A stretch of DNA of 64,000 nucleotides from Hydrogenovibrio marinus (GTDB taxonomy: Bacteria > Pseudomonadota > Gammaproteobacteria > Thiomicrospirales > Thiomicrospiraceae). Below are positions 1 to 64,000 of this stretch, one piece after another. A program made the translations under genes and the position numbers. The stretch's first letter is position 1. Each line of letters starts with the position of its first letter. Under the pieces are notes generated by a model, which was not told the origin of the DNA, ran no database searches, and worked only from the letters and a program-made list of their open reading frames with translations. The stretch is from assembly GCF_013340845.1 (NCBI RefSeq), contig NZ_AP020335.1:1302001-1366000 (forward strand), read 5' to 3'.

Positions 1-41
1 AAACCGCGTTCTGATTGTTAATCTCATTTTAAATGAGGGCT

Positions 42-749
42 TCATTTTTGTCGCCAGCTGTAACCTCGGCCATATTCGTTGTGAATAAGATTAAAGTCAT
101 TATCAACTTTCTTAAATGCATTTCTAATACGGCAGATGTGGGTATTAATAGTATTTCGTTCAACAACACCCTGTGTCGATTCCTGAAGCTTGTCATAAGT
201 GACAACACCTTTTTCGCCCGTTAAAGCAAACTGCTTCAACATTTCAAACTCAGTGGCAGTCAGGTCTAACACCTGGCTGTGCCAGTAGGCTTTGAATTCA
301 TTGTTTGCCAACACTAAACCATCAATTAATGACTTGTCGCCATCATCGCTAGATTGGATTGAGCCGGTGATGCGCAAAAGGTTTTTAACTTTTGCCGTTA
401 ATACACCAAGGCTGATCGGTTTTGGCAAATAGTCGATAGCACCTAGAGCATGGCCTGTGTAAATGTCGAACTCCGATTGACGTTCAGAAAGGAAAATCAC
501 GGGTATTGCAATTTCAAATGATAAAAGGTGCTTAGCAAGCTCAAAACCACCATCAATTTCATTCCCCAAAATAATATCGGAAATAACCAAATCAGGTAGG
601 CCCTCTTCAAAGCTAGCTTCAGCAGAAGCTCTGTCGCTAAAGGTTTTGATTTTGAAACCTTGTTCTGAAAGTGCCGTACCTAGGTTTTCCAATTGTAATG
701 GGTCGTCTTCAACAATTGTGATGGTGTAATCATTGTTTAGCATTGCCAT
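42..749 (-). CDS. OmpR-family response regulator (PdsR-like)
   Basis: Two-component response regulator of 235 residues. The receiver domain spans about residues 8-125, with the acidic pocket at E14-D15-D16, the phospho-acceptor Asp58 in PDLVISD and Lys110 in DYLPKP. A winged-helix DNA-binding domain fills about residues 145-233 and ends in the usual GRGYSW strand. The receiver carries EIDGGFEL and a FLSERQSEFD block that resemble, from memory, the response regulator of the proteobacterial dedicated sortase system; this subfamily call is tentative. No histidine kinase is visible; a partner could lie beyond the left edge. The start is supported by AGGA about 8 bases upstream. Confident as an OmpR-type regulator, unsure of its target. 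Confidence 0.85.
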   Translation of the reverse strand: MAMLNNDYTITIVEDDPLQLENLGTALSEQGFKIKTFSDRASAEASFEEGLPDLVISDIILGNEIDGGFELAKHLLSFEIAIPVIFLSERQSEFDIYTGHALGAIDYLPKPISLGVLTAKVKNLLRITGSIQSSDDGDKSLIDGLVLANNEFKAYWHSQVLDLTATEFEMLKQFALTGEKGVVTYDKLQESTQGVVERNTINTHICRIRNAFKKVDNDFNLIHNEYGRGYSWRQK

Positions 750-790
750 GAACTCTTCCTGTTGTAATTGGTTTTATAAGATTTTACAAC

Positions 791-1723
791 TTAACTGATG
801 TACTGGAAGTCCAAAACCTGCATATTCATAATTAATCCAGCATCTTGAATAGGCAGTACGATGGCATCTTCGCCTGAATGGTTATGATGCGAATGCCACC
901 AGCCAGGAGGCGTAACAAATACAGCGCCCGGTTCCCACATTGCTTTGATTGGATCAACCAAGTTGCCGTTTTCGTCAATTTCTTTACTGATTAAAGTGTA
1001 GGTATCTGAGCCGGCAGCAACACAGTAGTCGATCGCGACAGAGTTGTGTCTATGAGGCTTCTGGACGACACCAGCAGGCAAAGCATTATATAAAGACCAT
1101 AGTGTATGGGTAAGCGTCATGGTTTTTGGGAAGTTAGGATTCGCCAAAAGAATGCCTGTTCTATTTCTGCCCTCACCTTCACTTCGTACTTTGGCAAGTT
1201 CATTATCCAAACGCTCTTTAGTGTAAAGAACAGGGCTGAAGCGTTGCTGAGTAGGCTGTACCCCCAAATATTTCAATAGCGGGGCATCATTTACCCAATA
1301 TATAGCAGTGTCTTCCGAAGCAGTGTGTAAAGCACCTTCAACAGAAGGTAGTGTGAAAAGGTCGCCCGTCTTCCACTCGATAGTTCCCTCTGACATCTGT
1401 GTTTTACCTTGTCCGTTAATGACATAGAACATTTGAGAGGTTACTTTCGCTGAAGTTTTGATAGACTCGCCCTTGCAAATGCGAACAAAGTTCGCCAATA
1501 GATTTGGGGATGTTGCTGGGTAGTCAATTTCAAGTGATTTGGACAAATCAAAAGGAATGATTCGTGTTGGTCCGGATTGATGTAAAGATGCCGCAAAGCT
1601 TGCTACATCAATTTTAGGCATTGGCGGGTTTACAGCAGACATGTACTCTTTAAAGTCAGCCTGTGTTTGCCATTGCTGTTGAGAAACTTCTTGACGTAAT
1701 TCAACGGATTGATTTGGAATCAT
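791..1723 (-). CDS. Bicupin protein, gentisate 1,2-dioxygenase-like
   Basis: A 310-residue two-domain cupin. The N-terminal cupin lies around residues 85-150 (FYVINGQGKT ... GDLFTLP). The C-terminal cupin, about residues 215-300, has the candidate metal ligands in KPHRHNS and the WWHSHHNHSGED stretch. The arrangement matches gentisate 1,2-dioxygenase and related ring-cleaving or regulatory bicupins. No other aromatic catabolism genes are nearby, so the substrate cannot be deduced. It lies just downstream of rpoN on the same strand, with a 31-base gap, so the two could be co-transcribed. The fold is confident and the reaction is not. Confidence 0.75.
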   Translation of the reverse strand: MIPNQSVELRQEVSQQQWQTQADFKEYMSAVNPPMPKIDVASFAASLHQSGPTRIIPFDLSKSLEIDYPATSPNLLANFVRICKGESIKTSAKVTSQMFYVINGQGKTQMSEGTIEWKTGDLFTLPSVEGALHTASEDTAIYWVNDAPLLKYLGVQPTQQRFSPVLYTKERLDNELAKVRSEGEGRNRTGILLANPNFPKTMTLTHTLWSLYNALPAGVVQKPHRHNSVAIDYCVAAGSDTYTLISKEIDENGNLVDPIKAMWEPGAVFVTPPGWWHSHHNHSGEDAIVLPIQDAGLIMNMQVLDFQYIS

Positions 1724-1754
1724 TGTTAATACTCTTGTTTAATTTTTTATAAAA

Positions 1755-3245
1755 CTATTTGAATCTGTTTAGTTTTTTGCTATCACTAGAAGAGGGGATA
1801 CCCATAGATTCGCGATATTTAGCGATGGTGCGTCTAGCCACGTTGATTTCTTTTTCTTCAAGAAGTGACATTAGCTTGTTATCGCTCAAAGGTTTGTTTG
1901 GATCTTCAGCTTCAATCAGTTGTTTGATATGCGATTTAATTGCAATAGCTGATTGGTCTTCACTGCCGTACTGAGAAACCCCTGTTGAGAAGAAATACTT
2001 CAACTCGAATGTACCTCTAGGCGTTTGCATGTATTTTTGGTTAGTTGCCCGCGAAATGGTTGACTCATGTAGTTCAAGCGACTCTGCAACATCTCGCAGC
2101 ACCATTGGTTGCATGGCTTGCTCACCTTCATCAAAGAATCTAGCCTGCTTTTCGATAATATATTTACCAACTCGCAGCAGTGTTTCACCGCGGCTTTGAA
2201 TGCTTTTGATAAGACCTTTTGCCTCAACCAGCTGTTCTTTTATTTTCTTGGATTCATCTGATTGCCCTGACAACTCCGACGCCATGTTCAAGTAAGCTGA
2301 ATTAATGGTTAGGCGAGGGAAGGCATCCTGGTTTAATTCAATCAGGAAACCATTTTTGGTACGAGAAAGGATTAAATCCGGCGTAATCATTTCACCTTGA
2401 GAGGGAGAGTACTCACGCCCTGGTCTTGGGTTAAGTGATTGAATAACCTGAATAACTTGATGCAACTCATCATCATCCAAGAAATAAATCTTCTTAAGGC
2501 GTTTGTAGTCTCTAACCGTCAAAAGCTCGAAGTTTTCTTGAATCATTTTTGTCGCAGTTACAACAAAAGGGTTTTGTTGAAGAGATTTCAGTTGAATCAC
2601 CAAGCTCTCCGGCAAATCTCGTGCCGCGACGCCAGTGGGTTCAAAGTCCTGAATAATCGCCAATACTTCTTCAACGTCGGCAAGATCAACATCCAAGTCA
2701 GGCTCTTTATCTAGGATGTCTTGCAGGATTTCTTCCAAAGAAACGGCCAAAAAACCTTCGTCGCTGACTTCATCAATAATGAAAGAGGAAACAAGTTCCT
2801 GTTCACCTTGCCAAGGATAAATATCTGATTGCCAGTACAGTTTATCTTTTAAGGTAAGTTCAGCGGAGGTGTAGGTGTCTGGTGAATTGTAATCATCTAA
2901 AGACTGAGTTTTGGAAATCTGAGAGGTGCCGTAATCGCTGTAAACTTCTTCCCACTCACAGTCTATTTCCATATTGTCAGAAATGGCATCTGCTTGTTCA
3001 ATGTCAATTTCTGATTCAGACGCATCAGGCTGATCTTCAGATGAGGACTCAATCTCGGGAGAAATATCATCCATATCATCTTGAATGTCATCCACCTCAA
3101 GCATGAAGTTACTTTCAAGTGTAGTAGCGATGGTTTGCTGGACTTCAAGTGCAGAGTATTGCAATATTTTGATAGACTGCTGCAGCTGTGGGGTAAGCTT
3201 AAGCTGTTGACCAATATTGATTTGTAATCCAGGCATTAATGCCAT
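1755..3245 (-). CDS. rpoN: RNA polymerase sigma-54 factor
   Basis: Alternative sigma factor that recognises -24/-12 promoters and needs an AAA+ activator. The 496-residue protein has the glutamine-rich region I near residues 13-30 (GQQLKLTPQLQQSIKILQ), a strongly acidic region II around residues 50-110, the core-binding and HTH regions, and the RpoN box ARRTIAKYRE at about residues 470-479. The length is normal. AGGAG lies about 9 bases before the ATG. The usual gammaproteobacterial neighbours (lptB upstream; hpf and ptsN downstream) are absent; a bicupin gene follows instead. Confidence is very high. Confidence 0.98.
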   Translation of the reverse strand: MALMPGLQINIGQQLKLTPQLQQSIKILQYSALEVQQTIATTLESNFMLEVDDIQDDMDDISPEIESSSEDQPDASESEIDIEQADAISDNMEIDCEWEEVYSDYGTSQISKTQSLDDYNSPDTYTSAELTLKDKLYWQSDIYPWQGEQELVSSFIIDEVSDEGFLAVSLEEILQDILDKEPDLDVDLADVEEVLAIIQDFEPTGVAARDLPESLVIQLKSLQQNPFVVTATKMIQENFELLTVRDYKRLKKIYFLDDDELHQVIQVIQSLNPRPGREYSPSQGEMITPDLILSRTKNGFLIELNQDAFPRLTINSAYLNMASELSGQSDESKKIKEQLVEAKGLIKSIQSRGETLLRVGKYIIEKQARFFDEGEQAMQPMVLRDVAESLELHESTISRATNQKYMQTPRGTFELKYFFSTGVSQYGSEDQSAIAIKSHIKQLIEAEDPNKPLSDNKLMSLLEEKEINVARRTIAKYRESMGIPSSSDSKKLNRFK

Positions 3246-3430
3246 TGCACGTTTCTCCTTGAAACCCGAAATTCGCTTTTAAAACTGATTTAACACTATA
3301 ATAATCGAAAATCCTAAAAATCGGTATGTTTCTTGTTAGAGTTTTTTACATGTATATTACAAAAAAAGACGCTAGAATAAGGACGTAAACGCAAATTAGA
3401 CATTATCAAATGGCATAGATGGAGGGTATT

Positions 3431-3877
3431 GTGTCAATTAAAGAAGAAGCAATCAAACTTGTAGAGCAGCTTCCTGAAGAAGCCAGTTGGAATGACCTTG
3501 TAAAAAGCCTGATTCGTGACCGAAAAGTCACTCTAGGATTGACGGATATCGAAGTGGTTCAGGATCAACTGACAGAAGAGGAATTGTCCGCTGTCATCGC
3601 AAGGCTTGAATCGGCAAGTTCTGCTCAAGACGACATGAGAAACACTCGTAAATATAATCCAGATGACGCCCTGACGATTAGCTGGGTATTGGTTTCTTTA
3701 GCGCCATTGTTGTTTATTTCTATTCTTATTGCGCCTGCGGCATATCTATTATCTGCACTCGGTATCGTTTTTGGTGCTAAAGCTTGTATGTCAAAAGTTA
3801 ATGGTGCATGGCTGCCAACAGTGGTTGGTGTGATCGAGCTAATTTTGTTTGTGGCATTGCCAGCTGCAGTTGGCTAA
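3431..3877 (+). CDS. Small membrane protein with antitoxin-like N-terminus
   Basis: Unrecognised protein of 148 residues. I take the GTG at 3431, not the ATG at 3419, because GGAGG at 3421-3425 gives a 5-base spacing to the GTG. Residues 1-50 (SIKEEAIKLVEQLPEEASWNDL ...) resemble the helical N-terminus of small RelB/TIGR02574-like addiction-module proteins (EEALKLIEQLP-type). After a charged linker come two to three hydrophobic segments from about residue 85 to the C-terminus, likely transmembrane. No toxin gene lies next to it. A dispersed 19-bp motif copy and a strong terminator follow the stop. The function is unknown. Confidence 0.7.
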   Translation: MSIKEEAIKLVEQLPEEASWNDLVKSLIRDRKVTLGLTDIEVVQDQLTEEELSAVIARLESASSAQDDMRNTRKYNPDDALTISWVLVSLAPLLFISILIAPAAYLLSALGIVFGAKACMSKVNGAWLPTVVGVIELILFVALPAAVG

Positions 3878-3887
3878 TTTGCACAAA

Positions 3888-3907
3888 CCCAACCTGGTAG
3901 AGATTTT
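3888..3907 (-). repeat. Dispersed 19-bp motif, copy 1 (C-form on + strand)
   Basis: Reads CCCAACCTGGTAGAGATTTT, ten bases after the stop of the upstream gene. The core CCCAACCTGG is intact. Compared with the consensus there are two extra bases between core and A/T tail. Strand is given for the G-form. Confidence 0.7.
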
Positions 3908-3930
3908 GAAGCTAAGTTGAGAGAATTAGG

Positions 3931-3956
3931 AAAGCGGCTTATATGGCCGCTTTTTT
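3931..3956 (+). terminator. Intrinsic terminator
   Basis: A 7-bp GC-rich stem, AAGCGGC/GCCGCTT, with a 7-base loop is followed by six T. It lies about 55 bases after the 3431-3877 gene and faces the convergent cytochrome gene, so it probably ends the + strand transcript. Confidence 0.85.
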
Positions 3957-4080
3957 ATTATTTGAATTTTGGCTAACTTCGCATAATGTATATTATGTTA
4001 AATTCAATATTTTGTATTTAAAACTCGATATCTCACAAAAGAAACTGGTTAGCTCCCTTCGTAATTATAGATTTGTTATT

Positions 4081-5295
4081 TTAATCACCTGCAGAAATAG
4101 CGTTTTTGTGGAAATAGTTTCTCAATGCATTTTCAAAGTGCAATTGATAATCAAGTGAGATGTGACCTTTTTGAAATGGTTCGTCTGGCTTGAGGTTTCT
4201 GAAGTAATGCATTTTTTCAGTTTCCGTTTTGCCTTTTGGGATTTTGGCCAAGGGCTTTGGCCATTGCGCCATACTGTGGCAACCAAGACATGAGAATCCA
4301 TAGAAGTCGAGCGGCCCATTCAAGCGACCTCCATAACCCAGTCTGCGGCGCGCATAATCAGGAATGCTATTCATAACAACCGTTTCTTTCAATTTAGTAC
4401 CATTCTTTACCATGCTCGGCGTTATCGTTGGGTCATTTCCCCATTGGACGCCAAGTGGTACCATTTTGTCCCAAGCACCGTTTTTACCTGCTTGAGCATC
4501 TTTATCATAAACAAAGGCACCCATAACCCAGCTAGTTGTATCATCTGCACGTTTATCCCGAATGGAAAAGTCGATTTGAACCAGTCTAACCGGCAATATT
4601 TTTTTAGGGCTTTTTCGATTAATGGTTTCGTTTATGTTGGCAAGCACTGTTGGTGCGCCTTGCATGAAAGGTAATTGTTTATCCGAGCCTGTTATGAAGA
4701 CGAATTTGGCAATAAAGCTGCCCTCAGGGAACTCTGTTTTTGTCAGGTCTGGCGCCCCTTGTTTTAAATTTACCTTGTCACCATGACACCAGATTTGTCC
4801 AATTTGGTAGGCTGAATAATTATTATAAAAGCTTAGCTCCCATTTTTGCTGGGGTTCGGTTTGCGTTGGCGAAAGCTCAAATGGCTTGGCATCCGCATTT
4901 CTGTTGAGCCCTCTCACCCCTTCTCTGGCACGTCTTCCCATAGTGACCCATGGCATATGGTACCAGTGATGCACCCTATTTTGTCCTGGGCGCCAATCAG
5001 CTTGTTGCATACCAGCAAAAATATAGGCTTTGATTTTCTCTAGGTAATCGACAGGATCTTTTTTGAAGTTCCAGTTTTCCCATGGTCGTGGAGTCGTGGG
5101 AAAAGCCTTTGGATAGTGATCGTTTAGCTTGAATAGTTGTCCATGGTACTTTCCGGTGACTTTGTCTTGATAATCAGGGAAGCCGCAATTACCTTCCGCA
5201 GCAAAGCTACTGCCAGAGTAGATTAAGGAAAGAACAATAGCAGAAAGCCTAAGAGTAGTAGCTGCTCGGCGATTTACACAATACTTATCAATCAT
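4081..5295 (-). CDS. Periplasmic monohaem c-type cytochrome, unknown role
   Basis: About 404 residues from the ATG at 5295; a TTG at 5304 is an alternative. An N-terminal hydrophobic stretch ending near SGSSFAA looks like a Sec signal peptide, so the product should be periplasmic. One haem c motif, CLGCH, lies near residue 336, with Met, His and Trp residues around it. The rest is rich in Trp, Pro and His with no domain I recognise. The large haem-free N-terminal part is unusual for a simple electron carrier and suggests an enzyme or binding domain coupled to a cytochrome. It follows the arsC-like gene closely. Function unassigned. Confidence 0.7.
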   Translation of the reverse strand: MIDKYCVNRRAATTLRLSAIVLSLIYSGSSFAAEGNCGFPDYQDKVTGKYHGQLFKLNDHYPKAFPTTPRPWENWNFKKDPVDYLEKIKAYIFAGMQQADWRPGQNRVHHWYHMPWVTMGRRAREGVRGLNRNADAKPFELSPTQTEPQQKWELSFYNNYSAYQIGQIWCHGDKVNLKQGAPDLTKTEFPEGSFIAKFVFITGSDKQLPFMQGAPTVLANINETINRKSPKKILPVRLVQIDFSIRDKRADDTTSWVMGAFVYDKDAQAGKNGAWDKMVPLGVQWGNDPTITPSMVKNGTKLKETVVMNSIPDYARRRLGYGGRLNGPLDFYGFSCLGCHSMAQWPKPLAKIPKGKTETEKMHYFRNLKPDEPFQKGHISLDYQLHFENALRNYFHKNAISAGD

Positions 5296-5309
5296 TCTTA
5301 CCAAAAACC

Positions 5310-5678
5310 TTAACCCATATTTCCTAATAATGCGGCAACGTTTTCTGGTGGGCGCCCTATTGCATATCGACCATTTATTTTCACAATTGGGCGCTCAATC
5401 AATTTAGGGGTTTGTTCTAGAATCGCCAACCACTCTTCACGGGTTTTATTATCGTTAATCGATAGTCCCAACTCTTTAAATAGTTCTTCTTTTGTTCTAA
5501 TGAGTTGCTGCGGCTCGATTCCTAGTCCCGTGCAAATTTCATCAAGCGTAGCGACATCAAGTGGTGTCTTTTGATAGTCGATAACTTCAACGTCTGATGT
5601 AACTGAACTATCTTCCAGGAGTTGTAAAGTTTGTCTACTCTTTGAGCATCGGGGGTTGTGATAAATTATTGCCTTCAT
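5310..5678 (-). CDS. arsC: ArsC-family arsenate reductase-like protein
   Basis: A thioredoxin-fold ArsC/Spx-family protein of 122 residues, started at the MKAIIYHNPRC methionine because family members begin right before this strand; an ATG at 5702 would overlap xseB. It has the active-site Cys11 in HNPRCSKSR, then RTKEELFKELGL and ERPIVKINGRYAIGRPPE, matching the glutaredoxin-linked arsenate reductase layout with its substrate-binding arginines. No arsR or arsB is nearby, so it may act in general metabolism instead of an arsenic operon. It lies four bases after xseB and is probably co-transcribed with it. Confidence 0.85.
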   Translation of the reverse strand: MKAIIYHNPRCSKSRQTLQLLEDSSVTSDVEVIDYQKTPLDVATLDEICTGLGIEPQQLIRTKEELFKELGLSINDNKTREEWLAILEQTPKLIERPIVKINGRYAIGRPPENVAALLGNMG

Positions 5679-5682
5679 TTGT

Positions 5683-5901
5683 CTAGTCTTCGCTATCGTC
5701 ATCCACTTTGTCGAGTCGCTTATTCAGCGCAGATTCCACGGCTTCAATACGTGACTGACACAAGGTGTAAGCACGAGTGGCTTCATCAACCATTGGCACC
5801 AACTCATCTATATCAATATTGTCTGATTGAGAGAGCTTTTGTGCAATTTCCTGCAATTTCTCATAGTTTTTTTGGTAACTGTTTTCTGTACTCTGAGCCA
5901 T
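5683..5901 (-). CDS. xseB: Exodeoxyribonuclease VII small subunit
   Basis: A 72-residue all-helical protein with the XseB pattern: SYQKNYEKLQEIAQKL, then IDELVPMVDEATRAYTLCQSRIEAVE and an acidic tail. It binds XseA in cytoplasmic exonuclease VII, which degrades single-stranded DNA from both ends. It sits 34 bases downstream of xseA on the same strand, as expected for partner subunits. Length is normal. High confidence. Confidence 0.95.
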   Translation of the reverse strand: MAQSTENSYQKNYEKLQEIAQKLSQSDNIDIDELVPMVDEATRAYTLCQSRIEAVESALNKRLDKVDDDSED

Positions 5902-5935
5902 CGTTTAAAACTCCGTTTTGTTCAATTCTGAATAT

Positions 5936-7522
5936 CTATTCTTTAATGACGCTTACATCAATAGAACCATCTGAAAACTGTATTTCCAGAGTATCCTGTT
6001 GTGCAGCCAGTTCTTTTGTCGTGATTGGTTTTTGGGTGTCCTTTGCCTTAATCATTGCAAACCCTCTGTTTAATTGGGTTTTGGGTCCAGAACTCAAAAT
6101 AAAGCCAATCAATTGTTGTGCATTTTGCTTGGCAGATTCCAGCAACTTTGCAGGTCGCAATAACAAAATGTCACGGTAGTGAGATAGGTTTTGTTTTTGT
6201 AGCTGCACTTGGTTGGTTGCCTGATGGAAAATGGTATCAAAGCACTGCTCCAATAGATGCTGCTGCTGATTTAGCTTACGAATACTTTGCTGCTGAATAT
6301 GAATCATCAACGGCGTTAGGTTTTGTTTATGCAGGTGTAAGGACTGTAAGCTCTTGGTTTGGATGCGAGACTCCATTTCCTGTAGCTGTTGCTTTTGTCT
6401 TTGTACGTACAACAAACTGGCCTTTTCAATAAAAAGCCAATTTTGTTTTGCTGTTTGCGCAGATGTGACAATAGCACGCTGTACTGCACCAATTACTTTA
6501 CTCGGCGTGTCAAACCTGACTGCGCACACCTCATCTAAAAGCGTATTATCCCTTTCATGCCCTATACCTGTTAATACTGGGAGCTGCATGTTTGCGATGG
6601 CTTTTGCCAATGCATAATTATTGAGCGGTTGTAAATCAAGCTTCGCACCGCCGCCGCGGATAATAATCAGCGCATCAAAGTGGTTGGATTGATGTAGCGC
6701 CAGAAATGCTTCAAATGCCAAAAGCATTTCTTTTTCTACGTTTTCACCTTGAAACGCCGAATAGAAATATTTGAATTCACATAACTTATGCTTAACCAAT
6801 AGATCTGCATCGGCGCGAAAATCTCCAAGTCCTGCTGCAGAAGGCGGTGCGATAACCGCAACACGGTAAAAGTCTTTCGGCATGGAAAAGGCTTTGTTTT
6901 TATCGTAAAGCTTTTCGCTAATTAATTGCTTTCGGACTGCCTGTAGAGCAGCTTCCAACTCACCTAAAGTGAAACTTGGGTCAATGTCCTGAATCACTAA
7001 TGAAAAACCAAATTTCTCGTGAAATGTCGGCTCTACCATCAACAATACTTTTTGACCTGGAGCCAAATCAGAGCCGGTTTCATCCGCAAACTTTCTTAAA
7101 AGCCTTTCTGCTTGGCTTTGCCAAATCATCGCGCGACAACTGGCCAGTTGAGCGCCCTCTTCGGTAGTTTCGGTCAACTCGAAATACCAGTGCCCTCTTC
7201 GCTCATTCATATTGGCGACTTCTGCTGTCACCCATACCGCACCAGTAAATTGTTTACGAATCGCCAATTGAACCTGAGACATTAACTGACTCAGTGGAAT
7301 GCCCTTTTCTTTTTCATTTGAAGACGTCGCTTCATTACTACCAGGAAGGACTATTTGCTGAGTTGATTCATGCGCGGCATCTTGAGGTAGCCAACGTTCA
7401 AATGGCGCAAGGTCAGATGACAAGTCATCAGGAACATACCATTTCTTTTCAACGGGGTTCCAGCGCGCGCCAACAGACTTGGCAATATCTTTTTCGGCAA
7501 ATGGCACTTCAAGCAGAATCAT
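5936..7522 (-). CDS. xseA: Exodeoxyribonuclease VII large subunit with N-terminal DUF5710-like domain
   Basis: The catalytic subunit of exonuclease VII, 528 residues, longer than the usual 400-460. Residues 1-45 (VPFAEKD, GARWNPVEKKWYVP) match the DUF5710-type module found in DNA-processing proteins. A linker of about 30 residues follows. The OB-fold begins near residue 75 (PLSQLMSQVQLAI ... VWVTAEVANM). The catalytic core holds VIAPPSAAGLGDF, RGGGAKLDL and the GIGHERDNTLLDEV block. Long coiled-coil helices precede a C-terminal barrel strand (LNRGFAMI). The ATG overlaps the dusA stop by 4 bases, implying translational coupling. The core identity is certain and the extension is the oddity. Confidence 0.95.
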   Translation of the reverse strand: MILLEVPFAEKDIAKSVGARWNPVEKKWYVPDDLSSDLAPFERWLPQDAAHESTQQIVLPGSNEATSSNEKEKGIPLSQLMSQVQLAIRKQFTGAVWVTAEVANMNERRGHWYFELTETTEEGAQLASCRAMIWQSQAERLLRKFADETGSDLAPGQKVLLMVEPTFHEKFGFSLVIQDIDPSFTLGELEAALQAVRKQLISEKLYDKNKAFSMPKDFYRVAVIAPPSAAGLGDFRADADLLVKHKLCEFKYFYSAFQGENVEKEMLLAFEAFLALHQSNHFDALIIIRGGGAKLDLQPLNNYALAKAIANMQLPVLTGIGHERDNTLLDEVCAVRFDTPSKVIGAVQRAIVTSAQTAKQNWLFIEKASLLYVQRQKQQLQEMESRIQTKSLQSLHLHKQNLTPLMIHIQQQSIRKLNQQQHLLEQCFDTIFHQATNQVQLQKQNLSHYRDILLLRPAKLLESAKQNAQQLIGFILSSGPKTQLNRGFAMIKAKDTQKPITTKELAAQQDTLEIQFSDGSIDVSVIKE

Positions 7523-8595
7523 GACGCTTGTTCCATCCGGTAAATTTCATCATTGACCTTCTGCAATGCAGTTTGCAGTACTTCAATTCCTGCACCCGGT
7601 TTAAATGCATTTTCAGAAAGGTAACGTCGCCAAATCCTTCCCCCAGGCATACCATGAAATAGCCCAAGAATATGACGGGAAACCTGATGCAGTTTACCGT
7701 CATTTGCCAAGTGCTTTTCTATGTAGGGATAAAGGGCCTCCAGAACTTCCTGACGAGTCGGCACCTGAGTGTTGTCTTGATAGTAAAGGGGGTCAACACT
7801 CGTCAATAAGTAAGGGTTTTCGTAGATGGCTCGACCTAGCATTACCCCATCAACAGCTGGAAGTGATTGCTCTGTCGTTAAGAAATCCTGTCCCGCTTCC
7901 GGGGTTGCAATGCCGCCATTAACGGCAATGGAGAATGTCGGAAATGTTTGTTTGATTTGACGAACCCAGTCGTATTTCAAAGGAGGAACATCTCTGTTCT
8001 CTTTTGGAGACAAGCCTTGTAGCCAGGCATTTCTTGCATGCAAAATAACACCGTCGCCACCGGCATCAATAATGCCACCAACGAAATCGACTAATTTGCC
8101 AAAATCCTCATTATCATCTAGTCCGATTCTCGACTTCACGGTAACCGGAATTGAAATCTTTTGCTTCATGGCATCAACGCCTTCTGCCACCAACTTGGGG
8201 TGGTCCATCAGGCAGGCACCAATCATATTATTCTGAACACGGTCAGAGGGGCAACCCACATTTAAGTTGATTTCATCATACCCCCACCCTTCGCCTAATT
8301 TTGCGCAATGCGCTAATTCAAGCGGATCAGAACCACCGAGCTGTAAAACCACAGGTTGATCTTGCTCATGCCCTAAAAAACGAGGAAGATTATTTCCATA
8401 AATAATCGCGCCCGTCGTCACCATTTCACTATATAGCCAAGCGTGCTTTGTAAGCTTTCTATGGAATGCCCGACAGTGACGGTCAGTCCAGTCCAGCATT
8501 GGCGCAACAGAAAAGCCTTGGGCGCTGTTTTGCTGAATGAGAGAGTGAGTTGTAGTGCTTTGAAACATACTATCTTGTGAGTTCATAAAGTTCAT
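7519..8595 (-). CDS. dusA: tRNA-dihydrouridine(20/20a) synthase
   Basis: FMN-dependent enzyme that reduces uridine 20/20a in the D-loop of tRNA. Diagnostic DusA sequence includes SVAPMLDWTDRHCRAFHR near the N-terminus, LQLGGSDP, the catalytic Cys in NLNVGCPSDRVQ, VKSRIGLDD, the ILHARNAWLQGLSPKENRD block and the C-terminal helical domain with HILGLFHGMPGGRIWRRYL. The exact start is uncertain: in-frame ATGs lie at 8595, 8586 and 8568 with no strong ribosome site, and the frame stays open to a GTG at 8655. The stop overlaps the xseA start. It is divergent from relA. Confidence 0.93.
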   Translation of the reverse strand: MNFMNSQDSMFQSTTTHSLIQQNSAQGFSVAPMLDWTDRHCRAFHRKLTKHAWLYSEMVTTGAIIYGNNLPRFLGHEQDQPVVLQLGGSDPLELAHCAKLGEGWGYDEINLNVGCPSDRVQNNMIGACLMDHPKLVAEGVDAMKQKISIPVTVKSRIGLDDNEDFGKLVDFVGGIIDAGGDGVILHARNAWLQGLSPKENRDVPPLKYDWVRQIKQTFPTFSIAVNGGIATPEAGQDFLTTEQSLPAVDGVMLGRAIYENPYLLTSVDPLYYQDNTQVPTRQEVLEALYPYIEKHLANDGKLHQVSRHILGLFHGMPGGRIWRRYLSENAFKPGAGIEVLQTALQKVNDEIYRMEQAS

Positions 8596-8766
8596 AATCT
8601 TGGCATTATCGCATTTTCTCAAGTTGATGAACATTGCCAATGGTTTTTTCACCACTATATCCAGATTTATCGAGCATAAATAGGTATAAATTCGGTAAAC
8701 TACACGGTGACCTAATACCTAAGAAACAAAATAAGAAAAGATTTCAGAGGCGGAAAAACAATAAAA

Positions 8767-10938
8767 ATGACTCCCCAAGAACTTTATCTACAAGTCTTTA
8801 AAAAAGAATTTGACCACCAAGAAGACGATGCTCTCAGCTTTAAAGCTTGTGAAATTGCGGTTGAAGCAGAAGAATTACCAAAAGTAGCCCGAGTAAGAAG
8901 CACTGATGTCGCTGTTGTTTTGGCTGGACTAAATCTCGATAGAGATACCTTAATTGCGACGCTCTTAAGTGACGGCAATTTAGACGAAGCCTATCCCATC
9001 GAAAAACTGAAATCTCTCTTCAGTCCTAACATTGTTCAGATGGTTTCAGAAATTCGTCGCTTGAACGCCATCAAAGAATTTAACGCGGCCTCTGCTACCA
9101 ACGAAGTTCAAACCGAGCGCCTAAGGCAAATGCTATTAGCCATGACTTCAGACATTCGCATTATGATTGTCAAGTTAGCGTATCGCGTTGTGCGCCTGCG
9201 TAACCTAAAAAATGAACCTGATAACGTCAAGGAACAAATCGCCAACGAAACCCAGTTGATTTTTGCCCCCCTTGCCAATCGCTTAGGGATTGCCCAGCTC
9301 AAGTGGGAACTTGAGGATTTGTCCTTCCGCTACCTGAATCCTGAGCTGTATAAATCTATTGCTCAACAACTTGACTCAAAGCGTGCCGGACGAGAAGCCT
9401 TTATCAGTAACGTGATTGACACTTTGAAAGCAATGTTTCATGAAAAAAATATGGACTTCAAGATATCAGGTCGCCCGAAACACATTTATAGCATCTGGAA
9501 AAAGATGTCAAAAAAGAACCTTCCGATTGATGAACTTTATGATCTTCGAGCGGTTCGTATCTATGTGGATTCTATTGAGCAATGCTATGAAGTATTAGGG
9601 ATGGTTCACAGCCGTTGGAACTACATTAAAGATGAGTTCGACGATTACATTGCAAGCCCAAAGGAAAACGGTTACCAGTCAATTCACACCGTTATTATCG
9701 GTGCAGAAAACAAAACCGTTGAGATTCAAATTCGTACCTATGAAATGCATCACCACGCGGAATATGGTGTAGCGGCACACTGGCGCTACAAAGAAGGCGG
9801 CAAGAAGCTGGATGCGCGTCTTGAACAAAGCATCAACCTTGTTCGACAAATGCTGGAGTACAACGATAACCCGGATTTGTTGAATGAAATCAGTACAGAA
9901 CTTTTGTCTGAGCATATCTATGCAATGACGCCAACGGATGAAATCATTACGCTAAGTAAAGGCTCTACACCGCTGGACTTTGCCTATTATATCCATACCG
10001 AGCTTGGGCACCGTTGTCGTGGCGCAAAAGTTAACGGCAGAATCGTTCCACTTACCTATCAGCTGAAAACGGGTGATAAGGTTGAGGTGCTTACCGTTAA
10101 GTCTGGTGAACCGAGCCGCAACTGGCTAAATCCTAACTTAAATTATTTGGGAAGCAGCCGTGCACGTGCCAAAGTACGCCATTGGTTCAATCATCAAAAC
10201 AAAGAAGCCAACCGAGATGCCGGTGAAGCAATCTTCAATAAAGAATTGCGCCGTTTGCATGCTCAAGATTTTCATGTCGATCAATTGGTTCAGCAGTTCA
10301 AGTCCGAATCCGTATCAGACTTCTTTGAAGCGCTAGGTCGAGGTCAAATCAATGACCGACAACTGAACAGTGCAATTCAAAAACAACTGAAACCGCAACA
10401 AAGACACATTACATCTCAAGATCCGGCTAAAACCAAGGTTACTGATTCAATTCATTTGACCGACAACCGTCATGAGCCAGCAAGAGCTTATGTTATCGGC
10501 TCACCTCAACTAAAAACACTGTTGGCTCCTTGTTGTCACCCGACCGAGCATGACGAGATTATCGGTTATGTCACACGAGGTAGAGGGATTACCGTCCACA
10601 AAAAAGATTGTAATAATATTCTTAACCTGAGTTACGAAGAGCAAAAGCGCTTGATTGCCGTGTCTTGGACGCGACATCAAGAAGAGCTGGTTGAGACTTA
10701 CGAGGCCGAGCTGAGCGTGCTTTGCTTTGACCGAAAAGGTCTACTGCGAGATATCATGACTTTGTTGACATCAATGGACATTAATATTTTACGCTCTGAT
10801 ACGTCATCCGATAAATCCGATGGTACGGTAACAATGCAGTTTGTCTTAGAACTGGATTCACATATTAGCGTGGGGAATCTACTTGACCAGCTGGAGCAGA
10901 TTGATAACGTAGAAACCGCTTCAATTAACTTAAACTAA
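8767..10938 (+). CDS. relA: (p)ppGpp synthetase RelA
   Basis: Ribosome-associated stringent-response enzyme of 723 residues. The N-terminal HD region is degenerate, without an HD-ED hydrolase motif, which points to RelA and not SpoT. The synthetase domain has YDLRAVRIY and the acidic DEFDDYIASPKENGYQSIHT stretch (the EFDD form typical of RelA), then VEIQIRTYEMHHHAEYGVAAHW. A TGS domain follows (TPTDEIITLSKGSTPLDFAYYIHTELGHRCRGAK), then a Cys/His conserved region (LLAPCCHP) and a C-terminal ACT domain. It is a single gene with its own upstream region. The stop codon overlaps a copy of the 19-bp dispersed motif. Its partners in this window are a DksA-like protein and a tRNA operon with a GC-rich promoter discriminator. 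Confidence 0.97.
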   Translation: MTPQELYLQVFKKEFDHQEDDALSFKACEIAVEAEELPKVARVRSTDVAVVLAGLNLDRDTLIATLLSDGNLDEAYPIEKLKSLFSPNIVQMVSEIRRLNAIKEFNAASATNEVQTERLRQMLLAMTSDIRIMIVKLAYRVVRLRNLKNEPDNVKEQIANETQLIFAPLANRLGIAQLKWELEDLSFRYLNPELYKSIAQQLDSKRAGREAFISNVIDTLKAMFHEKNMDFKISGRPKHIYSIWKKMSKKNLPIDELYDLRAVRIYVDSIEQCYEVLGMVHSRWNYIKDEFDDYIASPKENGYQSIHTVIIGAENKTVEIQIRTYEMHHHAEYGVAAHWRYKEGGKKLDARLEQSINLVRQMLEYNDNPDLLNEISTELLSEHIYAMTPTDEIITLSKGSTPLDFAYYIHTELGHRCRGAKVNGRIVPLTYQLKTGDKVEVLTVKSGEPSRNWLNPNLNYLGSSRARAKVRHWFNHQNKEANRDAGEAIFNKELRRLHAQDFHVDQLVQQFKSESVSDFFEALGRGQINDRQLNSAIQKQLKPQQRHITSQDPAKTKVTDSIHLTDNRHEPARAYVIGSPQLKTLLAPCCHPTEHDEIIGYVTRGRGITVHKKDCNNILNLSYEEQKRLIAVSWTRHQEELVETYEAELSVLCFDRKGLLRDIMTLLTSMDINILRSDTSSDKSDGTVTMQFVLELDSHISVGNLLDQLEQIDNVETASINLN

Positions 10939-10955
10939 AATCTACCAGGTTGGGG
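10937..10955 (+). repeat. Dispersed 19-bp motif, copy 2 (G-form)
   Basis: AAAATCTACCAGGTTGGGG, the full 19-bp form. It starts within the last two bases of the relA stop codon. Confidence 0.8.
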
Positions 10956-11004
10956 TATTTGTTTTAAATATCAACAACTTGTTTTGTTTTATAAAAGTCG
11001 AAAT

Positions 11005-11712
11005 TTATAGAGTTTTAAAAACATCTTCACTCAGATAAGTGAATGTATTTTCTAAGCCATAGATGTTTGAAATGGGGAGATTCTCCCCTTTTAGCCATTG
11101 TTGAATGGCCTGATGTTTTGAAGCACCCGTCACAATCTTAATCACGGTTTTACTGTTGCAAAGCGTTTCGAAAGACAAGCTCAAACGCTCACTTGGCGGT
11201 TTAGGGGATTGATGTTCCAGCACAGTATATTGATCTTCGATATAAAAATGCCCGGGGAACAAACTGGCGGTATGTCCGTCCTCGCCCATTCCTAGTAAAC
11301 ACAAATCAAAGCATCCAACAGAATCAATCACAGCATGAACAATGTCATTATAAGCTTTGGAGGCTGTCTCTAAACCTAGCTCCATTGGCATGAAATGAAT
11401 TTGGTCATTTGGGATTTGGCCCTGCTTACCCAACCAATACTGAGTTAAGGCGACACTATTCCTTTCCGCATGAGTTTCAGGATAACAGCGCTCATCACCC
11501 ATATAAATATGCCAACGTGCCCAATCTGAATCTGCCTTTGAAAGCAGTTCATAACAACGATTGGGAGTCGAGCCCCCTGCTGTAATAAAATGAAAACTTC
11601 CCTTTTGTGAAATAGATTGTTCCGCAATCAGAAGAATTTGCTCAGTAACTTTTTGGGCAACGTCTTCAGCGGTTTGTAGCGCGATCCAATTATTTGGTAA
11701 GGATGTGTTCAT
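11005..11712 (-). CDS. pgl: 6-phosphogluconolactonase
   Basis: DevB-type lactonase of 235 residues from the ATG at 11712; the frame remains open to 11835 but that would overlap zwf by more than 100 bases. It hydrolyses 6-phosphogluconolactone to 6-phosphogluconate. Visible motifs are FITAGGSTPNRCYELL (sugar phosphate loop), HIYMGDERCYP, FDLCLLGMGEDGHTASLFPGH (active site) and SLSFETLCNSKTVIKIVTG. It is the last gene of gnd-zwf-pgl, starting 10 bases after zwf. The cluster forms a complete oxidative pentose phosphate branch supplying NADPH. Confidence 0.95.
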   Translation of the reverse strand: MNTSLPNNWIALQTAEDVAQKVTEQILLIAEQSISQKGSFHFITAGGSTPNRCYELLSKADSDWARWHIYMGDERCYPETHAERNSVALTQYWLGKQGQIPNDQIHFMPMELGLETASKAYNDIVHAVIDSVGCFDLCLLGMGEDGHTASLFPGHFYIEDQYTVLEHQSPKPPSERLSLSFETLCNSKTVIKIVTGASKHQAIQQWLKGENLPISNIYGLENTFTYLSEDVFKTL

Positions 11713-11722
11713 TTGGCTATCT

Positions 11723-13213
11723 TTACGGATTAGTGGCGCACTCTGGGTTGATATGACGACGCCAACCTTGATCTGGATGATCAAAGAGTTTTTCAGCGCC
11801 TTGTGGCCCCCAACTTCCCGATGGGTAGGTATCAATATAGCTGGTATCGGATGCCCAAACTTCCAATACAGGATCTACAACTTTCCAAGCCGCTTTGACT
11901 TCATCGTAGCGCAGGAATAGTGAGCGGTCGCCTTTAATTACATCCAGCAAGAGTTCTTCATAAGCATCTATAGAGTCCTCGCCTTCCAATCTCATGGCGG
12001 CATCCAAACTAATCTGCTGGGTTGAAATCTCCAAACCAGGTTCTTTAGCAGTCATTTCGACTTTGATAGATTCGCGAGGTTGTATCCCAAAAATGATCCA
12101 GTTAGGATCCATTTTTTTAACCTGAGAATCGCGGAAAAACTGCTTGGGAGGGTGTTTAAAACAAATGGAAACCAATGTTTTCGACGCAGCCATATTTTTA
12201 CCCGTTTGAATGTAAAACGGCACACCTGCCCAACGCCAATTATCGATATAAAGCTTAAGGGCAGCATAGGTTTCTGTGACGCTATCTTCTGCAACGCCTG
12301 GCTCTTCAAGATAGCTTGGAACCTGCTCCCCTTTCACTTCTCCAGCTGCATACTGCGCGCGATAAGCTTGAGATTTAACATTGTTCTTGGAAATGGAGCG
12401 AATTGACTTAAGCAGCTTGACCTTTTCATCACGTAAATCTTCAGCATCCATGGATGCCGGAGGTTCCATCGCCACAAGTGCCAGAAGTTGTAATAAATGA
12501 CTTTGAATCATGTCTCGCATAGCACCACTGGTGTCGTAATAACCAGCTCGGCTTCCAATTGGACGATCTTCTGCATGCGTGATTTGAATATGGTCAATAT
12601 AATTTCGGTTCCAGAGCGGCTCCATCAACAAGTTGGCGAAGCGGAAAACCATCACGTTCTGCACCATTCCTTTTCCTAAGTAATGATCAATCCGATAGGT
12701 TTGTGATTCACTGATGTGTTTGTTTAGTTCTAGTTGAAGCGCTTTTGCACTGGCAGTATCATAACCAAATGGCTTTTCAAGTACCACTCTTCTCCAGCCC
12801 ATGCTTTCATCAAGCAAGCCTGTTTTGTTTAGGTTTCTAACAACCTTGGCAAAGTGGTCAGGTCCCAAAGAAAGATAAAACGCCATGTTCGATGGCATAT
12901 TTTCAGCATTCAACAAGTTTTCTAACTCGTGATAAGAACTGATTTCATCGGCATCCATGGCAAAATATTGCATGCGTTTTGCAAAACGTGCGAAAACATC
13001 ATCTTTTAGTCCGCCACGCGCCTTTGGTGAAACGGATTTTTTAATGATCTCCAACCATTCTTCTTGCGTATAGTTTTTACGTCCTAGGGTGATAAGACGC
13101 ATGCCGTCACTTAAACGGTTCATTTCATCCAAGTGATAGAAGGCAGGCATCAGCTTGGTTAAAGATAGATTTCCCGTCGCACCAAAAACAACAAATGAAC
13201 AATCTTGTGGCAT
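11723..13213 (-). CDS. zwf: Glucose-6-phosphate 1-dehydrogenase
   Basis: 496-residue dehydrogenase that oxidises glucose 6-phosphate to 6-phosphogluconolactone. It begins with the NADP-binding loop [20 protein letters not shown], has the active-site block [13 protein letters not shown] near residue 180 with the catalytic His, and the C-terminal [11 protein letters not shown] and [10 protein letters not shown] stretches typical of G6PDH. Length is normal. It lies 3 bases after gnd and 10 before pgl, so the three genes should be one operon. No motif is missing. Confidence 0.97.
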
Positions 13214-13216
13214 TCA

Positions 13217-14665
13217 TTACACCTCGTAAGTTGTGGAGCTGACATTTCCGCCGGATTGAATCCAGTCGGTATGGAAAAATTCGCCGCGAGGTTTATCGAC
13301 ACGCTCATAAGTATGGGCGCCAAAATAATCACGCTGAGCCTGTAATAGGTTGGCTGGGAGTGTCGCACTGCGATAACCGTCAAAGAAAGCAAGTGCAGAG
13401 CTTAGTGCAGGCGTAGGTATCTGACTTTGAATACCAAAAATAATTGCTTTACGCCAGTTGGACTCTGCCCCTTTAATGGCCGACTCAAAGAAATTCGCAT
13501 GCAGAAGGTTCTGTAAATCTGGCTGCTTGTCATAGGCCGCCTTAATTTCACCCAGGAAGGTGCTGCGGATAATGCAACCGCCGCGCCACATCAAAGCGAT
13601 TCCGCCATAGTTCAATTCCCAACCAAACTCCTTGGCGGCTTCGGACATCAACATATAGCCCTGTGTGTAAGAAATGATTTTAGAGGCATACAGTGCATCA
13701 TGAATAGCGGTCAATGTCTCTTGTTTGTCAACGGATAACGCGACTTGTTGTTTCGGGAAAATGCCCGCTGCTTTTTGTCTTTCGGTTTTTAGTGACGACA
13801 AGCAACGGCTATAGACTGACTCGGTAATCAAGGTTAGAGGAATCCCCAAATCCAATGAACTGATTCCCGTCCATTTTCCGGTTCCCTTTTGTCCTGCGGC
13901 ATCAAGAATCTTATCGACTAGCGGTTCACCATCCTCATCTTTAAACGAAAGGATATTTGCCGTAATCTCAATCAAATAAGAATCCAGAACCCCTTTATTC
14001 CACTCTGCAAAAATCTGTTGGCACTCATCCGCACTTAGCCCAAGCCCCTCTCTCATAAGTTGGTAGGCTTCGGTAATCAACTGCATATCACCGTATTCAA
14101 TACCGTTGTGAACCATTTTGACATAATGTCCAGCGCCACCTTGCCCAACCCAATCACAGCAGGCTTCATCGTGACTCTTCGCTGCAATATCCTGAAAAAT
14201 AGGTTTAACGGATGACCATGCCTTCGGGTTTCCACCAGGCATAATGGAGGGTCCAAATCTAGCGCCTTCTTCACCACCGGAGACGCCTGTTCCAATAAAC
14301 AGAATGCCTTTTTCTTCTAAGTATTTGGTACGACGGTCGGAGTCGGTATATAGCGAATTTCCACCATCAATAATGATGTCACCTTTTTCTAGGAGGGGCA
14401 ATAGCAATTCAATAAAGTGATCAACCACTTCACCAGCCTTAACCATCAGCATGACTTTTCTAGGAGCGCTAAGGCTATCAACAAACTCTTCCAGAGAGTA
14501 AGCACCTACAATCGGACGATCTTCAACACGCTGTTGCAAAAAGGTTTCTGTCTTATCGGCAGATCGGTTGTAAACCGTTACGCGATAACCGTGATCCGCC
14601 ATATTTAGAACAAGGTTCTGCCCCATGACTGCTAAACCAATTAGACCGATATCCGATTTTGACAT
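13217..14665 (-). CDS. gnd: 6-phosphogluconate dehydrogenase, decarboxylating
   Basis: 482 residues from the ATG at 14665, chosen because GGAG lies 8 bases upstream; the frame continues to 14689. It converts 6-phosphogluconate to ribulose 5-phosphate and CO2 with NADP+. Seen are the nucleotide-binding IGLIGLAVMGQNLVLNMADHGY, NRSADKT, the substrate signature GTGVSGGEEGARFGPSIMPGG, the catalytic HNGIEYGDMQLI and the C-terminal helical domain with GGCIIRSTFL and FFGAHTYER. First gene of gnd-zwf-pgl. Upstream is about 200 AT-rich bases before the tRNA terminator, presumably holding the promoter. Confidence 0.97.
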   Translation of the reverse strand: MSKSDIGLIGLAVMGQNLVLNMADHGYRVTVYNRSADKTETFLQQRVEDRPIVGAYSLEEFVDSLSAPRKVMLMVKAGEVVDHFIELLLPLLEKGDIIIDGGNSLYTDSDRRTKYLEEKGILFIGTGVSGGEEGARFGPSIMPGGNPKAWSSVKPIFQDIAAKSHDEACCDWVGQGGAGHYVKMVHNGIEYGDMQLITEAYQLMREGLGLSADECQQIFAEWNKGVLDSYLIEITANILSFKDEDGEPLVDKILDAAGQKGTGKWTGISSLDLGIPLTLITESVYSRCLSSLKTERQKAAGIFPKQQVALSVDKQETLTAIHDALYASKIISYTQGYMLMSEAAKEFGWELNYGGIALMWRGGCIIRSTFLGEIKAAYDKQPDLQNLLHANFFESAIKGAESNWRKAIIFGIQSQIPTPALSSALAFFDGYRSATLPANLLQAQRDYFGAHTYERVDKPRGEFFHTDWIQSGGNVSSTTYEV

Positions 14666-14863
14666 AGAGCAACTCCTACCTAGACGCATTTACTCACTAA
14701 ACAACGTTGAGATGAAGCTTTAGCTTAGCGATGAAATACATTATCAATATGAAATAAATTTTAAGAAAAGCGAATTTGTGCTGATAGACACCTAGACACG
14801 ACGATGTGCTTGAATTTCAGTTTAACAGGAAAAATAAAATCGAGAAAGCGGAAAAACGAGAAA

Positions 14864-14904
14864 TAAAAAAGCCCGACATAACTCACATTATGTCGGGCTT
14901 TTAG
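14864..14904 (-). terminator. Intrinsic terminator of the tRNA operon
   Basis: A perfect 11-bp stem, GCCCGACATAA/TTATGTCGGGC, has a 6-base loop. Six A at 14865-14870 read as a T tract on the minus strand. It lies just past the last tRNA-Glu. Confidence 0.92.
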
Positions 14905-14908
14905 TGTG

Positions 14909-14984
14909 TGGCGTCCCGTAGGGGAGTCGAACCCCTGTTACAGCCGTGAAAGGGCCGTGTCCTAGGCCTCTAGACGAACGGGAC
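14909..14984 (-). tRNA. tRNA-Glu (UUC), second copy
   Basis: 76-nt cloverleaf with acceptor GTCCCGT/ACGGGAC, anticodon loop CTTTCAC (TTC), T-arm GGGGTTCGACTCCCC and encoded CCA end. It matches the 15162-15237 copy closely over the whole length. It is the last gene of the tRNA operon. Confidence 0.97.
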
Positions 14985-15082
14985 AGATTTGAGCGTCCGC
15001 TCGGTGCTTGTATTTCAACAAGCGATAAGCTGAAAGGTTTTATGTACGGGCCTAGTCGTACCCTATTCAACTTACCTAAAAA

Positions 15083-15157
15083 TGGAGCGGGAAACGAGGA
15101 TCGAACTCGCGACCCCAACCTTGGCAAGGTTGTGCTCTACCGCTGAGCTATTCCCGC
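15083..15157 (-). tRNA. tRNA-Gly (GCC)
   Basis: 75-nt cloverleaf with acceptor GCGGGAA/TTCCCGC, anticodon arm CAACCTTGCCAAGGTTG (anticodon GCC), T-arm CGAGTTCGATCCTCG and encoded CCA. It lies between the two tRNA-Glu genes and is presumably cut from the same precursor. Confidence 0.97.
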
Positions 15158-15161
15158 ATAA

Positions 15162-15237
15162 TGGCGTCCCGTAGGGGAGTCGAACCCCTGTTACAGCCGT
15201 GAAAGGGCCGTGTCCTAGGCCTCTAGACGAACGGGAC
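15162..15237 (-). tRNA. tRNA-Glu (UUC), first copy
   Basis: 76-nt tRNA with anticodon TTC in CTTTCAC, T-arm GGGGTTCGACTCCCC and encoded CCA. Only 4 bases separate it from tRNA-Gly, so it is co-transcribed. Confidence 0.97.
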
Positions 15238-15308
15238 ACTTTTGAAAGTGCATATCTAAAATATGACGCGACTATGGCCTAGTATAATCGTGTTTATCAG
15301 TTCAAATT

Positions 15309-15384
15309 TGGTGGAGCTAAGCGGGATCGAACCGCTGACCTCAACACTGCCAGTGTTGCGCTCTCCCAGCTGAGCTATAGCCCC
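15309..15384 (-). tRNA. tRNA-Ala (GGC)
   Basis: 76-nt cloverleaf with acceptor GGGGCTA/TAGCTCC, D-arm AGCTCAGCTGGGAGAGC, anticodon loop CTGGCAG (GGC), T-arm GCGGTTCGATCCCGC and encoded CCA. It is the first gene of the Ala-Glu-Gly-Glu operon, which follows gltX as in pseudomonads. Confidence 0.97.
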
Positions 15385-15447
15385 AAATTTCCACTCTAGT
15401 TAAGATTGTGAAATCTTAGTCAGGAGCCATGTAACTGATAGGCGCGT

Positions 15448-15475
15448 ATTATAAAGATATGCCGCCTTGGGTCAA
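15448..15475 (-). promoter_or_regulatory. Sigma-70 promoter of the tRNA operon
   Basis: On the minus strand, TTGACC (15470-15475) and a perfect TATAAT (15448-15453) are 16 bases apart. The sequence after the -10 is GC-rich (ACGCGCC), the discriminator type of stable-RNA promoters shut down by ppGpp and DksA. It sits between the gltX terminator and tRNA-Ala. Confidence 0.85.
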
Positions 15476-15542
15476 GGCATTTTTTCATAAATCTGTAAAT
15501 ATTTTTCGTTCCACTGAGTGTGCTAACGTCGGCCCAAAAACA

Positions 15543-15577
15543 AACGGGCGAACTTCATTACAAAGCCGCCCGTTGTA
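15543..15577 (-). terminator. Intrinsic terminator of gltX
   Basis: The arms AACGGGCG and CGCCCGTT form an 8-bp stem with a 16-base loop. On the minus strand the stem is followed by TGTTTTT. It lies about 20 bases past the gltX stop and separates gltX from the tRNA promoter. Confidence 0.8.
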
Positions 15578-15597
15578 TTTCTTTTTTTATCAATATA

Positions 15598-17010
15598 TTA
15601 AGCGTCTTTCATGCGCTGTTGAATATATTCGATTGCAAGGCTAATACGATCCACACAACGTTGTTGCCCGATCAACTCGGCCGTAGCATCAATTGATGGT
15701 GACTGCCCGCCTCCAGTAATCGCAACACGTAAAGGCATCCCTACTTTCCCCATTCCTACATCAAGTTCTGTAGCCGTGGTTTCAATTGCATGGTGAATGG
15801 CTTCTTTGCTCCAGTCAGACAACGCAGCAAACTTTTCCTGAACGTTTCTTAGTGGCTCTTCCGCAACCCCTCTTAGGTGCTTTTTGGCAGCATCGTCATC
15901 AAAAGTTTCATAGTCCTGATAGAAATACACAGCACCATTAGCCATTTCAACAAGGGTTTTGGCTCTTTCTCGCAACAAATCCGCCACTTTTGAAATATCT
16001 GGACCTTGTGCTATGTTCAAGCCTTTCGCTTCCATAAACGGTGTTAGGTTTTTAACCAGGTTATCTATTCCAGTATTTTGGATGTGTTGCTGGTTAATCC
16101 ATAGTAGTTTTTCTACATTGAACGTAGAGGGTGCTGAATTAACCTTTTCCAAATCAAAATACTCAACCATCTCATCGATAGTGAAAACTTCCTGATCTTT
16201 GTAAGACCAACCAAGGCGCACCAAGTAATTCAACAAGGCTTCAGGTAGGAACCCTTCTTCCTTATATTGCAATACAGAAACAGCACCATGACGCTTGGAC
16301 AAGCGACTTCCATCAGGTCCCAATACCATTGGAATGTGGGCAAATCTTGGTAAGGATGCGCCCAGTGCATGGTAAAGGTTGATTTGTCTTGGCGTATTAT
16401 TCAAATGATCATCACCACGAATGACGTGCGTGACATTCATATCCCAGTCATCCACAACAACTGTTAGATTGTAAGTAGGCGTGCCGTCCGAGCGTGCAAT
16501 AATCAAATCATCCAGTTCTTTATTAGAAACAGTCACCTTTCCTTTTACAATGTCATCAATAACGACATCACCATCCAAAGGGTTCTTGAAACGGATAACT
16601 GGCTTAACACCTTCAGGAGGTGTTCCTTTAAAGTCACGATAGCGTCCATCATAACGTGGCTTTTCGCCACGCTCGCGTTGTTGCTCACGCATCGCATCCA
16701 ACTCTTCAGGCGTTGCATAACAGTAATAAGCCAAATCATTATCAAGAAGTTGTTGAATAACAACTTTATAGCGGTCAAACCTTTGCGTTTGGTAATAAGG
16801 ACCTTCTGAATGTGACAAGCCAAGCCACTCCATCCCTTCCATAATGACATCGACAGATTCCTGAGTTGAGCGCTCCAAGTCAGTATCTTCAATTCGTAAA
16901 ATAAAATCGCCGCCCTTTTGCTTGGCATACAACCAAGAATAAAGTGCCGTTCTAACACCGCCGATATGTAAATAACCTGTTGGACTGGGCGCAAAGCGAG
17001 TTTTTACCAC
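15598..17010 (-). CDS. gltX: Glutamyl-tRNA synthetase
   Basis: Class I aminoacyl-tRNA synthetase, 470 residues, charging tRNA-Glu with glutamate. It has the HIGH-type motif in [25 protein letters not shown] at the N-terminus, [11 protein letters not shown], the tRNA acceptor region [21 protein letters not shown] and the KMSKS-type motif as [13 protein letters not shown] near residue 245. The C-terminal anticodon-binding helices are complete. Two cognate tRNA-Glu genes lie directly downstream. No Cys-rich zinc site is evident between about residues 95 and 125. High confidence. Confidence 0.97.
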
Positions 17011-17092
17011 GAAGTTCTCCTAGAAAAAGTGAATCAAAAATGGCATCTATTATAAAACATCTTAGGGCAGCAATGATGAGACATCGTGACAG

Positions 17093-18091
17093 TTATTGCT
17101 CTTCAACGATACTTCTTGTCAGAAGGGTACGTGTCATGTGGTACAGCAAAATGCTCGATAACGTGATATTCGTCACCATGACAATAAATGCCAGACTTAG
17201 AATCACAGGGTTTCCTGTTAGGTCGTAAATAAACTGTAGTGAAACGTCATAGGATGCTAAGGGATAAATGAACGCCCACCCTATCATGGTCAAACGAATC
17301 TTCCTGAAAAAGCGCTGCATCAAGAACCACATTCCCAAAAAGAAGGTCGCAAAGCTGAACAAGGCCCAGGTTACCACACTCATTTCTGTCGCATGAGACA
17401 ACAGTGCATAAGCGATCAGTCCCAGCGATGGTGGCGACAAAATGATAAACAGACTCGGTCTTAAAGTGTCTTGGATACTGACTTCAAAAATCAGGCGATA
17501 AAACAGGATAAAAATAAATGTAAACCACAAAAATAAGCTGACCGAGAAGTAGAACCATAAGAATTCATCATAGGATTTCGGTAAATAGAAATCCCCTACA
17601 ATCACCACCATGAAATTACCGGACAACAGAATGAAAAAGGTTGGACGTATATCTTGAAGCTTCAGGTTTGTGTCATTCAGCCAACGCGTCAGAATCTCAA
17701 TATTCAAAAAGGTATGAGCGATCACTATCAGTGCAAAAGCGATCAACCATAAGCCCTGCCCTTCATTGAAGTCTTCCAGAGAGAGCAGAAGCAAGAGCGC
17801 TGTGAGTGTGAGAATAGGAAAGTCTAGTAAGCTGATGGAGTTTTGCCACTGGGCTTTAATGAATTGTCGCCCTTCTGCTTTGAACAGGTTTGCAAACGAA
17901 AACACCGTCATTGCGGCAAGAATCAACCAAGCAAGATGCATTATCCACGCGCTAAAAGTGGTACCCGAAGCAATGATTCTTTCAAAATGATGCACTTCGA
18001 TGCCCAAACCGATAAGCCCCATAGGCATCGAAAAATAACTGACCGGTAACTTAAAGAAGTCACGCTTTTCAAACATGGGGCTTTTTTCCAT
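17093..18091 (-). CDS. TDT-family (TehA/SLAC1-like) membrane transporter
   Basis: 332-residue integral membrane protein with about ten predicted helices. It fits the tellurite-resistance/dicarboxylate transporter (TDT) fold: YFSMPMGLIGLG in helix 1, then PTFFILLSGNFMVVIVG, LWFYFSVSLFLWF and RPSLFIILSPPSLGLIAY. Family members include TehA, the malate permease Mae1 and SLAC1 anion channels, so the cargo is likely a small anion. It shares motif order with the divergent neighbour at 18309, for example WFYFS followed by the P-x-LFI-I--PP block. The substrate cannot be read from sequence. Confidence 0.8.
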   Translation of the reverse strand: MEKSPMFEKRDFFKLPVSYFSMPMGLIGLGIEVHHFERIIASGTTFSAWIMHLAWLILAAMTVFSFANLFKAEGRQFIKAQWQNSISLLDFPILTLTALLLLLSLEDFNEGQGLWLIAFALIVIAHTFLNIEILTRWLNDTNLKLQDIRPTFFILLSGNFMVVIVGDFYLPKSYDEFLWFYFSVSLFLWFTFIFILFYRLIFEVSIQDTLRPSLFIILSPPSLGLIAYALLSHATEMSVVTWALFSFATFFLGMWFLMQRFFRKIRLTMIGWAFIYPLASYDVSLQFIYDLTGNPVILSLAFIVMVTNITLSSILLYHMTRTLLTRSIVEEQ

Positions 18092-18308
18092 CGGTTTACG
18101 GGGTTCCTTTCGCTTTTCGGTGCATGGAATTAATATTCACTAGTTAAAAGTATGGTGAACTTACTGGAAATATTCAATCATTTCTTCACGCCCAAAATAC
18201 TTACGCTAGGATTATGCGGGGCTGAAGGATAACAATTTTTCGGCAAGTCATTATAATAGCCGTAAATCCAATTTTTCTTTGCAACATCGCTTATCGTTTG
18301 GGGACACC

Positions 18309-19349
18309 ATGACTGAACAACAAACTATTTCTACCGAAACGACACCTGACCGCATAATCTTCTTCCCGATTACACTTTTCGGAGCCATTATGGGCTATGC
18401 GGGTTTAACCATTGGCTTTCATAATGCACATACTATTTTAGGAATGTCGCAAACCGTTGCCTTGGCGCTAACGGCGATTACAACGTTGTTTTTTATTATG
18501 GTTGCATTAGCTTACGGTGTTAAGCTGTTGAAATACAAGGATGCCGTAACCAAAGAAATCAATCACCCGATAGCAGTCAACTTCTTTCCTACTGCCAGTA
18601 TCAGCCTATTGCTTTTGTCGGTTCTTTATAAAGATATCGCGCCGACCCTTTCAGAAGGGATGTTTATCATTGGTGCCCTTGCCCAACTGGTACTGACCTT
18701 CTATGTTGTGCAATCCTGGATTTTGCATGAAAAATGGCAAATCAACCAAATGACGCCGGCTTGGTTTATCCCGGTTGTTGGTAACATTGTTGCGCCACTG
18801 CCGGCAATGCAATTCGGATTCCATGAAATCGCATGGTTTTATTTCAGCATCGGCTTGGTGTTCTGGTTGATTCTATTAGCCATTGTTATGTATCGATTGT
18901 TTTTCCATCCGCCAATGCTCAGGTTGATGGAACCGACCTTGTTTATTTTAATTGCACCGCCTGCAATGGGCTTTTTGTCCTACTTAGCGATTCAGCACGG
19001 CGATTCAATTGATAACTTTGGTCGAGTGCTTTATTACACCGCCCTATTCTTTGCGCTATTGTTGTTCACGCAAATTTGGCGTTTTATTAAGGTTCCATTT
19101 TCTTTATCTTGGTGGGCATACACCTTCCCGATCGCAACCATTGCCAATGCCAGCTTTATGATGTACGAAAAGCTACACATGAACGCATTTGGCTTTTTTG
19201 CCGCGTTCTTTTTATCAGTGCTTTCCGCCTTGGTTCTACATCTAACGCTAAAAACGTTTATCGCAATCAAGAACAAAAAGCTTTGCATACCGCCACCAGC
19301 AGAACCAAAGCAAGTGGAACCCTCTGAAACAGAACAAAACCAAGGTTAA
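18309..19349 (+). CDS. TDT-family (TehA/SLAC1-like) membrane transporter, paralogue
   Basis: 346 residues from the ATG at 18309, which is preceded by GGGGA at a 5-6 base spacing; the frame opens at 18279. About ten hydrophobic helices carry TDT-type motifs: FFPITLFGAIMGYAGLT, PAWFIPVVGNIVAPLPA, IAWFYFSIGLVFWL and EPTLFILIAPPAMGFLSY. It ends in a hydrophilic Pro/Glu-rich tail. It is divergent from, and similar to, the TDT gene at 17093-18091, suggesting duplication. The M61 peptidase gene starts 1 base after its stop, so the two are likely co-transcribed. The cargo is unknown, probably a small anion. Confidence 0.8.
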   Translation: MTEQQTISTETTPDRIIFFPITLFGAIMGYAGLTIGFHNAHTILGMSQTVALALTAITTLFFIMVALAYGVKLLKYKDAVTKEINHPIAVNFFPTASISLLLLSVLYKDIAPTLSEGMFIIGALAQLVLTFYVVQSWILHEKWQINQMTPAWFIPVVGNIVAPLPAMQFGFHEIAWFYFSIGLVFWLILLAIVMYRLFFHPPMLRLMEPTLFILIAPPAMGFLSYLAIQHGDSIDNFGRVLYYTALFFALLLFTQIWRFIKVPFSLSWWAYTFPIATIANASFMMYEKLHMNAFGFFAAFFLSVLSALVLHLTLKTFIAIKNKKLCIPPPAEPKQVEPSETEQNQG

Positions 19350-19350
19350 T

Positions 19351-21162
19351 ATGACAATCCATTACACCATCAGTCTAGAAAAGGCACATGCTCATTTAAT
19401 AGATGTACACCTTCGTATTGAGAACGTTAACCAGACAACGCTGAATCTAAGTTTGCCTAGCTGGATTCCTGGCAGTTATCTAATCCGAGATTTTGCCAAA
19501 AACCTCATTGGCATGACCGCAAAAGATAGCAATGGCAAAGCCTTGGAAATCCGGATACTCGACAAGTCTCATTGGCAGCTTTTGAGCACGGATGAAAACG
19601 TGCTTGGTAGCCTTGAAGTCAGTTATCAGGTCTATGCCTGGGATTTATCGGTACGTACCGCACACTTTGATCAAACGCATGCCTTCTTTAATGGGACGTC
19701 TGTGTTTCTGCGTGTTGATGATTTTGCCGACGCGCCGTACGAAATTTCTTTACCGAAAACTAACCTAAGCGAACAGCAAGGTTGGCGCGTAGCTTCCACT
19801 CTACCAAAGGTAAGTGTTGATCCATTTGGTTTTGGTGACTACCGTGCAGAAAACTACCGAGATTTAATTGAATATCCAGTTGAAGTGAGTGATTTTGTTG
19901 AGATTGCGTTTGTTGCCAATGGCGTTCCTCATCGTGTTGCTTTTACCGGAAAGTTTGAAAGACAAAAACTGAACAAAGATCAACTAATCAAAGACTTAAC
20001 AGCTATTTGCGAAACAGAGTTGAGCTTATTTGGTGAGCCCTATCCGTTTGATGAATATCTATTTCAAGTCATGATCACTGATAACGGCTATGGAGGGTTG
20101 GAACACACCAACTCTACTGCACTACTGTGTTCTAGAAGTGATTTGCCTTATACAACGGATGCAAAACCTACGGATGGTTATATTCAATTCCTAGAGTTGT
20201 GCTCGCATGAGTATTTCCATAGTTGGAATGTAAAGAGAATTCAACCAGCCGTCTATCAAACATCGGACTTATCTGAACCTGTTTATACCAACCAACTATG
20301 GTGGTTTGAAGGCATTACTTCTTACTTCGATGGTCTATTTTTGAATATGGCAGGCTTGGTTGACTCTGACACTTACCTTAAGCGCCTGTCAAAAGAAATG
20401 ACGCGTGTCTATCGCATGCCGGGGCGCTTCAAACAATCCGTAGCAGAGTCTAGCATAACAACTTGGACCAAATTCTATCAGCAGGATGAAAATGCTCCCA
20501 ATGCCATTATCAGCTACTACACCAAAGGCAGTTTAATCGGCTTAGGTTTAGACCTGCTTATTCGTCAGCAAACGCAAAACCAAAAGACCCTTGTGGATGT
20601 TCTAAAGGCACTTTGGCAAAATCATGGCCTGCCCCGAAAAGGTCTGTGCGAAGGTGAAATAGAGCAGATTTGTGCGGAGGTTTCAGGTGTCGATCTGACA
20701 GATTTTTTCAAGCAACATCTGTTTGAGAAGGAAGATTTACCTTTTGAAAACCTATTCTCACCTTTTGGTGTTGATTTCACACTACGTCCGGCAACAGGAT
20801 TGAAAGACACGGGTGGCACTACCGAGGAAACCAACTTCCCTGTACAGCTAGGCGCAAACCTACAAACAACAGAGCATCAAACCGTGCGAGTAACGCATGT
20901 ATGGAATGACTTGGCGCTTCACAATGCAGGTATCGCAGCATCAGATGAAATCATTGCTTTGAATGGCTACAAAATGGTCTCTACAGATGCGGTGGAAAGC
21001 TTTTTGAAAGGTTGTGAGCTGGGTGACAAAGTTAGCTGCCATTATTTCAGGCGTGATGAACTTATGGAAACGGAAATACAATTCAACCATTTAGTATCGG
21101 ATCGAGTCGTTTTGGAAAAAAACAATCAATATGGAGAGGCTTTGTCATGGCTGAAGAATTAG
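19351..21162 (+). CDS. M61-family metallopeptidase with PDZ domain
   Basis: 603-residue zinc peptidase of the glycyl aminopeptidase family. A beta-rich N-terminal domain (residues 1-170) is followed by the catalytic domain with GGLEHTNSTALL and the zinc motif HEYFHSWNVKRIQP at about residues 286-299. The third ligand Glu is probably in WWFEGITSYFDGL. A C-terminal PDZ-like domain (VTHVWNDLALHNAGIAASDEIIALNG) covers about residues 510-590. No signal peptide is evident, so it is probably cytoplasmic. Its 3' end overlaps slyX by 16 bases. The physiological substrate is unknown. Confidence 0.88.
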   Translation: MTIHYTISLEKAHAHLIDVHLRIENVNQTTLNLSLPSWIPGSYLIRDFAKNLIGMTAKDSNGKALEIRILDKSHWQLLSTDENVLGSLEVSYQVYAWDLSVRTAHFDQTHAFFNGTSVFLRVDDFADAPYEISLPKTNLSEQQGWRVASTLPKVSVDPFGFGDYRAENYRDLIEYPVEVSDFVEIAFVANGVPHRVAFTGKFERQKLNKDQLIKDLTAICETELSLFGEPYPFDEYLFQVMITDNGYGGLEHTNSTALLCSRSDLPYTTDAKPTDGYIQFLELCSHEYFHSWNVKRIQPAVYQTSDLSEPVYTNQLWWFEGITSYFDGLFLNMAGLVDSDTYLKRLSKEMTRVYRMPGRFKQSVAESSITTWTKFYQQDENAPNAIISYYTKGSLIGLGLDLLIRQQTQNQKTLVDVLKALWQNHGLPRKGLCEGEIEQICAEVSGVDLTDFFKQHLFEKEDLPFENLFSPFGVDFTLRPATGLKDTGGTTEETNFPVQLGANLQTTEHQTVRVTHVWNDLALHNAGIAASDEIIALNGYKMVSTDAVESFLKGCELGDKVSCHYFRRDELMETEIQFNHLVSDRVVLEKNNQYGEALSWLKN

Positions 21163-21392
21163 ATGTGCGCGTTTCTGAACAGGAAGCCAAAATTCATCAA
21201 TTGGAAATCCATCAAGCCTATCAAGATGAAACAGTTGATCAACTCAGTCACTTGGTTGCCAAGCAGCAACAAGACATCGTGGAGTTAAAACATCAATTGA
21301 AGGTGCTTTCGGACTTCTTAAAGAACATGAAATCCGAAATGGGGAGCCAAATCAAGCTGCCGAGCGAGGAAAGTCCCCCGCCTCACTATTAA
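21147..21392 (+). CDS. slyX: SlyX family protein
   Basis: 81-residue coiled-coil protein. The heptad-rich body (DVRVSEQEAKIHQLEIHQAYQDETVDQLSHLV then KQQQDIVELKHQLKVL) and the short proline-rich tail ending SPPPHY are typical of SlyX. The family has no established biochemical role. It begins within the last 16 bases of the M61 peptidase gene in another frame, indicating translational coupling. The downstream BASS transporter gene converges 11 bases away. Confidence 0.88.
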   Translation: MAEELDVRVSEQEAKIHQLEIHQAYQDETVDQLSHLVAKQQQDIVELKHQLKVLSDFLKNMKSEMGSQIKLPSEESPPPHY

Positions 21393-21403
21393 ATATTTTT
21401 TCG

Positions 21404-22306
21404 TTATTTGTGCCGCCAAAAAGCGGCCAATAATGAACCTGACAAATTGTGCCAAATGCTGAATAATGCACCTGGCAACGCACTGACTGGACTAAAATAC
21501 TTTAACGCCAACGCAACACTCAGACCTGAGTTTTGCATACCAACTTCTATTGCCACGGTTCTACTGGTTTGAACATCGTAGCCCAACAGCCTAGTAATGC
21601 TGTATCCAGAAGCTAAACCAATCAGATTATGCAATATAACAGCAAAGATAATCGCTACACCTACTGTTGACATTCTGTCGTGGTTCAACGCAACGACGAT
21701 GGCGATAATCAACACGATGGATGTCATCGAAACCAAAGGTAGGAATGGCTGTACTGACAACAGTTTGGTTTTCAAAAAATGCATCACCAACATTCCCAAT
21801 ACAACCGGCAGCAGCACAATCATCAACAAGCTGGACAGCATTTTACCGGCAGGTACCGTAATCATCTGATTCAGATAAAGCCAAGTCAACAAAGGCATCA
21901 GCGCAACAGCCAATAAAGTTGAGACCAGCGTCATGCTGATAGAGAGCGCAACACGCCCACCGATTAAGTAAACTATGACATTCGAGGCAGTACCGCCTGC
22001 TGTCGTGCCCACCAACATCATCCCGGCGGTCAGTTCAGGCGAGAAATTCATGGCTTTGGAAAGCAATAATGCCGCAAGCGGCATCACGATAAATTGAATG
22101 GCAACACCAAGCATGACTACGCGTTTTTCAGAGAGAACACGTTGGAAGTCCTGCCAATGAAGCGTCAACCCCATGCTGAACATAATGAGCGCCAGAAGCG
22201 GCGTAATCCAAGGCCTTAGTGCTGTGAATTCATCGGGTTGCTGATACGCCCAAAAGCAGGCCAGCAAAACCCAAAGTGGAAACAGTCTCGTCGTAAGGTT
22301 TAGCAT
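21404..22306 (-). CDS. Bile acid:sodium symporter (BASS) family transporter
   Basis: 300-residue membrane protein with about nine to ten helices. Family features are MFSMGLTLHWQDF near residue 45, AAGMMLVGTTAGG-like ELTAGMMLVGTTAGGTASNVIVYL with the sodium-site loop, and EVGMQNSGLSVALA near residue 250. BASS proteins couple organic anion uptake to sodium; bacterial members carry diverse substrates, including pyruvate and pantoate in plastid relatives. A possible role in 2-oxoacid uptake is only inference. It is transcribed alone, with a copy of the dispersed motif 43 bases upstream of its start. Confidence 0.88.
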   Translation of the reverse strand: MLNLTTRLFPLWVLLACFWAYQQPDEFTALRPWITPLLALIMFSMGLTLHWQDFQRVLSEKRVVMLGVAIQFIVMPLAALLLSKAMNFSPELTAGMMLVGTTAGGTASNVIVYLIGGRVALSISMTLVSTLLAVALMPLLTWLYLNQMITVPAGKMLSSLLMIVLLPVVLGMLVMHFLKTKLLSVQPFLPLVSMTSIVLIIAIVVALNHDRMSTVGVAIIFAVILHNLIGLASGYSITRLLGYDVQTSRTVAIEVGMQNSGLSVALALKYFSPVSALPGALFSIWHNLSGSLLAAFWRHK

Positions 22307-22348
22307 AACTATTGCATAGCATTCTTGTTGTTCAAATTAAGTGACTAT

Positions 22349-22366
22349 CCCAACCTGGCAGATTTT
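22349..22366 (-). repeat. Dispersed 19-bp motif, copy 3 (C-form on + strand)
   Basis: CCCAACCTGGCAGATTTT, a perfect reverse complement of the first 18 bases of copy 4 at 23134. The pair flanks the DUF445 gene as inverted repeats. It lies 42 bases past that gene's stop. Confidence 0.8.
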
Positions 22367-22407
22367 GGTGACAGCTTTATTCTGCTGTACGGCGAAAGTA
22401 AATACTC

Positions 22408-23121
22408 TTAAATGACTTGAGATACCCAAGCGGAAAGCAGACCGATGACACCACCAAACACTCCGCCCCAAACCACGAGCCAACCAAGGTGTTCTTTGAT
22501 GATTTGTTGAACCATTTGCTTAACCAACTGCGGCGTTAACTCTTCTAAACGGGATTCGATGATGGATTCAACTTGCTGACGAATCTCTGAGATAACATTA
22601 GGTTGATCGATTTCCGCTTGTAGCAACTCAACGAATTCATCTTTTTGCGTCATTTCAATTAACGCTTCTTTCATGTTGATAATAAAAGGATTTTTAAGTG
22701 GTGTTAGTGCGCTGGCGCCGCCAAACATACCCAACATGCTGCCAAAGCTAGATTGCATGATAACCTCAACTAACTTATCGAATGCGGGTGTTAAATCTAC
22801 CTTTTCGATAACCGGCGCAAGCTTCAACTGAGGCGATGCGGTTTCCGCTTGAACAAAACGATCGATATTTTCCTGAGTAAAAAACTGCGCCATCATCAGG
22901 CTCTTGATGGCGGTTTTAAATTGTTCAAATTGGTTTGGGATAACCCCTGATCCAACCAAGCCCGGAACCCGCTCAAACAACATGTAGATTGCTAGCCAGT
23001 TGGTCAACGCACCAGACAAAGCAAATGCGCCTGCCATCATAATCCAATGATTATGAAAAGCGACTCCAATCAAAACAATAATCAGGCTAATGCCATTGGT
23101 TAATAGGTTTTTATCCAACAT
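22408..23121 (-). CDS. DUF445 family membrane protein
   Basis: 237-residue protein of the DUF445/YheB group. It has two N-terminal hydrophobic segments (NGISLIIVLIGVAF and IMMAGAFALSGALTNWLAIYMLF), the family signature ALTNWLAIYMLFERVPGLVGSGVIPNQFEQFK, a long helical soluble middle part (residues 70-205), and a C-terminal membrane helix with VVWGGVFGGVIGLL. The function of the family is not established. It is bracketed by two perfect 18-bp inverted copies of the dispersed motif, one on each side. It lies downstream of rluB on the same strand. Confidence 0.85.
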   Translation of the reverse strand: MLDKNLLTNGISLIIVLIGVAFHNHWIMMAGAFALSGALTNWLAIYMLFERVPGLVGSGVIPNQFEQFKTAIKSLMMAQFFTQENIDRFVQAETASPQLKLAPVIEKVDLTPAFDKLVEVIMQSSFGSMLGMFGGASALTPLKNPFIINMKEALIEMTQKDEFVELLQAEIDQPNVISEIRQQVESIIESRLEELTPQLVKQMVQQIIKEHLGWLVVWGGVFGGVIGLLSAWVSQVI

Positions 23122-23133
23122 AATTTTTCACTC

Positions 23134-23153
23134 AAAATCTGCCAGGTTGGGGG
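23134..23153 (+). repeat. Dispersed 19-bp motif, copy 4 (G-form)
   Basis: AAAATCTGCCAGGTTGGGGG, directly abutting the rluB stop codon and 12 bases upstream of the DUF445 start. It is inverted relative to copy 3. Confidence 0.85.
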
Positions 23154-24107
23154 TTACTGATTCTCTCCGCGCTGCCTACCTTTATAAGGGCTAGAAGAAG
23201 GTCTTCCTCTTAAGCTGCCCGCTGGGTTGCTACGCTTGTTGTTTGAAGTTGATTTAGAATAGTCTGGTGCCGCCTTCGGTGTTAAATCCGGTCTTGGGTC
23301 AAGTGGTAAGCCAACGCTCTTTAATAGCTGGTTTACTTGCTTCCAGGTCAGGGTTTCAACCTTGCCGCGTCGTAATGTTCTCGGCAAACTAAACTCACCA
23401 TATCGTGTACGGATCAAGCGACTGACCTGCACCCCTTGAGATTCCCAAATGCGTCGAACTTCACGGTTTTTACCTTCTTTCAGCACAACACGGAACCATT
23501 GGTTAACAGAGTCTTCTTCTTGTAGTTTCAAGTGTTCAACCTTGTCGAATTTTGCCCAGCCATCTTCAAGCTTAACCCCTTTTTTCAAGGTTTTAATCAT
23601 CTCATCAGTCACTTCGCCAAAAATTCGTACAGAATACTCGCGCTCGATTTCATAGGATGGATGCATCATGCGATTGGCCAGCTCGCCATTATTGGTGAAC
23701 ATCAACAAACCTGAAGTGTTCAAATCCAAACGACCGATACTCACCCAGCGGCTGTTAATAATGCGCGGTAAATGCGCAAAAACCGTGTCTCTGCCCTTTT
23801 CATCTTTGCGGGAACAAACTTGCCCTTCGGGCTTGTTGTACAAGATAACTTGCGTAGATTGCTTGGCTAGGCGCGTTTCCTTAACAGGTTGATCTTTAAC
23901 CTTGATGGTATCCGTTGGTAAAGCTCTTTCACCCAGTGTCGCCACACGGTTATTGACTTTGACCAAACCGGCTTCAATCAGTTTTTCAACTTCTCGGCGT
24001 GATCCGAAACCCGCTCGAGCCAAAATTTTCTGCAATTTTTCGCCAGCAGGATTTGCTGCGATCTTTGCAGTTTTCGGCGATGCCGATTTGTTTGGTGTTT
24101 TATTCAT
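23154..24107 (-). CDS. rluB: 23S rRNA pseudouridine(2605) synthase
   Basis: 317-residue RsuA-family pseudouridine synthase. It has an N-terminal S4 RNA-binding domain (EKLQKILARAGFGSRREVEKLIEAGLVKVN, residues 24-53), a catalytic block with the Asp in SIGRLDLNTSGLLMFTNNGEL near residue 127, and KEGKNREVRRIWESQG. A basic Ser/Arg/Pro-rich tail follows residue 270. The tail and the rnm-yciO-rluB synteny favour RluB over RluE or RluF. Its start shares one base with the stop of the M50 protease gene, so the two should be co-translated. Confidence 0.93.
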   Translation of the reverse strand: MNKTPNKSASPKTAKIAANPAGEKLQKILARAGFGSRREVEKLIEAGLVKVNNRVATLGERALPTDTIKVKDQPVKETRLAKQSTQVILYNKPEGQVCSRKDEKGRDTVFAHLPRIINSRWVSIGRLDLNTSGLLMFTNNGELANRMMHPSYEIEREYSVRIFGEVTDEMIKTLKKGVKLEDGWAKFDKVEHLKLQEEDSVNQWFRVVLKEGKNREVRRIWESQGVQVSRLIRTRYGEFSLPRTLRRGKVETLTWKQVNQLLKSVGLPLDPRPDLTPKAAPDYSKSTSNNKRSNPAGSLRGRPSSSPYKGRQRGENQ

Positions 24108-24760
24108 TATGCGAGTCCGACTATTTGATAAATAAGTTGCTGAAATGCCTGGTAAGGTCCGGAAATAATCGGCCCGAGGAATCCTAGCAACATCATGCCT
24201 AATAAGATAAAGAAACCATAAGGCTCTATACGATTGTAATTGTACGCTAAACGTGGCGATAAAAATGCCGACAATACTCTACTACCATCCAACGGCGGGA
24301 TAGGAATCATGTTCAGCACCATCAACACCAAGTTAATGGCAATACCTGCAGTGCCGGTATAAGTCATGAACTGAGCAATCTCTGGCTGAGAGTCCAGTCC
24401 ATAACCAATTCGCGCGATGATTGCCCAGAAAATAGCCATCAAAAAGTTAGAAACTGGGCCGGCGACAGCGACCCACGCCATATCTCTTCGAGGATTCTTG
24501 AAATTACTCGGGTTGACCGGAACGGCCTTTGCCCATCCAAAGATGAAGCCCCCCATGATCAATAAGGCGATTGGCACTATGACTGTACCGAAGGGGTCGA
24601 TATGCTTCAAAGGATTGATGGTTAAACGGCCTTGCAATTCCGCAGTACGATCTCCAAACTTCATCGCTACCCAGCCATGAGCGACTTCATGAAGGGTGAT
24701 GGCGAAAATCACGGGGATGGACCACACCGCAATTTTCTGCATAATCGTTAATTCATCCAT
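24107..24760 (-). CDS. Site-2 protease family (M50) membrane protein
   Basis: 217-residue integral membrane metalloprotease. The zinc motif HEVAH is at residues 24-28 inside the first helix (FAITLHEVAHGWVAMKFGD), and NPLKHIDPFGTVIVP follows. The second catalytic motif NMIPIPPLDGSRVL holds the Asp ligand near residue 155. It matches the compact YwhC-type S2P group, which lacks a PDZ domain. Substrates are unknown. In many gammaproteobacteria this gene lies between yciO and rluB or scpA, as here. It overlaps rluB by one base. Confidence 0.92.
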   Translation of the reverse strand: MDELTIMQKIAVWSIPVIFAITLHEVAHGWVAMKFGDRTAELQGRLTINPLKHIDPFGTVIVPIALLIMGGFIFGWAKAVPVNPSNFKNPRRDMAWVAVAGPVSNFLMAIFWAIIARIGYGLDSQPEIAQFMTYTGTAGIAINLVLMVLNMIPIPPLDGSRVLSAFLSPRLAYNYNRIEPYGFFILLGMMLLGFLGPIISGPYQAFQQLIYQIVGLA

Positions 24761-24810
24761 CTGAAATCCTTTGCCATTGCGTTATGAAAGACGAGGTTCA
24801 ACTTTGAACG

Positions 24811-25434
24811 TTACTCGCTGAATTCTCCCTGACCTTGACGTATCAATACCGGAACGTCATCCGTAAAATCAATCACTGTCGTTGGCTCAAAACCACCAAA
24901 GCCGCCATCCAAAACAGCATCCAAAGCATGACCTATTTGCTCCTGAATAGACCAACCATCTGTCATCGGCAGCTCTTCACCCGGCAAAATCAATGATACA
25001 GAAATCAAGGGCTTGTCAAAATATTCTAGCAAGTGATTGGCGACAATGTTTGGAGTAACCCTTAATCCTATACTTTTTTTCTTAGGGGTTTGCAGACGTC
25101 TCGGCACCTCTCGGCTTGCTGGTAAGATAAAGGTGTAGGGTCCAGGTAAATGGGACTTTAAGTAACGAAATTGGATATTTCCAACCTTAGCGTATTCCGA
25201 TAAGTTGCTGAGATCCTTACACATAATGGTGAAATCATGTTTTTCATCCAAGCGACGGATAGCGCGAATGCGATCTGCCCCTTCTTTGTTATCCAGCAAG
25301 CAACCAAGCGCATAACCTGACTCCGTCGGATAAGCGATGACACCGCCTGAATTAAGAATTTCAACCACTTGCTTGAGTTGTCGCTCCTGAGGGTTGTCAG
25401 GATGAACGGAAATATATTGACAGTCTTTTCGCAC
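24811..25434 (-). CDS. yciO: YciO/Sua5/YrdC-family protein
   Basis: 207-residue protein with the YrdC fold, related to threonylcarbamoyl-AMP synthase of tRNA t6A formation. Motifs seen are GGVIAYPTESGYALGC, the RRLDEKHDFTIMC block, GPYTFILPASREVPR and KKSIGLRVTPN. These fit the YciO branch, whose activity in t6A synthesis is weak or unproven. The start is GTG. TsaB of the same pathway is encoded at 60383-61063. It lies between rnm and the M50 protease, the same order as around E. coli rnm-yciO-rluB. Confidence 0.9.
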   Translation of the reverse strand: MRKDCQYISVHPDNPQERQLKQVVEILNSGGVIAYPTESGYALGCLLDNKEGADRIRAIRRLDEKHDFTIMCKDLSNLSEYAKVGNIQFRYLKSHLPGPYTFILPASREVPRRLQTPKKKSIGLRVTPNIVANHLLEYFDKPLISVSLILPGEELPMTDGWSIQEQIGHALDAVLDGGFGGFEPTTVIDFTDDVPVLIRQGQGEFSE

Positions 25435-25536
25435 AGCTTTTACCGATATAGCTTATTTTCTATGACATTAAAGTTGCTGCGTATTATATGAAAAAGAACA
25501 ATGAATGTGCAGAGTATTGAGGACTGATTGAACGGC

Positions 25537-26379
25537 TTATACTGGGGACTTAAAGTGGTTCCATACCGGATCGACGCCGTTAGGCATAGGAGACAACCAC
25601 CCCAACCCTCTCCATGATTGCTCAGGACGGTGAAAATCACTTCCTAGAGAGGCATAGAGGCCAAAACGTTTTGCACGATCTGCCATCCCCATTTGATCGG
25701 AGCAAACTCTTGGTTGATTGACCACTTCGATAGCCTGTCCACCAGCATCCCTGAACGTCTCAATCATTTTGTTGAGTTTGTTTGCGCCCATTTTATAAAT
25801 GTGTGGATGTGCGATGACCGCAATACCGCCTGCACTTAAAATCCACTCAACCACTTCTGTGATGTCTGGCCAATCCACTGGTGCATACAAGGGACGACCT
25901 TTCTTCAAATAACGGTCAAATGCCTTTGGTTGATCGTTAACAATGCCGCGCTCAATCAATGCATGCGCAAAATGGTTTCGCCCGATCATACCAGACTCCA
26001 GTTTTGGCAAAATGTCAGTTAATAAACTCGGGAAACGTTTCTGCGCCTTGGTATCCATTTCAAAAGCACGTAACCAACGCTTGACGCGGTTCATCTTCAA
26101 GCCGTTTTGTAAGTCGCTGTTAATCACATCGACATCAAGACCGACAACATGAATTGTATGGCCTTGCCACTGACAAGAAATTTCCGTTCCGGAAATCAAC
26201 GTTATGCCCTGCTCATCGGCAAAAGGTTTTGCCAATTCATATCCTAGGGTCGTATCGTGATCGGTAATAGATAAATGCGTTACTCGCCTTTCCTTCGCCA
26301 AAGAAATTAGGGCTTCAGGAGACAGTGAGCCATCGGATATGTGAGTATGACAATGAAAGTCAGCTTTGAAATCGGACAT
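25537..26379 (-). CDS. rnm: PHP-domain phosphoesterase / 5'-3' exoribonuclease
   Basis: 280-residue PHP-domain protein matching E. coli RNase AM (YciV/TrpH). Metal-binding motifs are DFHCHTHISDGSLSPEAL at the N-terminus, LSITDHDTTLGYELA, SGTEISCQW, AVIAHPHIYKMG and the C-terminal GSDFHRPEQ. The E. coli enzyme trims 5' ends of rRNA and degrades short oligonucleotides and 3',5'-bisphosphates. Gene order rnm-yciO-(M50)-rluB supports the assignment. It is divergent from yciB, with about 155 bases between. Confidence 0.9.
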   Translation of the reverse strand: MSDFKADFHCHTHISDGSLSPEALISLAKERRVTHLSITDHDTTLGYELAKPFADEQGITLISGTEISCQWQGHTIHVVGLDVDVINSDLQNGLKMNRVKRWLRAFEMDTKAQKRFPSLLTDILPKLESGMIGRNHFAHALIERGIVNDQPKAFDRYLKKGRPLYAPVDWPDITEVVEWILSAGGIAVIAHPHIYKMGANKLNKMIETFRDAGGQAIEVVNQPRVCSDQMGMADRAKRFGLYASLGSDFHRPEQSWRGLGWLSPMPNGVDPVWNHFKSPV

Positions 26380-26534
26380 GTGAGCAAAAATTCTTCAAAC
26401 GTAAGTTGATGTAACTGTGGCAGCAACACCAAGTTTCCACCTTTTCTACAGCATTTTAACTTTATTTAGCCCGATAACCCAGATAAAATGCAGGAACTAA
26501 ACAAATAAGACTCTAACAAGACTACCTCAAAAAC

Positions 26535-27200
26535 ATGAAATTATTATTCGATTTTTTTCCGATCCTCCTCTTTTTTATAGCCTTTAAACTTTTTGGAATT
26601 TATGTCGCAACTGCTGTTGCTATCGCCGCTTCAGTCTTGCAGGTAGGCTATGTCTACTTCAAAAACAAGCGCGTCGAAAACATGCATTTGGTCACACTTG
26701 CTTTGATCATCATCCTTGGTGGCGCCACTCTAATTTTCCATGATGAAACCTTTATCAAATGGAAGCCAACTATTGTTAACTGGGGCTTTGCGCTTGTTTT
26801 CCTTGGCAGTCATTTCATCGGCAAAAAGCCAATCGTCAGACGTTTGATGGATCAAGCGCTATACCTGCCTGAAAAAGTATGGATTCGCTTGAGCTACATG
26901 TGGGTGGTCTTCTTCATCTTTTCTGGTATTGCCAACCTTTATGTCGCCTTCAACTATGACACAGACACTTGGGTTAACTTCAAGCTTTTCGGTTTGATGG
27001 GCTTAACGCTTGCCTTTATTTTGGTTCAAGGTGTCTATATTTCCCGTTATATTCAGGATGACAACGTTGCCAACGAGGTGAATGAAAAAGCGATGGAAAC
27101 CCTTGCAGATGTGGAAATGGACTCGGTTGTCGTCGCCAAACACCAGCAAGAAGAGAAAGACGACGAAGGTCAACCACCCGCTTCACCAGACACCAAATAA
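26535..27200 (+). CDS. yciB: Inner membrane septation protein YciB
   Basis: 221-residue membrane protein of the YciB (IspZ/septation protein A) family. It starts MKLLFDFFPILLFFIAFKLFGIYVATAVAIAAS and has five predicted helices, with GKKPIVRRLMDQALYLPEKVWIRLSYMWVVFFIF characteristic of the family. The C-terminal 35 residues are hydrophilic and acidic, longer than in the E. coli protein (179 residues). YciB influences cell envelope synthesis and septation. yciI follows 24 bases later in the same direction, as commonly seen. Confidence 0.93.
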   Translation: MKLLFDFFPILLFFIAFKLFGIYVATAVAIAASVLQVGYVYFKNKRVENMHLVTLALIIILGGATLIFHDETFIKWKPTIVNWGFALVFLGSHFIGKKPIVRRLMDQALYLPEKVWIRLSYMWVVFFIFSGIANLYVAFNYDTDTWVNFKLFGLMGLTLAFILVQGVYISRYIQDDNVANEVNEKAMETLADVEMDSVVVAKHQQEEKDDEGQPPASPDTK

Positions 27201-27224
27201 TTACGATTCAGAACAGGAAAAACG

Positions 27225-27524
27225 ATGTACTACTCTATTTTTGCCTACGACGTTCCAAACAGCTTGCCGTTGAGAGCAAGTGCTCGCCCTGACCATATTG
27301 CACGCTTAAAAGCGCTGTCAGAAAGTGGGAAATTACTGCTTGCAGGTCCAAACCCTGCGATTGACAGTGAAGAGCCAGGTGAAGCGGGTTTTACGGGAAG
27401 CTTGATTGTCGCTGAGTTTGACTCTTTGGAAGCCGCACAGACATGGGCTAATGCAGATCCTTACCTTGCTGCCGGGGTTTATAAAAAGGTAGAAGTAAAA
27501 CCTTTCAAAAAAGTGTTACCTTAA
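27225..27524 (+). CDS. yciI: YciI family protein
   Basis: 99-residue ferredoxin-like dimeric alpha/beta barrel protein. It shows [15 protein letters not shown], the conserved His of [24 protein letters not shown], and [17 protein letters not shown] with the conserved Asp before the C-terminus. The His/Asp pair resembles an active site, but YciI has no established reaction. It is the second gene after yciB. Confidence 0.9.
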
Positions 27525-27580
27525 TCAAGTTTAGTCGTTAGAATAAAACCTAATTGGGCAAACATAACCAGAGGTGTGCA

Positions 27581-28042
27581 ATGTCGAATGTAGCTTACTT
27601 GATTCCAAAACGTAATCAGAAACTTCAATTGGCTGAAGCCGATCCACTAGAAATGGTGGATGTCGATTTCGTCCAAATTCCTTTGCTTGGTTGGACATCA
27701 GCTGGTCAGCCGATTCAAATGGAAATGGACTACGACACCATCGCTGTTCCCAAAACCATGGTTAAAAAGGAAACCTTTGCACTACGTGTTAAAGGAAATT
27801 CCATGATTGAAGAAAACATCGAGGATGGCGATATTGTCATTATCGAAAGACGCTCAACCGCAGAGAATGGTGAATCGGTCGTTGTTCGCATCAACAACGA
27901 AGAAGTAACTATGAAAAAGTTCTACATCGAAAAAAACGGTATTCGATTGCAACCTGCAAATAGTGAAATGGAACCTATCTATATCACCAACGAGCAAATT
28001 GAAATTTTAGGAATCGTTACAGGAATCCTACGTCAACCATGA
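27581..28042 (+). CDS. LexA-like S24 autoprotease without HTH domain
   Basis: 153 residues from the ATG at 27581, which has GAGG 6 bases upstream. Residues 30-153 align with the LexA/UmuD C-terminal domain: the Ala41-Gly42 cleavage site in GWTSAGQP, the catalytic Ser74 in VKGNSMIEENIEDGD, the catalytic Lys112 in VTMKKF, and LQPANSEMEPIYI with ILGIVTGILR at the end. The winged HTH that binds SOS boxes is absent; only about 30 residues precede the protease part. The plan recalls UmuD, but the sequence looks more LexA-like, and no umuC follows. The next gene overlaps by 4 bases. I infer RecA-responsive self-cleavage is possible; the output is unknown. Confidence 0.85.
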   Translation: MSNVAYLIPKRNQKLQLAEADPLEMVDVDFVQIPLLGWTSAGQPIQMEMDYDTIAVPKTMVKKETFALRVKGNSMIEENIEDGDIVIIERRSTAENGESVVVRINNEEVTMKKFYIEKNGIRLQPANSEMEPIYITNEQIEILGIVTGILRQP

Positions 28043-28572
28043 AAGACCAACCGCCGTCATCCATTACTGACAACCAATCAGAGTTACTTCTACTGGTAAC
28101 AGGCGGCACTCTGGATAAAAACTACAATGCTCTTTCCGGCGAACTTGAGTTCTCGTCCACGCATGCTCCACAAATGCTGTCTCAAGCCAATGCATCCTTG
28201 CACTCGGTTCAAACCTTAATGCTAAAAGACAGCTTGGACATGACGCAAGCAGACAGAAAAACAATTGCCGAAGCCTGCATTAAAGCACTCCAGCAAAAAA
28301 TCGTCATCACTCATGGTACCGATACCATGACAGACACTGCACACTATTTGAAGGCGTGTCCAGAGCTGGCAGACAAAGTTATTGTTCTAACAGGGGCTAT
28401 GCGCCCTTTCATGCTCGGAGATTCGGACGCTAGCTTCAACTTGGGCACGGCTATTATGGCGGCGAATCTATCTGAAAATGGTGTCTATATCACAATGAAC
28501 GGAATTCGCTTTGAGGCGGATGACGTCTGCAAAAATAAATCGCTTGGCATTTTTGAACGACTTCGACGCTAA
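28039..28572 (+). CDS. Asparaginase-like protein, N-terminal domain only
   Basis: 177 residues covering only the N-terminal half of type I/II L-asparaginase. Both active-site threonine motifs are present: LLLVTGGTLDK near residue 20 and THGTDTMTDTAHYL near residue 92, followed by VVLTGAMRPF-like VIVLTGAMRPFMLGDSDASFN. The C-terminal domain of full asparaginases is missing, and no frameshifted remainder follows. Short single-domain relatives occur in other proteobacteria, so this is probably a natural compact form. The ATG overlaps the stop of the LexA-like gene (ATGA), so the two are coupled. Confidence 0.8.
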   Translation: MKDQPPSSITDNQSELLLLVTGGTLDKNYNALSGELEFSSTHAPQMLSQANASLHSVQTLMLKDSLDMTQADRKTIAEACIKALQQKIVITHGTDTMTDTAHYLKACPELADKVIVLTGAMRPFMLGDSDASFNLGTAIMAANLSENGVYITMNGIRFEADDVCKNKSLGIFERLRR

Positions 28573-28628
28573 CGTTCAAAAAATCACTTCTTTTATTTCG
28601 TTAAAGTTTAAATTTAAAGAGACCAAGC

Positions 28629-29525
28629 ATGAATGTATCCGTCGCCTATTTTTTAGTTATCCTTATATGGGCCACTACGCCATTAGCAATTCAATGGAGT
28701 GGGCACCTTGATTGGTTTTTTGGCGTTGCTGCACGTATTTTGATCAGTGCCATCATCGTCATTCCCTTAGTTTTTGTCTTTGGCAAAACGTCATTTTCGT
28801 TAAAACCATCTGCACTCAAAGTTTATGCTGCAGCAAGCTTAGGTATGCTCGGAGGAATGACGCCTATCTATTTTGCTGCACAAACCATGCCTTCTGGCTG
28901 GATTTCGATTATTTTTGGATTGACACCAATTTTGACAGGTATTTTTTCTTATTTCTTGTTGAAGAACTTCAGGCTAACATCCAATAAACTATTGGGGATT
29001 TTTGTCAGCTTTGGCGGTTTAATCGTGGTTTTCAGCCCACATTTGGATTGGCATTCTTCACTGGCTCTTCATGGCTTATTGCTGGCACTATTGGGTAGTA
29101 GCTTTCATTCTCTAAGTACAGTTTTGGTCAAACGCTATAACCATGAAGTGCCTCATACACATGTGGTCGCAGGTACGGTTTGGATAAGCGCTGCGGTGTA
29201 TACGATTTTACATCCAAGCTATTTATTGTCATTTCCTGAAATGGATATGAAAGCACTTGGCGCTATTTTCTATTTAGGCAGTGTAGGCTCGGTATTTGGT
29301 TTTATTTTGTACTATTACATTTTGAAAAGGCTAGATGCAGTAAGAATTGGGTTGATTACCCTGATTACGCCGATTGTCGCGGTATTTCTAGGACACTTCC
29401 TAAACCAAGAACCTCTTGATAGCATGATTCTGTTAGGGGTGACTTTGGTTATATCGGGCTTGATCGTTTACGAATTTGGACACAAAATCCGTAAACCTAA
29501 TCGGAAAGTAAAAGTTAATCGGTGA
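28629..29525 (+). CDS. EamA/DMT-family permease
   Basis: 298-residue inner membrane protein with ten predicted helices arranged as two EamA repeats (about residues 5-135 and 145-285). Typical motifs are ILIWATTPLAIQWSG at the start, MTPIYFAAQTMPSGWISIIFGLTPILTGI in the first repeat, and GSVFGFILYYYILKRLDAVRIGLITLITPIVAVFLG in the second. Family members export amino acids and other small metabolites; the substrate is unknown here. It is convergent with darP, and its stop lies in a small hairpin. Confidence 0.88.
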   Translation: MNVSVAYFLVILIWATTPLAIQWSGHLDWFFGVAARILISAIIVIPLVFVFGKTSFSLKPSALKVYAAASLGMLGGMTPIYFAAQTMPSGWISIIFGLTPILTGIFSYFLLKNFRLTSNKLLGIFVSFGGLIVVFSPHLDWHSSLALHGLLLALLGSSFHSLSTVLVKRYNHEVPHTHVVAGTVWISAAVYTILHPSYLLSFPEMDMKALGAIFYLGSVGSVFGFILYYYILKRLDAVRIGLITLITPIVAVFLGHFLNQEPLDSMILLGVTLVISGLIVYEFGHKIRKPNRKVKVNR

Positions 29526-29549
29526 AAGTGAGCTTTTTTAACTCACTTT

Positions 29550-30095
29550 CTACCACTCAAGTCCTCTGAGGTATTTGAAGATAGCGCGCGAGGATTTAGG
29601 CGGCTTGTTTTGCTCAGCTTCTTTTTGAGCATTACGAATGGCTTGTCGTAGAATCGTTCGATCCGCTTGTGGGTAAGATTCCAAAAACTCATTCAAGGCA
29701 TCATCCCCTTCTTCGACCAAACGGTCACGCCATTTTTCTAAACGATGAAAGTGTGCATTTTGTTGCTGAGCTTTTTGTTCTTCTTCCTGAAATTTTTCTT
29801 TGATTTCAACAATTAAATCTTCATTCTTGCGAAGCAACTTCCCAATAAAAGCTTTTTGCCTTTTTAGTGCTGGTCCTTTATCCATACGCTTTAATAACAA
29901 AATCGCATTTAACAGCTCATCCGTTAAGCCTAAGGATTTAATTTTGGACTCAGACAGTTCCGCCAACTTCTCACCTAAATCGGTAACAGCCTGAGCAGCT
30001 TTTTTAATATCCGTTCGGCTCTCAAACTCTTCTTGTTCCCAGTCAGGAATTTCTTTAGGCGTCTTGGCGCGGTTTACATTACGTGGTCTAACCAT
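29550..30095 (-). CDS. darP: Ribosome biogenesis factor DarP (YjgA)
   Basis: 181-residue helical DUF615 protein that associates with pre-50S particles and helps 50S maturation. Seen are RTDIKKAAQAVTDLGEKLAELSESKI, the highly charged ALKRQKAFIGKLLRKNEDLI block and the C-terminal PQADRTILRQAIRNAQKEAEQNKPPKSSRAIFKYLRGL segment typical of YjgA. Length is normal. It lies 33 bases past ligA's stop side on the same strand as ligA and zipA, but is upstream of neither; it ends facing the EamA gene. Confidence 0.93.
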   Translation of the reverse strand: MVRPRNVNRAKTPKEIPDWEQEEFESRTDIKKAAQAVTDLGEKLAELSESKIKSLGLTDELLNAILLLKRMDKGPALKRQKAFIGKLLRKNEDLIVEIKEKFQEEEQKAQQQNAHFHRLEKWRDRLVEEGDDALNEFLESYPQADRTILRQAIRNAQKEAEQNKPPKSSRAIFKYLRGLEW

Positions 30096-30128
30096 CTTCT
30101 TATCCTTTTCTTTGCCTCTTTGCCGAAG

Positions 30129-32171
<2,043 letters not shown>

Positions 32172-33110
32172 TTACTTTAATGCTTGTGATTCATAGGCGA
32201 CAGCGGTATCGCGCATCTGTTGCAAATCTGATTCTTTTATAAGATGACGTTCTGCATTATATAGACGCCCATTTAAACGCTGAGAAATCTTTCTAGCCAT
32301 CATAATCATGTCATGCATGACTGCTGGTGCTTTAACGGTTGTTGGCAACTCTAGAATAAGTACAACGCCTGGCGTTTGATAATCATTGTTTGTTGGTTCT
32401 TCAATAGGGAAAGTGCCTGGTTCCAAGAGGTTGGCGACTCGGATAATTTCATTTCCCATGGAATCTTTTTTGACAAAAATCTGGCTTACATTGGAAACCA
32501 ACCCAACTCCTTGAAGGGTTTGATTCACTTTTGGCCATAGGAAGTCTTCTGTTCCCATTACGATAAGTGCAAAAACCTGTGGTTCTGTCTTTTCAACATT
32601 ACTTTTTTGTTGGGCAATTTCTGCTGCGACTTTTGACGGTTCAGTAGGAACACCAAAATCAGGAAGGTCATCTTTGTCAGCGGCAAAACCATCAATTGCA
32701 ACCAAGGTTTCATCCTTAATGACAATATGCTTTGGTTTCTTTTGCTCAGCTTTGTCATCAGTATCTTTAACATTCTCAGCAACCTCAGGAACTGGTTCTT
32801 CTTTTTCTTTTTTAGGGGGTTCAAACCCTTCTCCAAAAGATAGACCAAGTTGGTTCTCGGGGACATCCTCTTCATCCACATGGAGTCTATGCTGCGTTTG
32901 AGAAGAAACCGTGATGTGCGGCTCACCTAAGTCATTCAGTGCATTATCCGCTTTCTTTTTGGTAGAGTCTGTCGAGGTGTCGGAAGACGGTACTTCTGTT
33001 TCAGAGTCAGATTGGTGAGACGACGAGGTAAACTTTTTCTTTTGTAGAAAATAAAGGCCGACAATGACAATAATTGCAAATATGATTAAAACCTGTTGCA
33101 ATTCATTCAT
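32172..33110 (-). CDS. zipA: Cell division protein ZipA
   Basis: 312-residue inner membrane protein that tethers FtsZ. It has an N-terminal membrane anchor (residues 5-22, VLIIFAIIVIVGLYFLQ), a long charged Ser/Glu/Lys/Pro-rich linker (about 25-175), and the FtsZ-binding domain from about residue 180 (FALIVMGTEDFLWPKVNQTLQGVGL ... GRLYNAERHLI). Immediate synteny with ligA supports the call. The linker is low-complexity and varies in length between species. Transcription probably starts in the 200-base gap before the divergent sugar kinase. Confidence 0.94.
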   Translation of the reverse strand: MNELQQVLIIFAIIVIVGLYFLQKKKFTSSSHQSDSETEVPSSDTSTDSTKKKADNALNDLGEPHITVSSQTQHRLHVDEEDVPENQLGLSFGEGFEPPKKEKEEPVPEVAENVKDTDDKAEQKKPKHIVIKDETLVAIDGFAADKDDLPDFGVPTEPSKVAAEIAQQKSNVEKTEPQVFALIVMGTEDFLWPKVNQTLQGVGLVSNVSQIFVKKDSMGNEIIRVANLLEPGTFPIEEPTNNDYQTPGVVLILELPTTVKAPAVMHDMIMMARKISQRLNGRLYNAERHLIKESDLQQMRDTAVAYESQALK

Positions 33111-33314
33111 TTAACTGTACCCTCTGATTTTACGACCGACTAAACTTCGGTCTTAATTTTGTCTCACATTGTCCTAGGTTTTAGTCGCCTCAAAAAATGC
33201 TGCAATTAATGCAAAATTTAATGACCAACATATCCGCTCAAATTCTACTTGAAATCATCGGCAATGAAAAGGCAAGATACCCCCTGTTTGGCAGAAACAG
33301 AGAAAAATAAACGC

Positions 33315-34628
33315 ATGAATAAAGTCATCAGCTTTAACGACTCGCTTAACGGAAACATTTTAGGGCTTGATATAGGGACATCTGGCATTCGTGCGACCGT
33401 GGTTTCACCAACAAATGTCTTATTACATACTATTCAAGAAGAGATGCCCTTTCCCATCCGTGACAATCTCATCAGCGAGCAATCCCCAGCAGTATGGCAA
33501 GATACCCTGAAACGCTTGTTGAACAGATTACAGCAGAATTCTGTTTTATCTGGAATAAAGCATATTGTTGCTGATGCCACCTCATCTTCTGTCTTATTAA
33601 TGGACGATCATTTGGCGCCACTCACTACTGCTCTGATGTATGACGATAAAAGAGCTATTGAACAAGCAACTAAAATCTCTAAATATGCACCAACTAATAG
33701 TGCTGCTCATGGTGCCTCTTCCACATTAGCAAAAGTCATGTGGCTGGAAGGGTCGCTGCAGCAAAAGCTTCCTCAAAACGGTTGTAAAATTGCACACCAA
33801 ATTGACTGGGTAAATAGTTTTTTTACTCAAGCGTTATGCCCTACTGATGCCAACAACGCTCTAAAACTAGGGTTTAATCCGGTTGAAAACAAATGGCCGG
33901 ACTGGGTTCAGAAACTTGTAAATTCTTCCCTTCCAGAAGTTGTCATACCTGGCACAATAATCGGCAAAATTTCACAAACCGTCGCAGATACCTATGGATT
34001 TCCAAATGACGCTCAAGTTTATGCAGGTACAACGGATTCCATTGCTGCCTTTTTAGCTTCTGGCGCAAAAAACCTTGGAGATGCGACCTCATCGCTTGGC
34101 TCAACAATAAGTTTAAAACTCTTAACCGATAAACCGATATTCAGCCCGGAACATGGTATCTATAGCCACACCTTAGGAGAACTTTGGCTAGTCGGTGGTG
34201 CATCTAATACAGGTGGTGCGGTACTGCTGAAATACTTTTCACTACCTGAAATCCTTTCTCTTTTAGAGGAAGTGAATATCAATCAGCCAACCAATTTAGA
34301 TTACTACCCGCTCCTGACACCAGGTGAACGTTTTCCCATAGCAAACAATGCACTGCAGCCAAGAGTATCCCCTCGCCCGTCATCTGACAGTAAATTTCTT
34401 CTCGCTTTGATTGAGGGATTAGTTGGCATCGAAAAACTCGGGTACGAACTGCTTGAGGAATTAAGTTCAACTAAGATTCAAACAATTTATACAACCGGCG
34501 GTGGGACAAAAAATGACGTTTGGATGGCTTTACGAGAAACGCGGCTAGGCTATAAAACAAAAAAAGCGGCTCAAACAGACGCCGCTTTTGGTGTGACTCA
34601 ACTTCTGTTTAGAAGTTTTTGTCGATAA
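33315..34628 (+). CDS. FGGY-family pentulose kinase (ribulose/xylulose kinase-like)
   Basis: About 437 residues from the ATG at 33315; in-frame ATGs at 33249 and 33264 are alternatives. It has two actin-like domains: the phosphate loop GLDIGTSGIRATVV, ADATSSSVLLMD, the catalytic Asp region in MYDDKRA, then AGTTDSIAAFLASG, LGSTISLKLL and TTGGGTKNDVWMALRETRLG. It resembles the short FGGY kinases of cyanobacteria and plastids, which phosphorylate D-ribulose or xylulose, but the sugar is not proven. It converges with cbbY (7-base gap), fitting sugar salvage near the Calvin cycle. Its 3' end contains a hairpin that acts in the opposite direction. Confidence 0.82.
   Translation: MNKVISFNDSLNGNILGLDIGTSGIRATVVSPTNVLLHTIQEEMPFPIRDNLISEQSPAVWQDTLKRLLNRLQQNSVLSGIKHIVADATSSSVLLMDDHLAPLTTALMYDDKRAIEQATKISKYAPTNSAAHGASSTLAKVMWLEGSLQQKLPQNGCKIAHQIDWVNSFFTQALCPTDANNALKLGFNPVENKWPDWVQKLVNSSLPEVVIPGTIIGKISQTVADTYGFPNDAQVYAGTTDSIAAFLASGAKNLGDATSSLGSTISLKLLTDKPIFSPEHGIYSHTLGELWLVGGASNTGGAVLLKYFSLPEILSLLEEVNINQPTNLDYYPLLTPGERFPIANNALQPRVSPRPSSDSKFLLALIEGLVGIEKLGYELLEELSSTKIQTIYTTGGGTKNDVWMALRETRLGYKTKKAAQTDAAFGVTQLLFRSFCR
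34559..34589 (-). terminator. Intrinsic terminator for cbbY inside the facing kinase gene
   Basis: On the minus strand AAAGCGGC and GCCGCTTT pair over a 10-base loop and are followed by TTTTG and T-rich sequence. It lies about 50 bases past the cbbY stop, within codons of the kinase C-terminus (KKAAQTDAAFG). Confidence 0.7.
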
Positions 34629-34635
34629 ACTTGGT

Positions 34636-35397
34636 TTAGGCATTAGCGATTTTGTGTACCAAAGCCAAATCCAAATAATCCTGCCCGAATGTTTCACCTG
34701 ACAGTAACGTGAATGGTCGTCCTGGTTCACCCATGTGATCCAAAACGACTACAGCATCAGAAAAGTCATCATCCTTAGTGTATTCGTTGATTGTGACAAT
34801 AGTCTTCAAGTTAGCTGCAGCAGAAGACTGAATACCATTTGAAGAATCTTCAAAGGCAATCGCATCTTCTGGTGTTAGGTTCATTTGCTCCAATGCCCAG
34901 TAATAGATGTCTGGCGCAGGCTTTTTAGCCGGCACGATATCTCCAGCAGCAATAACCTCAAACCAAGATTCTGAATCTGGTCCTAAAGTACTTTCCAATA
35001 ATGCTGTAACGTTAGCAGGCGTCGTTGTTGTTACGACAGCCATACGCATGCCTGCTTCTCTTGCTTCTTTGATTAAACGCTCAACCCCCGTGCGTAATGG
35101 AATCTTTCCTTCCGCCATCAATTGCGTGTAAAAATTGGTTTTAGATTCATGAAGACCTTTAACGAAATCATCAAAGTTTTCTGGCTTTTCAAAATCGGTG
35201 TTGAACTGTTCAAGATAAAAGCGAATACGTTCCTTACCACCCGTTACCGCCAATAACTCTCCATACAGCCCCTCATCCCAGCTCCAGTCCAATCCAGCGT
35301 CTTCAAACGCCATATTAAAGGCTACTCGATGCCCATCTCTTTCAGTGTCCGCTAAGGTTCCATCAACGTCAAACAACAGTGCTTGCAATTTAGACAT
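34636..35397 (-). CDS. cbbY: CbbY-type HAD phosphatase (xylulose-1,5-bisphosphatase)
   Basis: 253-residue HAD-superfamily hydrolase. The nucleophile motif DVDGTLADTE is at the N-terminus, the cap has GHRVAFNMAFEDAGLDWSWDEGLYGELLAVTGGKERI, followed by AVVTTTTPANV, AGDIVPAKKPAPDIYYWAL and FEDSSNGIQSSAAA. The cap agrees closely with Rhodobacter CbbY, which removes the RuBisCO inhibitor xylulose 1,5-bisphosphate, yielding xylulose 5-phosphate. This implies an active Calvin cycle in the host. It faces the pentulose kinase gene, and its terminator lies within that gene. Confidence 0.9.
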   Translation of the reverse strand: MSKLQALLFDVDGTLADTERDGHRVAFNMAFEDAGLDWSWDEGLYGELLAVTGGKERIRFYLEQFNTDFEKPENFDDFVKGLHESKTNFYTQLMAEGKIPLRTGVERLIKEAREAGMRMAVVTTTTPANVTALLESTLGPDSESWFEVIAAGDIVPAKKPAPDIYYWALEQMNLTPEDAIAFEDSSNGIQSSAAANLKTIVTINEYTKDDDFSDAVVVLDHMGEPGRPFTLLSGETFGQDYLDLALVHKIANA

Positions 35398-35535
35398 ACT
35401 TTACTCTCCAAGTCGTAATTTCAATACAAAAAGTATTGTCATTTAATTCAATTAGTTAGCGCGGTATTATCCTTTGTTTATTAAATTTTTCAATCATTTG
35501 CTGAAATAATTTATAGGGTTTTAAGTACATAAATA

Positions 35536-35565
35536 TTGTCTCGTCTGATTTTTATATGGTATAAA
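35536..35565 (+). promoter_or_regulatory. Candidate sigma-70 promoter of the dksA-like gene
   Basis: TTGTCT (35536-35541) and TATAAA (35560-35565) are 18 bases apart, ending 42 bases before the ATG. The match is moderate. A second AT-rich TATAAAAT lies at 35573-35580. Confidence 0.4.
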
Positions 35566-35607
35566 TCCGGGTTATAAAATTTTTTCAACTACAAGAAGAA
35601 AACAGAA

Positions 35608-36036
35608 ATGAATATTGAGACTGATTTCATTGAAGACTATCCAGCTTACGTGCCTGAAAAAGGTGAAGAATACATGAGCCCAAAAATGCGTGAGCACTTT
35701 AAGAATAAGTTGCTTGCTTGGAAAAAACAGCTAATGGATGAAGCTTCGAGCACTGTCGATCACCTAAAGTCTGACTCAAGCACGCCTGCTGATCCTAACG
35801 ATCGCGCGTCACAAGAGGAAGAGTTTGCTCTTGAATTGCGCACACGTGATCGTGAGAGAAAGTTGATTTCAAAAATTGACAAGTCTCTTAAAGACATTGA
35901 AACCGGTGAGTACGGTTACTGCAAAATGTCTGGTGAAGAAATTGGCCTTGCTAGAATGGAAGCTCGTCCAACAGCAACCTTAACGGTTGAAATGAAAACC
36001 AAACAAGAGATGCGCGAGAAGCAAGGCATTGCCTAA
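35608..36036 (+). CDS. dksA: DksA-family transcription factor lacking the zinc-finger cysteines
   Basis: 142-residue DksA/TraR-family protein that would bind RNA polymerase through its secondary channel and act with ppGpp. The coiled-coil runs from about residue 25 to 95, and the functional tip Asp62, Asp65 and Ala67 (ADPNDRASQEEE) is intact, as are RDRERKLISKI and RMEARPTA. In the C4 zinc finger only Cys105 remains; the other three positions are Ser108, Thr126 and Met129. This resembles the zinc-independent DksA2 of pseudomonads, though more degenerate. Whether a canonical DksA exists elsewhere is unknown. RelA is encoded at 8767. Confidence 0.92.
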   Translation: MNIETDFIEDYPAYVPEKGEEYMSPKMREHFKNKLLAWKKQLMDEASSTVDHLKSDSSTPADPNDRASQEEEFALELRTRDRERKLISKIDKSLKDIETGEYGYCKMSGEEIGLARMEARPTATLTVEMKTKQEMREKQGIA

Positions 36037-36130
36037 TCCTTGCCATTTTCTCTCGTATTGCGATTGCGTTCAATCTGGATTGTATTCAGGTTGAACAAAC
36101 CCCAACCTTATTCTTTTTGCACCTGACTCA

Positions 36131-37696
36131 ATGGACTTAATTCCCCTCATTGATCAGCTCTCCGCTAGCGACCTCTACCCTCACCCCGTAGAAGTGATCA
36201 CTACAATTGAAACACACATATCCATTGTATTTCTAACAGGTCAATTCGCTTACAAACTAAAAAAACCAGTTAACTTCGGGTTTCTAGATTTCTCTACGCT
36301 TGAACAGCGTAAAAACTTCTGCAGTCTTGAGTTAGCACTTAACAAAAGAACGGCTCCCGAAATCTACTTAGAGGCTGTGCCACTCTATGCACACCATGAT
36401 CGCTTGAGCTTTACGCAATCCAACGACAGCGAACCAGTGGAGTATCTTGTAAAAATGAACCAGTTTAACCCCAACTATGTATTAGGCCGTTTTTTACGAG
36501 AAAACACTTTAGAATTCGAACAAATCGAAAACTTGGCTACACAAATATCAAACTTTCACCAACAGGCTGAAGCCTGCCCGGCTGACCTGATATATGGTCA
36601 TCCTGACGATGCCGTCCATCCTATGTTGGAAAATTTTCCCTCTTTGATTCAAACTTTTGAGCACCCGGAGGTTCGTTACCGCTTAACACAGCTAGCGCAA
36701 TGGACACACTTTAAGCAAAAGCAACTTTATTCTCTGCTTGAAGGTCGTAAAAATGATGGTTTTGTGAAGGCTTGTCATGGCGACATGCACCTAGACAACA
36801 TCACCCTTATCAATGAAAAACCTGTGCTATTTGATGGCATTGAATTCAATGACCAATTTCGTTGGATAGACACTATCAACGACCTTGCTTTCCTGTTGAT
36901 TGATCTCGATTACAGGCAACAAACTGCTTTAAGAAGACAGCTTCTTTCGTTATACATGAACCAAACTTCCGACTATAAGGCTTTGGAATTGTTACGTTTT
37001 TATCAGGCTTACCGAGCTATGGTTCGTGCCAAAATCACTGCCTTGCGCTACCACCAACTCGATAAAAACAGTCGTGAAGCTGAAGATTGCTGGCAAATGG
37101 CTCTAGACTATATCAAGCAAGCAGAAGGCTACGCCTATGATGTACCAGACACTAAAATTATTCTGATGCAAGGTATTGCGGGTTCTGGCAAAAGTCACTA
37201 CGCACAACAACTGCTAAATGAAGTCGATGCCATTATTATCAGCTCAGACATTGAGCGCAAACGCCTATATGGTGTTTCGCCATTGCACCGTGTGACCGAA
37301 GAAGAAAAGACCGAACTCTACTCTGCTGAGATGAACCAACGCACCTACGAAACACTGTATGACTTAACTGAAACCATTGTTAAAGCGGGTTATAGCGTTA
37401 TAGTTGATGCAACCTTCTTGAAGTACCAACACCGAGAAGTCTTCATGGAACTTGCTGAAAAACTGAATGCGGATTATCGAGTGGTTTATATCGAACCGGA
37501 AATTAATTTGATTGAGCAGAATATCGAACAACGACTTTATAAAAACGATAGCCCTTCCGATGCGACTATCGACATTATGCATCGTCACTTGGAACAGCTT
37601 GAACCTCCTTCACACGATGAAGAAGTTTTTAAACTGACACCGCATGAAAACATTTGCCCGGAAACTTTCAAGTCCTGGCTAAACCGGCCGATATAA
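36131..37696 (+). CDS. Bifunctional APH-like phosphotransferase / AAA P-loop kinase
   Basis: 521-residue two-domain protein. The N-terminal 320 residues resemble aminoglycoside phosphotransferase kinases, with FLTGQFAYKLKKPVNFGFLDFST near residue 35, the catalytic loop CHGDMHLDNITLI and the metal-binding Asp in LFDGIEFND. The C-terminal part is an AAA_33-type P-loop kinase with Walker A GIAGSGKSHYAQQL at about residue 347 and IISSDIERKRLYG after it. This architecture is widespread in proteobacteria as an uncharacterised protein. No resistance role should be assumed. It is monocistronic or read with the next small gene. Confidence 0.85.
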   Translation: MDLIPLIDQLSASDLYPHPVEVITTIETHISIVFLTGQFAYKLKKPVNFGFLDFSTLEQRKNFCSLELALNKRTAPEIYLEAVPLYAHHDRLSFTQSNDSEPVEYLVKMNQFNPNYVLGRFLRENTLEFEQIENLATQISNFHQQAEACPADLIYGHPDDAVHPMLENFPSLIQTFEHPEVRYRLTQLAQWTHFKQKQLYSLLEGRKNDGFVKACHGDMHLDNITLINEKPVLFDGIEFNDQFRWIDTINDLAFLLIDLDYRQQTALRRQLLSLYMNQTSDYKALELLRFYQAYRAMVRAKITALRYHQLDKNSREAEDCWQMALDYIKQAEGYAYDVPDTKIILMQGIAGSGKSHYAQQLLNEVDAIIISSDIERKRLYGVSPLHRVTEEEKTELYSAEMNQRTYETLYDLTETIVKAGYSVIVDATFLKYQHREVFMELAEKLNADYRVVYIEPEINLIEQNIEQRLYKNDSPSDATIDIMHRHLEQLEPPSHDEEVFKLTPHENICPETFKSWLNRPI

Positions 37697-37738
37697 CTCA
37701 TATCCTAGTTAACAAACTGTATTTTCTCGGTATTTATT

Positions 37739-38353
37739 ATGAAAAAATGGCTAGTCATTCCTTTTCTGCTGTTTTGCTGCTTGCCTCAGGCAGTCAATGC
37801 CGAAGACAATCCGGACGCTCCGCCAAAACCAAAATTTAAGGCTCCGCCTCCACCGCCATCCGGCACGCAAGGGACACCTGATGGCGTAACCTTATTTGGG
37901 GTTGCATTAAATGGTGCCGTACGAGACTTGATCAACACCCAAATTAAAGACATCGGTGGCTTCGCTGAAGCTAGATCGACCCAGCGAGAGCACAATTTTG
38001 ACAAATACTTTCCAACCTTTAGAAAACGTGAACTCTATTATGTTGAGTTTCACTACACGCCAGATGGACAGTTTTATTCCGCTAAAGAGGTCTTCCGCCC
38101 TATTTCGACTCGTTTCGAAAACAAGCTAACCCCAATTAAAACCAGAGAAGTGGCACGTCAGTTGGCAGAGAAAATAGGACAACCCAGTAGAATCGAAAGA
38201 AAATCTGCCGATGGTACTCCCGGTTATAACGCCTACATTTGGGACGGTAAGAACCTTAAAATCACTGTAGACCGTGTCGGCAGTGAAATTTATGGTGAAG
38301 TCTTCGTGCTTTATCAAATGAAAATCAACCCTTATCTGGTTGCATCCTACTAA
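37739..38353 (+). CDS. Hypothetical secreted protein
   Basis: 204 residues with a clear Sec signal peptide (MKKWLVIPFLLFCCLPQAVNA), cleavage expected after residue 21. A proline-rich segment (residues 25-45) follows, then a mixed alpha/beta region with DVELYYVEFHY-like ELYYVEFHYTPDGQFYSAKEVF and paired Lys/Arg-rich strands. No known domain is recognised. It is likely periplasmic. It starts 42 bases after the APH/AAA gene, and a small gene follows in the same direction. Confidence 0.65.
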   Translation: MKKWLVIPFLLFCCLPQAVNAEDNPDAPPKPKFKAPPPPPSGTQGTPDGVTLFGVALNGAVRDLINTQIKDIGGFAEARSTQREHNFDKYFPTFRKRELYYVEFHYTPDGQFYSAKEVFRPISTRFENKLTPIKTREVARQLAEKIGQPSRIERKSADGTPGYNAYIWDGKNLKITVDRVGSEIYGEVFVLYQMKINPYLVASY

Positions 38354-38394
38354 CGACAGCGTTATGATTTAAGAAAAGCAAAGGGTTAAAGAAG

Positions 38395-38622
38395 ATGGAT
38401 GTTTCAAGCGTAGGTTCAGCGACTCAAAACTCGATTCAAGGCATGCAAAAAGGCTTTGAACAACTAGATCAAGCGAGTAAAGACATTGCAAACCCAAATC
38501 AGCCGGATAAGGCAAGCGGCTTAGTACAAACCAAATTCAGCGAAACGCAAGTTGAAGCTTCTACCAAAGCTTTGAAAGCGGCGGATGGTCGTATCGGCAC
38601 ACTTTTAGACGTCATGGCCTAA
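38395..38622 (+). CDS. Small protein resembling flagellar rod/hook termini
   Basis: 75-residue protein. The N-terminal half (QNSIQGMQKGFEQLDQASKDIAN) resembles the start of rod/hook proteins FlgB-FlgG, where a helix ends in xxNIAN. The C-terminal half (FSETQVEASTKALKAADGRIGTLLDVMA) resembles the FlgE/FlgF/FlgG C-terminal helix (VLKTADEMLGTLLDI). The beta-rich middle of real rod proteins is missing, so only the two terminal helices are left. No flagellar operon is adjacent. It could pair as a coiled coil. The function is unknown. Confidence 0.7.
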   Translation: MDVSSVGSATQNSIQGMQKGFEQLDQASKDIANPNQPDKASGLVQTKFSETQVEASTKALKAADGRIGTLLDVMA

Positions 38623-38626
38623 AAAG

Positions 38627-39217
38627 TTAGCTACAGTCTTCGATAAACCCTCTAACCTCGTCCCAAGACGCTTCTAAATGCTGAAAAGCATGATCCCCGC
38701 CTTCAAAAGCCAATACTTTTGAAGAACTTACTTCTCGATATTTTTCATAAGCAAACTCGTAAGGGATTACTTCATCCCCTTTATCCAACAATAATCGACT
38801 TGGTGTCGTTATGGCGCTAGGCGTTATGTACTGTTTTAACGATTCTATATAGGCTTCATCGATAACAATATGCTCCCCGGTTTTAGGATGATCATATTCG
38901 CCAATGTTTTGTTCAAAAATAGGAACTGGGTCAAGTGCAGGATTAACCATCACCAAAGGAACTGCATACAACTCAGCCAGATACTCTCCGTAAAAGCCCC
39001 CCATAGATGAACCAAAAATCTGCCAGGTTGGGGTTGTAGGCTTTAGCAATACCTCATGTTCAATTATCGTTTTTAAATAGGCAATGGATGCTTCGGGTGA
39101 GCTTTGCGGATAAGTCGGAACCAAAACCTCAATACCCAAGCTAGCAAACGCTTTTTTATACCATTGAGCTTTATGGCCTTCTCCACTGCTTAAAAAACCA
39201 TGCAAATAAAGAATCAT
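38627..39217 (-). CDS. yqiA: YqiA/YcfP-family alpha/beta hydrolase
   Basis: 196-residue esterase-like protein of the YqiA group. It starts MILYLHGFLSSGEGHKA, with the nucleophile Ser in IFGSSMGGFYGEYLA, and the likely catalytic Asp and His in LLLDKGDEVIPY and FEGGDHAFQHLE. Length matches the family. E. coli YqiA has esterase activity on short acyl-CoA and nitrophenyl esters; the natural substrate is unknown. Its start is only 17 bases from the start of the divergent recJ-like gene. A copy of the 19-bp motif is read here as PTWQIF. Confidence 0.88.
   Translation of the reverse strand: MILYLHGFLSSGEGHKAQWYKKAFASLGIEVLVPTYPQSSPEASIAYLKTIIEHEVLLKPTTPTWQIFGSSMGGFYGEYLAELYAVPLVMVNPALDPVPIFEQNIGEYDHPKTGEHIVIDEAYIESLKQYITPSAITTPSRLLLDKGDEVIPYEFAYEKYREVSSSKVLAFEGGDHAFQHLEASWDEVRGFIEDCS
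39014..39033 (+). repeat. Dispersed 19-bp motif, copy 5 (G-form, inside yqiA)
   Basis: AAAAATCTGCCAGGTTGGGG, the full consensus inside the yqiA coding region. On the coding strand it is translated PTWQIF. Confidence 0.8.
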
Positions 39218-39234
39218 GCTAAAATTTATTTCCT

Positions 39235-41058
39235 ATGCTAATGAATGCCAACGCCGAATCACTCAAAAAATTAGACCCGCAACAACCTGAAATTGTTGGG
39301 CGCCCTTTTTCTCAAAAAATATTTGATGCTGCAACAAAATTGGGACTGACCCCGCTTCAAGCTCGGCTTGTTGCCATGCGTTTGACGGATGCTGATTTTG
39401 AAGATGATAACATGACGGAAATGTTGGAAAAAATCGTTTTTCCGAAACTCAAATACCTCCAACACCCTCACGAACTTAAAAATGCAGAACAAGCGGCTAA
39501 ACATATTGCCGATGCCATCGAATCAGATGGACAAATTGTCTTGGCCACAGACTACGATACAGATGGTGTCACTTCAGCATGGGTCGCCACTCGTGCACTT
39601 GTAGACTATTTTCAGGTTGAGCCAGAGCGCATCACACACATCTTGGGTGAGCGTAGGTCCGGCTATGGTATCACTGATGATGTGGTAGATCGCATTCTAG
39701 CCATTGATAAGAAAATTGATTTGGTAATTTCAGCCGACCAAGGCTCCAGTGATGAGGCAAGAATTCAAAGGTTGGCTCAGCATGGCATTTCGGTTTGTGT
39801 CACAGACCACCACCAGATACCTGCTGACGGCACACCCAAAAGTGCTATCTGCACAGTCAATCCGCAACAGGAAGGTTGCGAATACGACAAAACGGTAGCC
39901 GGCTGTTTCGTTATTTTCTTAGTGATGGGGCAAACCCGCAAAGAATTGATTGACCGTGGTATCCTCCCCGCCTCATCTCCCTCGCTTAAAGACTTGGTTA
40001 TGAATGTTGCTTTGGGTACAGTCGCAGACAGCGTCAGCTTAAAAGGCGTCAATAATCGTGCAGTCGTGCAAGCGGGTCTTGCCATGATGAATGAATTGAA
40101 GCACCCTAGCTGGCAAGCCATGCATGCACTGAATGACAATAACCAACAGCCCTTTACGGCTGAATATCTTGGCTTTCAAGTGGCAACGCGCATCAATGCC
40201 GCAAGCCGTGTAAGCGATGTCACCACAGCTTTTCACTTCTTGAATGCTGAAGACTTCCATCAGGCGCAACAAATGTTGGATCAGCTGGAAATAGACAACC
40301 TCAACCGTCGAGAACAGCAAGAAACCATGTTATTACAGGCCAAACAAACTGCGGATGCTCTGTATTACCCTGGGAAGTTCACCATGGTCATCAAAATGCA
40401 GGGAAATGCGGGGATTCAAGGCATTATCGCTTCTCGCATCGGCGAACAATATGGATTGCCAACCATTGCCATGACGGATTTGGAAGATGGCTTCTTAGCG
40501 GGCAGTGGACGCGGCATCATTTCCAACATTGATTTACGCGAAGCATTTCAATGGATGTCCGACCAAGATAACGACCTGTTTGAATCAATGGGCGGACATA
40601 AAGGCGCCGCAGGCTGTATGATTCCGATTGAAAAGTTTGATGTATTTTCGGATTTGTTTGAACAGGCAATCCGCCATCAACTTGACCATGAAGTTCCAAT
40701 ATTCCAAATTGAAACCGATGGCCAGCTTGACCCTTATCAGCTAACGCCAAGCCTTTTAGAGGAACTAAACGTGCTGGAGCCATATGGAAGAGATTGGGCT
40801 AAACCTTTGTTTTATGGTGATTTTTGGATTCAATCTTGCCGAACAGTCGGACAGACTCAAACCCATCTTGCCTTCAACCTAAAAGCGTCAGATGGACGCC
40901 CGATTTCAGCAATCTTCTTTAACGCATTGGATTCCAATGATGAGGCAGTTCCATACCATACAGGTCAGGAAGTTCGTTGTGTGTATCAACCGGCATTGAA
41001 CCGGTATATGGGGTCAACCAGCCTACAACTCAGGCTGGTTCATGCAGAAGTGATTTAA
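39235..41058 (+). CDS. Divergent RecJ-like DHH-family exonuclease
   Basis: 607-residue DHH/DHHA1 protein related to RecJ, a 5'-3' single-strand DNA exonuclease. Motif I reads ATDYDTDGVTSAW, motif II SADQGSSDE (usually DNG), motif III VTDHHQIP, motif IV LGTVADSV, then NAASRVSD, and the DHHA1 motif GGHKGAAGCMI. The usual H-x-G-V-V-G-I-V-A box is altered to NAGIQGIIAS. These departures suggest a paralogue with changed properties, not the housekeeping RecJ. Start at 39235 or 39241 cannot be decided. It converges with thrC (4-base overlap) and diverges from yqiA. Confidence 0.85.
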   Translation: MLMNANAESLKKLDPQQPEIVGRPFSQKIFDAATKLGLTPLQARLVAMRLTDADFEDDNMTEMLEKIVFPKLKYLQHPHELKNAEQAAKHIADAIESDGQIVLATDYDTDGVTSAWVATRALVDYFQVEPERITHILGERRSGYGITDDVVDRILAIDKKIDLVISADQGSSDEARIQRLAQHGISVCVTDHHQIPADGTPKSAICTVNPQQEGCEYDKTVAGCFVIFLVMGQTRKELIDRGILPASSPSLKDLVMNVALGTVADSVSLKGVNNRAVVQAGLAMMNELKHPSWQAMHALNDNNQQPFTAEYLGFQVATRINAASRVSDVTTAFHFLNAEDFHQAQQMLDQLEIDNLNRREQQETMLLQAKQTADALYYPGKFTMVIKMQGNAGIQGIIASRIGEQYGLPTIAMTDLEDGFLAGSGRGIISNIDLREAFQWMSDQDNDLFESMGGHKGAAGCMIPIEKFDVFSDLFEQAIRHQLDHEVPIFQIETDGQLDPYQLTPSLLEELNVLEPYGRDWAKPLFYGDFWIQSCRTVGQTQTHLAFNLKASDGRPISAIFFNALDSNDEAVPYHTGQEVRCVYQPALNRYMGSTSLQLRLVHAEVI

Positions 41059-42530
41059 GCCAGAAACTTTAAGATTTCACTCTCAATATCTTGCTTATCA
41101 ATAACTGTTTTCTGTGCAACCGGTTTTGAGAACAAAGCTTCAATTTGCGAAGGAATGGATATTCCAGCTTTATCCGCAATCATTTTCAATGCATCACGGT
41201 CATGCTCATAAATATCTCCCGTCAGCGCCTTGGCAATAACAGGTGAAAACTTCGTCCATTCCGCGGTTGAATAAGCAATGGTTTTCAATGTTTTATCTTC
41301 ACGACAAGTGTCATAAGCCTTAAAACAGGTTGCCGTATGTGGACACATCAAGTAACCAACTGAAAACGCTTGTTGAATGTAGTTCATGCCCTCTTCATCT
41401 GTACAGAAGTCTGCCGCGAAAATCGCTTGCACTTGAGACAACTCTGCTTCGGTCAACTCGTAGAACTTATGGTTATCCAACTCAAACATCAACTCCTTCG
41501 TGCGTTCTGCTCCGAACAAATCGAACAACACGCGCTCAATATTAGAGGACTTCAAAATATCCATTGCCGGTGAAGTGGTTGGAATTACCGAAATCTCACG
41601 TAAATCATAACGACCGGTATTAATAAATTTGGTTAGGACATTGTTCATGTTCGAGGCGATGTGGATTTGTTTAACTGGCAAGCCCATCTTGAGGGCATAG
41701 TAACCGCCCAAAGCATTACCGAAGTTTCCACTTGGTACATTCAGGTAAACCTGATCACCCATCTGAATCGCGCCTTGACGAACCAACTCCAAATAGCTGT
41801 AGATATGGTATATGGTTTGGAAAATAATACGTCCGAAGTTAACCGAGTTGGCCGCTGAAAGCGAGATGTTATGCTCTTTCAGAGCATCACGGAATTTCTC
41901 AGAAACCAACAGGCTTTTCAGTGCTGTTTGAGCATCGTCAAAATCACCATGAATCCCAATAACTTTTAGGTTGGCAGCATCTTCTGTAACCATTTGCAGG
42001 CGTTGAACATCTGAAGTTCCACCATCTGGATACAAACAAGCTACTTGAACATTATCGCGGTTCTTGAAAGTTTCTAGTGCCGCAGGCCCTGTGTCGCCAC
42101 TGGTCGCTGCCAGAATCAAATACTTCTCATCGCGAGCTTGAGCAAGGGCTGACAGTACTTTACCGAAAGGCTGCAATGCCATATCTTTGAATGCACGAGT
42201 AGGTCCGTGGTAAAGCTCACTCACGAAAAGGTCGTCATATACTTTGACGACTGGAACAGGATTGCTTGGATCATCAAACTCATCATATAGTGCTAGCGCT
42301 TCATCAATAATCTTTTCTTCGATATCAATTTCAAACGCCTTCAAGACATCTTTTGCCAATGTCTTGTAACCTGAATTTACATGAGACATGAAAAAAGCTT
42401 CATCAAAGCTTGGTAAAGACTCAGGGGAATAAATGCCACCAAAAGAAGACATCGGGCTCAAGATCGCTTGAGCAAAAGAAATATGAGTTGGGCGCTGGCC
42501 ATCATTGCCACGGGTTTCGATAAATTTCAT
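41055..42530 (-). CDS. thrC: Threonine synthase
   Basis: 491-residue PLP enzyme converting O-phosphohomoserine to threonine. The PLP lysine lies in GPTRAFKDMALQPFGKV near residue 115, after SELYH. Further features are AATSGDTGPAALETF, CLYPDGGTSDVQRLQM, VNFGRIIFQTIYHIYSY and the phosphate loop VPSGNFGNALGGYYALKMGLP. Length and features match the bacterial long-form enzyme. It lies in an hom-[unknown]-thrC series on one strand, forming the threonine branch with alaC upstream. The stop overlaps the convergent recJ-like gene by 4 bases. Confidence 0.96.
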   Translation of the reverse strand: MKFIETRGNDGQRPTHISFAQAILSPMSSFGGIYSPESLPSFDEAFFMSHVNSGYKTLAKDVLKAFEIDIEEKIIDEALALYDEFDDPSNPVPVVKVYDDLFVSELYHGPTRAFKDMALQPFGKVLSALAQARDEKYLILAATSGDTGPAALETFKNRDNVQVACLYPDGGTSDVQRLQMVTEDAANLKVIGIHGDFDDAQTALKSLLVSEKFRDALKEHNISLSAANSVNFGRIIFQTIYHIYSYLELVRQGAIQMGDQVYLNVPSGNFGNALGGYYALKMGLPVKQIHIASNMNNVLTKFINTGRYDLREISVIPTTSPAMDILKSSNIERVLFDLFGAERTKELMFELDNHKFYELTEAELSQVQAIFAADFCTDEEGMNYIQQAFSVGYLMCPHTATCFKAYDTCREDKTLKTIAYSTAEWTKFSPVIAKALTGDIYEHDRDALKMIADKAGISIPSQIEALFSKPVAQKTVIDKQDIESEILKFLA

Positions 42531-42660
42531 ATGATCCCTGTTGATAAATTCTCGGTCGATGATCCATACAATAAACGATGGAGTTTCAATTATTTAACTA
42601 ACGGCGAATTATACCGGAAACATTGGTTTTTTTCGCCCTGAATCTACCGTGATTAAACGG

Positions 42661-43704
42661 TTAATCTGTATATTTCTGGATGGACTTTTTCCAGCGCCAG
42701 AATTTCTTCAAATGATTTGGTGTTAGGTAATAGCGATGACTCATCCCTAAATCCAGCAATAGTGAATGAATATCTCCATTTTGAAGTGCAGACAATATTG
42801 GAGCAAACCAGTTTTCTTCAAGCTGTTCTATCAGTGATAACCACTCATCTTGCATCATATCGGACATCGCTTCATCCAGCACCACCATCTGCTCGCTAGA
42901 GGGATTGTCGACCATTAATTTCTGCCAGGTTGGGTAAGTATCCGGTACGTTCATAAAATTCGATTGCGACAGTTTTGCCAAGCCCTTCAGATAAGCAAAA
43001 TCTCCCGCCAACACTGCATCTTGCCTTGCATAAATATCTTCTGTACGAAGCTGCCCTTCTCCCCATACCCAAACACCATTGATCTCAGGCAGACCTTTTG
43101 AACGACGCTCCTCGTTGACAGGATGTGTAAAAAACAACATTTGAACTTCGTTCATCAGTTGGCGCCAATAAGTGGCTGCATTACCCTCCGGCATGGCATC
43201 TTGTATGGATTGGTAACTCACCGCCTCAAGTGAATGCGTCTGTACATCTACGGGTTGAAGGATGCGGATAAACCAACGGAGGCTGCTCCCCAACACCAAC
43301 TCGACCCTATCTTGTTCAAAGTGCTTATTGAATGTTTCAACCAGCGCTTTTGCCTCGTCATCTTCTAACCCAAGCCCTTCTCCTGGAATCAATACCAACG
43401 TATCTCTATCGGGAATCAAATGAACAGGATCAACCCTTAACCAAAAATAGCTCGGATCAAAGCTCTCCAAATCCACGATTGCGGTGGTCGGCGCAACAGG
43501 CAGCGTACTTTTTTGATGAAACAAATAACTGGCATTATCCGAAAAGGAGATTTGATGCGTTTTATCTTTTGGCAGTTTATCTGCTTTAGCCAAAAGCGTT
43601 TCAAGCGCGGAGAAGCGTTTTCCTTCAAGCGCACCACCAGCTTCAGCAATATGCGCTGGTGTCAGAAGATTGGGAACCCACAATGTTAAAGCCGACGAGG
43701 TCAT
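42661..43704 (-). CDS. RpfE/COG4255-like protein (annotated phosphoglycerate mutase-like)
   Basis: 347-residue soluble protein. It resembles proteobacterial proteins labelled regulatory protein RpfE or cofactor-independent phosphoglycerate mutase-like. Visible stretches are LWVPNLLTPAHIAEAGG near the N-terminus, YFWLRVDPVHLIPDRDTLVLIPGEGL, INGVWVWGEGQL and a C-terminal FWRWKKSI. The metal-binding residues of an active iPGM are not apparent, so I doubt mutase activity. It sits between hom and thrC, a frequent neighbourhood for this family. A copy of the 19-bp motif is read as PTWQKL. Confidence 0.75.
   Translation of the reverse strand: MTSSALTLWVPNLLTPAHIAEAGGALEGKRFSALETLLAKADKLPKDKTHQISFSDNASYLFHQKSTLPVAPTTAIVDLESFDPSYFWLRVDPVHLIPDRDTLVLIPGEGLGLEDDEAKALVETFNKHFEQDRVELVLGSSLRWFIRILQPVDVQTHSLEAVSYQSIQDAMPEGNAATYWRQLMNEVQMLFFTHPVNEERRSKGLPEINGVWVWGEGQLRTEDIYARQDAVLAGDFAYLKGLAKLSQSNFMNVPDTYPTWQKLMVDNPSSEQMVVLDEAMSDMMQDEWLSLIEQLEENWFAPILSALQNGDIHSLLLDLGMSHRYYLTPNHLKKFWRWKKSIQKYTD
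42919..42934 (+). repeat. Dispersed 19-bp motif, copy 6 (G-form, inside gene)
   Basis: TTTCTGCCAGGTTGGG; the core is exact and the A/T end is degenerate. On the coding strand it gives PTWQK, in the same frame as copy 5 although the host genes are unrelated. Confidence 0.7.
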
Positions 43705-43754
43705 ACCCTCTCCTAAATGATTGAATACATAACAATAAGTTATTAAAAATTAAA

Positions 43755-43785
43755 CAAAAAAGCCTTCAATTAGAAGGCTTTTTCT
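43755..43785 (-). terminator. Intrinsic terminator after hom
   Basis: AGCCTTC and GAAGGCT form a 7-bp stem with a 5-base loop, flanked by A and T runs, so it can work in both directions. It lies about 28 bases past the hom stop and separates hom from the RpfE-like gene. Confidence 0.85.
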
Positions 43786-43812
43786 TTCAGGTGTCTTCAA
43801 GTAATTTCGAGT

Positions 43813-45129
43813 TTATTTGAACCCTGCTACTCGAATACGCATGATGTCACCATCAATCTCTTCCATACTCTCAAGTGCTGAAATCGCTTGATTGATTGTA
43901 GATTCCTGAACCTTGTTGGTAATCATCACAATCGTAGCATCATCTTCATTATCTGCACATGGCTCTTGGTGAAGCAATTCAATACTGATCTGCGATTGCG
44001 CCATGATTGAGGATACTTTTGCCAAAACACCTGCATGGTCTTTTGCGTAAAATCTTAGATAGTACGCTGACTTAATGTCATCAATGGCAACCACTGGTGC
44101 TGAAGTAAGCTGATCCAAAGCGAACCCTAGACCCGGTACGCGATCTTCTTGTGGTTGGCGCAATGCACGGATGACATCAATAATATCCGCTACAACCGCA
44201 CTTGCCGTTGGGCCTGCCCCTGCCCCTGGTCCATAATAAAGTGTTTGACCAACGTGATTACCGGCTACCATAACGGCATTCATGACGCCGTTCACATTTG
44301 CAATTAGAACAGAGTCTTTTACCAAAGTTGGGTGAACTCTCAATGAAAAGCCATTATCTGCTCGTGCTGCAATACCAAGATGTTTGATTTGGTAACCTAG
44401 TTTTTGTGCAAACTGGATATCATCCCCAGTGACTTTTGAAATCCCTTCTGTGTAGACCTTGTCGAACTGCAGTTCGATGCCAAAGGCAATGGAGGCCATA
44501 ATGGTCAATTTATGCGCTGCATCAATCCCTTCAACATCAAATGTCGGATCTGCTTCTGCATAACCTAATTCTTGCGCTTTTTTCAAAACTTGTGAAAAAT
44601 CAGCCCCCGGCTTTTTCATCTCAGTCAAGATGTAGTTCCCGGTTCCATTAATGATACCCGCCAGCCATTCGATTTGGTTAGCGGCAAGCCCTTCTCTCAG
44701 CGCCTTGATGATTGGAATACCACCTGCAACAGCTGATTCATAAGCAATCATTACGCCTTGAGCTTCAGCGGTCTTGAACAACTCGTTACCATGTTCGGCA
44801 ATCAAAGCCTTGTTTGCCGTGACGATATGCTTTTTGTTTTGGATTGCTTGTTCCAAACAGGTTTTCGCAAGCGTTGTCCCACCCATCAATTCAACAACAA
44901 TATCAACATTAGGGTTATTTACAACCGCCAAAGGGTCTGTCGTTAAATCAATGCCCGTTGTGTCAACAGGTCTTGCGCGATTAAGGTCTCTAACAGCGAT
45001 TTGCTCAACTTTAACGGAAACTTTTCCGCCCAATCGTCTTTGAATTTCGGTCTGAGTGGTTTGCAAAATATTGACCGTTCCACCACCAACAGTACCTAAC
45101 CCTAGAAGACCCAATCTTACTTCTTTCAC
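43813..45129 (-). CDS. hom: Homoserine dehydrogenase
   Basis: 438-residue monofunctional enzyme reducing aspartate semialdehyde to homoserine. Residues 1-25 hold the NAD(P) loop LGLLGLGTVGGGTV. The substrate region has VVELMGGTT, TANKALIAEHGNELF, AYESAVAGGIPIIKALREG, and the catalytic FDVEGIDAAHKLTIMASIAFG block. A C-terminal ACT domain (residues 355-430, FYAKDHAGVLAKVSSIMAQSQISIELLHQEP) suggests feedback control, probably by threonine. alaC is directly upstream and a terminator follows. High confidence. Confidence 0.97.
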   Translation of the reverse strand: MKEVRLGLLGLGTVGGGTVNILQTTQTEIQRRLGGKVSVKVEQIAVRDLNRARPVDTTGIDLTTDPLAVVNNPNVDIVVELMGGTTLAKTCLEQAIQNKKHIVTANKALIAEHGNELFKTAEAQGVMIAYESAVAGGIPIIKALREGLAANQIEWLAGIINGTGNYILTEMKKPGADFSQVLKKAQELGYAEADPTFDVEGIDAAHKLTIMASIAFGIELQFDKVYTEGISKVTGDDIQFAQKLGYQIKHLGIAARADNGFSLRVHPTLVKDSVLIANVNGVMNAVMVAGNHVGQTLYYGPGAGAGPTASAVVADIIDVIRALRQPQEDRVPGLGFALDQLTSAPVVAIDDIKSAYYLRFYAKDHAGVLAKVSSIMAQSQISIELLHQEPCADNEDDATIVMITNKVQESTINQAISALESMEEIDGDIMRIRVAGFK

Positions 45130-45181
45130 GAAAACTCCAATTCCTTACTCAATTTCTAATTTATAAAAAAAACGATAACTC

Positions 45182-46381
45182 TTAGACGTTGACGTTAATC
45201 AACCCGTCTTTGCGGAACATATCACGAATACCACGAATTGCCTGACGTGTTCTGTGCTCATTTTCAATCAAACCAAAGCGCACGTGATCATCTCCATAAT
45301 CACCAAACCCGATACCTGGCGCCACAGCAACTTTCGCTTCCGTTAAAAGCTTTTTAGAAAACTCTAACGAGCCCATCGCTTTGTACTCTTCAGGAATCGG
45401 TGCCCATACAAACATGGTTGCTTTAGGCGGTTCTACTTTCCAACCAATAGAGTTCAGTCCTTGACACAAAACATCACGTCTTGATTTGTACATATCGCTG
45501 ATTTCTTGAACGCAGTCCTGAGGCCCTTCCAATGCTGTAATGGCCGCCACCTGAATCGGAGTAAAGGTTCCATAGTCCAAATACGACTTCATACGTTTCA
45601 ACGCGTAGACCAACTCAGGATTCCCAACCATGAAGCCAACACGCCAACCTGGCATGTTATAGCTTTTAGACAAGGTATAAAACTCTACTGCAATGTCTTT
45701 TGCGCCTTCCACCTGCATGATAGAGGGGGCTTTATAGCCATCAAATGCGATATCCGCATAAGCCAAATCGTGGATAACCCAAATATTATGCTCTTTAGCA
45801 ATAGCGACCACTTTCTCGAAGAATGGCAATTCAACCGTTTGCGTCGTAGGGTTTCCAGGGAAGTTCAACACAAGCATTTTAGGTTTCGGCCAGGATTCTT
45901 TGATAGCCTTTTCCAATTCTTCAAAGAAGTCGACATCAGGCGTCATGCGAACATGGCGAATGTCTGCCCCCGCAATCACGAAACCATAAGGGTGGATAGG
46001 ATAAGCCGGATTCGGAACCAAAACCGTATCCCCTTTATCCACTGTCGCCAACGCCAAGTGCGCCAAACCTTCTTTAGAACCGATCGTAACAACCGCTTCG
46101 GTTTCATAATCCAGATCCACGTCAAACTTGGTTTTGTACCAGTTGCAAATGGCACGTCTCAGGCGAGGAATCCCTTGTGACACAGAATAACGATGCGTTC
46201 CTTCACGCTGAACCACTTCAATCAACTTATCAACAATGTGTTTCGGCGTATCTTGATCTGGATTCCCCATACCGAAATCGATAATGTCTTCGCCTCTGCG
46301 GCGGGCCTCGGCTTTTAACTCACCGGTAATGTTGAATACATAAGGAGGAAGTCGTTTAATTCTCTGAAAGTCGCCAGTCAC
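45182..46381 (-). CDS. alaC: Alanine transaminase AlaC-type
   Basis: 399-residue fold-type I PLP aminotransferase. It has [36 protein letters not shown] at the N-terminus, the cofactor Lys in [21 protein letters not shown] near residue 240, and the C-terminal substrate arginine in [13 protein letters not shown]. The start motif closely matches E. coli AlaC, which interconverts pyruvate and alanine with glutamate. The start is GTG. Order alaC-hom is common in proteobacteria. The peptide PGW also contains TGCCAGGTTGG by coincidence with the dispersed motif. Confidence 0.9.
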
Positions 46382-46541
46382 GGAAAATGAACCTTGTAAA
46401 AAAACGCACGAAATTGTGCAAATGCTGTGAGATAAATTTAAGCTGTTAATGATATACAGAAATGCCCGATTTCGTCAATGCAATTTGCGCTATAATTACG
46501 GCTAAATAAGCACTAAACATGAGATTTCGACGAGCTGTTTT

Positions 46542-46910
46542 ATGAAGTTTACCGAACACAGAGATTCCAACATCTTGACTGTCAAAAACTACCAGGTTGG
46601 GGGGGTCAAAGTAAATAATGATTGGATAAATCACAGTTGCTATCTAAACCAAAAAAATCTGGTCGAAAACTGGGCTTGTGACACCCTTGAAGCGCTTAGC
46701 GAAGCTCGCCTAGATGAACTGTTCCTACTACAGCCAGAAATCATTATTCTTGGTACTGGAGAAAACCAGCAATTCCCAGCACCCAAGTATTTTGCCTATT
46801 GTGCACAGAGAGGCATTGGGCTTGAAGTTATGGATAACTCAGCTGCTTGTCGAACCTACAATGTTTTGACTACAGAGCAGCGCGAGGTGGTACTGGCGCT
46901 GATTATTTAA
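46542..46910 (+). CDS. Mth938-like domain (DUF498) protein
   Basis: 122-residue protein of the Mth938/NDUFAF3 fold family. Conserved stretches are KNYQVGGVKVNNDWINHS, the ELFLLQPEIIILGTGENQQFPAPKYFAYCAQRGIGLEVMDNSAACRTYNVLTTEQREVVLALI block typical of the family. The function in bacteria is unknown; eukaryotic relatives help assemble respiratory complex I. It is divergent from alaC and convergent with nlpD. A copy of the 19-bp motif is read as NYQVGG. Confidence 0.88.
   Translation: MKFTEHRDSNILTVKNYQVGGVKVNNDWINHSCYLNQKNLVENWACDTLEALSEARLDELFLLQPEIIILGTGENQQFPAPKYFAYCAQRGIGLEVMDNSAACRTYNVLTTEQREVVLALII
46584..46605 (+). repeat. Dispersed 19-bp motif, copy 7 (G-form, inside gene)
   Basis: AAAAACTACCAGGTTGGGGG, one gap relative to the consensus. 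It is read in the + strand gene as NYQVGG, a frame and direction different from copies 5 and 6. Confidence 0.75.
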
Positions 46911-46919
46911 CCCTACAAA

Positions 46920-47705
46920 TCAGTGTAAAAATTTTTGATGGAATAACGGCTTAGCATCGACTTTTCGTCCATGATAACGCGCCTCGAAAAACAGTTGAGG
47001 TTCTTGTACATCGCCGGTTACGCCAACCGTCGCAATGAGAGCCCCCTTCTTCACTTCCTGCCCTTCCTTCACCAATAGACTGTCATTGTGTGCATAAATT
47101 GTAAGATACCCGTCATCATGCTTAATGATGATTAATCTTCCATAGTGCTCAATACCACTACCAGAATAAACGACTTCCCCCTGCTCTGCAGCATAAACGG
47201 CTTCGCCGACTGGAGCCTTAATTACTAAGGCATTGTTTCCAGCGGAATCACTCAAAAATTGGTAATTATATGGTTTACTCAACGGCCATCCAAAACCGGA
47301 TGTAGAATCCATTTTCGGCGCTTTATGCTCACTTTTAGAGAAGTCATGTACCAAAGGTGCTTTGGTGACTTTGCGGGGTAACACCAACTCTTGTTTGATG
47401 TACAAGGTATAAGGCGGGTGTAAACCATTAGCATCGGCCAGCTTCATCATATCCACACCACAACGGTCGGCGATAATACTAAGTGTGTCTCCGGAACGAA
47501 CCACATAGGGAGATGAGCACCCGGATGAACCGGATTGACTTCGTGGTGAAATACGATCTTCTTGACCAAACATTCTGTCTTGATCATTAAAGTATTGATC
47601 ACCACCATTCCAACCTCTGTACTTGGCTGGAGAGCATGCGTAGAGCGACACGCAAGAAAGCAACAAAAGCAAATTCCTAACGATGCGAAGGCTATTTCGT
47701 CTCAT
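46920..47705 (-). CDS. nlpD: NlpD-type LysM/M23 lipoprotein
   Basis: 261-residue outer-membrane lipoprotein. The signal peptide ends in a lipobox (VSLYAC; lipidated Cys near residue 24). A LysM domain (YVVRSGDTLSIIADRCGVDMMKLADANGL) spans about residues 67-112. A LytM/M23 domain follows from about residue 150 (NALVIKAPVGEAVYAAEQGEVVYSG ... QLFFEARYHGRKVDAKPL). The M23 metal residues are replaced (QLFFEARY in place of LHYEIR), as in NlpD and EnvC, so it probably activates an amidase instead of cutting peptidoglycan itself. It overlaps yqaA by 4 bases. No rpoS follows. Confidence 0.93.
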   Translation of the reverse strand: MRRNSLRIVRNLLLLLSCVSLYACSPAKYRGWNGGDQYFNDQDRMFGQEDRISPRSQSGSSGCSSPYVVRSGDTLSIIADRCGVDMMKLADANGLHPPYTLYIKQELVLPRKVTKAPLVHDFSKSEHKAPKMDSTSGFGWPLSKPYNYQFLSDSAGNNALVIKAPVGEAVYAAEQGEVVYSGSGIEHYGRLIIIKHDDGYLTIYAHNDSLLVKEGQEVKKGALIATVGVTGDVQEPQLFFEARYHGRKVDAKPLFHQKFLH

Positions 47706-48286
47706 GAATTCAAGTGTTTGATTAACAAGTAACCTAATACTAACACAATTGTTCCATAGCCTAAATAATCAACCGAACGTCGAATTTGGGCCTCATATTT
47801 CTCGCCACCTTTTTTCATTAAAAAGGCGACTAGATAAAAGCGTGCACCTCTACCAACCAAAGACGCAATGATAAAAGGCAAGATTGCTAAGTGCATCGCA
47901 CCCGAAGCAATGGTAAAAAGCTTGTATGGAATAGGGCTAAAACCAGCTAAAAACACCACCCAAAAACCATATTCATTGAAAAAGCCTTCTACTTGATGAT
48001 ATTTATCAAGGTAATGCATTGACTCAATAATAGGCAGCACAGCGTCCAGCATCAAGTAACCAATTAAATAACCGAATATCCCACCGAATAGCGAACCTAG
48101 TGTAGTAATCAAAGCAAAGCGATAGGCTTTTTCAGGTTGGGACAGTGCCATCGGCATTAACATGACATCTGGAGGGATCGGGAAAAAAGAAGACTCAGCA
48201 AAACTCATTCCGACAAGATACCAAGGTGCTTTAGGGTGTTTCGACCAGCTAATTGCCTTGTCGTATAGTTTGGTGAATATTCTCAT
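47702..48286 (-). CDS. YqaA-family inner membrane protein
   Basis: 194 residues from the ATG at 48286, five bases after the pcm stop; the frame extends to 48352 but that overlaps pcm. It belongs to the SNARE-associated (VTT/DedA) superfamily, YqaA branch: APWYLVGMSFAESSFFPIPPDVMLMPMAL, YRFALITTLGSLFGGIFGYLIGY and FFNEYGFWVVFLAGFSPIPYKLFTIASGA. About four to five membrane segments. DedA-like proteins help lipid carrier flipping. It lies between pcm and nlpD, with ATGA overlap to nlpD, so it is part of the surE operon. Confidence 0.9.
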   Translation of the reverse strand: MRIFTKLYDKAISWSKHPKAPWYLVGMSFAESSFFPIPPDVMLMPMALSQPEKAYRFALITTLGSLFGGIFGYLIGYLMLDAVLPIIESMHYLDKYHQVEGFFNEYGFWVVFLAGFSPIPYKLFTIASGAMHLAILPFIIASLVGRGARFYLVAFLMKKGGEKYEAQIRRSVDYLGYGTIVLVLGYLLIKHLNS

Positions 48287-48291
48287 AATGG

Positions 48292-49023
48292 TTATTCTGA
48301 CTCCGTCACTAGGCCTGTTTTCATTGGAACAAACAACACTTCGCCCAAACACTCTTCTTTGACACCGGTCGATGTCTTGATGAAGCCGTATAAGTACTGT
48401 TTCTCTTCCCCTATCGGCATAATCAAACGACCATTTTCACAGAGTTGTTCAATGAGCTCTTCGGGGACTTTAGCAGGTGATGCCGCTGAAATAATACCAT
48501 CAAAAGGTTTGTGCTTAGGCCAGCCCCAATGCCCATCAGACAAGGTAAAGTCAATGTTATGGAGTTCAAGTTTTGCTAGAACGTTCTGCGCACGGTTCAG
48601 TAAAGGTTCAATACGCTCCACACTGTAAACGTGCTTTGCCATTAGTGACAAAATTGCCGTTTGATATCCTGAGCCAGTCCCGATTTCCAATACCTTATAA
48701 AGAGGGCCGTTTTGAAAAAGCCAAGATGTCATTTTAGCAACCACCCAAGGTTGCGAAATAGTTTGGCCATAACCGATCGGAAGCGCCGTATCCTCATAAG
48801 CACGAGTCGCCATCGCTTCATCCAGAAAAAGATGTCTTGGTGTTACTCGGATGGCATTCAACACATCCGAATCATTAACACCATGGTCGATAAGTCTTTG
48901 CACCAACCGATTACGGGTTCTTTGTGAAGTCATCCCAAGCCCTTGGTTTTCTCGGAAAGCTTCATTAGGATAAATAACTTGTTGTTGCGTGAAGGTAGAA
49001 AGTTCTGAAAAGTCGAGTTTCAT
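48292..49023 (-). CDS. pcm: Protein-L-isoaspartate O-methyltransferase
   Basis: 243-residue SAM-dependent enzyme that starts repair of isoaspartyl residues in damaged proteins. Seen are QRLIDHGVNDSDVLNAIRVTPRHLFLDEA, LPIGYGQTISQPWVVAKMT, the SAM loop VLEIGTGSGYQTAIL near residue 108, and AAKVPEEL-like AASPAKVPEELIEQL with RLIMPIGEEKQ. The N-terminus is slightly longer than the E. coli enzyme (208 residues). It lies 6 bases after surE, in the conserved surE-pcm pair. Confidence 0.95.
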   Translation of the reverse strand: MKLDFSELSTFTQQQVIYPNEAFRENQGLGMTSQRTRNRLVQRLIDHGVNDSDVLNAIRVTPRHLFLDEAMATRAYEDTALPIGYGQTISQPWVVAKMTSWLFQNGPLYKVLEIGTGSGYQTAILSLMAKHVYSVERIEPLLNRAQNVLAKLELHNIDFTLSDGHWGWPKHKPFDGIISAASPAKVPEELIEQLCENGRLIMPIGEEKQYLYGFIKTSTGVKEECLGEVLFVPMKTGLVTESE

Positions 49024-49029
49024 CGCCGT

Positions 49030-49773
49030 TTAATTAAACCAATCTGAAAGTTTATTGAGCATATCATAATGCGTTAAATCTATTTTCAACGGCGTCACGG
49101 ATGCATAACCGTTTTCAACAGCATAAAAATCTGTTCCTTCACTGGCATCTTCAGCTTCGCCAGCAGGACCGATCCAAAAAATATGGTTCCCTCTGGGATC
49201 CTGATGTTTGACAACCCGCTCCGAGCAATGTCGCTTACCCAACCTGGTCATTTTTATCCCTTTAAGGTCTTCTACTGGGATATCAGGAACGTTAATATTC
49301 AAGATTGTATCGGCATCTAGGGGCATGTGATGAAAATCTTTCAAAAACAGCCTCAAAACCTCACTTGCTGTTTCAAAGTGACGGTCACCACACAATGAAA
49401 TCGCGATGGAAGGTTTTCCTAAAAAACGCCCTTCTGTCGCCGCTGCAACTGTTCCGGAATATAGAACATCATCCCCCATATTCGCGCCGGCATTAATACC
49501 GGAAATCACCATATCAGGCTGATAGTCCAAAGCACCATTCACCGCAAGGTGGACACAATCTGTAGGCGTTCCATTAACGCAGAAGATGTGCTCTTCCAGC
49601 TGTGTCATGCGTAAAGGTTCTGTGAGGGTGAGAGAATTGCTGGCAGCACTTCTATTACGGTCAGGAGCAACAATCAACATCTCGGAGTGGAAGTCGGTAG
49701 AATTTAGACATTCATATAATGCACGTATTCCCGGTGCGTTATAGCCGTCATCATTTGAAAGCAGGATTTTCAT
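49030..49773 (-). CDS. surE: 5'/3'-nucleotidase SurE
   Basis: 247 residues from the ATG beginning MKILLSNDDGYNAPGI; the open frame to 49848 is an upstream extension. SurE is a metal-dependent survival nucleotidase and exopolyphosphatase. The active site includes Asp8-Asp9 (NDDG), NRSAASNSLT, VNGTPTDCVHLAVNG and SGINAGANMGDDVLYSGTVAAATEG. It is first in surE-pcm-yqaA-nlpD. A copy of the 19-bp motif is read as MTRLGK. It is divergent from the smr gene. Confidence 0.95.
   Translation of the reverse strand: MKILLSNDDGYNAPGIRALYECLNSTDFHSEMLIVAPDRNRSAASNSLTLTEPLRMTQLEEHIFCVNGTPTDCVHLAVNGALDYQPDMVISGINAGANMGDDVLYSGTVAAATEGRFLGKPSIAISLCGDRHFETASEVLRLFLKDFHHMPLDADTILNINVPDIPVEDLKGIKMTRLGKRHCSERVVKHQDPRGNHIFWIGPAGEAEDASEGTDFYAVENGYASVTPLKIDLTHYDMLNKLSDWFN
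49238..49255 (-). repeat. Dispersed 19-bp motif, copy 8 (C-form on + strand, inside surE)
   Basis: CCCAACCTGGTCATTTTT; the core is exact. In surE it is translated as MTRLGK, a third reading frame compared with copies 5-7. Confidence 0.7.
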
Positions 49774-49932
49774 GTACTCATAATTTTTAACAAAAACTGA
49801 AAAAGAGATTACCCGATCACAACCAAAACTAGAAAGTGTAACCTGCAATAAACGAAATACATTCTACACCATTCATTTTAATGTGAAGCTAAAATACACA
49901 TAAGTTCTGATTCAAAACAAAGCATTCAAAAT

Positions 49933-50475
49933 ATGACTCGAAAGAATGACGATGAAAAAAATTTATTTGCGGAAGCAATGAGTGACGTAACACCTTTGCA
50001 GCTGTCTTCCAATAAGGTTGCTTCGGAAAAAAAGCCGCGGCCTGTCAACACTAAAAAACCAATGCGCTCGAATACACGCTTTAATACTGCTGACCTCTAT
50101 AACGAGCCCGCGGACAAAGTGTCTGCTCACGAAACACTATTTTTTCAACGATACTCATTGAGTAAAAGCGATTTAAAAGCATTGAAAAATGGAAGCTTTC
50201 AATATAACTGGTCAACTGACCTTCACGGCTTAACCGAGCTTGAAGCTGAAAAACAACTTATTGATTTTCTAAATGATGCGTTGTTACATGAACAAAAACA
50301 TGTGTTAATTGTCCACGGAAAAGGCTACCACTCGAATACAGAACAGCCTGTTTTAAAGAACCTTGTAAACCAAGTTCTAAGAAATTGGCCGCATATTATT
50401 GCGTTCTGTAGTGCAAAACCTAAAGATGGTGGAACTGGCGCAACCTACGCTTTTCTAAAACTCAAGAAAGATTAA
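49933..50475 (+). CDS. Smr-domain endonuclease-like protein
   Basis: 180-residue protein. The N-terminal 90 residues are variable and basic. The Smr domain begins near residue 95 with TDLHGLTELEAEKQLIDFLNDAL, then HVLIVHGKGYHSNTEQPVLKNLV, and the C-terminal CSAKPKDGGTGATYAFLK. The DLHG and HGKG motifs are those of the MutS2-related Smr nuclease fold, matching SmrA/SmrB. SmrB cuts mRNA on collided ribosomes in E. coli; which member this is cannot be told. It is divergent from surE. Confidence 0.88.
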   Translation: MTRKNDDEKNLFAEAMSDVTPLQLSSNKVASEKKPRPVNTKKPMRSNTRFNTADLYNEPADKVSAHETLFFQRYSLSKSDLKALKNGSFQYNWSTDLHGLTELEAEKQLIDFLNDALLHEQKHVLIVHGKGYHSNTEQPVLKNLVNQVLRNWPHIIAFCSAKPKDGGTGATYAFLKLKKD

Positions 50476-50495
50476 GAAAACAACTCAAGAAAGAC

Positions 50496-50849
50496 TTACT
50501 TAGCCTTTTCAGGTGCAGGTGTAATTTTTTCTGGACTGCTCTTGTGACTGACATCAGCTGTATTCTTAGCTTCTGACTGGAGTTCGATTACCTTAACAAA
50601 GGCTTCATCTTTGCCAATCATTCCCAGCTTTTGTCTAGCAATGGTTTCAACTGAGTTCTTTTGTGATTGCAGGACATAAACTTCTTTTTTTAAGTCTGCA
50701 TTTCGAGATTCAAGCTGTTGAACTTTATCTTCTAAGGTTCCCAGCTTTTTCTGAAGAGATAGGTAATCGCTTATGCCACCATCAGATGACAATAAGCGAA
50801 TCAGCAACAAAAAAATAACCGTTCCTAGAACAACATAGACCGTTTTCAA
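50496..50849 (-). CDS. ftsB: Cell division protein FtsB
   Basis: 117-residue bitopic membrane protein that bridges FtsL and FtsQ in the divisome. The N-terminal transmembrane helix (VYVVLGTVIFLLLIRLL) is followed by a long coiled coil (about residues 25-75, LSLQKKLGTLEDKVQQLESRNADLKKEV) and VETIARQKLGMIGKDEAFVKVIE. An extra low-complexity Ser/Pro/Lys tail occurs after residue 90. The start is TTG with AGGAAA upstream. It follows eno by 19 bases, the conserved eno-ftsB order. ispD, the usual next gene, is not here. Confidence 0.93.
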   Translation of the reverse strand: MKTVYVVLGTVIFLLLIRLLSSDGGISDYLSLQKKLGTLEDKVQQLESRNADLKKEVYVLQSQKNSVETIARQKLGMIGKDEAFVKVIELQSEAKNTADVSHKSSPEKITPAPEKAK

Positions 50850-50868
50850 AGAACGATTTCCTTTCCGA

Positions 50869-52161
<1,293 letters not shown>

Positions 52162-52234
52162 CTATTTTCGTTAATACTTTTAAATTCAAATCATTTTACA
52201 TAACCAATATGTCACACAAGTGACAACCGGCGTC

Positions 52235-53070
52235 TTACAGTAATTCGTTTTCAATAAAGCCTTGCGTTTTAACAACGTCATCAAGTCGCTTCATTGTTTC
52301 TAGCAGTGGCATTAGCTTGCCAAGCGGCCACATGTTAGGCCCATCAGACAATGCATTCGCTGGATCAGGGTGCGTTTCCATAAATACACCTGAAATACCT
52401 GCAGCAATTGCTGCACGCGCCAATACCGGCACCATTTCTCTTTGACCACCAGAAGTCGTTCCTTGACCGCCCGGCTGCTGGACTGAATGCGTCGCATCAA
52501 ACACGACAGGACAACCGGTACTTCTCATTGAAGCCAAGCCTCTCATATCCGAAATCAGAGTGTTGTAACCAAAAGAAGTTCCGCGATCACAAACCATAAT
52601 TTGCTCATTTCCAACTTCTCTTGCTTTAGCAACTACTTGATCCATATCCCAAGGTGCTTGAAACTGCCCTTTCTTAATATTTACCGGAAGCCCTTGGCGA
52701 CACACGTTTTGGATAAAGTTGGTTTGTCTTACCAAAAACGCAGGGGTTTGCATCACATCAACCACAGATGCCACTTCTTCAAGCGGTGTATCTTCGTGGA
52801 CGTCAGTTAAAACAGGTACGCCGACTTCATCTTTTACTTTCTGAAGAATTCGAAGCCCCTCTTCGATCCCAAGCCCTCTAAAGCTTTTTGTCGAGGAACG
52901 ATTGGCTTTGTCATAAGACGACTTAAAGATAAAAGGCATCCCCAAAGCATCTGTCATCTCTTTAAGCTGACCGGCAGTATCAATTGCCAACTGTTCAGAC
53001 TCGATAACGCAAGGACCTGCGATTAAAAATAAAGGTTTATCAATACCTACTTCAAAGCCACATAGATTCA

Positions 53071-53071
<1 letters not shown>
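52235..53071 (-). CDS. kdsA: 2-dehydro-3-deoxyphosphooctonate aldolase (KDO-8-P synthase)
   Basis: 278-residue enzyme that condenses phosphoenolpyruvate with arabinose 5-phosphate to make the LPS sugar precursor KDO-8-P. Seen are [41 protein letters not shown], the [12 protein letters not shown] stretch, [11 protein letters not shown] and [12 protein letters not shown]. It shows a Gram-negative envelope. The start shares one base with the pyrG stop (TAATG), so translation is coupled. Length is standard. Confidence 0.98.
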
Positions 53072-54802
<1,731 letters not shown>

Positions 54803-54837
54803 ACTATTCAGCAGATTTTGGCCAGTTATTTGAAGAC

Positions 54838-56100
54838 TCATCTCTTAAACTTTTCATTCGTAGAATACCCCAATACAGCAGCAACCTCATCTTCTATCTC
54901 AATAACAGGCCAACGATTTCGGTTCCAGTATACGATCTGGTTGTTATTCAGCCACTTCTTTAGCCCTGGAATTTTTTCAAAATCCCCCAGTTCGATGGAT
55001 CTAAAAACCACTGGGCTTTCCAGCCAGCGATCTGCAACTTGGTGATCAAGCATGCCTTTTTCATCAAAGTGTAAAAACTCAAAGTTTTCAGGAATATACC
55101 CCAACCTGTAAGATTCTTCGAAATTGACCAGAAAATAAATCTTTTTACCCTCTACCCGAATCTCGGAATGGTTTGACATCATTCTCTTAGGGTGCGCATT
55201 CGGGTTATTTAAGTACAAAACCTCTTTCAACCATTGATAAATAGTTTGATTTAACTCTACCTTCGGTTGCGATTTTTGCAACCAATAAGAAATCAGGTTT
55301 TTTTGTCTAGCCCAACTTTCGCCAGACATTGTAGACAAATCTAAACTAAAACTAGAGCTTTCAACTCTTGAGAGGTCTTGTTCACCAAGCTCATGCAACA
55401 ACTCAACAGCTTCAGAAGCATTACCCGACAACCTTGCAATTGCTTCATTAAATTTTGGCCATTTGTTATAGATGTTGGGTAGCAGTTGATTCCGAATATA
55501 GTTCCGGCTAAATTGATTTTCTTGGTTACTTGGATCTTCTATCCAAGATAAATTATTTTCTAGCAAGTAGTCTTTAATTGCTTGTGGCTCTACCGACAGC
55601 AGTGGACGATAATGTTCAATAGCTTCTTTTTCGACATGCCAGACTTTAAGGTAATTCATCGCACGCAAACCGAATAGCCCTGTACCACGAACAACATTCA
55701 ACAACACAGTTTCTGTTTGATCTTGTGCGTGGTGCGCGGTTACCAAGACCCTATTCGTTTGCTTTTGAACCCAACCAAACAAAGCTTCATAGCGTCTTTC
55801 TCTGGCGACCGCTTCAACACCTTTACGATGCTTGGCTTCAATTTTAACTTTCAATTCTTCAAAGGCTATGCCATTTTCTCGACTGAAATCATTACAAAAT
55901 CTTCCCCACGAGTCCGATTCCGCTTGAAGTTGATGATTAATATATATAGCTGTCAGACGATGCTTTTCAGCTTTTTGAGCTAAACAATAAAGAAGAGCGA
56001 TGGAGTCTTTACCACCACTAAATGCAACAACAATCTTTTGTTGAGAAGGTAACTCCGCTAAAAAATGGTCAATTGCCCTTTCAACGGAGTTAGAAGACAT
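54838..56100 (-). CDS. tilS: tRNA(Ile)-lysidine synthetase
   Basis: 420-residue ATP-pyrophosphatase that converts cytidine 34 of tRNA-Ile(CAU) to lysidine, allowing AUA decoding. The PP-loop VVAFSGGKDSIALLY is near residues 24-38. The family blocks TAIYINHQLQAESDSW, VTAHHAQDQTETVLLNVVRGTGLFGLRAM, RPLLSV and IEDPSNQENQFSRNYIRNQLLP follow, then the C-terminal domain. Length is normal. It lies 14 bases after accA, an order seen in many gammaproteobacteria. A one-mismatch copy of the 19-bp core lies inside at 55099-55118. Confidence 0.95.
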   Translation of the reverse strand: MSSNSVERAIDHFLAELPSQQKIVVAFSGGKDSIALLYCLAQKAEKHRLTAIYINHQLQAESDSWGRFCNDFSRENGIAFEELKVKIEAKHRKGVEAVARERRYEALFGWVQKQTNRVLVTAHHAQDQTETVLLNVVRGTGLFGLRAMNYLKVWHVEKEAIEHYRPLLSVEPQAIKDYLLENNLSWIEDPSNQENQFSRNYIRNQLLPNIYNKWPKFNEAIARLSGNASEAVELLHELGEQDLSRVESSSFSLDLSTMSGESWARQKNLISYWLQKSQPKVELNQTIYQWLKEVLYLNNPNAHPKRMMSNHSEIRVEGKKIYFLVNFEESYRLGYIPENFEFLHFDEKGMLDHQVADRWLESPVVFRSIELGDFEKIPGLKKWLNNNQIVYWNRNRWPVIEIEDEVAAVLGYSTNEKFKR

Positions 56101-56114
56101 GGTTAAACCACTTA

Positions 56115-57071
56115 TTATGCCAGTTCAAAGTTACCGTATTTCATGTAACGTTGGTAACGACTGTCGACCAGCTGATCAATGGCTCTATTCTCCATCAAAT
56201 CCAGCTGATCAACCAAAGCCTGTTTCAGCGTTAACGCAGCTTGCTGAGGATTTCTATGAGCGCCACCTAAAGGTTCAGGAATAATTGCATCAATCAATCC
56301 TAGTTCTTTCAATCTCTTAGATGTAATCCCGAGTGCTGTCGCAGCATCAGCAGCATTAGCGGCATCTTTCCATAGGATAGAGGCACACCCTTCCGGAGAA
56401 ATCACTGAATAAGTGCTGTATTCCATCATCATAGTGACGTCGCCAACACCGATTGCCAATGCACCACCAGATCCACCTTCTCCGATAACAGTACAGATAA
56501 CTGGAACTTTCAATTCAGACATTTCAATCAGATTGCGAGCAATCGCTTCTGACTGACCACGTTCTTCAGCATTAATTCCAGGGTAGGCACCAGGAGTGTC
56601 AATAAAGGTTAAGATCGGCAATCCGAAACGCTCAGCCATTTTCATTAATCGAAGGGCTTTACGGTAACCTTCAGGTCTAGGCATACCAAAGTTACGATAG
56701 ATTTTCTCTTTGGTATCTCTACCTTTTTCTTGACCGATAACCATAACTGCACGGCCATCAATACGCGCTAAACCACCAACAATTGCTGGATCATCAGCAA
56801 AAGCTCTATCTCCGTGCAATTCGGTGAAGTCCGAAAAAATTTCTTTAATGTAATCTAACAAGAATGGGCGTTGCGGATGTCTAGCAACTTGAGCAACCTG
56901 CACATCAGAAAGTTTACTAAAAATAGACTCTGTCAGACTTCTACTCTTCTCTTCTAGCGCCGTTACTTCATGAATTAAATTCATATCTTTACCATCTAGA
57001 TGGCGCAACTCATCAATTTTGGCTTCAAGCTCTGCAATAGGTTGTTCAAAATCCAAAAAATCTAACTTCAT
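56115..57071 (-). CDS. accA: Acetyl-CoA carboxylase carboxyltransferase subunit alpha
   Basis: 318-residue subunit that, with AccD, transfers the carboxyl group from biotin to acetyl-CoA in fatty acid synthesis. Typical blocks are [32 protein letters not shown], the oxyanion region [51 protein letters not shown] and [12 protein letters not shown]. Length is standard. It precedes tilS, as in E. coli. High confidence. Confidence 0.98.
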
Positions 57072-57161
57072 TCTTTTTCCAAGGTGTCATTTTTAGTTCA
57101 AATATAATTCGCGTATTTTAACAAACATTTTGAAGTTAACGTAATTTATCTATGGATAGCT

Positions 57162-58889
57162 TTAAATAGCTTTTTGCTTAACGTCCTGAATTCCTCGGTA
57201 AACATTCAACAAAACTTGGTGGCTTTTACTGAGCTCGAATGCCTTGTTGCCAATAGGTAAATCGGCCAAGTAAGCTTCACCCTCTATATAGCGCCACACT
57301 CTATCCACAAGCTCAGCACCAAAAAGTTTTTTCTGCATTTCAAAACTATAGAATTCCATTTCATCGCTAAGCACTATTTCCAAAGCAAATGAAAGTGCTT
57401 TGTATAGCACTTTCATGTCTTCATCATCAACGAAATAAAAACAATCCTGTAGTCTTTCTTGGGCTTGTTCATAGTCTTTTACCGCCAACAGACACCACAT
57501 TTCAAGCTCTACAATTTTAAACTTCTTCCAATAACTATCACCATCTGGCAACAAACCAATGAGATTTGCCACACCTTGATGATCTGAAAAAGCAAGTTCA
57601 CTTAAGGCATCCAAAGTTTTTTCAAACTGCTGAGTTGAAAAGTTATCCGCAAGATTATCAAGCGCTTCACGCAACTCTCGACCTCTATTCTGATTGTTGT
57701 CCACCAACTCTTGTAGTGGGAACACTTCAGACATGCCAGGCACCACGATTCTGCTCGCAGGAACGCCAAAGTGCTCATACTCACCGACATAAACATCACT
57801 ACCCTCTTGATGTATCGCCTTAACAAGAAAGTCGAACTGCTCCTGCGTCGTACCGCTAAAATCCCACTCGCAGAACTCATAATCGTATTGATCTGAAATA
57901 AATTTAGCGTGTATCAACCCGCTTGAATCAATAAAGTGGTTTTCGATATTTTCATCATCAGCAACCAATTGTTCGTCAAATATCGGCGTTTGGAAACCAT
58001 CAAGATTGGAAAGACTTCGTCCTTGCAAAGATTCAGTCAATGTACGTTCTAGTGCAACTTCAAAAATAGGGTGCGCTCCAAATGATGCAAAACATTGCCC
58101 TGAACTCTGATCAAACAATGTAACGTTCATAACTGGATATTTCCCGCCAAGAGAAGCATCTCTAATAGAAACCTCTACGCCCTGCTCGATCAGTTTTTTT
58201 CTTGCTTCAACCACTTGTGGGTACTTTAGGACAACATGCTCAGGAACTTCCGGAATGCATAAACTATCTATCAAAATCTTTCTTTTTACCCAGCGTTCAA
58301 AAACTTCCGACAACCCTTGTACTTGAGCCTCTACATGCGTATTACCCGCACACAACCCATTACTGGCATAGAGATTACTAAACAAGTTCATTGGGAAATA
58401 TATGGTTTTCCCTGTCGATACCTGTCTCATAGGTAAACAACGGATAGTGTTGGCACTATCATTCAAACTAAGAAAGTCTGTCGCGGCCATCTCTCCGTAA
58501 GGGTCATAGAATTGCCAAAGACTTGGCGTCAAAACATCTTTAAATTTTTTAGGCTCGATCGCTTTTTCATTTGGAAAGTAGAGCCAATCGTGAGTTTTAA
58601 TTGCTTGGCTACCTAAGAAGAAATCTGAGAAAAAATAGTTAGTTTCCAACCGTTCAAAAAACTCTCCCAAAGCGCTCGCCAAACAGGCTTTTCGACTAGC
58701 TCCCTTTCCATTTGTAAAGAGCGCCGGGCAGTTTTTATCACGGATATGTAAAGAATAGATATTTGGAACAGGGTTTAACCATGATGCTTCCTCGATTTCA
58801 AAACCAGCTTTTTCTAACAACTGATGCATTTTCAAAATTGAATCTTCAAGACAGGCATCTTTGCCTTTTATATATGTTTGTTCAACCAT
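57162..58889 (-). CDS. ycaO: YcaO-domain protein
   Basis: 575-residue YcaO-family ATP-dependent protein, close in length and layout to E. coli YcaO (586 residues). ATP-binding residues sit in GKGASRKACLASALGEFFERLETNYFFSDF near residues 80-110 and THVEAQVQGLSEVFERWVKRKIL near 200-220. A C-terminal tetratricopeptide-like helical domain (about residues 430-560) follows. E. coli YcaO supports RimO-dependent methylthiolation of ribosomal protein S12; non-thiazole YcaO proteins lack the C-terminal proline-rich motif. No precursor peptide or cyclodehydratase partner is nearby, so a natural product role is unlikely. Confidence 0.92.
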   Translation of the reverse strand: MVEQTYIKGKDACLEDSILKMHQLLEKAGFEIEEASWLNPVPNIYSLHIRDKNCPALFTNGKGASRKACLASALGEFFERLETNYFFSDFFLGSQAIKTHDWLYFPNEKAIEPKKFKDVLTPSLWQFYDPYGEMAATDFLSLNDSANTIRCLPMRQVSTGKTIYFPMNLFSNLYASNGLCAGNTHVEAQVQGLSEVFERWVKRKILIDSLCIPEVPEHVVLKYPQVVEARKKLIEQGVEVSIRDASLGGKYPVMNVTLFDQSSGQCFASFGAHPIFEVALERTLTESLQGRSLSNLDGFQTPIFDEQLVADDENIENHFIDSSGLIHAKFISDQYDYEFCEWDFSGTTQEQFDFLVKAIHQEGSDVYVGEYEHFGVPASRIVVPGMSEVFPLQELVDNNQNRGRELREALDNLADNFSTQQFEKTLDALSELAFSDHQGVANLIGLLPDGDSYWKKFKIVELEMWCLLAVKDYEQAQERLQDCFYFVDDEDMKVLYKALSFALEIVLSDEMEFYSFEMQKKLFGAELVDRVWRYIEGEAYLADLPIGNKAFELSKSHQVLLNVYRGIQDVKQKAI

Positions 58890-59022
58890 GACTCTTCTCT
58901 CATAACCGTTTGATAATATAAGACTTTTTTATTTCAAAAATAAAAAAAAGCAATTAATGATATAGGAAAACCGAGTAAACTGATAGGGAATTAAGTATGC
59001 ATTTTATCCCGTGAGGTGTGCT

Positions 59023-59313
59023 ATGTGGAAACATTCTTTGATCATACTTACCTGCTGTCTTAGCTTTTCTGCTCAATCAGATGACAGCATTATGCCAGGA
59101 AAAAAACTTCATGATGATGCGAATTGCATGAGGTGCCATGCCAGACTGGGTTATAACACGGACAAAACCATCCGAATGAACATTCATTCTATAAAGGACT
59201 TGAAGCGCGCAGTCGACTTCTGTAACCACAATTTGAATGTCGGCTGGTTTGATGATGAAGTCAGCGAAGTTGTTGACTACCTCAATAAGACCTATTACAA
59301 GCTTCCCAACTAA
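59023..59313 (+). CDS. Small periplasmic c-type cytochrome
   Basis: 96 residues from the ATG at 59023, set by GAGGTG at 59013-59018; the frame opens with GTG at 59011. The signal peptide ends near FSAQSDD. One haem motif CMRCH occurs near residue 36, with a plausible axial Met in RMNIHS. The C-terminal helix pair (DLKRAVDFCNHNLNVGWFDDEVSEVVDYLNKTYYKL) is like small cytochrome c domains. The partner is unknown. It is divergent from ycaO and ends at a bidirectional terminator. Confidence 0.8.
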   Translation: MWKHSLIILTCCLSFSAQSDDSIMPGKKLHDDANCMRCHARLGYNTDKTIRMNIHSIKDLKRAVDFCNHNLNVGWFDDEVSEVVDYLNKTYYKLPN

Positions 59314-59333
59314 CCTTTTACAAACCCTCAAAT

Positions 59334-59361
59334 AAAAAATGCAGCGTTAGCTGCATTTTTT
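59334..59361. terminator. Bidirectional intrinsic terminator
   Basis: A perfect 12-bp palindrome AAAAAATGCAGC/GCTGCATTTTTT with a 4-base loop lies between the convergent small cytochrome and the periplasmic protein gene, and can serve both. Confidence 0.93.
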
Positions 59362-59381
59362 ATTCTAATCAGGCACTCTGC

Positions 59382-60224
59382 TTATAGCTTTACCCCTAAA
59401 GCTTTTAACTGAGACTTCAACTTTTTCAACTCTTTAGGATTTGCGTTTTCCATGTCTTCAGATAAGCATCCTTCCGCATTTGAAACCGCTTGGTCAATTG
59501 CATCCACCAAGAAATAGGTTTTCATTGATTCATTGATTTTCTTCCAATCACGGTTTTTAGCACGCCATAGCTTGTTTAACTCAGGATTTTGCTTAAGCTG
59601 AGCTTGAATATAATCAAACAACTTAACTAAATGCGGGATTGATTCTTCTGGCTGATATGGAATCCCCGTGACTTTATCGTAGTAGCTTTGTCTATCAAGA
59701 ATTGCAATTTCCAATGCAGGAATCATTGGAGAAATACCCGCCATTTTGGCGTCGTTTTCAGCTGTTTTGATACGATCAATCGATAGTACCGGCGCATTGG
59801 ATTTCCATCGAGAATAAAGCACATACACATTATAGCGATCGATAAAGTTTAACTGCCCCGTACGAAGTGGCATGGCTCTTTTAGCTGGCACGATATAATC
59901 CAAACCTTGAGTACGAAGTTTGGTATGGTCTTTACCCCAAATCTGCCAACCAGACTGCCCGGTATCTTGGCCTTCGTTGTTGACGGCGATTGGCTGGCAT
60001 GAAATGCCGTAATCATGACCTTCTACAAAATCTTGAACAGCAATTTGATAGTCACCGTTGGGTCTGATCTTTCTCACGACACCAACAATATAAGCATCAT
60101 CTTTGATGTTATTCGCTGGGAAGGCAATCAAAATAGTATCATCCACTTTGAACTGCTGTGCGTATGCAGAAGAAACAGCCGTCAACATGACGGACAGCAA
60201 GCTAAACATTAGAATTTTTTTCAT
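59382..60224 (-). CDS. Hypothetical periplasmic protein
   Basis: 280 residues with a Sec signal peptide (MKKILMFSLLSVMLTAVSSAYA, cleavage after about residue 22). The first part (FKVDDTILIAFPANNIKDDAYIVGVVRKIRPNGDYQIAVQDFVEGHDYG) looks like a beta-barrel SH3 or Tudor-type fold. The rest is helical, ending in Leu/Lys repeats. Two cysteines (near residues 77 and 253) might pair. No known family is recognised. It stands alone between the terminator and tsaB. Confidence 0.65.
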   Translation of the reverse strand: MKKILMFSLLSVMLTAVSSAYAQQFKVDDTILIAFPANNIKDDAYIVGVVRKIRPNGDYQIAVQDFVEGHDYGISCQPIAVNNEGQDTGQSGWQIWGKDHTKLRTQGLDYIVPAKRAMPLRTGQLNFIDRYNVYVLYSRWKSNAPVLSIDRIKTAENDAKMAGISPMIPALEIAILDRQSYYDKVTGIPYQPEESIPHLVKLFDYIQAQLKQNPELNKLWRAKNRDWKKINESMKTYFLVDAIDQAVSNAEGCLSEDMENANPKELKKLKSQLKALGVKL

Positions 60225-60382
60225 GATTTTTCTTCTTTAATTTCTAATTAAAATCAAAACCTTACCAATCATACCTTTCAGGTAAAATTAAGCTCCAAGG
60301 CACAATATATGAGGGCATTATAATTTAAGTAATCACTAGAAAGTGTGGATAAACTCTGCAATATCTTATTTGCAAGCCAATA

Positions 60383-61063
60383 TCATTTAGGCTTCTCTGC
60401 CACATTATTTCTTAAATACACAGGTAAAGGCACGCTATCCAAAACACTTTTTGCAGATGAAACTCTTTGCTTGGCTATTTCCACTATTGCTTCAGCAGTT
60501 GGCAACCTTTCTTCCCATTGATCGAACTTTGCTACCAGGTCAGAAAACTCAGTTGCAATATCTCCTGTGCCTAACAAAACACTCTCTGATTGAATTTTGA
60601 CCAGTGCATCTGCTTCAGATAACAATTGAGCGGGTTCTGAAATCATTTTTCCCTCTTGCAAAGAGCAAATTTGCAAGTATAACTCTTTCATCCTGGCATC
60701 CAAGCACGCCGCTACCTTGCTTTTTGAATAATTTTTCAACATGGGCCATGCAACAGCTTCCAGTGTTGAAATGGAAATTACAGGCTTGTTCCACCCAAAG
60801 GCCAACCCTTGAACCACCCCAGCGGCAATACGGATTCCAGTAAATGCCCCAGGTCCTTCACTGAGCGCCAAACAATCCAAATCGTTACCTTCAATTCCCG
60901 CTTGTTCAAGCACACTGTCAACCATCTGTAAAACGTGATTGGCATGCGTTTGCGGAGTCATTGCAAAATCAGTATATGATTTGCCGCCACACGTTAAACT
61001 GACTGAGCAGGCTTGAGTAGAGGTATCAATTGCAAGGATTTTGGGTTCTTGTGCGTTAGTCAT
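60383..61063 (-). CDS. tsaB: tRNA threonylcarbamoyladenosine biosynthesis protein TsaB
   Basis: 226 residues from the ATG at 61063; the frame extends to 61084. TsaB forms a complex with TsaD and TsaE that makes t6A37 in tRNA. It shows ILAIDTSTQACSVSL, HANHVLQMVDSVL, the LALSEGPGAFTGIRIAAGVVQGLAFG signature, and ISTLEAVAW. It lacks the TsaD metal histidines, as expected. The start overlaps the yoaA stop by 8 bases, so the two may be coupled. TsaB next to YoaA/DinG is a common order. Confidence 0.95.
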   Translation of the reverse strand: MTNAQEPKILAIDTSTQACSVSLTCGGKSYTDFAMTPQTHANHVLQMVDSVLEQAGIEGNDLDCLALSEGPGAFTGIRIAAGVVQGLAFGWNKPVISISTLEAVAWPMLKNYSKSKVAACLDARMKELYLQICSLQEGKMISEPAQLLSEADALVKIQSESVLLGTGDIATEFSDLVAKFDQWEERLPTAEAIVEIAKQRVSSAKSVLDSVPLPVYLRNNVAEKPK

Positions 61064-62990
61064 TTGTTCTTTCCGACATATCATTTAACAGTTGCTTTGC
61101 CTCAGTGGGTTCGTAGACCCATCTAAACCTTGGCAAACTATTTATTATCGCTTTTCCATAAGGTTTTGTCATAATTCTGGGGTCGCACAGCACCAAAACC
61201 CCTTTGTCTTCTGTTGAACGGATCAGCCTACCTGTTCCTTGCTTCAAAGCAATAATAGCCTCGGGAATCTGAAATGCATAAAATGCATTCAGCCCTTGCT
61301 GCTTAAGGGCGGTTTCTCTTGCTTGAACCACAGGATCATCTGGTGGAATAAAGGGAATCCTATCAATCATTACCAGTTTAAGATCATCCCCTTTCACATC
61401 AACACCTTCCCAAAAGCTACTTGTACCTAGTAAGATTGATCGCTCTGATTTTCGGAATTGAAGTAGTAAATCATGCTTTGGCGCATCACCTTGCACAAAC
61501 AAACTACCATCCCAATGATCTTTCAAAATTGAATTGGCTTCCATCAAAGCCCGGTGACTGGTAAATAAAAGAAATGCATTTCCTTCACTGGCTTGCAGAA
61601 GCGGCCATATTGCTCTTAGGCATATCTTGATATAGTCAGGGGATTTGGGGTCAGGTAAACCAACAGGATGGTAGATCAACCCTTGTTTTAAATAATCAAA
61701 CGGGCTGTCCCACTGTAGTGCTCGCCCATCTTCAAGCCCTAATCGTCTTGAAAAATAATCGAACTGACCATTTACACTTAAGGTTGCCGAAGTAAAAATC
61801 CAAGCGCCACCTAAAATATCTCTTTGCTTGCTAAAAGGTTCAGACACACTCATCGGCGTAAAGTTCAGCCTAAAACGTGCCTGCGAAGAATCAACCCAAC
61901 GCACTTCATTTTGTGAGTTTGAGGTTAACCAACGCCTCAATTGATCTGCCATATCCTGAGCACGCTTTTGAACAGCTGCAATTGACTTGCCTCTATCAAG
62001 GAAAGGCTTGAGGCCCTCCTCTATCTTTTTAAGGCAATCAAGAATCGCGTCCAAGCCATCTATTGATTTGGCGTGTGCCGAAAAACTTTCCCAATTCCAA
62101 CGTTTTTCCCATTTACCGAGTATTTCATTAAACTGCTGCACTGAGAGCTCTAACTGCTTGGCTGCATCCAACATGTCTGCCGATTCTTTTGCCTCTTGAA
62201 CAACAGCATTCCGCATATCTCTAGCCAGTTCATCAAACTGTCCCCTGGACAAGGTAAAGCCAAGAAATTGTGCTGCAATATCAGGTAGCTGATGTGCTTC
62301 ATCAAAAATATAAACATCAGCCTCTGGAAGTAACTCACCGAAGCCATTTTCTCTTAATGCCAAATCCGCACAAAACAGGTGGTGATTGACTATCAAGACA
62401 TCTGACTCAACAGCGTCTTGCTTCACTTTAGGATAAAAACAATCTGAGTCAGCATGACAACCATTTGCCTGACAAAACTCTAATCTGGCGCACACCTTAT
62501 GCCATATAGGATCGTTTTCATCAAGAGTGTTTAATTCTGCTTTATCACCAGCATGCGTTTTCTCCATCCAGTCATGAATTAGAGATAGTTTCTGCCAGAC
62601 AGAACGTGTATTTTGTTCTGTTGTTTCGGCAATCTCAAGCCGTTGCGGGCAAAGATAGTTTTCTCGACCTTTCAAAAGCTTAACTGAGCCCTTAAAGCCA
62701 CACAATTGTTTGATTAATGGAATATCTTTTGAAAGTAGTTGTTCTTGCAAATTCTTGGTTGCGGTCGAAATAATGACCTTTTTACCGGAAAGCAAAGCGG
62801 GAATGAGATAGGCGAAGGTTTTTCCTGTCCCTGTCCCTGCTTCCGCCAACAAAACACTTTTTTCTTCAATGGACTTCGCGACCTCTAAAGACATTTCTAG
62901 CTGAGAAGATCGCACTTCAAAATCTGTAATCAACCGCTTAAGCTTAGCGTCGTTTGTTAGCAGATCTTGAGTTTCTGTTATTAAAGACAA
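61056..62990 (-). CDS. yoaA: DinG/YoaA-family ATP-dependent helicase
   Basis: 644-residue XPD-like superfamily 2 helicase. Walker A AEAGTGTGKTFAYLIP is near residue 50, with the Fe-S cluster cysteines in YLCPQRL and CARLEFCQANGCHADSDCFYP. The DEAH box is VYIFDEAHQLPD near residue 229. Helicase C motifs are FLLFTSHRALM, LLGTSSFWEGVDVKGD and IALKQGTGRLIRS. The size and the neighbouring tsaB favour YoaA, which acts in repair with DnaX-clamp-loader subunit HolC in E. coli, over DinG. The start is TTG. No SOS box is visible upstream. Confidence 0.93.
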   Translation of the reverse strand: MSLITETQDLLTNDAKLKRLITDFEVRSSQLEMSLEVAKSIEEKSVLLAEAGTGTGKTFAYLIPALLSGKKVIISTATKNLQEQLLSKDIPLIKQLCGFKGSVKLLKGRENYLCPQRLEIAETTEQNTRSVWQKLSLIHDWMEKTHAGDKAELNTLDENDPIWHKVCARLEFCQANGCHADSDCFYPKVKQDAVESDVLIVNHHLFCADLALRENGFGELLPEADVYIFDEAHQLPDIAAQFLGFTLSRGQFDELARDMRNAVVQEAKESADMLDAAKQLELSVQQFNEILGKWEKRWNWESFSAHAKSIDGLDAILDCLKKIEEGLKPFLDRGKSIAAVQKRAQDMADQLRRWLTSNSQNEVRWVDSSQARFRLNFTPMSVSEPFSKQRDILGGAWIFTSATLSVNGQFDYFSRRLGLEDGRALQWDSPFDYLKQGLIYHPVGLPDPKSPDYIKICLRAIWPLLQASEGNAFLLFTSHRALMEANSILKDHWDGSLFVQGDAPKHDLLLQFRKSERSILLGTSSFWEGVDVKGDDLKLVMIDRIPFIPPDDPVVQARETALKQQGLNAFYAFQIPEAIIALKQGTGRLIRSTEDKGVLVLCDPRIMTKPYGKAIINSLPRFRWVYEPTEAKQLLNDMSERTND

Positions 62991-63209
62991 AATTTAGTCT
63001 AGCCTTTCATGAAGAGGTTTAGTGTTCCGTTTTTACAGACCGTAGACGAGATTATGACTTGTGGACGAAACGAAAATCATTATTTTCGCCGAATTCTAAT
63101 AAAAAACCTACGCTAAAACTAGACATTTCGTTGAAAATCGGTAAAATTCCCACTTTCAAATTTGAAAGTCTTGAAGAAGACACTAAACTTAAAAATTGGA
63201 TATCTAGTT

Positions 63210-63335
63210 ATGAAAATTTTATCATCATTAAAATCAGCAAAAACACGTCATAAAGACTGCCAAGTCGTTAGACGTCGTGGAAAGGTTTATGTTATCAACA
63301 AAACCAACCCACGTTTCAAAGCACGTCAGCGCTAA
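63210..63335 (+). CDS. rpmJ: 50S ribosomal protein L36, zinc-free type B
   Basis: A 41-residue protein, [18 protein letters not shown] followed by [23 protein letters not shown]. It matches the YkgO-type L36. The canonical zinc-binding Cys/His set is absent: only Cys17 is present. Such paralogues replace zinc-binding L36 under zinc limitation in E. coli and relatives, there controlled by Zur. No Zur-type palindrome is seen in the 200 bases upstream, and the Shine-Dalgarno site is weak. A strong terminator follows. It stands alone between yoaA and cheV. Confidence 0.9.
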
Positions 63336-63353
63336 TTTAAAAGCATGGCGAAT

Positions 63354-63383
63354 AAAAAAGGCACCTGATCAGTGCCTTTTTTT
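63354..63383 (+). terminator. Intrinsic terminator after the L36 gene
   Basis: A 5-bp GC core, GGCAC/GTGCC, extended by A/T pairs and an 7-base loop, is flanked by six A and seven T. It lies 18 bases after the L36 stop. Confidence 0.88.
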
Positions 63384-63405
63384 ATACCTGTCGTTCAGGG
63401 TTATA

Positions 63406-63425
63406 CCCCCAACCTGGCAGATTTT
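63406..63425 (-). repeat. Dispersed 19-bp motif, copy 9 (C-form on + strand)
   Basis: CCCCCAACCTGGCAGATTTT, full consensus. Its A/T end overlaps the stop codon of the cheV-like gene, the same relation as copy 2 to relA. Confidence 0.85.
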
Positions 63426-64000
63426 ATGCAAAATACTTTTCCTCGACCTTTTTGATGGTCTCGACGATTAAAGCAGTATCGACCTTCCCTACAAAAAAGT
63501 CAGCCCCCATCGAAAGTACTTCTCGGCTATTGTTTTCACTGGTCATAGAGGTATGAACAATAATCGGTAGCGCACTTGTCTTTTTATTTTGGCGGATTTC
63601 TTTAATCACTGTGTGCCCTGAAGCAACTGGCATCTCCAGGTCGGTAAAAACCATTGAAACACTGCTCGTATCTTCAAGACTATCCAAGTAGTTCAACAAC
63701 AACCTACCATTATCAAACGATTGATATTTCAACCCTAACTGCTCAAACACCATGCCCATGTATTTTTGTATTGCCTTGCTGTCCTCAGCAAAGAGAATGG
63801 TTCTCTCTTTAACTTGATCACAAAAATCATAACTTTCATTACCCACCGATTTTGCTGAAGAAAAGATTTTTTCAGCCATAGTAGGCATAGCTTCAATTAG
63901 TAGCTTTTCAATATCTAGGATGAAGCAAAGCTTGTCACTGTTTTCGAGGTAGGTGTGGTTGATTACTTGATTGGTATTTACATTGATATTGTAGTTTGAT
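63424..64000 (-). CDS. cheV: CheV-type chemotaxis coupling protein, cut by the window edge
   Basis: The C-terminal receiver domain (about 125 residues) has ILFAEDSKAIQKYM, the phospho-acceptor Asp in VFTDLEMPVASG, and the conserved Lys in FVGKVD. Translation upstream of the methionine at 63888 stays open to the window edge and reads INVNTNQVINHTYLEN, then SDKLCFILDIEKLL, the end of a CheW-like domain. A CheW domain fused to a receiver is CheV, which couples chemoreceptors to the kinase CheA. So the ATG at 63888 is internal, and the true start lies beyond 64000. This and the FlgE-like small protein hint at motility. Confidence 0.88.
   Translation of the reverse strand, partial: SNYNINVNTNQVINHTYLENSDKLCFILDIEKLLIEAMPTMAEKIFSSAKSVGNESYDFCDQVKERTILFAEDSKAIQKYMGMVFEQLGLKYQSFDNGRLLLNYLDSLEDTSSVSMVFTDLEMPVASGHTVIKEIRQNKKTSALPIIVHTSMTSENNSREVLSMGADFFVGKVDTALIVETIKKVEEKYFA

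Follow-up and report, generated by a model that had tools for sequence, protein, structure and literature searches.

A near-identical word of 19 bp recurs within several unrelated genes of Hydrogenovibrio marinus, which raises the question of what keeps it there. The initial annotation of this locus had reported intragenic copies in yqiA, an RpfE-like gene, a Mth938-like gene, and surE, had described them as read in different frames, and had considered selection or spread at the DNA level a simpler reading than a shared peptide function. We followed up these claims in the window, i.e., the whole 64,000-nt stretch of DNA that was analyzed, in the complete genome to which it belongs (G000), and in relatives of the same family. 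By analogy with known systems, we consider it probable (roughly 0.72) that a DNA uptake sequence spans the family and that the word is its local dialect, which would make this the third such family after Neisseriaceae and Pasteurellaceae.

All four intragenic copies are present, with the peptide readings originally given (Table 1). Pfam supports the assignments of YqiA (UPF0227), Mth938 (DUF498), and SurE, and the RpfE-like protein gives a weak phosphoglycerate-mutase match (E 5e-5). The claim of different frames holds in part: the four copies use three frames, with the word antisense in frame 2 in both YqiA and the RpfE-like protein, sense in frame 0 in Mth938, and sense in frame 2 in SurE.

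Table 1. Copies of the word in the window and the genes or open reading frames (ORFs) that contain or adjoin them.
Copy	Position	Strand	Reading or context
In yqiA, AAAATCTGCCAGGTTGGG, exact	39015..39032	+ (gene on -)	antisense reading TPTWQIF
In RpfE-like gene, AATTTCTGCCAGGTTGGG	42917..42934	+ (gene on -)	antisense reading YPTWQKL
In Mth938-like (DUF498) gene, AAAAACTACCAGGTTGGG	46584..46601	+ (gene on +)	sense reading KNYQVG(G)
In surE, degenerate (3 mismatches, weak), AAAAATGACCAGGTTGGG	49238..49255	-	sense reading IKMTRLG(K)
AATCTCTACCAGGTTGGG	3888..3905	-	10 bp 3' of ORF ending at 3877
AAAATCTACCAGGTTGGG	10937..10954	+	overlaps stop codon of ORF 8767-10938 (+), convergent gap
Exact	22349..22366	-	between ORFs 21404-22306 (-) and 22408-23121 (-)
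Exact	23134..23151	+	2 bp 3' of stop of ORF 23154-24107 (-)
Degenerate (3 mismatches), AGAATCTTACAGGTTGGG	55100..55117	-	inside ORF 54838-56100 (-); may be chance
Exact	63408..63425	-	overlaps stop codon of ORF 63424-63888 (-)

The window samples a genome-wide phenomenon. Across the 2.49 Mb of G000, AAAATCT[G/A]CCAGGTTGGG, the spelling ending in TTGGG, matches 394 sites at ≤3 mismatches compared with 3 for a reversed control, nearly equally on both strands (183 forward, 211 reverse) and at a density of ~1 per 6 kb. Within the window, the core CCAGGTTGGG at ≤1 mismatch yields 13 matches; 100 shuffles averaged 2.5 and never reached 13. One of these 13, at 45643, encodes the conserved YNMPGW of an aminotransferase and was therefore not counted as the word; a near-match at 36101-36118, from a scan permitting 5 mismatches, was discarded as too degenerate. 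The word has sharp edges at a length of 19 bp, most of its positions carry ~1–2 bits of information, and the flanks are nearly flat, with no conserved flanking sequence and a weak A/T enrichment ~6–10 bp upstream. In its G000 form it is not palindromic; with G at position 8 it has no stop in any of the six frames, and A at this position gives a stop in one.

Relatives carry related words, namely CCAGGCTGGG, the palindrome CCAGGCCTGG, CCAGGGGTGG, ACAGGCCGGG, and ACCGGCCGGT, the last of which is palindromic as well. We compared the four window proteins with those of ten other genomes of the genus, and in three of the four the encoded residues change with the local word. In both YqiA and the RpfE-like protein, the TTGGG word (G000 and G012) corresponds to PTW, the CTGGG word (G007) to PAW, and the palindrome to QAW. 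Among the seven palindromic genomes, the exact palindrome core occurs in yqiA in two (G009 and G014), with G005 one letter off and the core absent from G006, G008, G010, and G011, and in the RpfE-like gene in five, with the remaining two one letter off. Mth938 reads NYQVG with the TTGGG word, KNYQAG in G007, and YQPGLV with the palindrome (YRPGLV in G010), the codons CCA GGC CTG GTC AAA (PGLVK) standing at the same place in all seven palindromic genomes. SurE behaves differently: TRLG is found in all genomes (TRQG in two), neither the palindrome nor the word occupies this place in any of the seven palindromic genomes, and only the Leu codon tracks the dialect (TTG in G000 and G012, CTG in G007; synonymous).

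The alignment with homologues that the initial annotation had proposed thus separates the copies. Its argument that a shared peptide function cannot explain them stands for YqiA, the RpfE-like protein, and Mth938 and fails for SurE, in which the residues are conserved without the word, and its preference for selection or spread at the DNA level is supported. Peptide conservation or chance as the source of the intragenic copies would fit SurE TR[L/Q]G and the aminotransferase match, yet it is refuted for the three proteins whose residues shift with dialect, and the genome-wide excess over the reversed control leaves it hardly any credibility as a general account.

The same in-place change of letters, hereafter re-spelling, is seen at orthologous sites elsewhere. 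In G007, 17 of 18 aligned G000 sites hold that genome's own word (3 of 1425 random windows), and in the reverse direction, all 17 G007 sites hold the other's word in G000 (4 of 1427). This pair provides a cleaner test than the G007-to-G012 count of 37/40, which rests on JE_KL2 loci chosen for holding the word. Between the TTGGG word and the palindrome, the other dialect's core stands at the same codon place at 6 of 21 independent gene sites, compared with 4 of 736 random places (p 4e-8); the other 15 lack the palindrome in the species examined. This count, de-duplicated and taken outside the window region, is preferred over 54/125, a figure raised by counting the four window genes and the repeated loci. 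A short mobile or dispersed repeat that inserts itself would fit a recurring 37–40-nt hairpin segment flanked by some tail-to-tail pairs, which one species has and another lacks at the same site, and two alignments outside the window with gaps of 6–7 codons at the word. We disfavor this account and regard it as very improbable overall, though it may hold at some sites: the codon alignments of the RpfE-like gene and Mth938 with palindromic species run mostly ungapped through the word, as do 105 of 125 site–genome pairs (non-independent), the letters change by substitution with dialect, and the flanks are unconserved.

We then surveyed how far these dialects extend. At ≤2 mismatches of the degenerate word, the TTGGG word counts 384 copies in G000 and 410 in G012, and the CTGGG word 361 in G007. 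Of the 62 family genomes, 27 carry the palindrome CCAGGCCTGG at least 100 times (control 0). It is family-restricted, with no more than 18 copies in any of 365 sampled gammaproteobacteria outside the family. Further dialects were sought in 17 other family genomes using samples of 1 to 42 kb (G002 and G016, with <2 kb of DNA, were left out). Clear words emerged from five of these (G013, G022, G026, G061, and G052) and nothing clear from the remaining genomes analyzed. CCAGGGGTGG has 236 copies in G013, ACAGGCCGGG 252 in G022, and ACCGGCCGGT 1025 in G026 (control 1), while G036 contains 128 matches to the degenerate pattern (a pattern count only). Placed side by side, the six spellings share, in our reading, the frame nCnGGnnnGn. 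Dialects are imperfectly exclusive, with 2 CTGGG words in G000, 5 in G014, and 3 copies of ACAGGCCGGG in G008. A tree of seven proteins splits the seven palindromic genomes from G000, G012, G007, and G013 with a support of 100. In 28 of the 62 family genomes, some of them represented by small samples, our searches yielded no word, though most of these genomes have ComEC.

The placement of the word relative to genes was analyzed in 464 kb of G000, window included, with genes taken as greedy longest ORFs rather than from a trained gene finder. Although coding sequence makes up 0.906 of the bases, no more than 29 of the 74 sites fall entirely within genes. Every one of the six frames is represented among these 29 (sense 7/2/5, antisense 7/3/5). 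Of the other 45, 22 fall in convergent gaps, which make up 5.6 of 39.2 kb intergenic DNA, and 3 in divergent gaps (11.0 kb). The median distance to a stop codon is 18 bp (42 sites with a flanking stop). Close pairs are always inverted (7/7 in G000, 10/10 in G007), and three head-to-head pairs fold with z between -5.0 and -7.9. For the palindromic form, a convergent-gap excess is found in G005 and G006, and the gene-end preference is absent in G014 and G008. The only sampled stretch with no word site is one that, judging by its sequences, we take to be a cluster of ribosomal-protein, RNA-polymerase, and translation-factor genes.

Hundreds of near-identical, sharp-edged sites imply one strict reader, as a regulatory or segregation site (of the promoter-operator, Chi, KOPS, or matS type) would have, and yet such a role appears most unlikely. 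The word is not a promoter site, since just the three non-genic sites mentioned lie in divergent gaps, nor is it Chi or KOPS, since it shows no leading-strand preference (40 leading, 34 lagging; origin and terminus set roughly by GC skew). A domain of sites is likewise absent because the counts per 20 kb have a mean of 3.20 and a variance of 2.46.

The anatomy of the word has to be set against known DNA words. As described in PMC3630211 and PMC2397512, the DNA uptake sequences (DUS) of Neisseriaceae likewise occur in hundreds of copies on both strands, form terminator-like hairpins as inverted pairs, lie mostly outside genes with in-gene copies at permissive places, and fall into a number of family-wide dialects, which agree with the tree and all have one short part in common. 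The words described here differ in family and letters, in the asymmetric 19-bp form, in their palindromic relatives, in their lower density, and in that their uptake role and a ComP-like receptor are putative. DUS are not known to be palindromic. The uptake signal sequences (USS) of Pasteurellaceae, according to PMC12616744, are of two types with the extended forms AAAGTGCGGTCAATTTT and AACAAGCGGTCAAATTT, are not palindromic, and resemble our case in joining a core and an A/T tract in one word, in having at least two types per family, and in their terminator pairs. They differ from it in letters and family, and the words described here have palindromic relatives and at least six spellings. Of the features that mark DUS and USS, we find abundance, strand symmetry, gene-end placement and inverted pairs, permissive in-gene copies in multiple frames, clade dialects with a common core, and, as weak evidence, transformation machinery. 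Overall, this anatomy supports well that the word would be an uptake sequence.

HIP1 of cyanobacteria offers a different precedent. According to PMC4390886, it is a palindrome over-represented genome-wide with strain-specific replacements, much like the CCAGGCCTGG and ACCGGCCGGT forms, both of which share its palindromic property; the G000 word is not a palindrome, and it is 19 bp long and located at gene ends. The words could instead be bound or methylated by a protein inside the cell, such as the orphan methyltransferases of HIP1, and be kept for chromosome upkeep, with dialects tracking the specificity of that protein. The commonest word among relatives is a perfect palindrome, as is HIP1, which has strain variants too, and re-spelling in place suits any DNA reader. 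Moreover, CCAGG, which we take to be a CCWGG-type site, occurs in four of the six words. We nonetheless judge this explanation unlikely, as ACAGGCCGGG and ACCGGCCGGT are without CCWGG, a non-palindromic 19-bp word with such information at most positions is long for a methyltransferase site, and G000 and G007 show the positions at gene ends and the inverted pairing that are habits of uptake sequences.

For an uptake sequence, we would expect a transformation apparatus. ComEC is found in 56 of 62 family genomes and ComEA in all 11 genus genomes (one below the cut-off); both provide weak evidence, because E. coli and further genomes of the 14 controls give matches to both families as well. A pilin with the GspH/FimT Pfam domain was found in none of the 11 genus genomes, and an N_methyl pilin search gave only three hits each in G000, G012, and G007. 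A three-pilin cluster is common to the genus (G000, C1:2036090-2037975) and is only a candidate for a receptor of the ComP, FimT, or ComN sort. Identities of its pilins from G000 to G012, G007, and G005 are 79/50/38, 95/75/43, and 91/60/46 percent, compared with 95/94/88 for a neighboring gene. The 95/75/43 pilin (L262:10318-11130) is our best lead, and no more, for a putative reader of the word. A PHROGs scan of one cluster pilin returned nothing useful.

Under the uptake-sequence interpretation, uptake would be the selective force and a pilus protein the presumed reader. Competent cells would prefer DNA in their own spelling, so that word-bearing alleles would enter cells and recombine into the genome more frequently, and copies would accumulate on both strands, mostly just past genes or, within genes, where the encoded residues are tolerated. 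If the reader changed its specificity, sites close to the new spelling would be re-spelled, and residues of unrelated proteins would shift together. Together with the tree, the broad distribution of the palindrome suggests the order palindrome to CTGGG to TTGGG, with the palindromic form apparently ancestral. A fuller history, which we regard as evenly poised, is that a third family has its own uptake-sequence language, in which an ancestral palindrome readable from both sides lost its symmetry to one-sided words in one Hydrogenovibrio clade. Since re-spelling in place affected many sites, this change of dialect could be replayed site by site, and the succession of QAW, PAW, and PTW in the proteins would be its fossil trace.

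To our knowledge, functional uptake sequences are known from only two families, which leaves few cases for comparing how such a language arises and shifts. In the open-licence literature (CC0, CC BY, and CC BY-SA only), we found no report of an uptake sequence in Thiomicrospira or Hydrogenovibrio, and among the matches listed for the letters of CCAGGCCTGG in open-licence papers, none had a title on a bacterial genome. If a third family uses six or more spellings, including two palindromes, and re-spells its sites in place, one could test how dialects originate and switch: which letters are required by the reader, whether a palindrome calls for a reader that is itself symmetric, and to what extent selection on DNA overrides protein sequence. 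Natural transformation would then also be suggested for these chemolithoautotrophs, and the words could be tried in transforming them. As only a hint on the scarcity of the word in recently acquired DNA, 5 of 2.9 million viral contigs scanned carry an exact TTGGG or CTGGG word, each stretch with one exact copy.

The word AAAATCT[AG]CCAGGTTGGG has 74 sites at ≤3 mismatches in a 464-kb sample (the window plus 20 stretches of 20 kb) of G000, the H. marinus genome, a single contig of 2,491,293 bp of which the window is 1302001-1366000. Among these sites, 47 are exact and 16, 7 and 4 carry one, two and three mismatches, respectively. The profile is sharp, with 18 strong positions, G or T at position 19 in 92% and, at position 8, G in 69% and A in 30%; the flanks are nearly flat, with A/T weakly enriched ~6–10 bp upstream. 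The whole genome holds 394 sites, nearly equal on the two strands, versus 3 for the reversed pattern. Their spread is even, as the variance per 20 kb is 2.46 for a mean of 3.20. The sole sampled stretch with no site, L124, carries what we take, from their sequences, to be ribosomal-protein, RNA-polymerase and translation-factor genes.

We then place this word among 62 genomes grouped as one family (NCBI puts Hydrogenovibrio in Piscirickettsiaceae). Words of the TTGGG or CTGGG form number, at ≤2 mismatches, 384 in G000, 410 in its relative G012 and 361 in G007, and 0–2 in each of the other 59 genomes; among the matches listed, G007 spells the word ...CCAGGCTGGG almost throughout. In 200-kb samples of G005, G006, G008 and G014, k-mer counts yielded the palindrome CCAGGCCTGG, flanked on both sides by A/T tracts 4–8 bp out (clearest in G005, 64–84% A). 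At least 100 copies of RCCAGGCCTGGY occur in 27 of the 62 genomes (control 0), namely 7/11 in Hydrogenovibrio and 10/32, 9/9 and 1/1 in three other genera, with none in G000, G007, G012 or G013. Among 369 gammaproteobacteria sampled, each of the 365 non-family genomes has ≤18 copies of the palindrome. Three further spellings, first seen in small samples and then counted over whole genomes, are AAAATCGCCAGGGGTGG in G013 (236 copies) and AACTCAACAGGCCGGG in G022 (252), both counted with one common degenerate pattern, and ACCGGCCGGT in G026 (1025; control 1). In a cross-table of samples, every genome is rich in its own word, and off-dialect words are few, not zero (2 CTGGG in G000; 5 CTGGG and 1 ACCGGCCGGT in G014; 3 ACAGGCCGGG in G008). 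Lined up by eye, all six words have the frame nCnGGnnnGn in common; no dialect word was identified in 28 of the 62 genomes.

The initial annotation had described four intragenic copies in the window, in unrelated genes and different frames. All four are present and read as described, and they use three frames, YqiA and RpfE-like sharing one. Codon alignments with ten other genus genomes (G013 being absent at YqiA, where the match ended short of the site) bear out the expectation that the encoded residues depend on the word for YqiA, RpfE-like and Mth938, three unrelated proteins whose residues change in step with the dialect (Table). The expectation fails for SurE, where the residues stay without the word, written in other codons, so that here the protein preceded the word.

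Table. Codons at intragenic word sites and locations of further features
Feature	Genomes	Location	Codons or reading
YqiA	G000, G012		CCA ACC TGG
YqiA	G007		CCA GCC TGG
YqiA	G005, G009, G014		CAG GCC TGG
RpfE-like	G000, G012; G007		CCA ACC TGG; CCA GCC TGG
RpfE-like	palindrome: G005, G006, G008, G009, G010		CAG GCC TGG
Mth938	G000, G012; G007		TAC CAG GTT GGG; TAC CAG GCT GGG
Mth938	palindrome: 7/7 palindromic genomes		CCA GGC CTG GTC AAA
SurE	G000, G012; G007		ACC AGG TTG GGT; ACC AGG CTG GGT, synonymous
SurE	palindromic		TRLG or TRQG from other codons; no word
Word pair with hairpin segment	G000	L125:1448-1524	
Word pair with hairpin segment	G007	L151:9405-9481	
Word pair with hairpin segment	G007	L152:14435-14508	
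Word pair with hairpin segment	G012	opposite L149:6271-6311	
Pilin-like gene cluster	G005	L266:1683-12561	
Lipoprotein gene	G000	L262:129-713	
84-bp direct repeats	G000	window 14909-14992 and 15162-15245	

Outside the window, DNA alignments revealed the same re-spelling at orthologous sites: G007 has its own word at the same place in 17 of 18 sites aligned from G000 to its sampled DNA (random windows 3/1425), G000 has its own in 17/17 aligned from G007 (4/1427), and G012 in 46/47 aligned from G000 (12/2720). Palindromic genomes offered just 2–3 aligned sites per pair, too few to judge. For the step from TTGGG or CTGGG to the palindrome, we started from 107 genic sites beyond the window region, and alignment to palindromic samples was possible for 21 independent gene sites; an exact palindrome core lay within 6 codons at 6/21, versus 4/736 random places (Fisher p = 4e-8). 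It was absent from this range at the other 15, so over this distance in-place re-spelling is common, not the rule.

A midpoint-rooted tree of seven concatenated proteins (no outgroup; one inner node with support 67) splits with support 100 into the seven palindromic genomes and a clade of the other four, G000, G012, G007 and G013, in which G007 adjoins G000 and G012. The occurrence of the palindrome in three further genera makes it the probable ancestral form, from which the one-sided words would have arisen. Palindrome and window word have the left half in common (an A tract followed by two or three letters, R and CCAGG), and the right half is altered.

Placement counts in G000 are approximate because genes were taken as greedy longest ORFs: 29 of the 74 sites are wholly genic, though 0.906 of bases are coding, and the other 45 lie in convergent (22), tandem (14 + 6) and divergent (3) gaps. 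Convergent gaps make up 5.6 of the 39.2 kb of intergenic DNA, and the median distance to the stop codon is 18 bp (42 sites with a flanking one). Genic sites run along (14) or opposite (15) the gene and use all six frames; with G at position 8, none of the six frames of the word holds a stop codon, and with A one does. Every word pair with a gap <80 bp is inverted (G000, 7; G007, 10). Three head-to-head G000 pairs have folding energies of −40.7, −39.9 and −28.6 kcal/mol (z = −6.6, −7.9 and −5.0), terminating in a stretch of U where AAAA is mirrored. The main rival reading is a HIP1-like palindrome, that is, a putative methylation or protein-binding site as treated in PMC4390886.

The anatomy of the word fits that of a DNA uptake sequence. 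Word-bearing self-DNA would be preferred for uptake, and recombination would both spread and maintain the word. Counting against this reading are the 28 family genomes in which no word was identified and the palindrome's lack of gene-end preference in G014 and G008. ComEC was found in 56/62 family genomes and ComEA in 11/11 genus genomes, but both families are matched in E. coli too. A domain search found no GspH-domain pilin in the genus; an N_methyl search of G000, G012 and G007 had as its sole match a cluster of three pilins adjoining conserved genes. In G005, four pilin-like genes lie in a cluster that is, judging from its sequences, presumably of general-secretion (type II) type; the N_methyl search brought up no such cluster in G000, G012 or G007.

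By analogy, the Hydrogenovibrio word may work like an uptake sequence, as a variant and putative member of the class. According to PMC2397512, DUS are scarce in new genes, mostly intergenic and stringently conserved, and their inverted pairs are terminators; the last three are also habits of the Hydrogenovibrio word. It is unlike DUS (eight dialects, core CTG, restricted to one family; PMC3630211) and USS (two types, core GCGG, restricted to one family; PMC12616744), as outlined in these papers, in family, letters, length and palindromic relatives. We found no report of a Hydrogenovibrio uptake word in the open-licence literature.

Several minor observations accompany these results. Tail-to-tail word pairs enclose a recurring 37–40-nt hairpin segment (CTCGCCTTACCCCTTCGGGCGGCGAGTGCTT...), present in the pair of one species where another has a 4-nt gap instead; it is perhaps a tiny mobile element nesting in word pairs. 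An exact TTGGG or CTGGG word occurs in 5 of 2.9 million viral contigs (L267–L271); the stretches examined hold one exact copy each, and L268 a second at 3 mismatches. Just 3' of leucyl-tRNA synthetase, a lipoprotein gene that we assume to be LptE-like has its N-terminus MTKVVAKICQVGGG spelled by the word, KICQVG being the word part. The G007 samples L141–L160 contain a repeat family unrelated to the word, with 12-mers such as GGCTAGGTCTGA in up to 28 copies, and the two 84-bp direct repeats of the window, 98% alike, look like duplicated tRNA genes.
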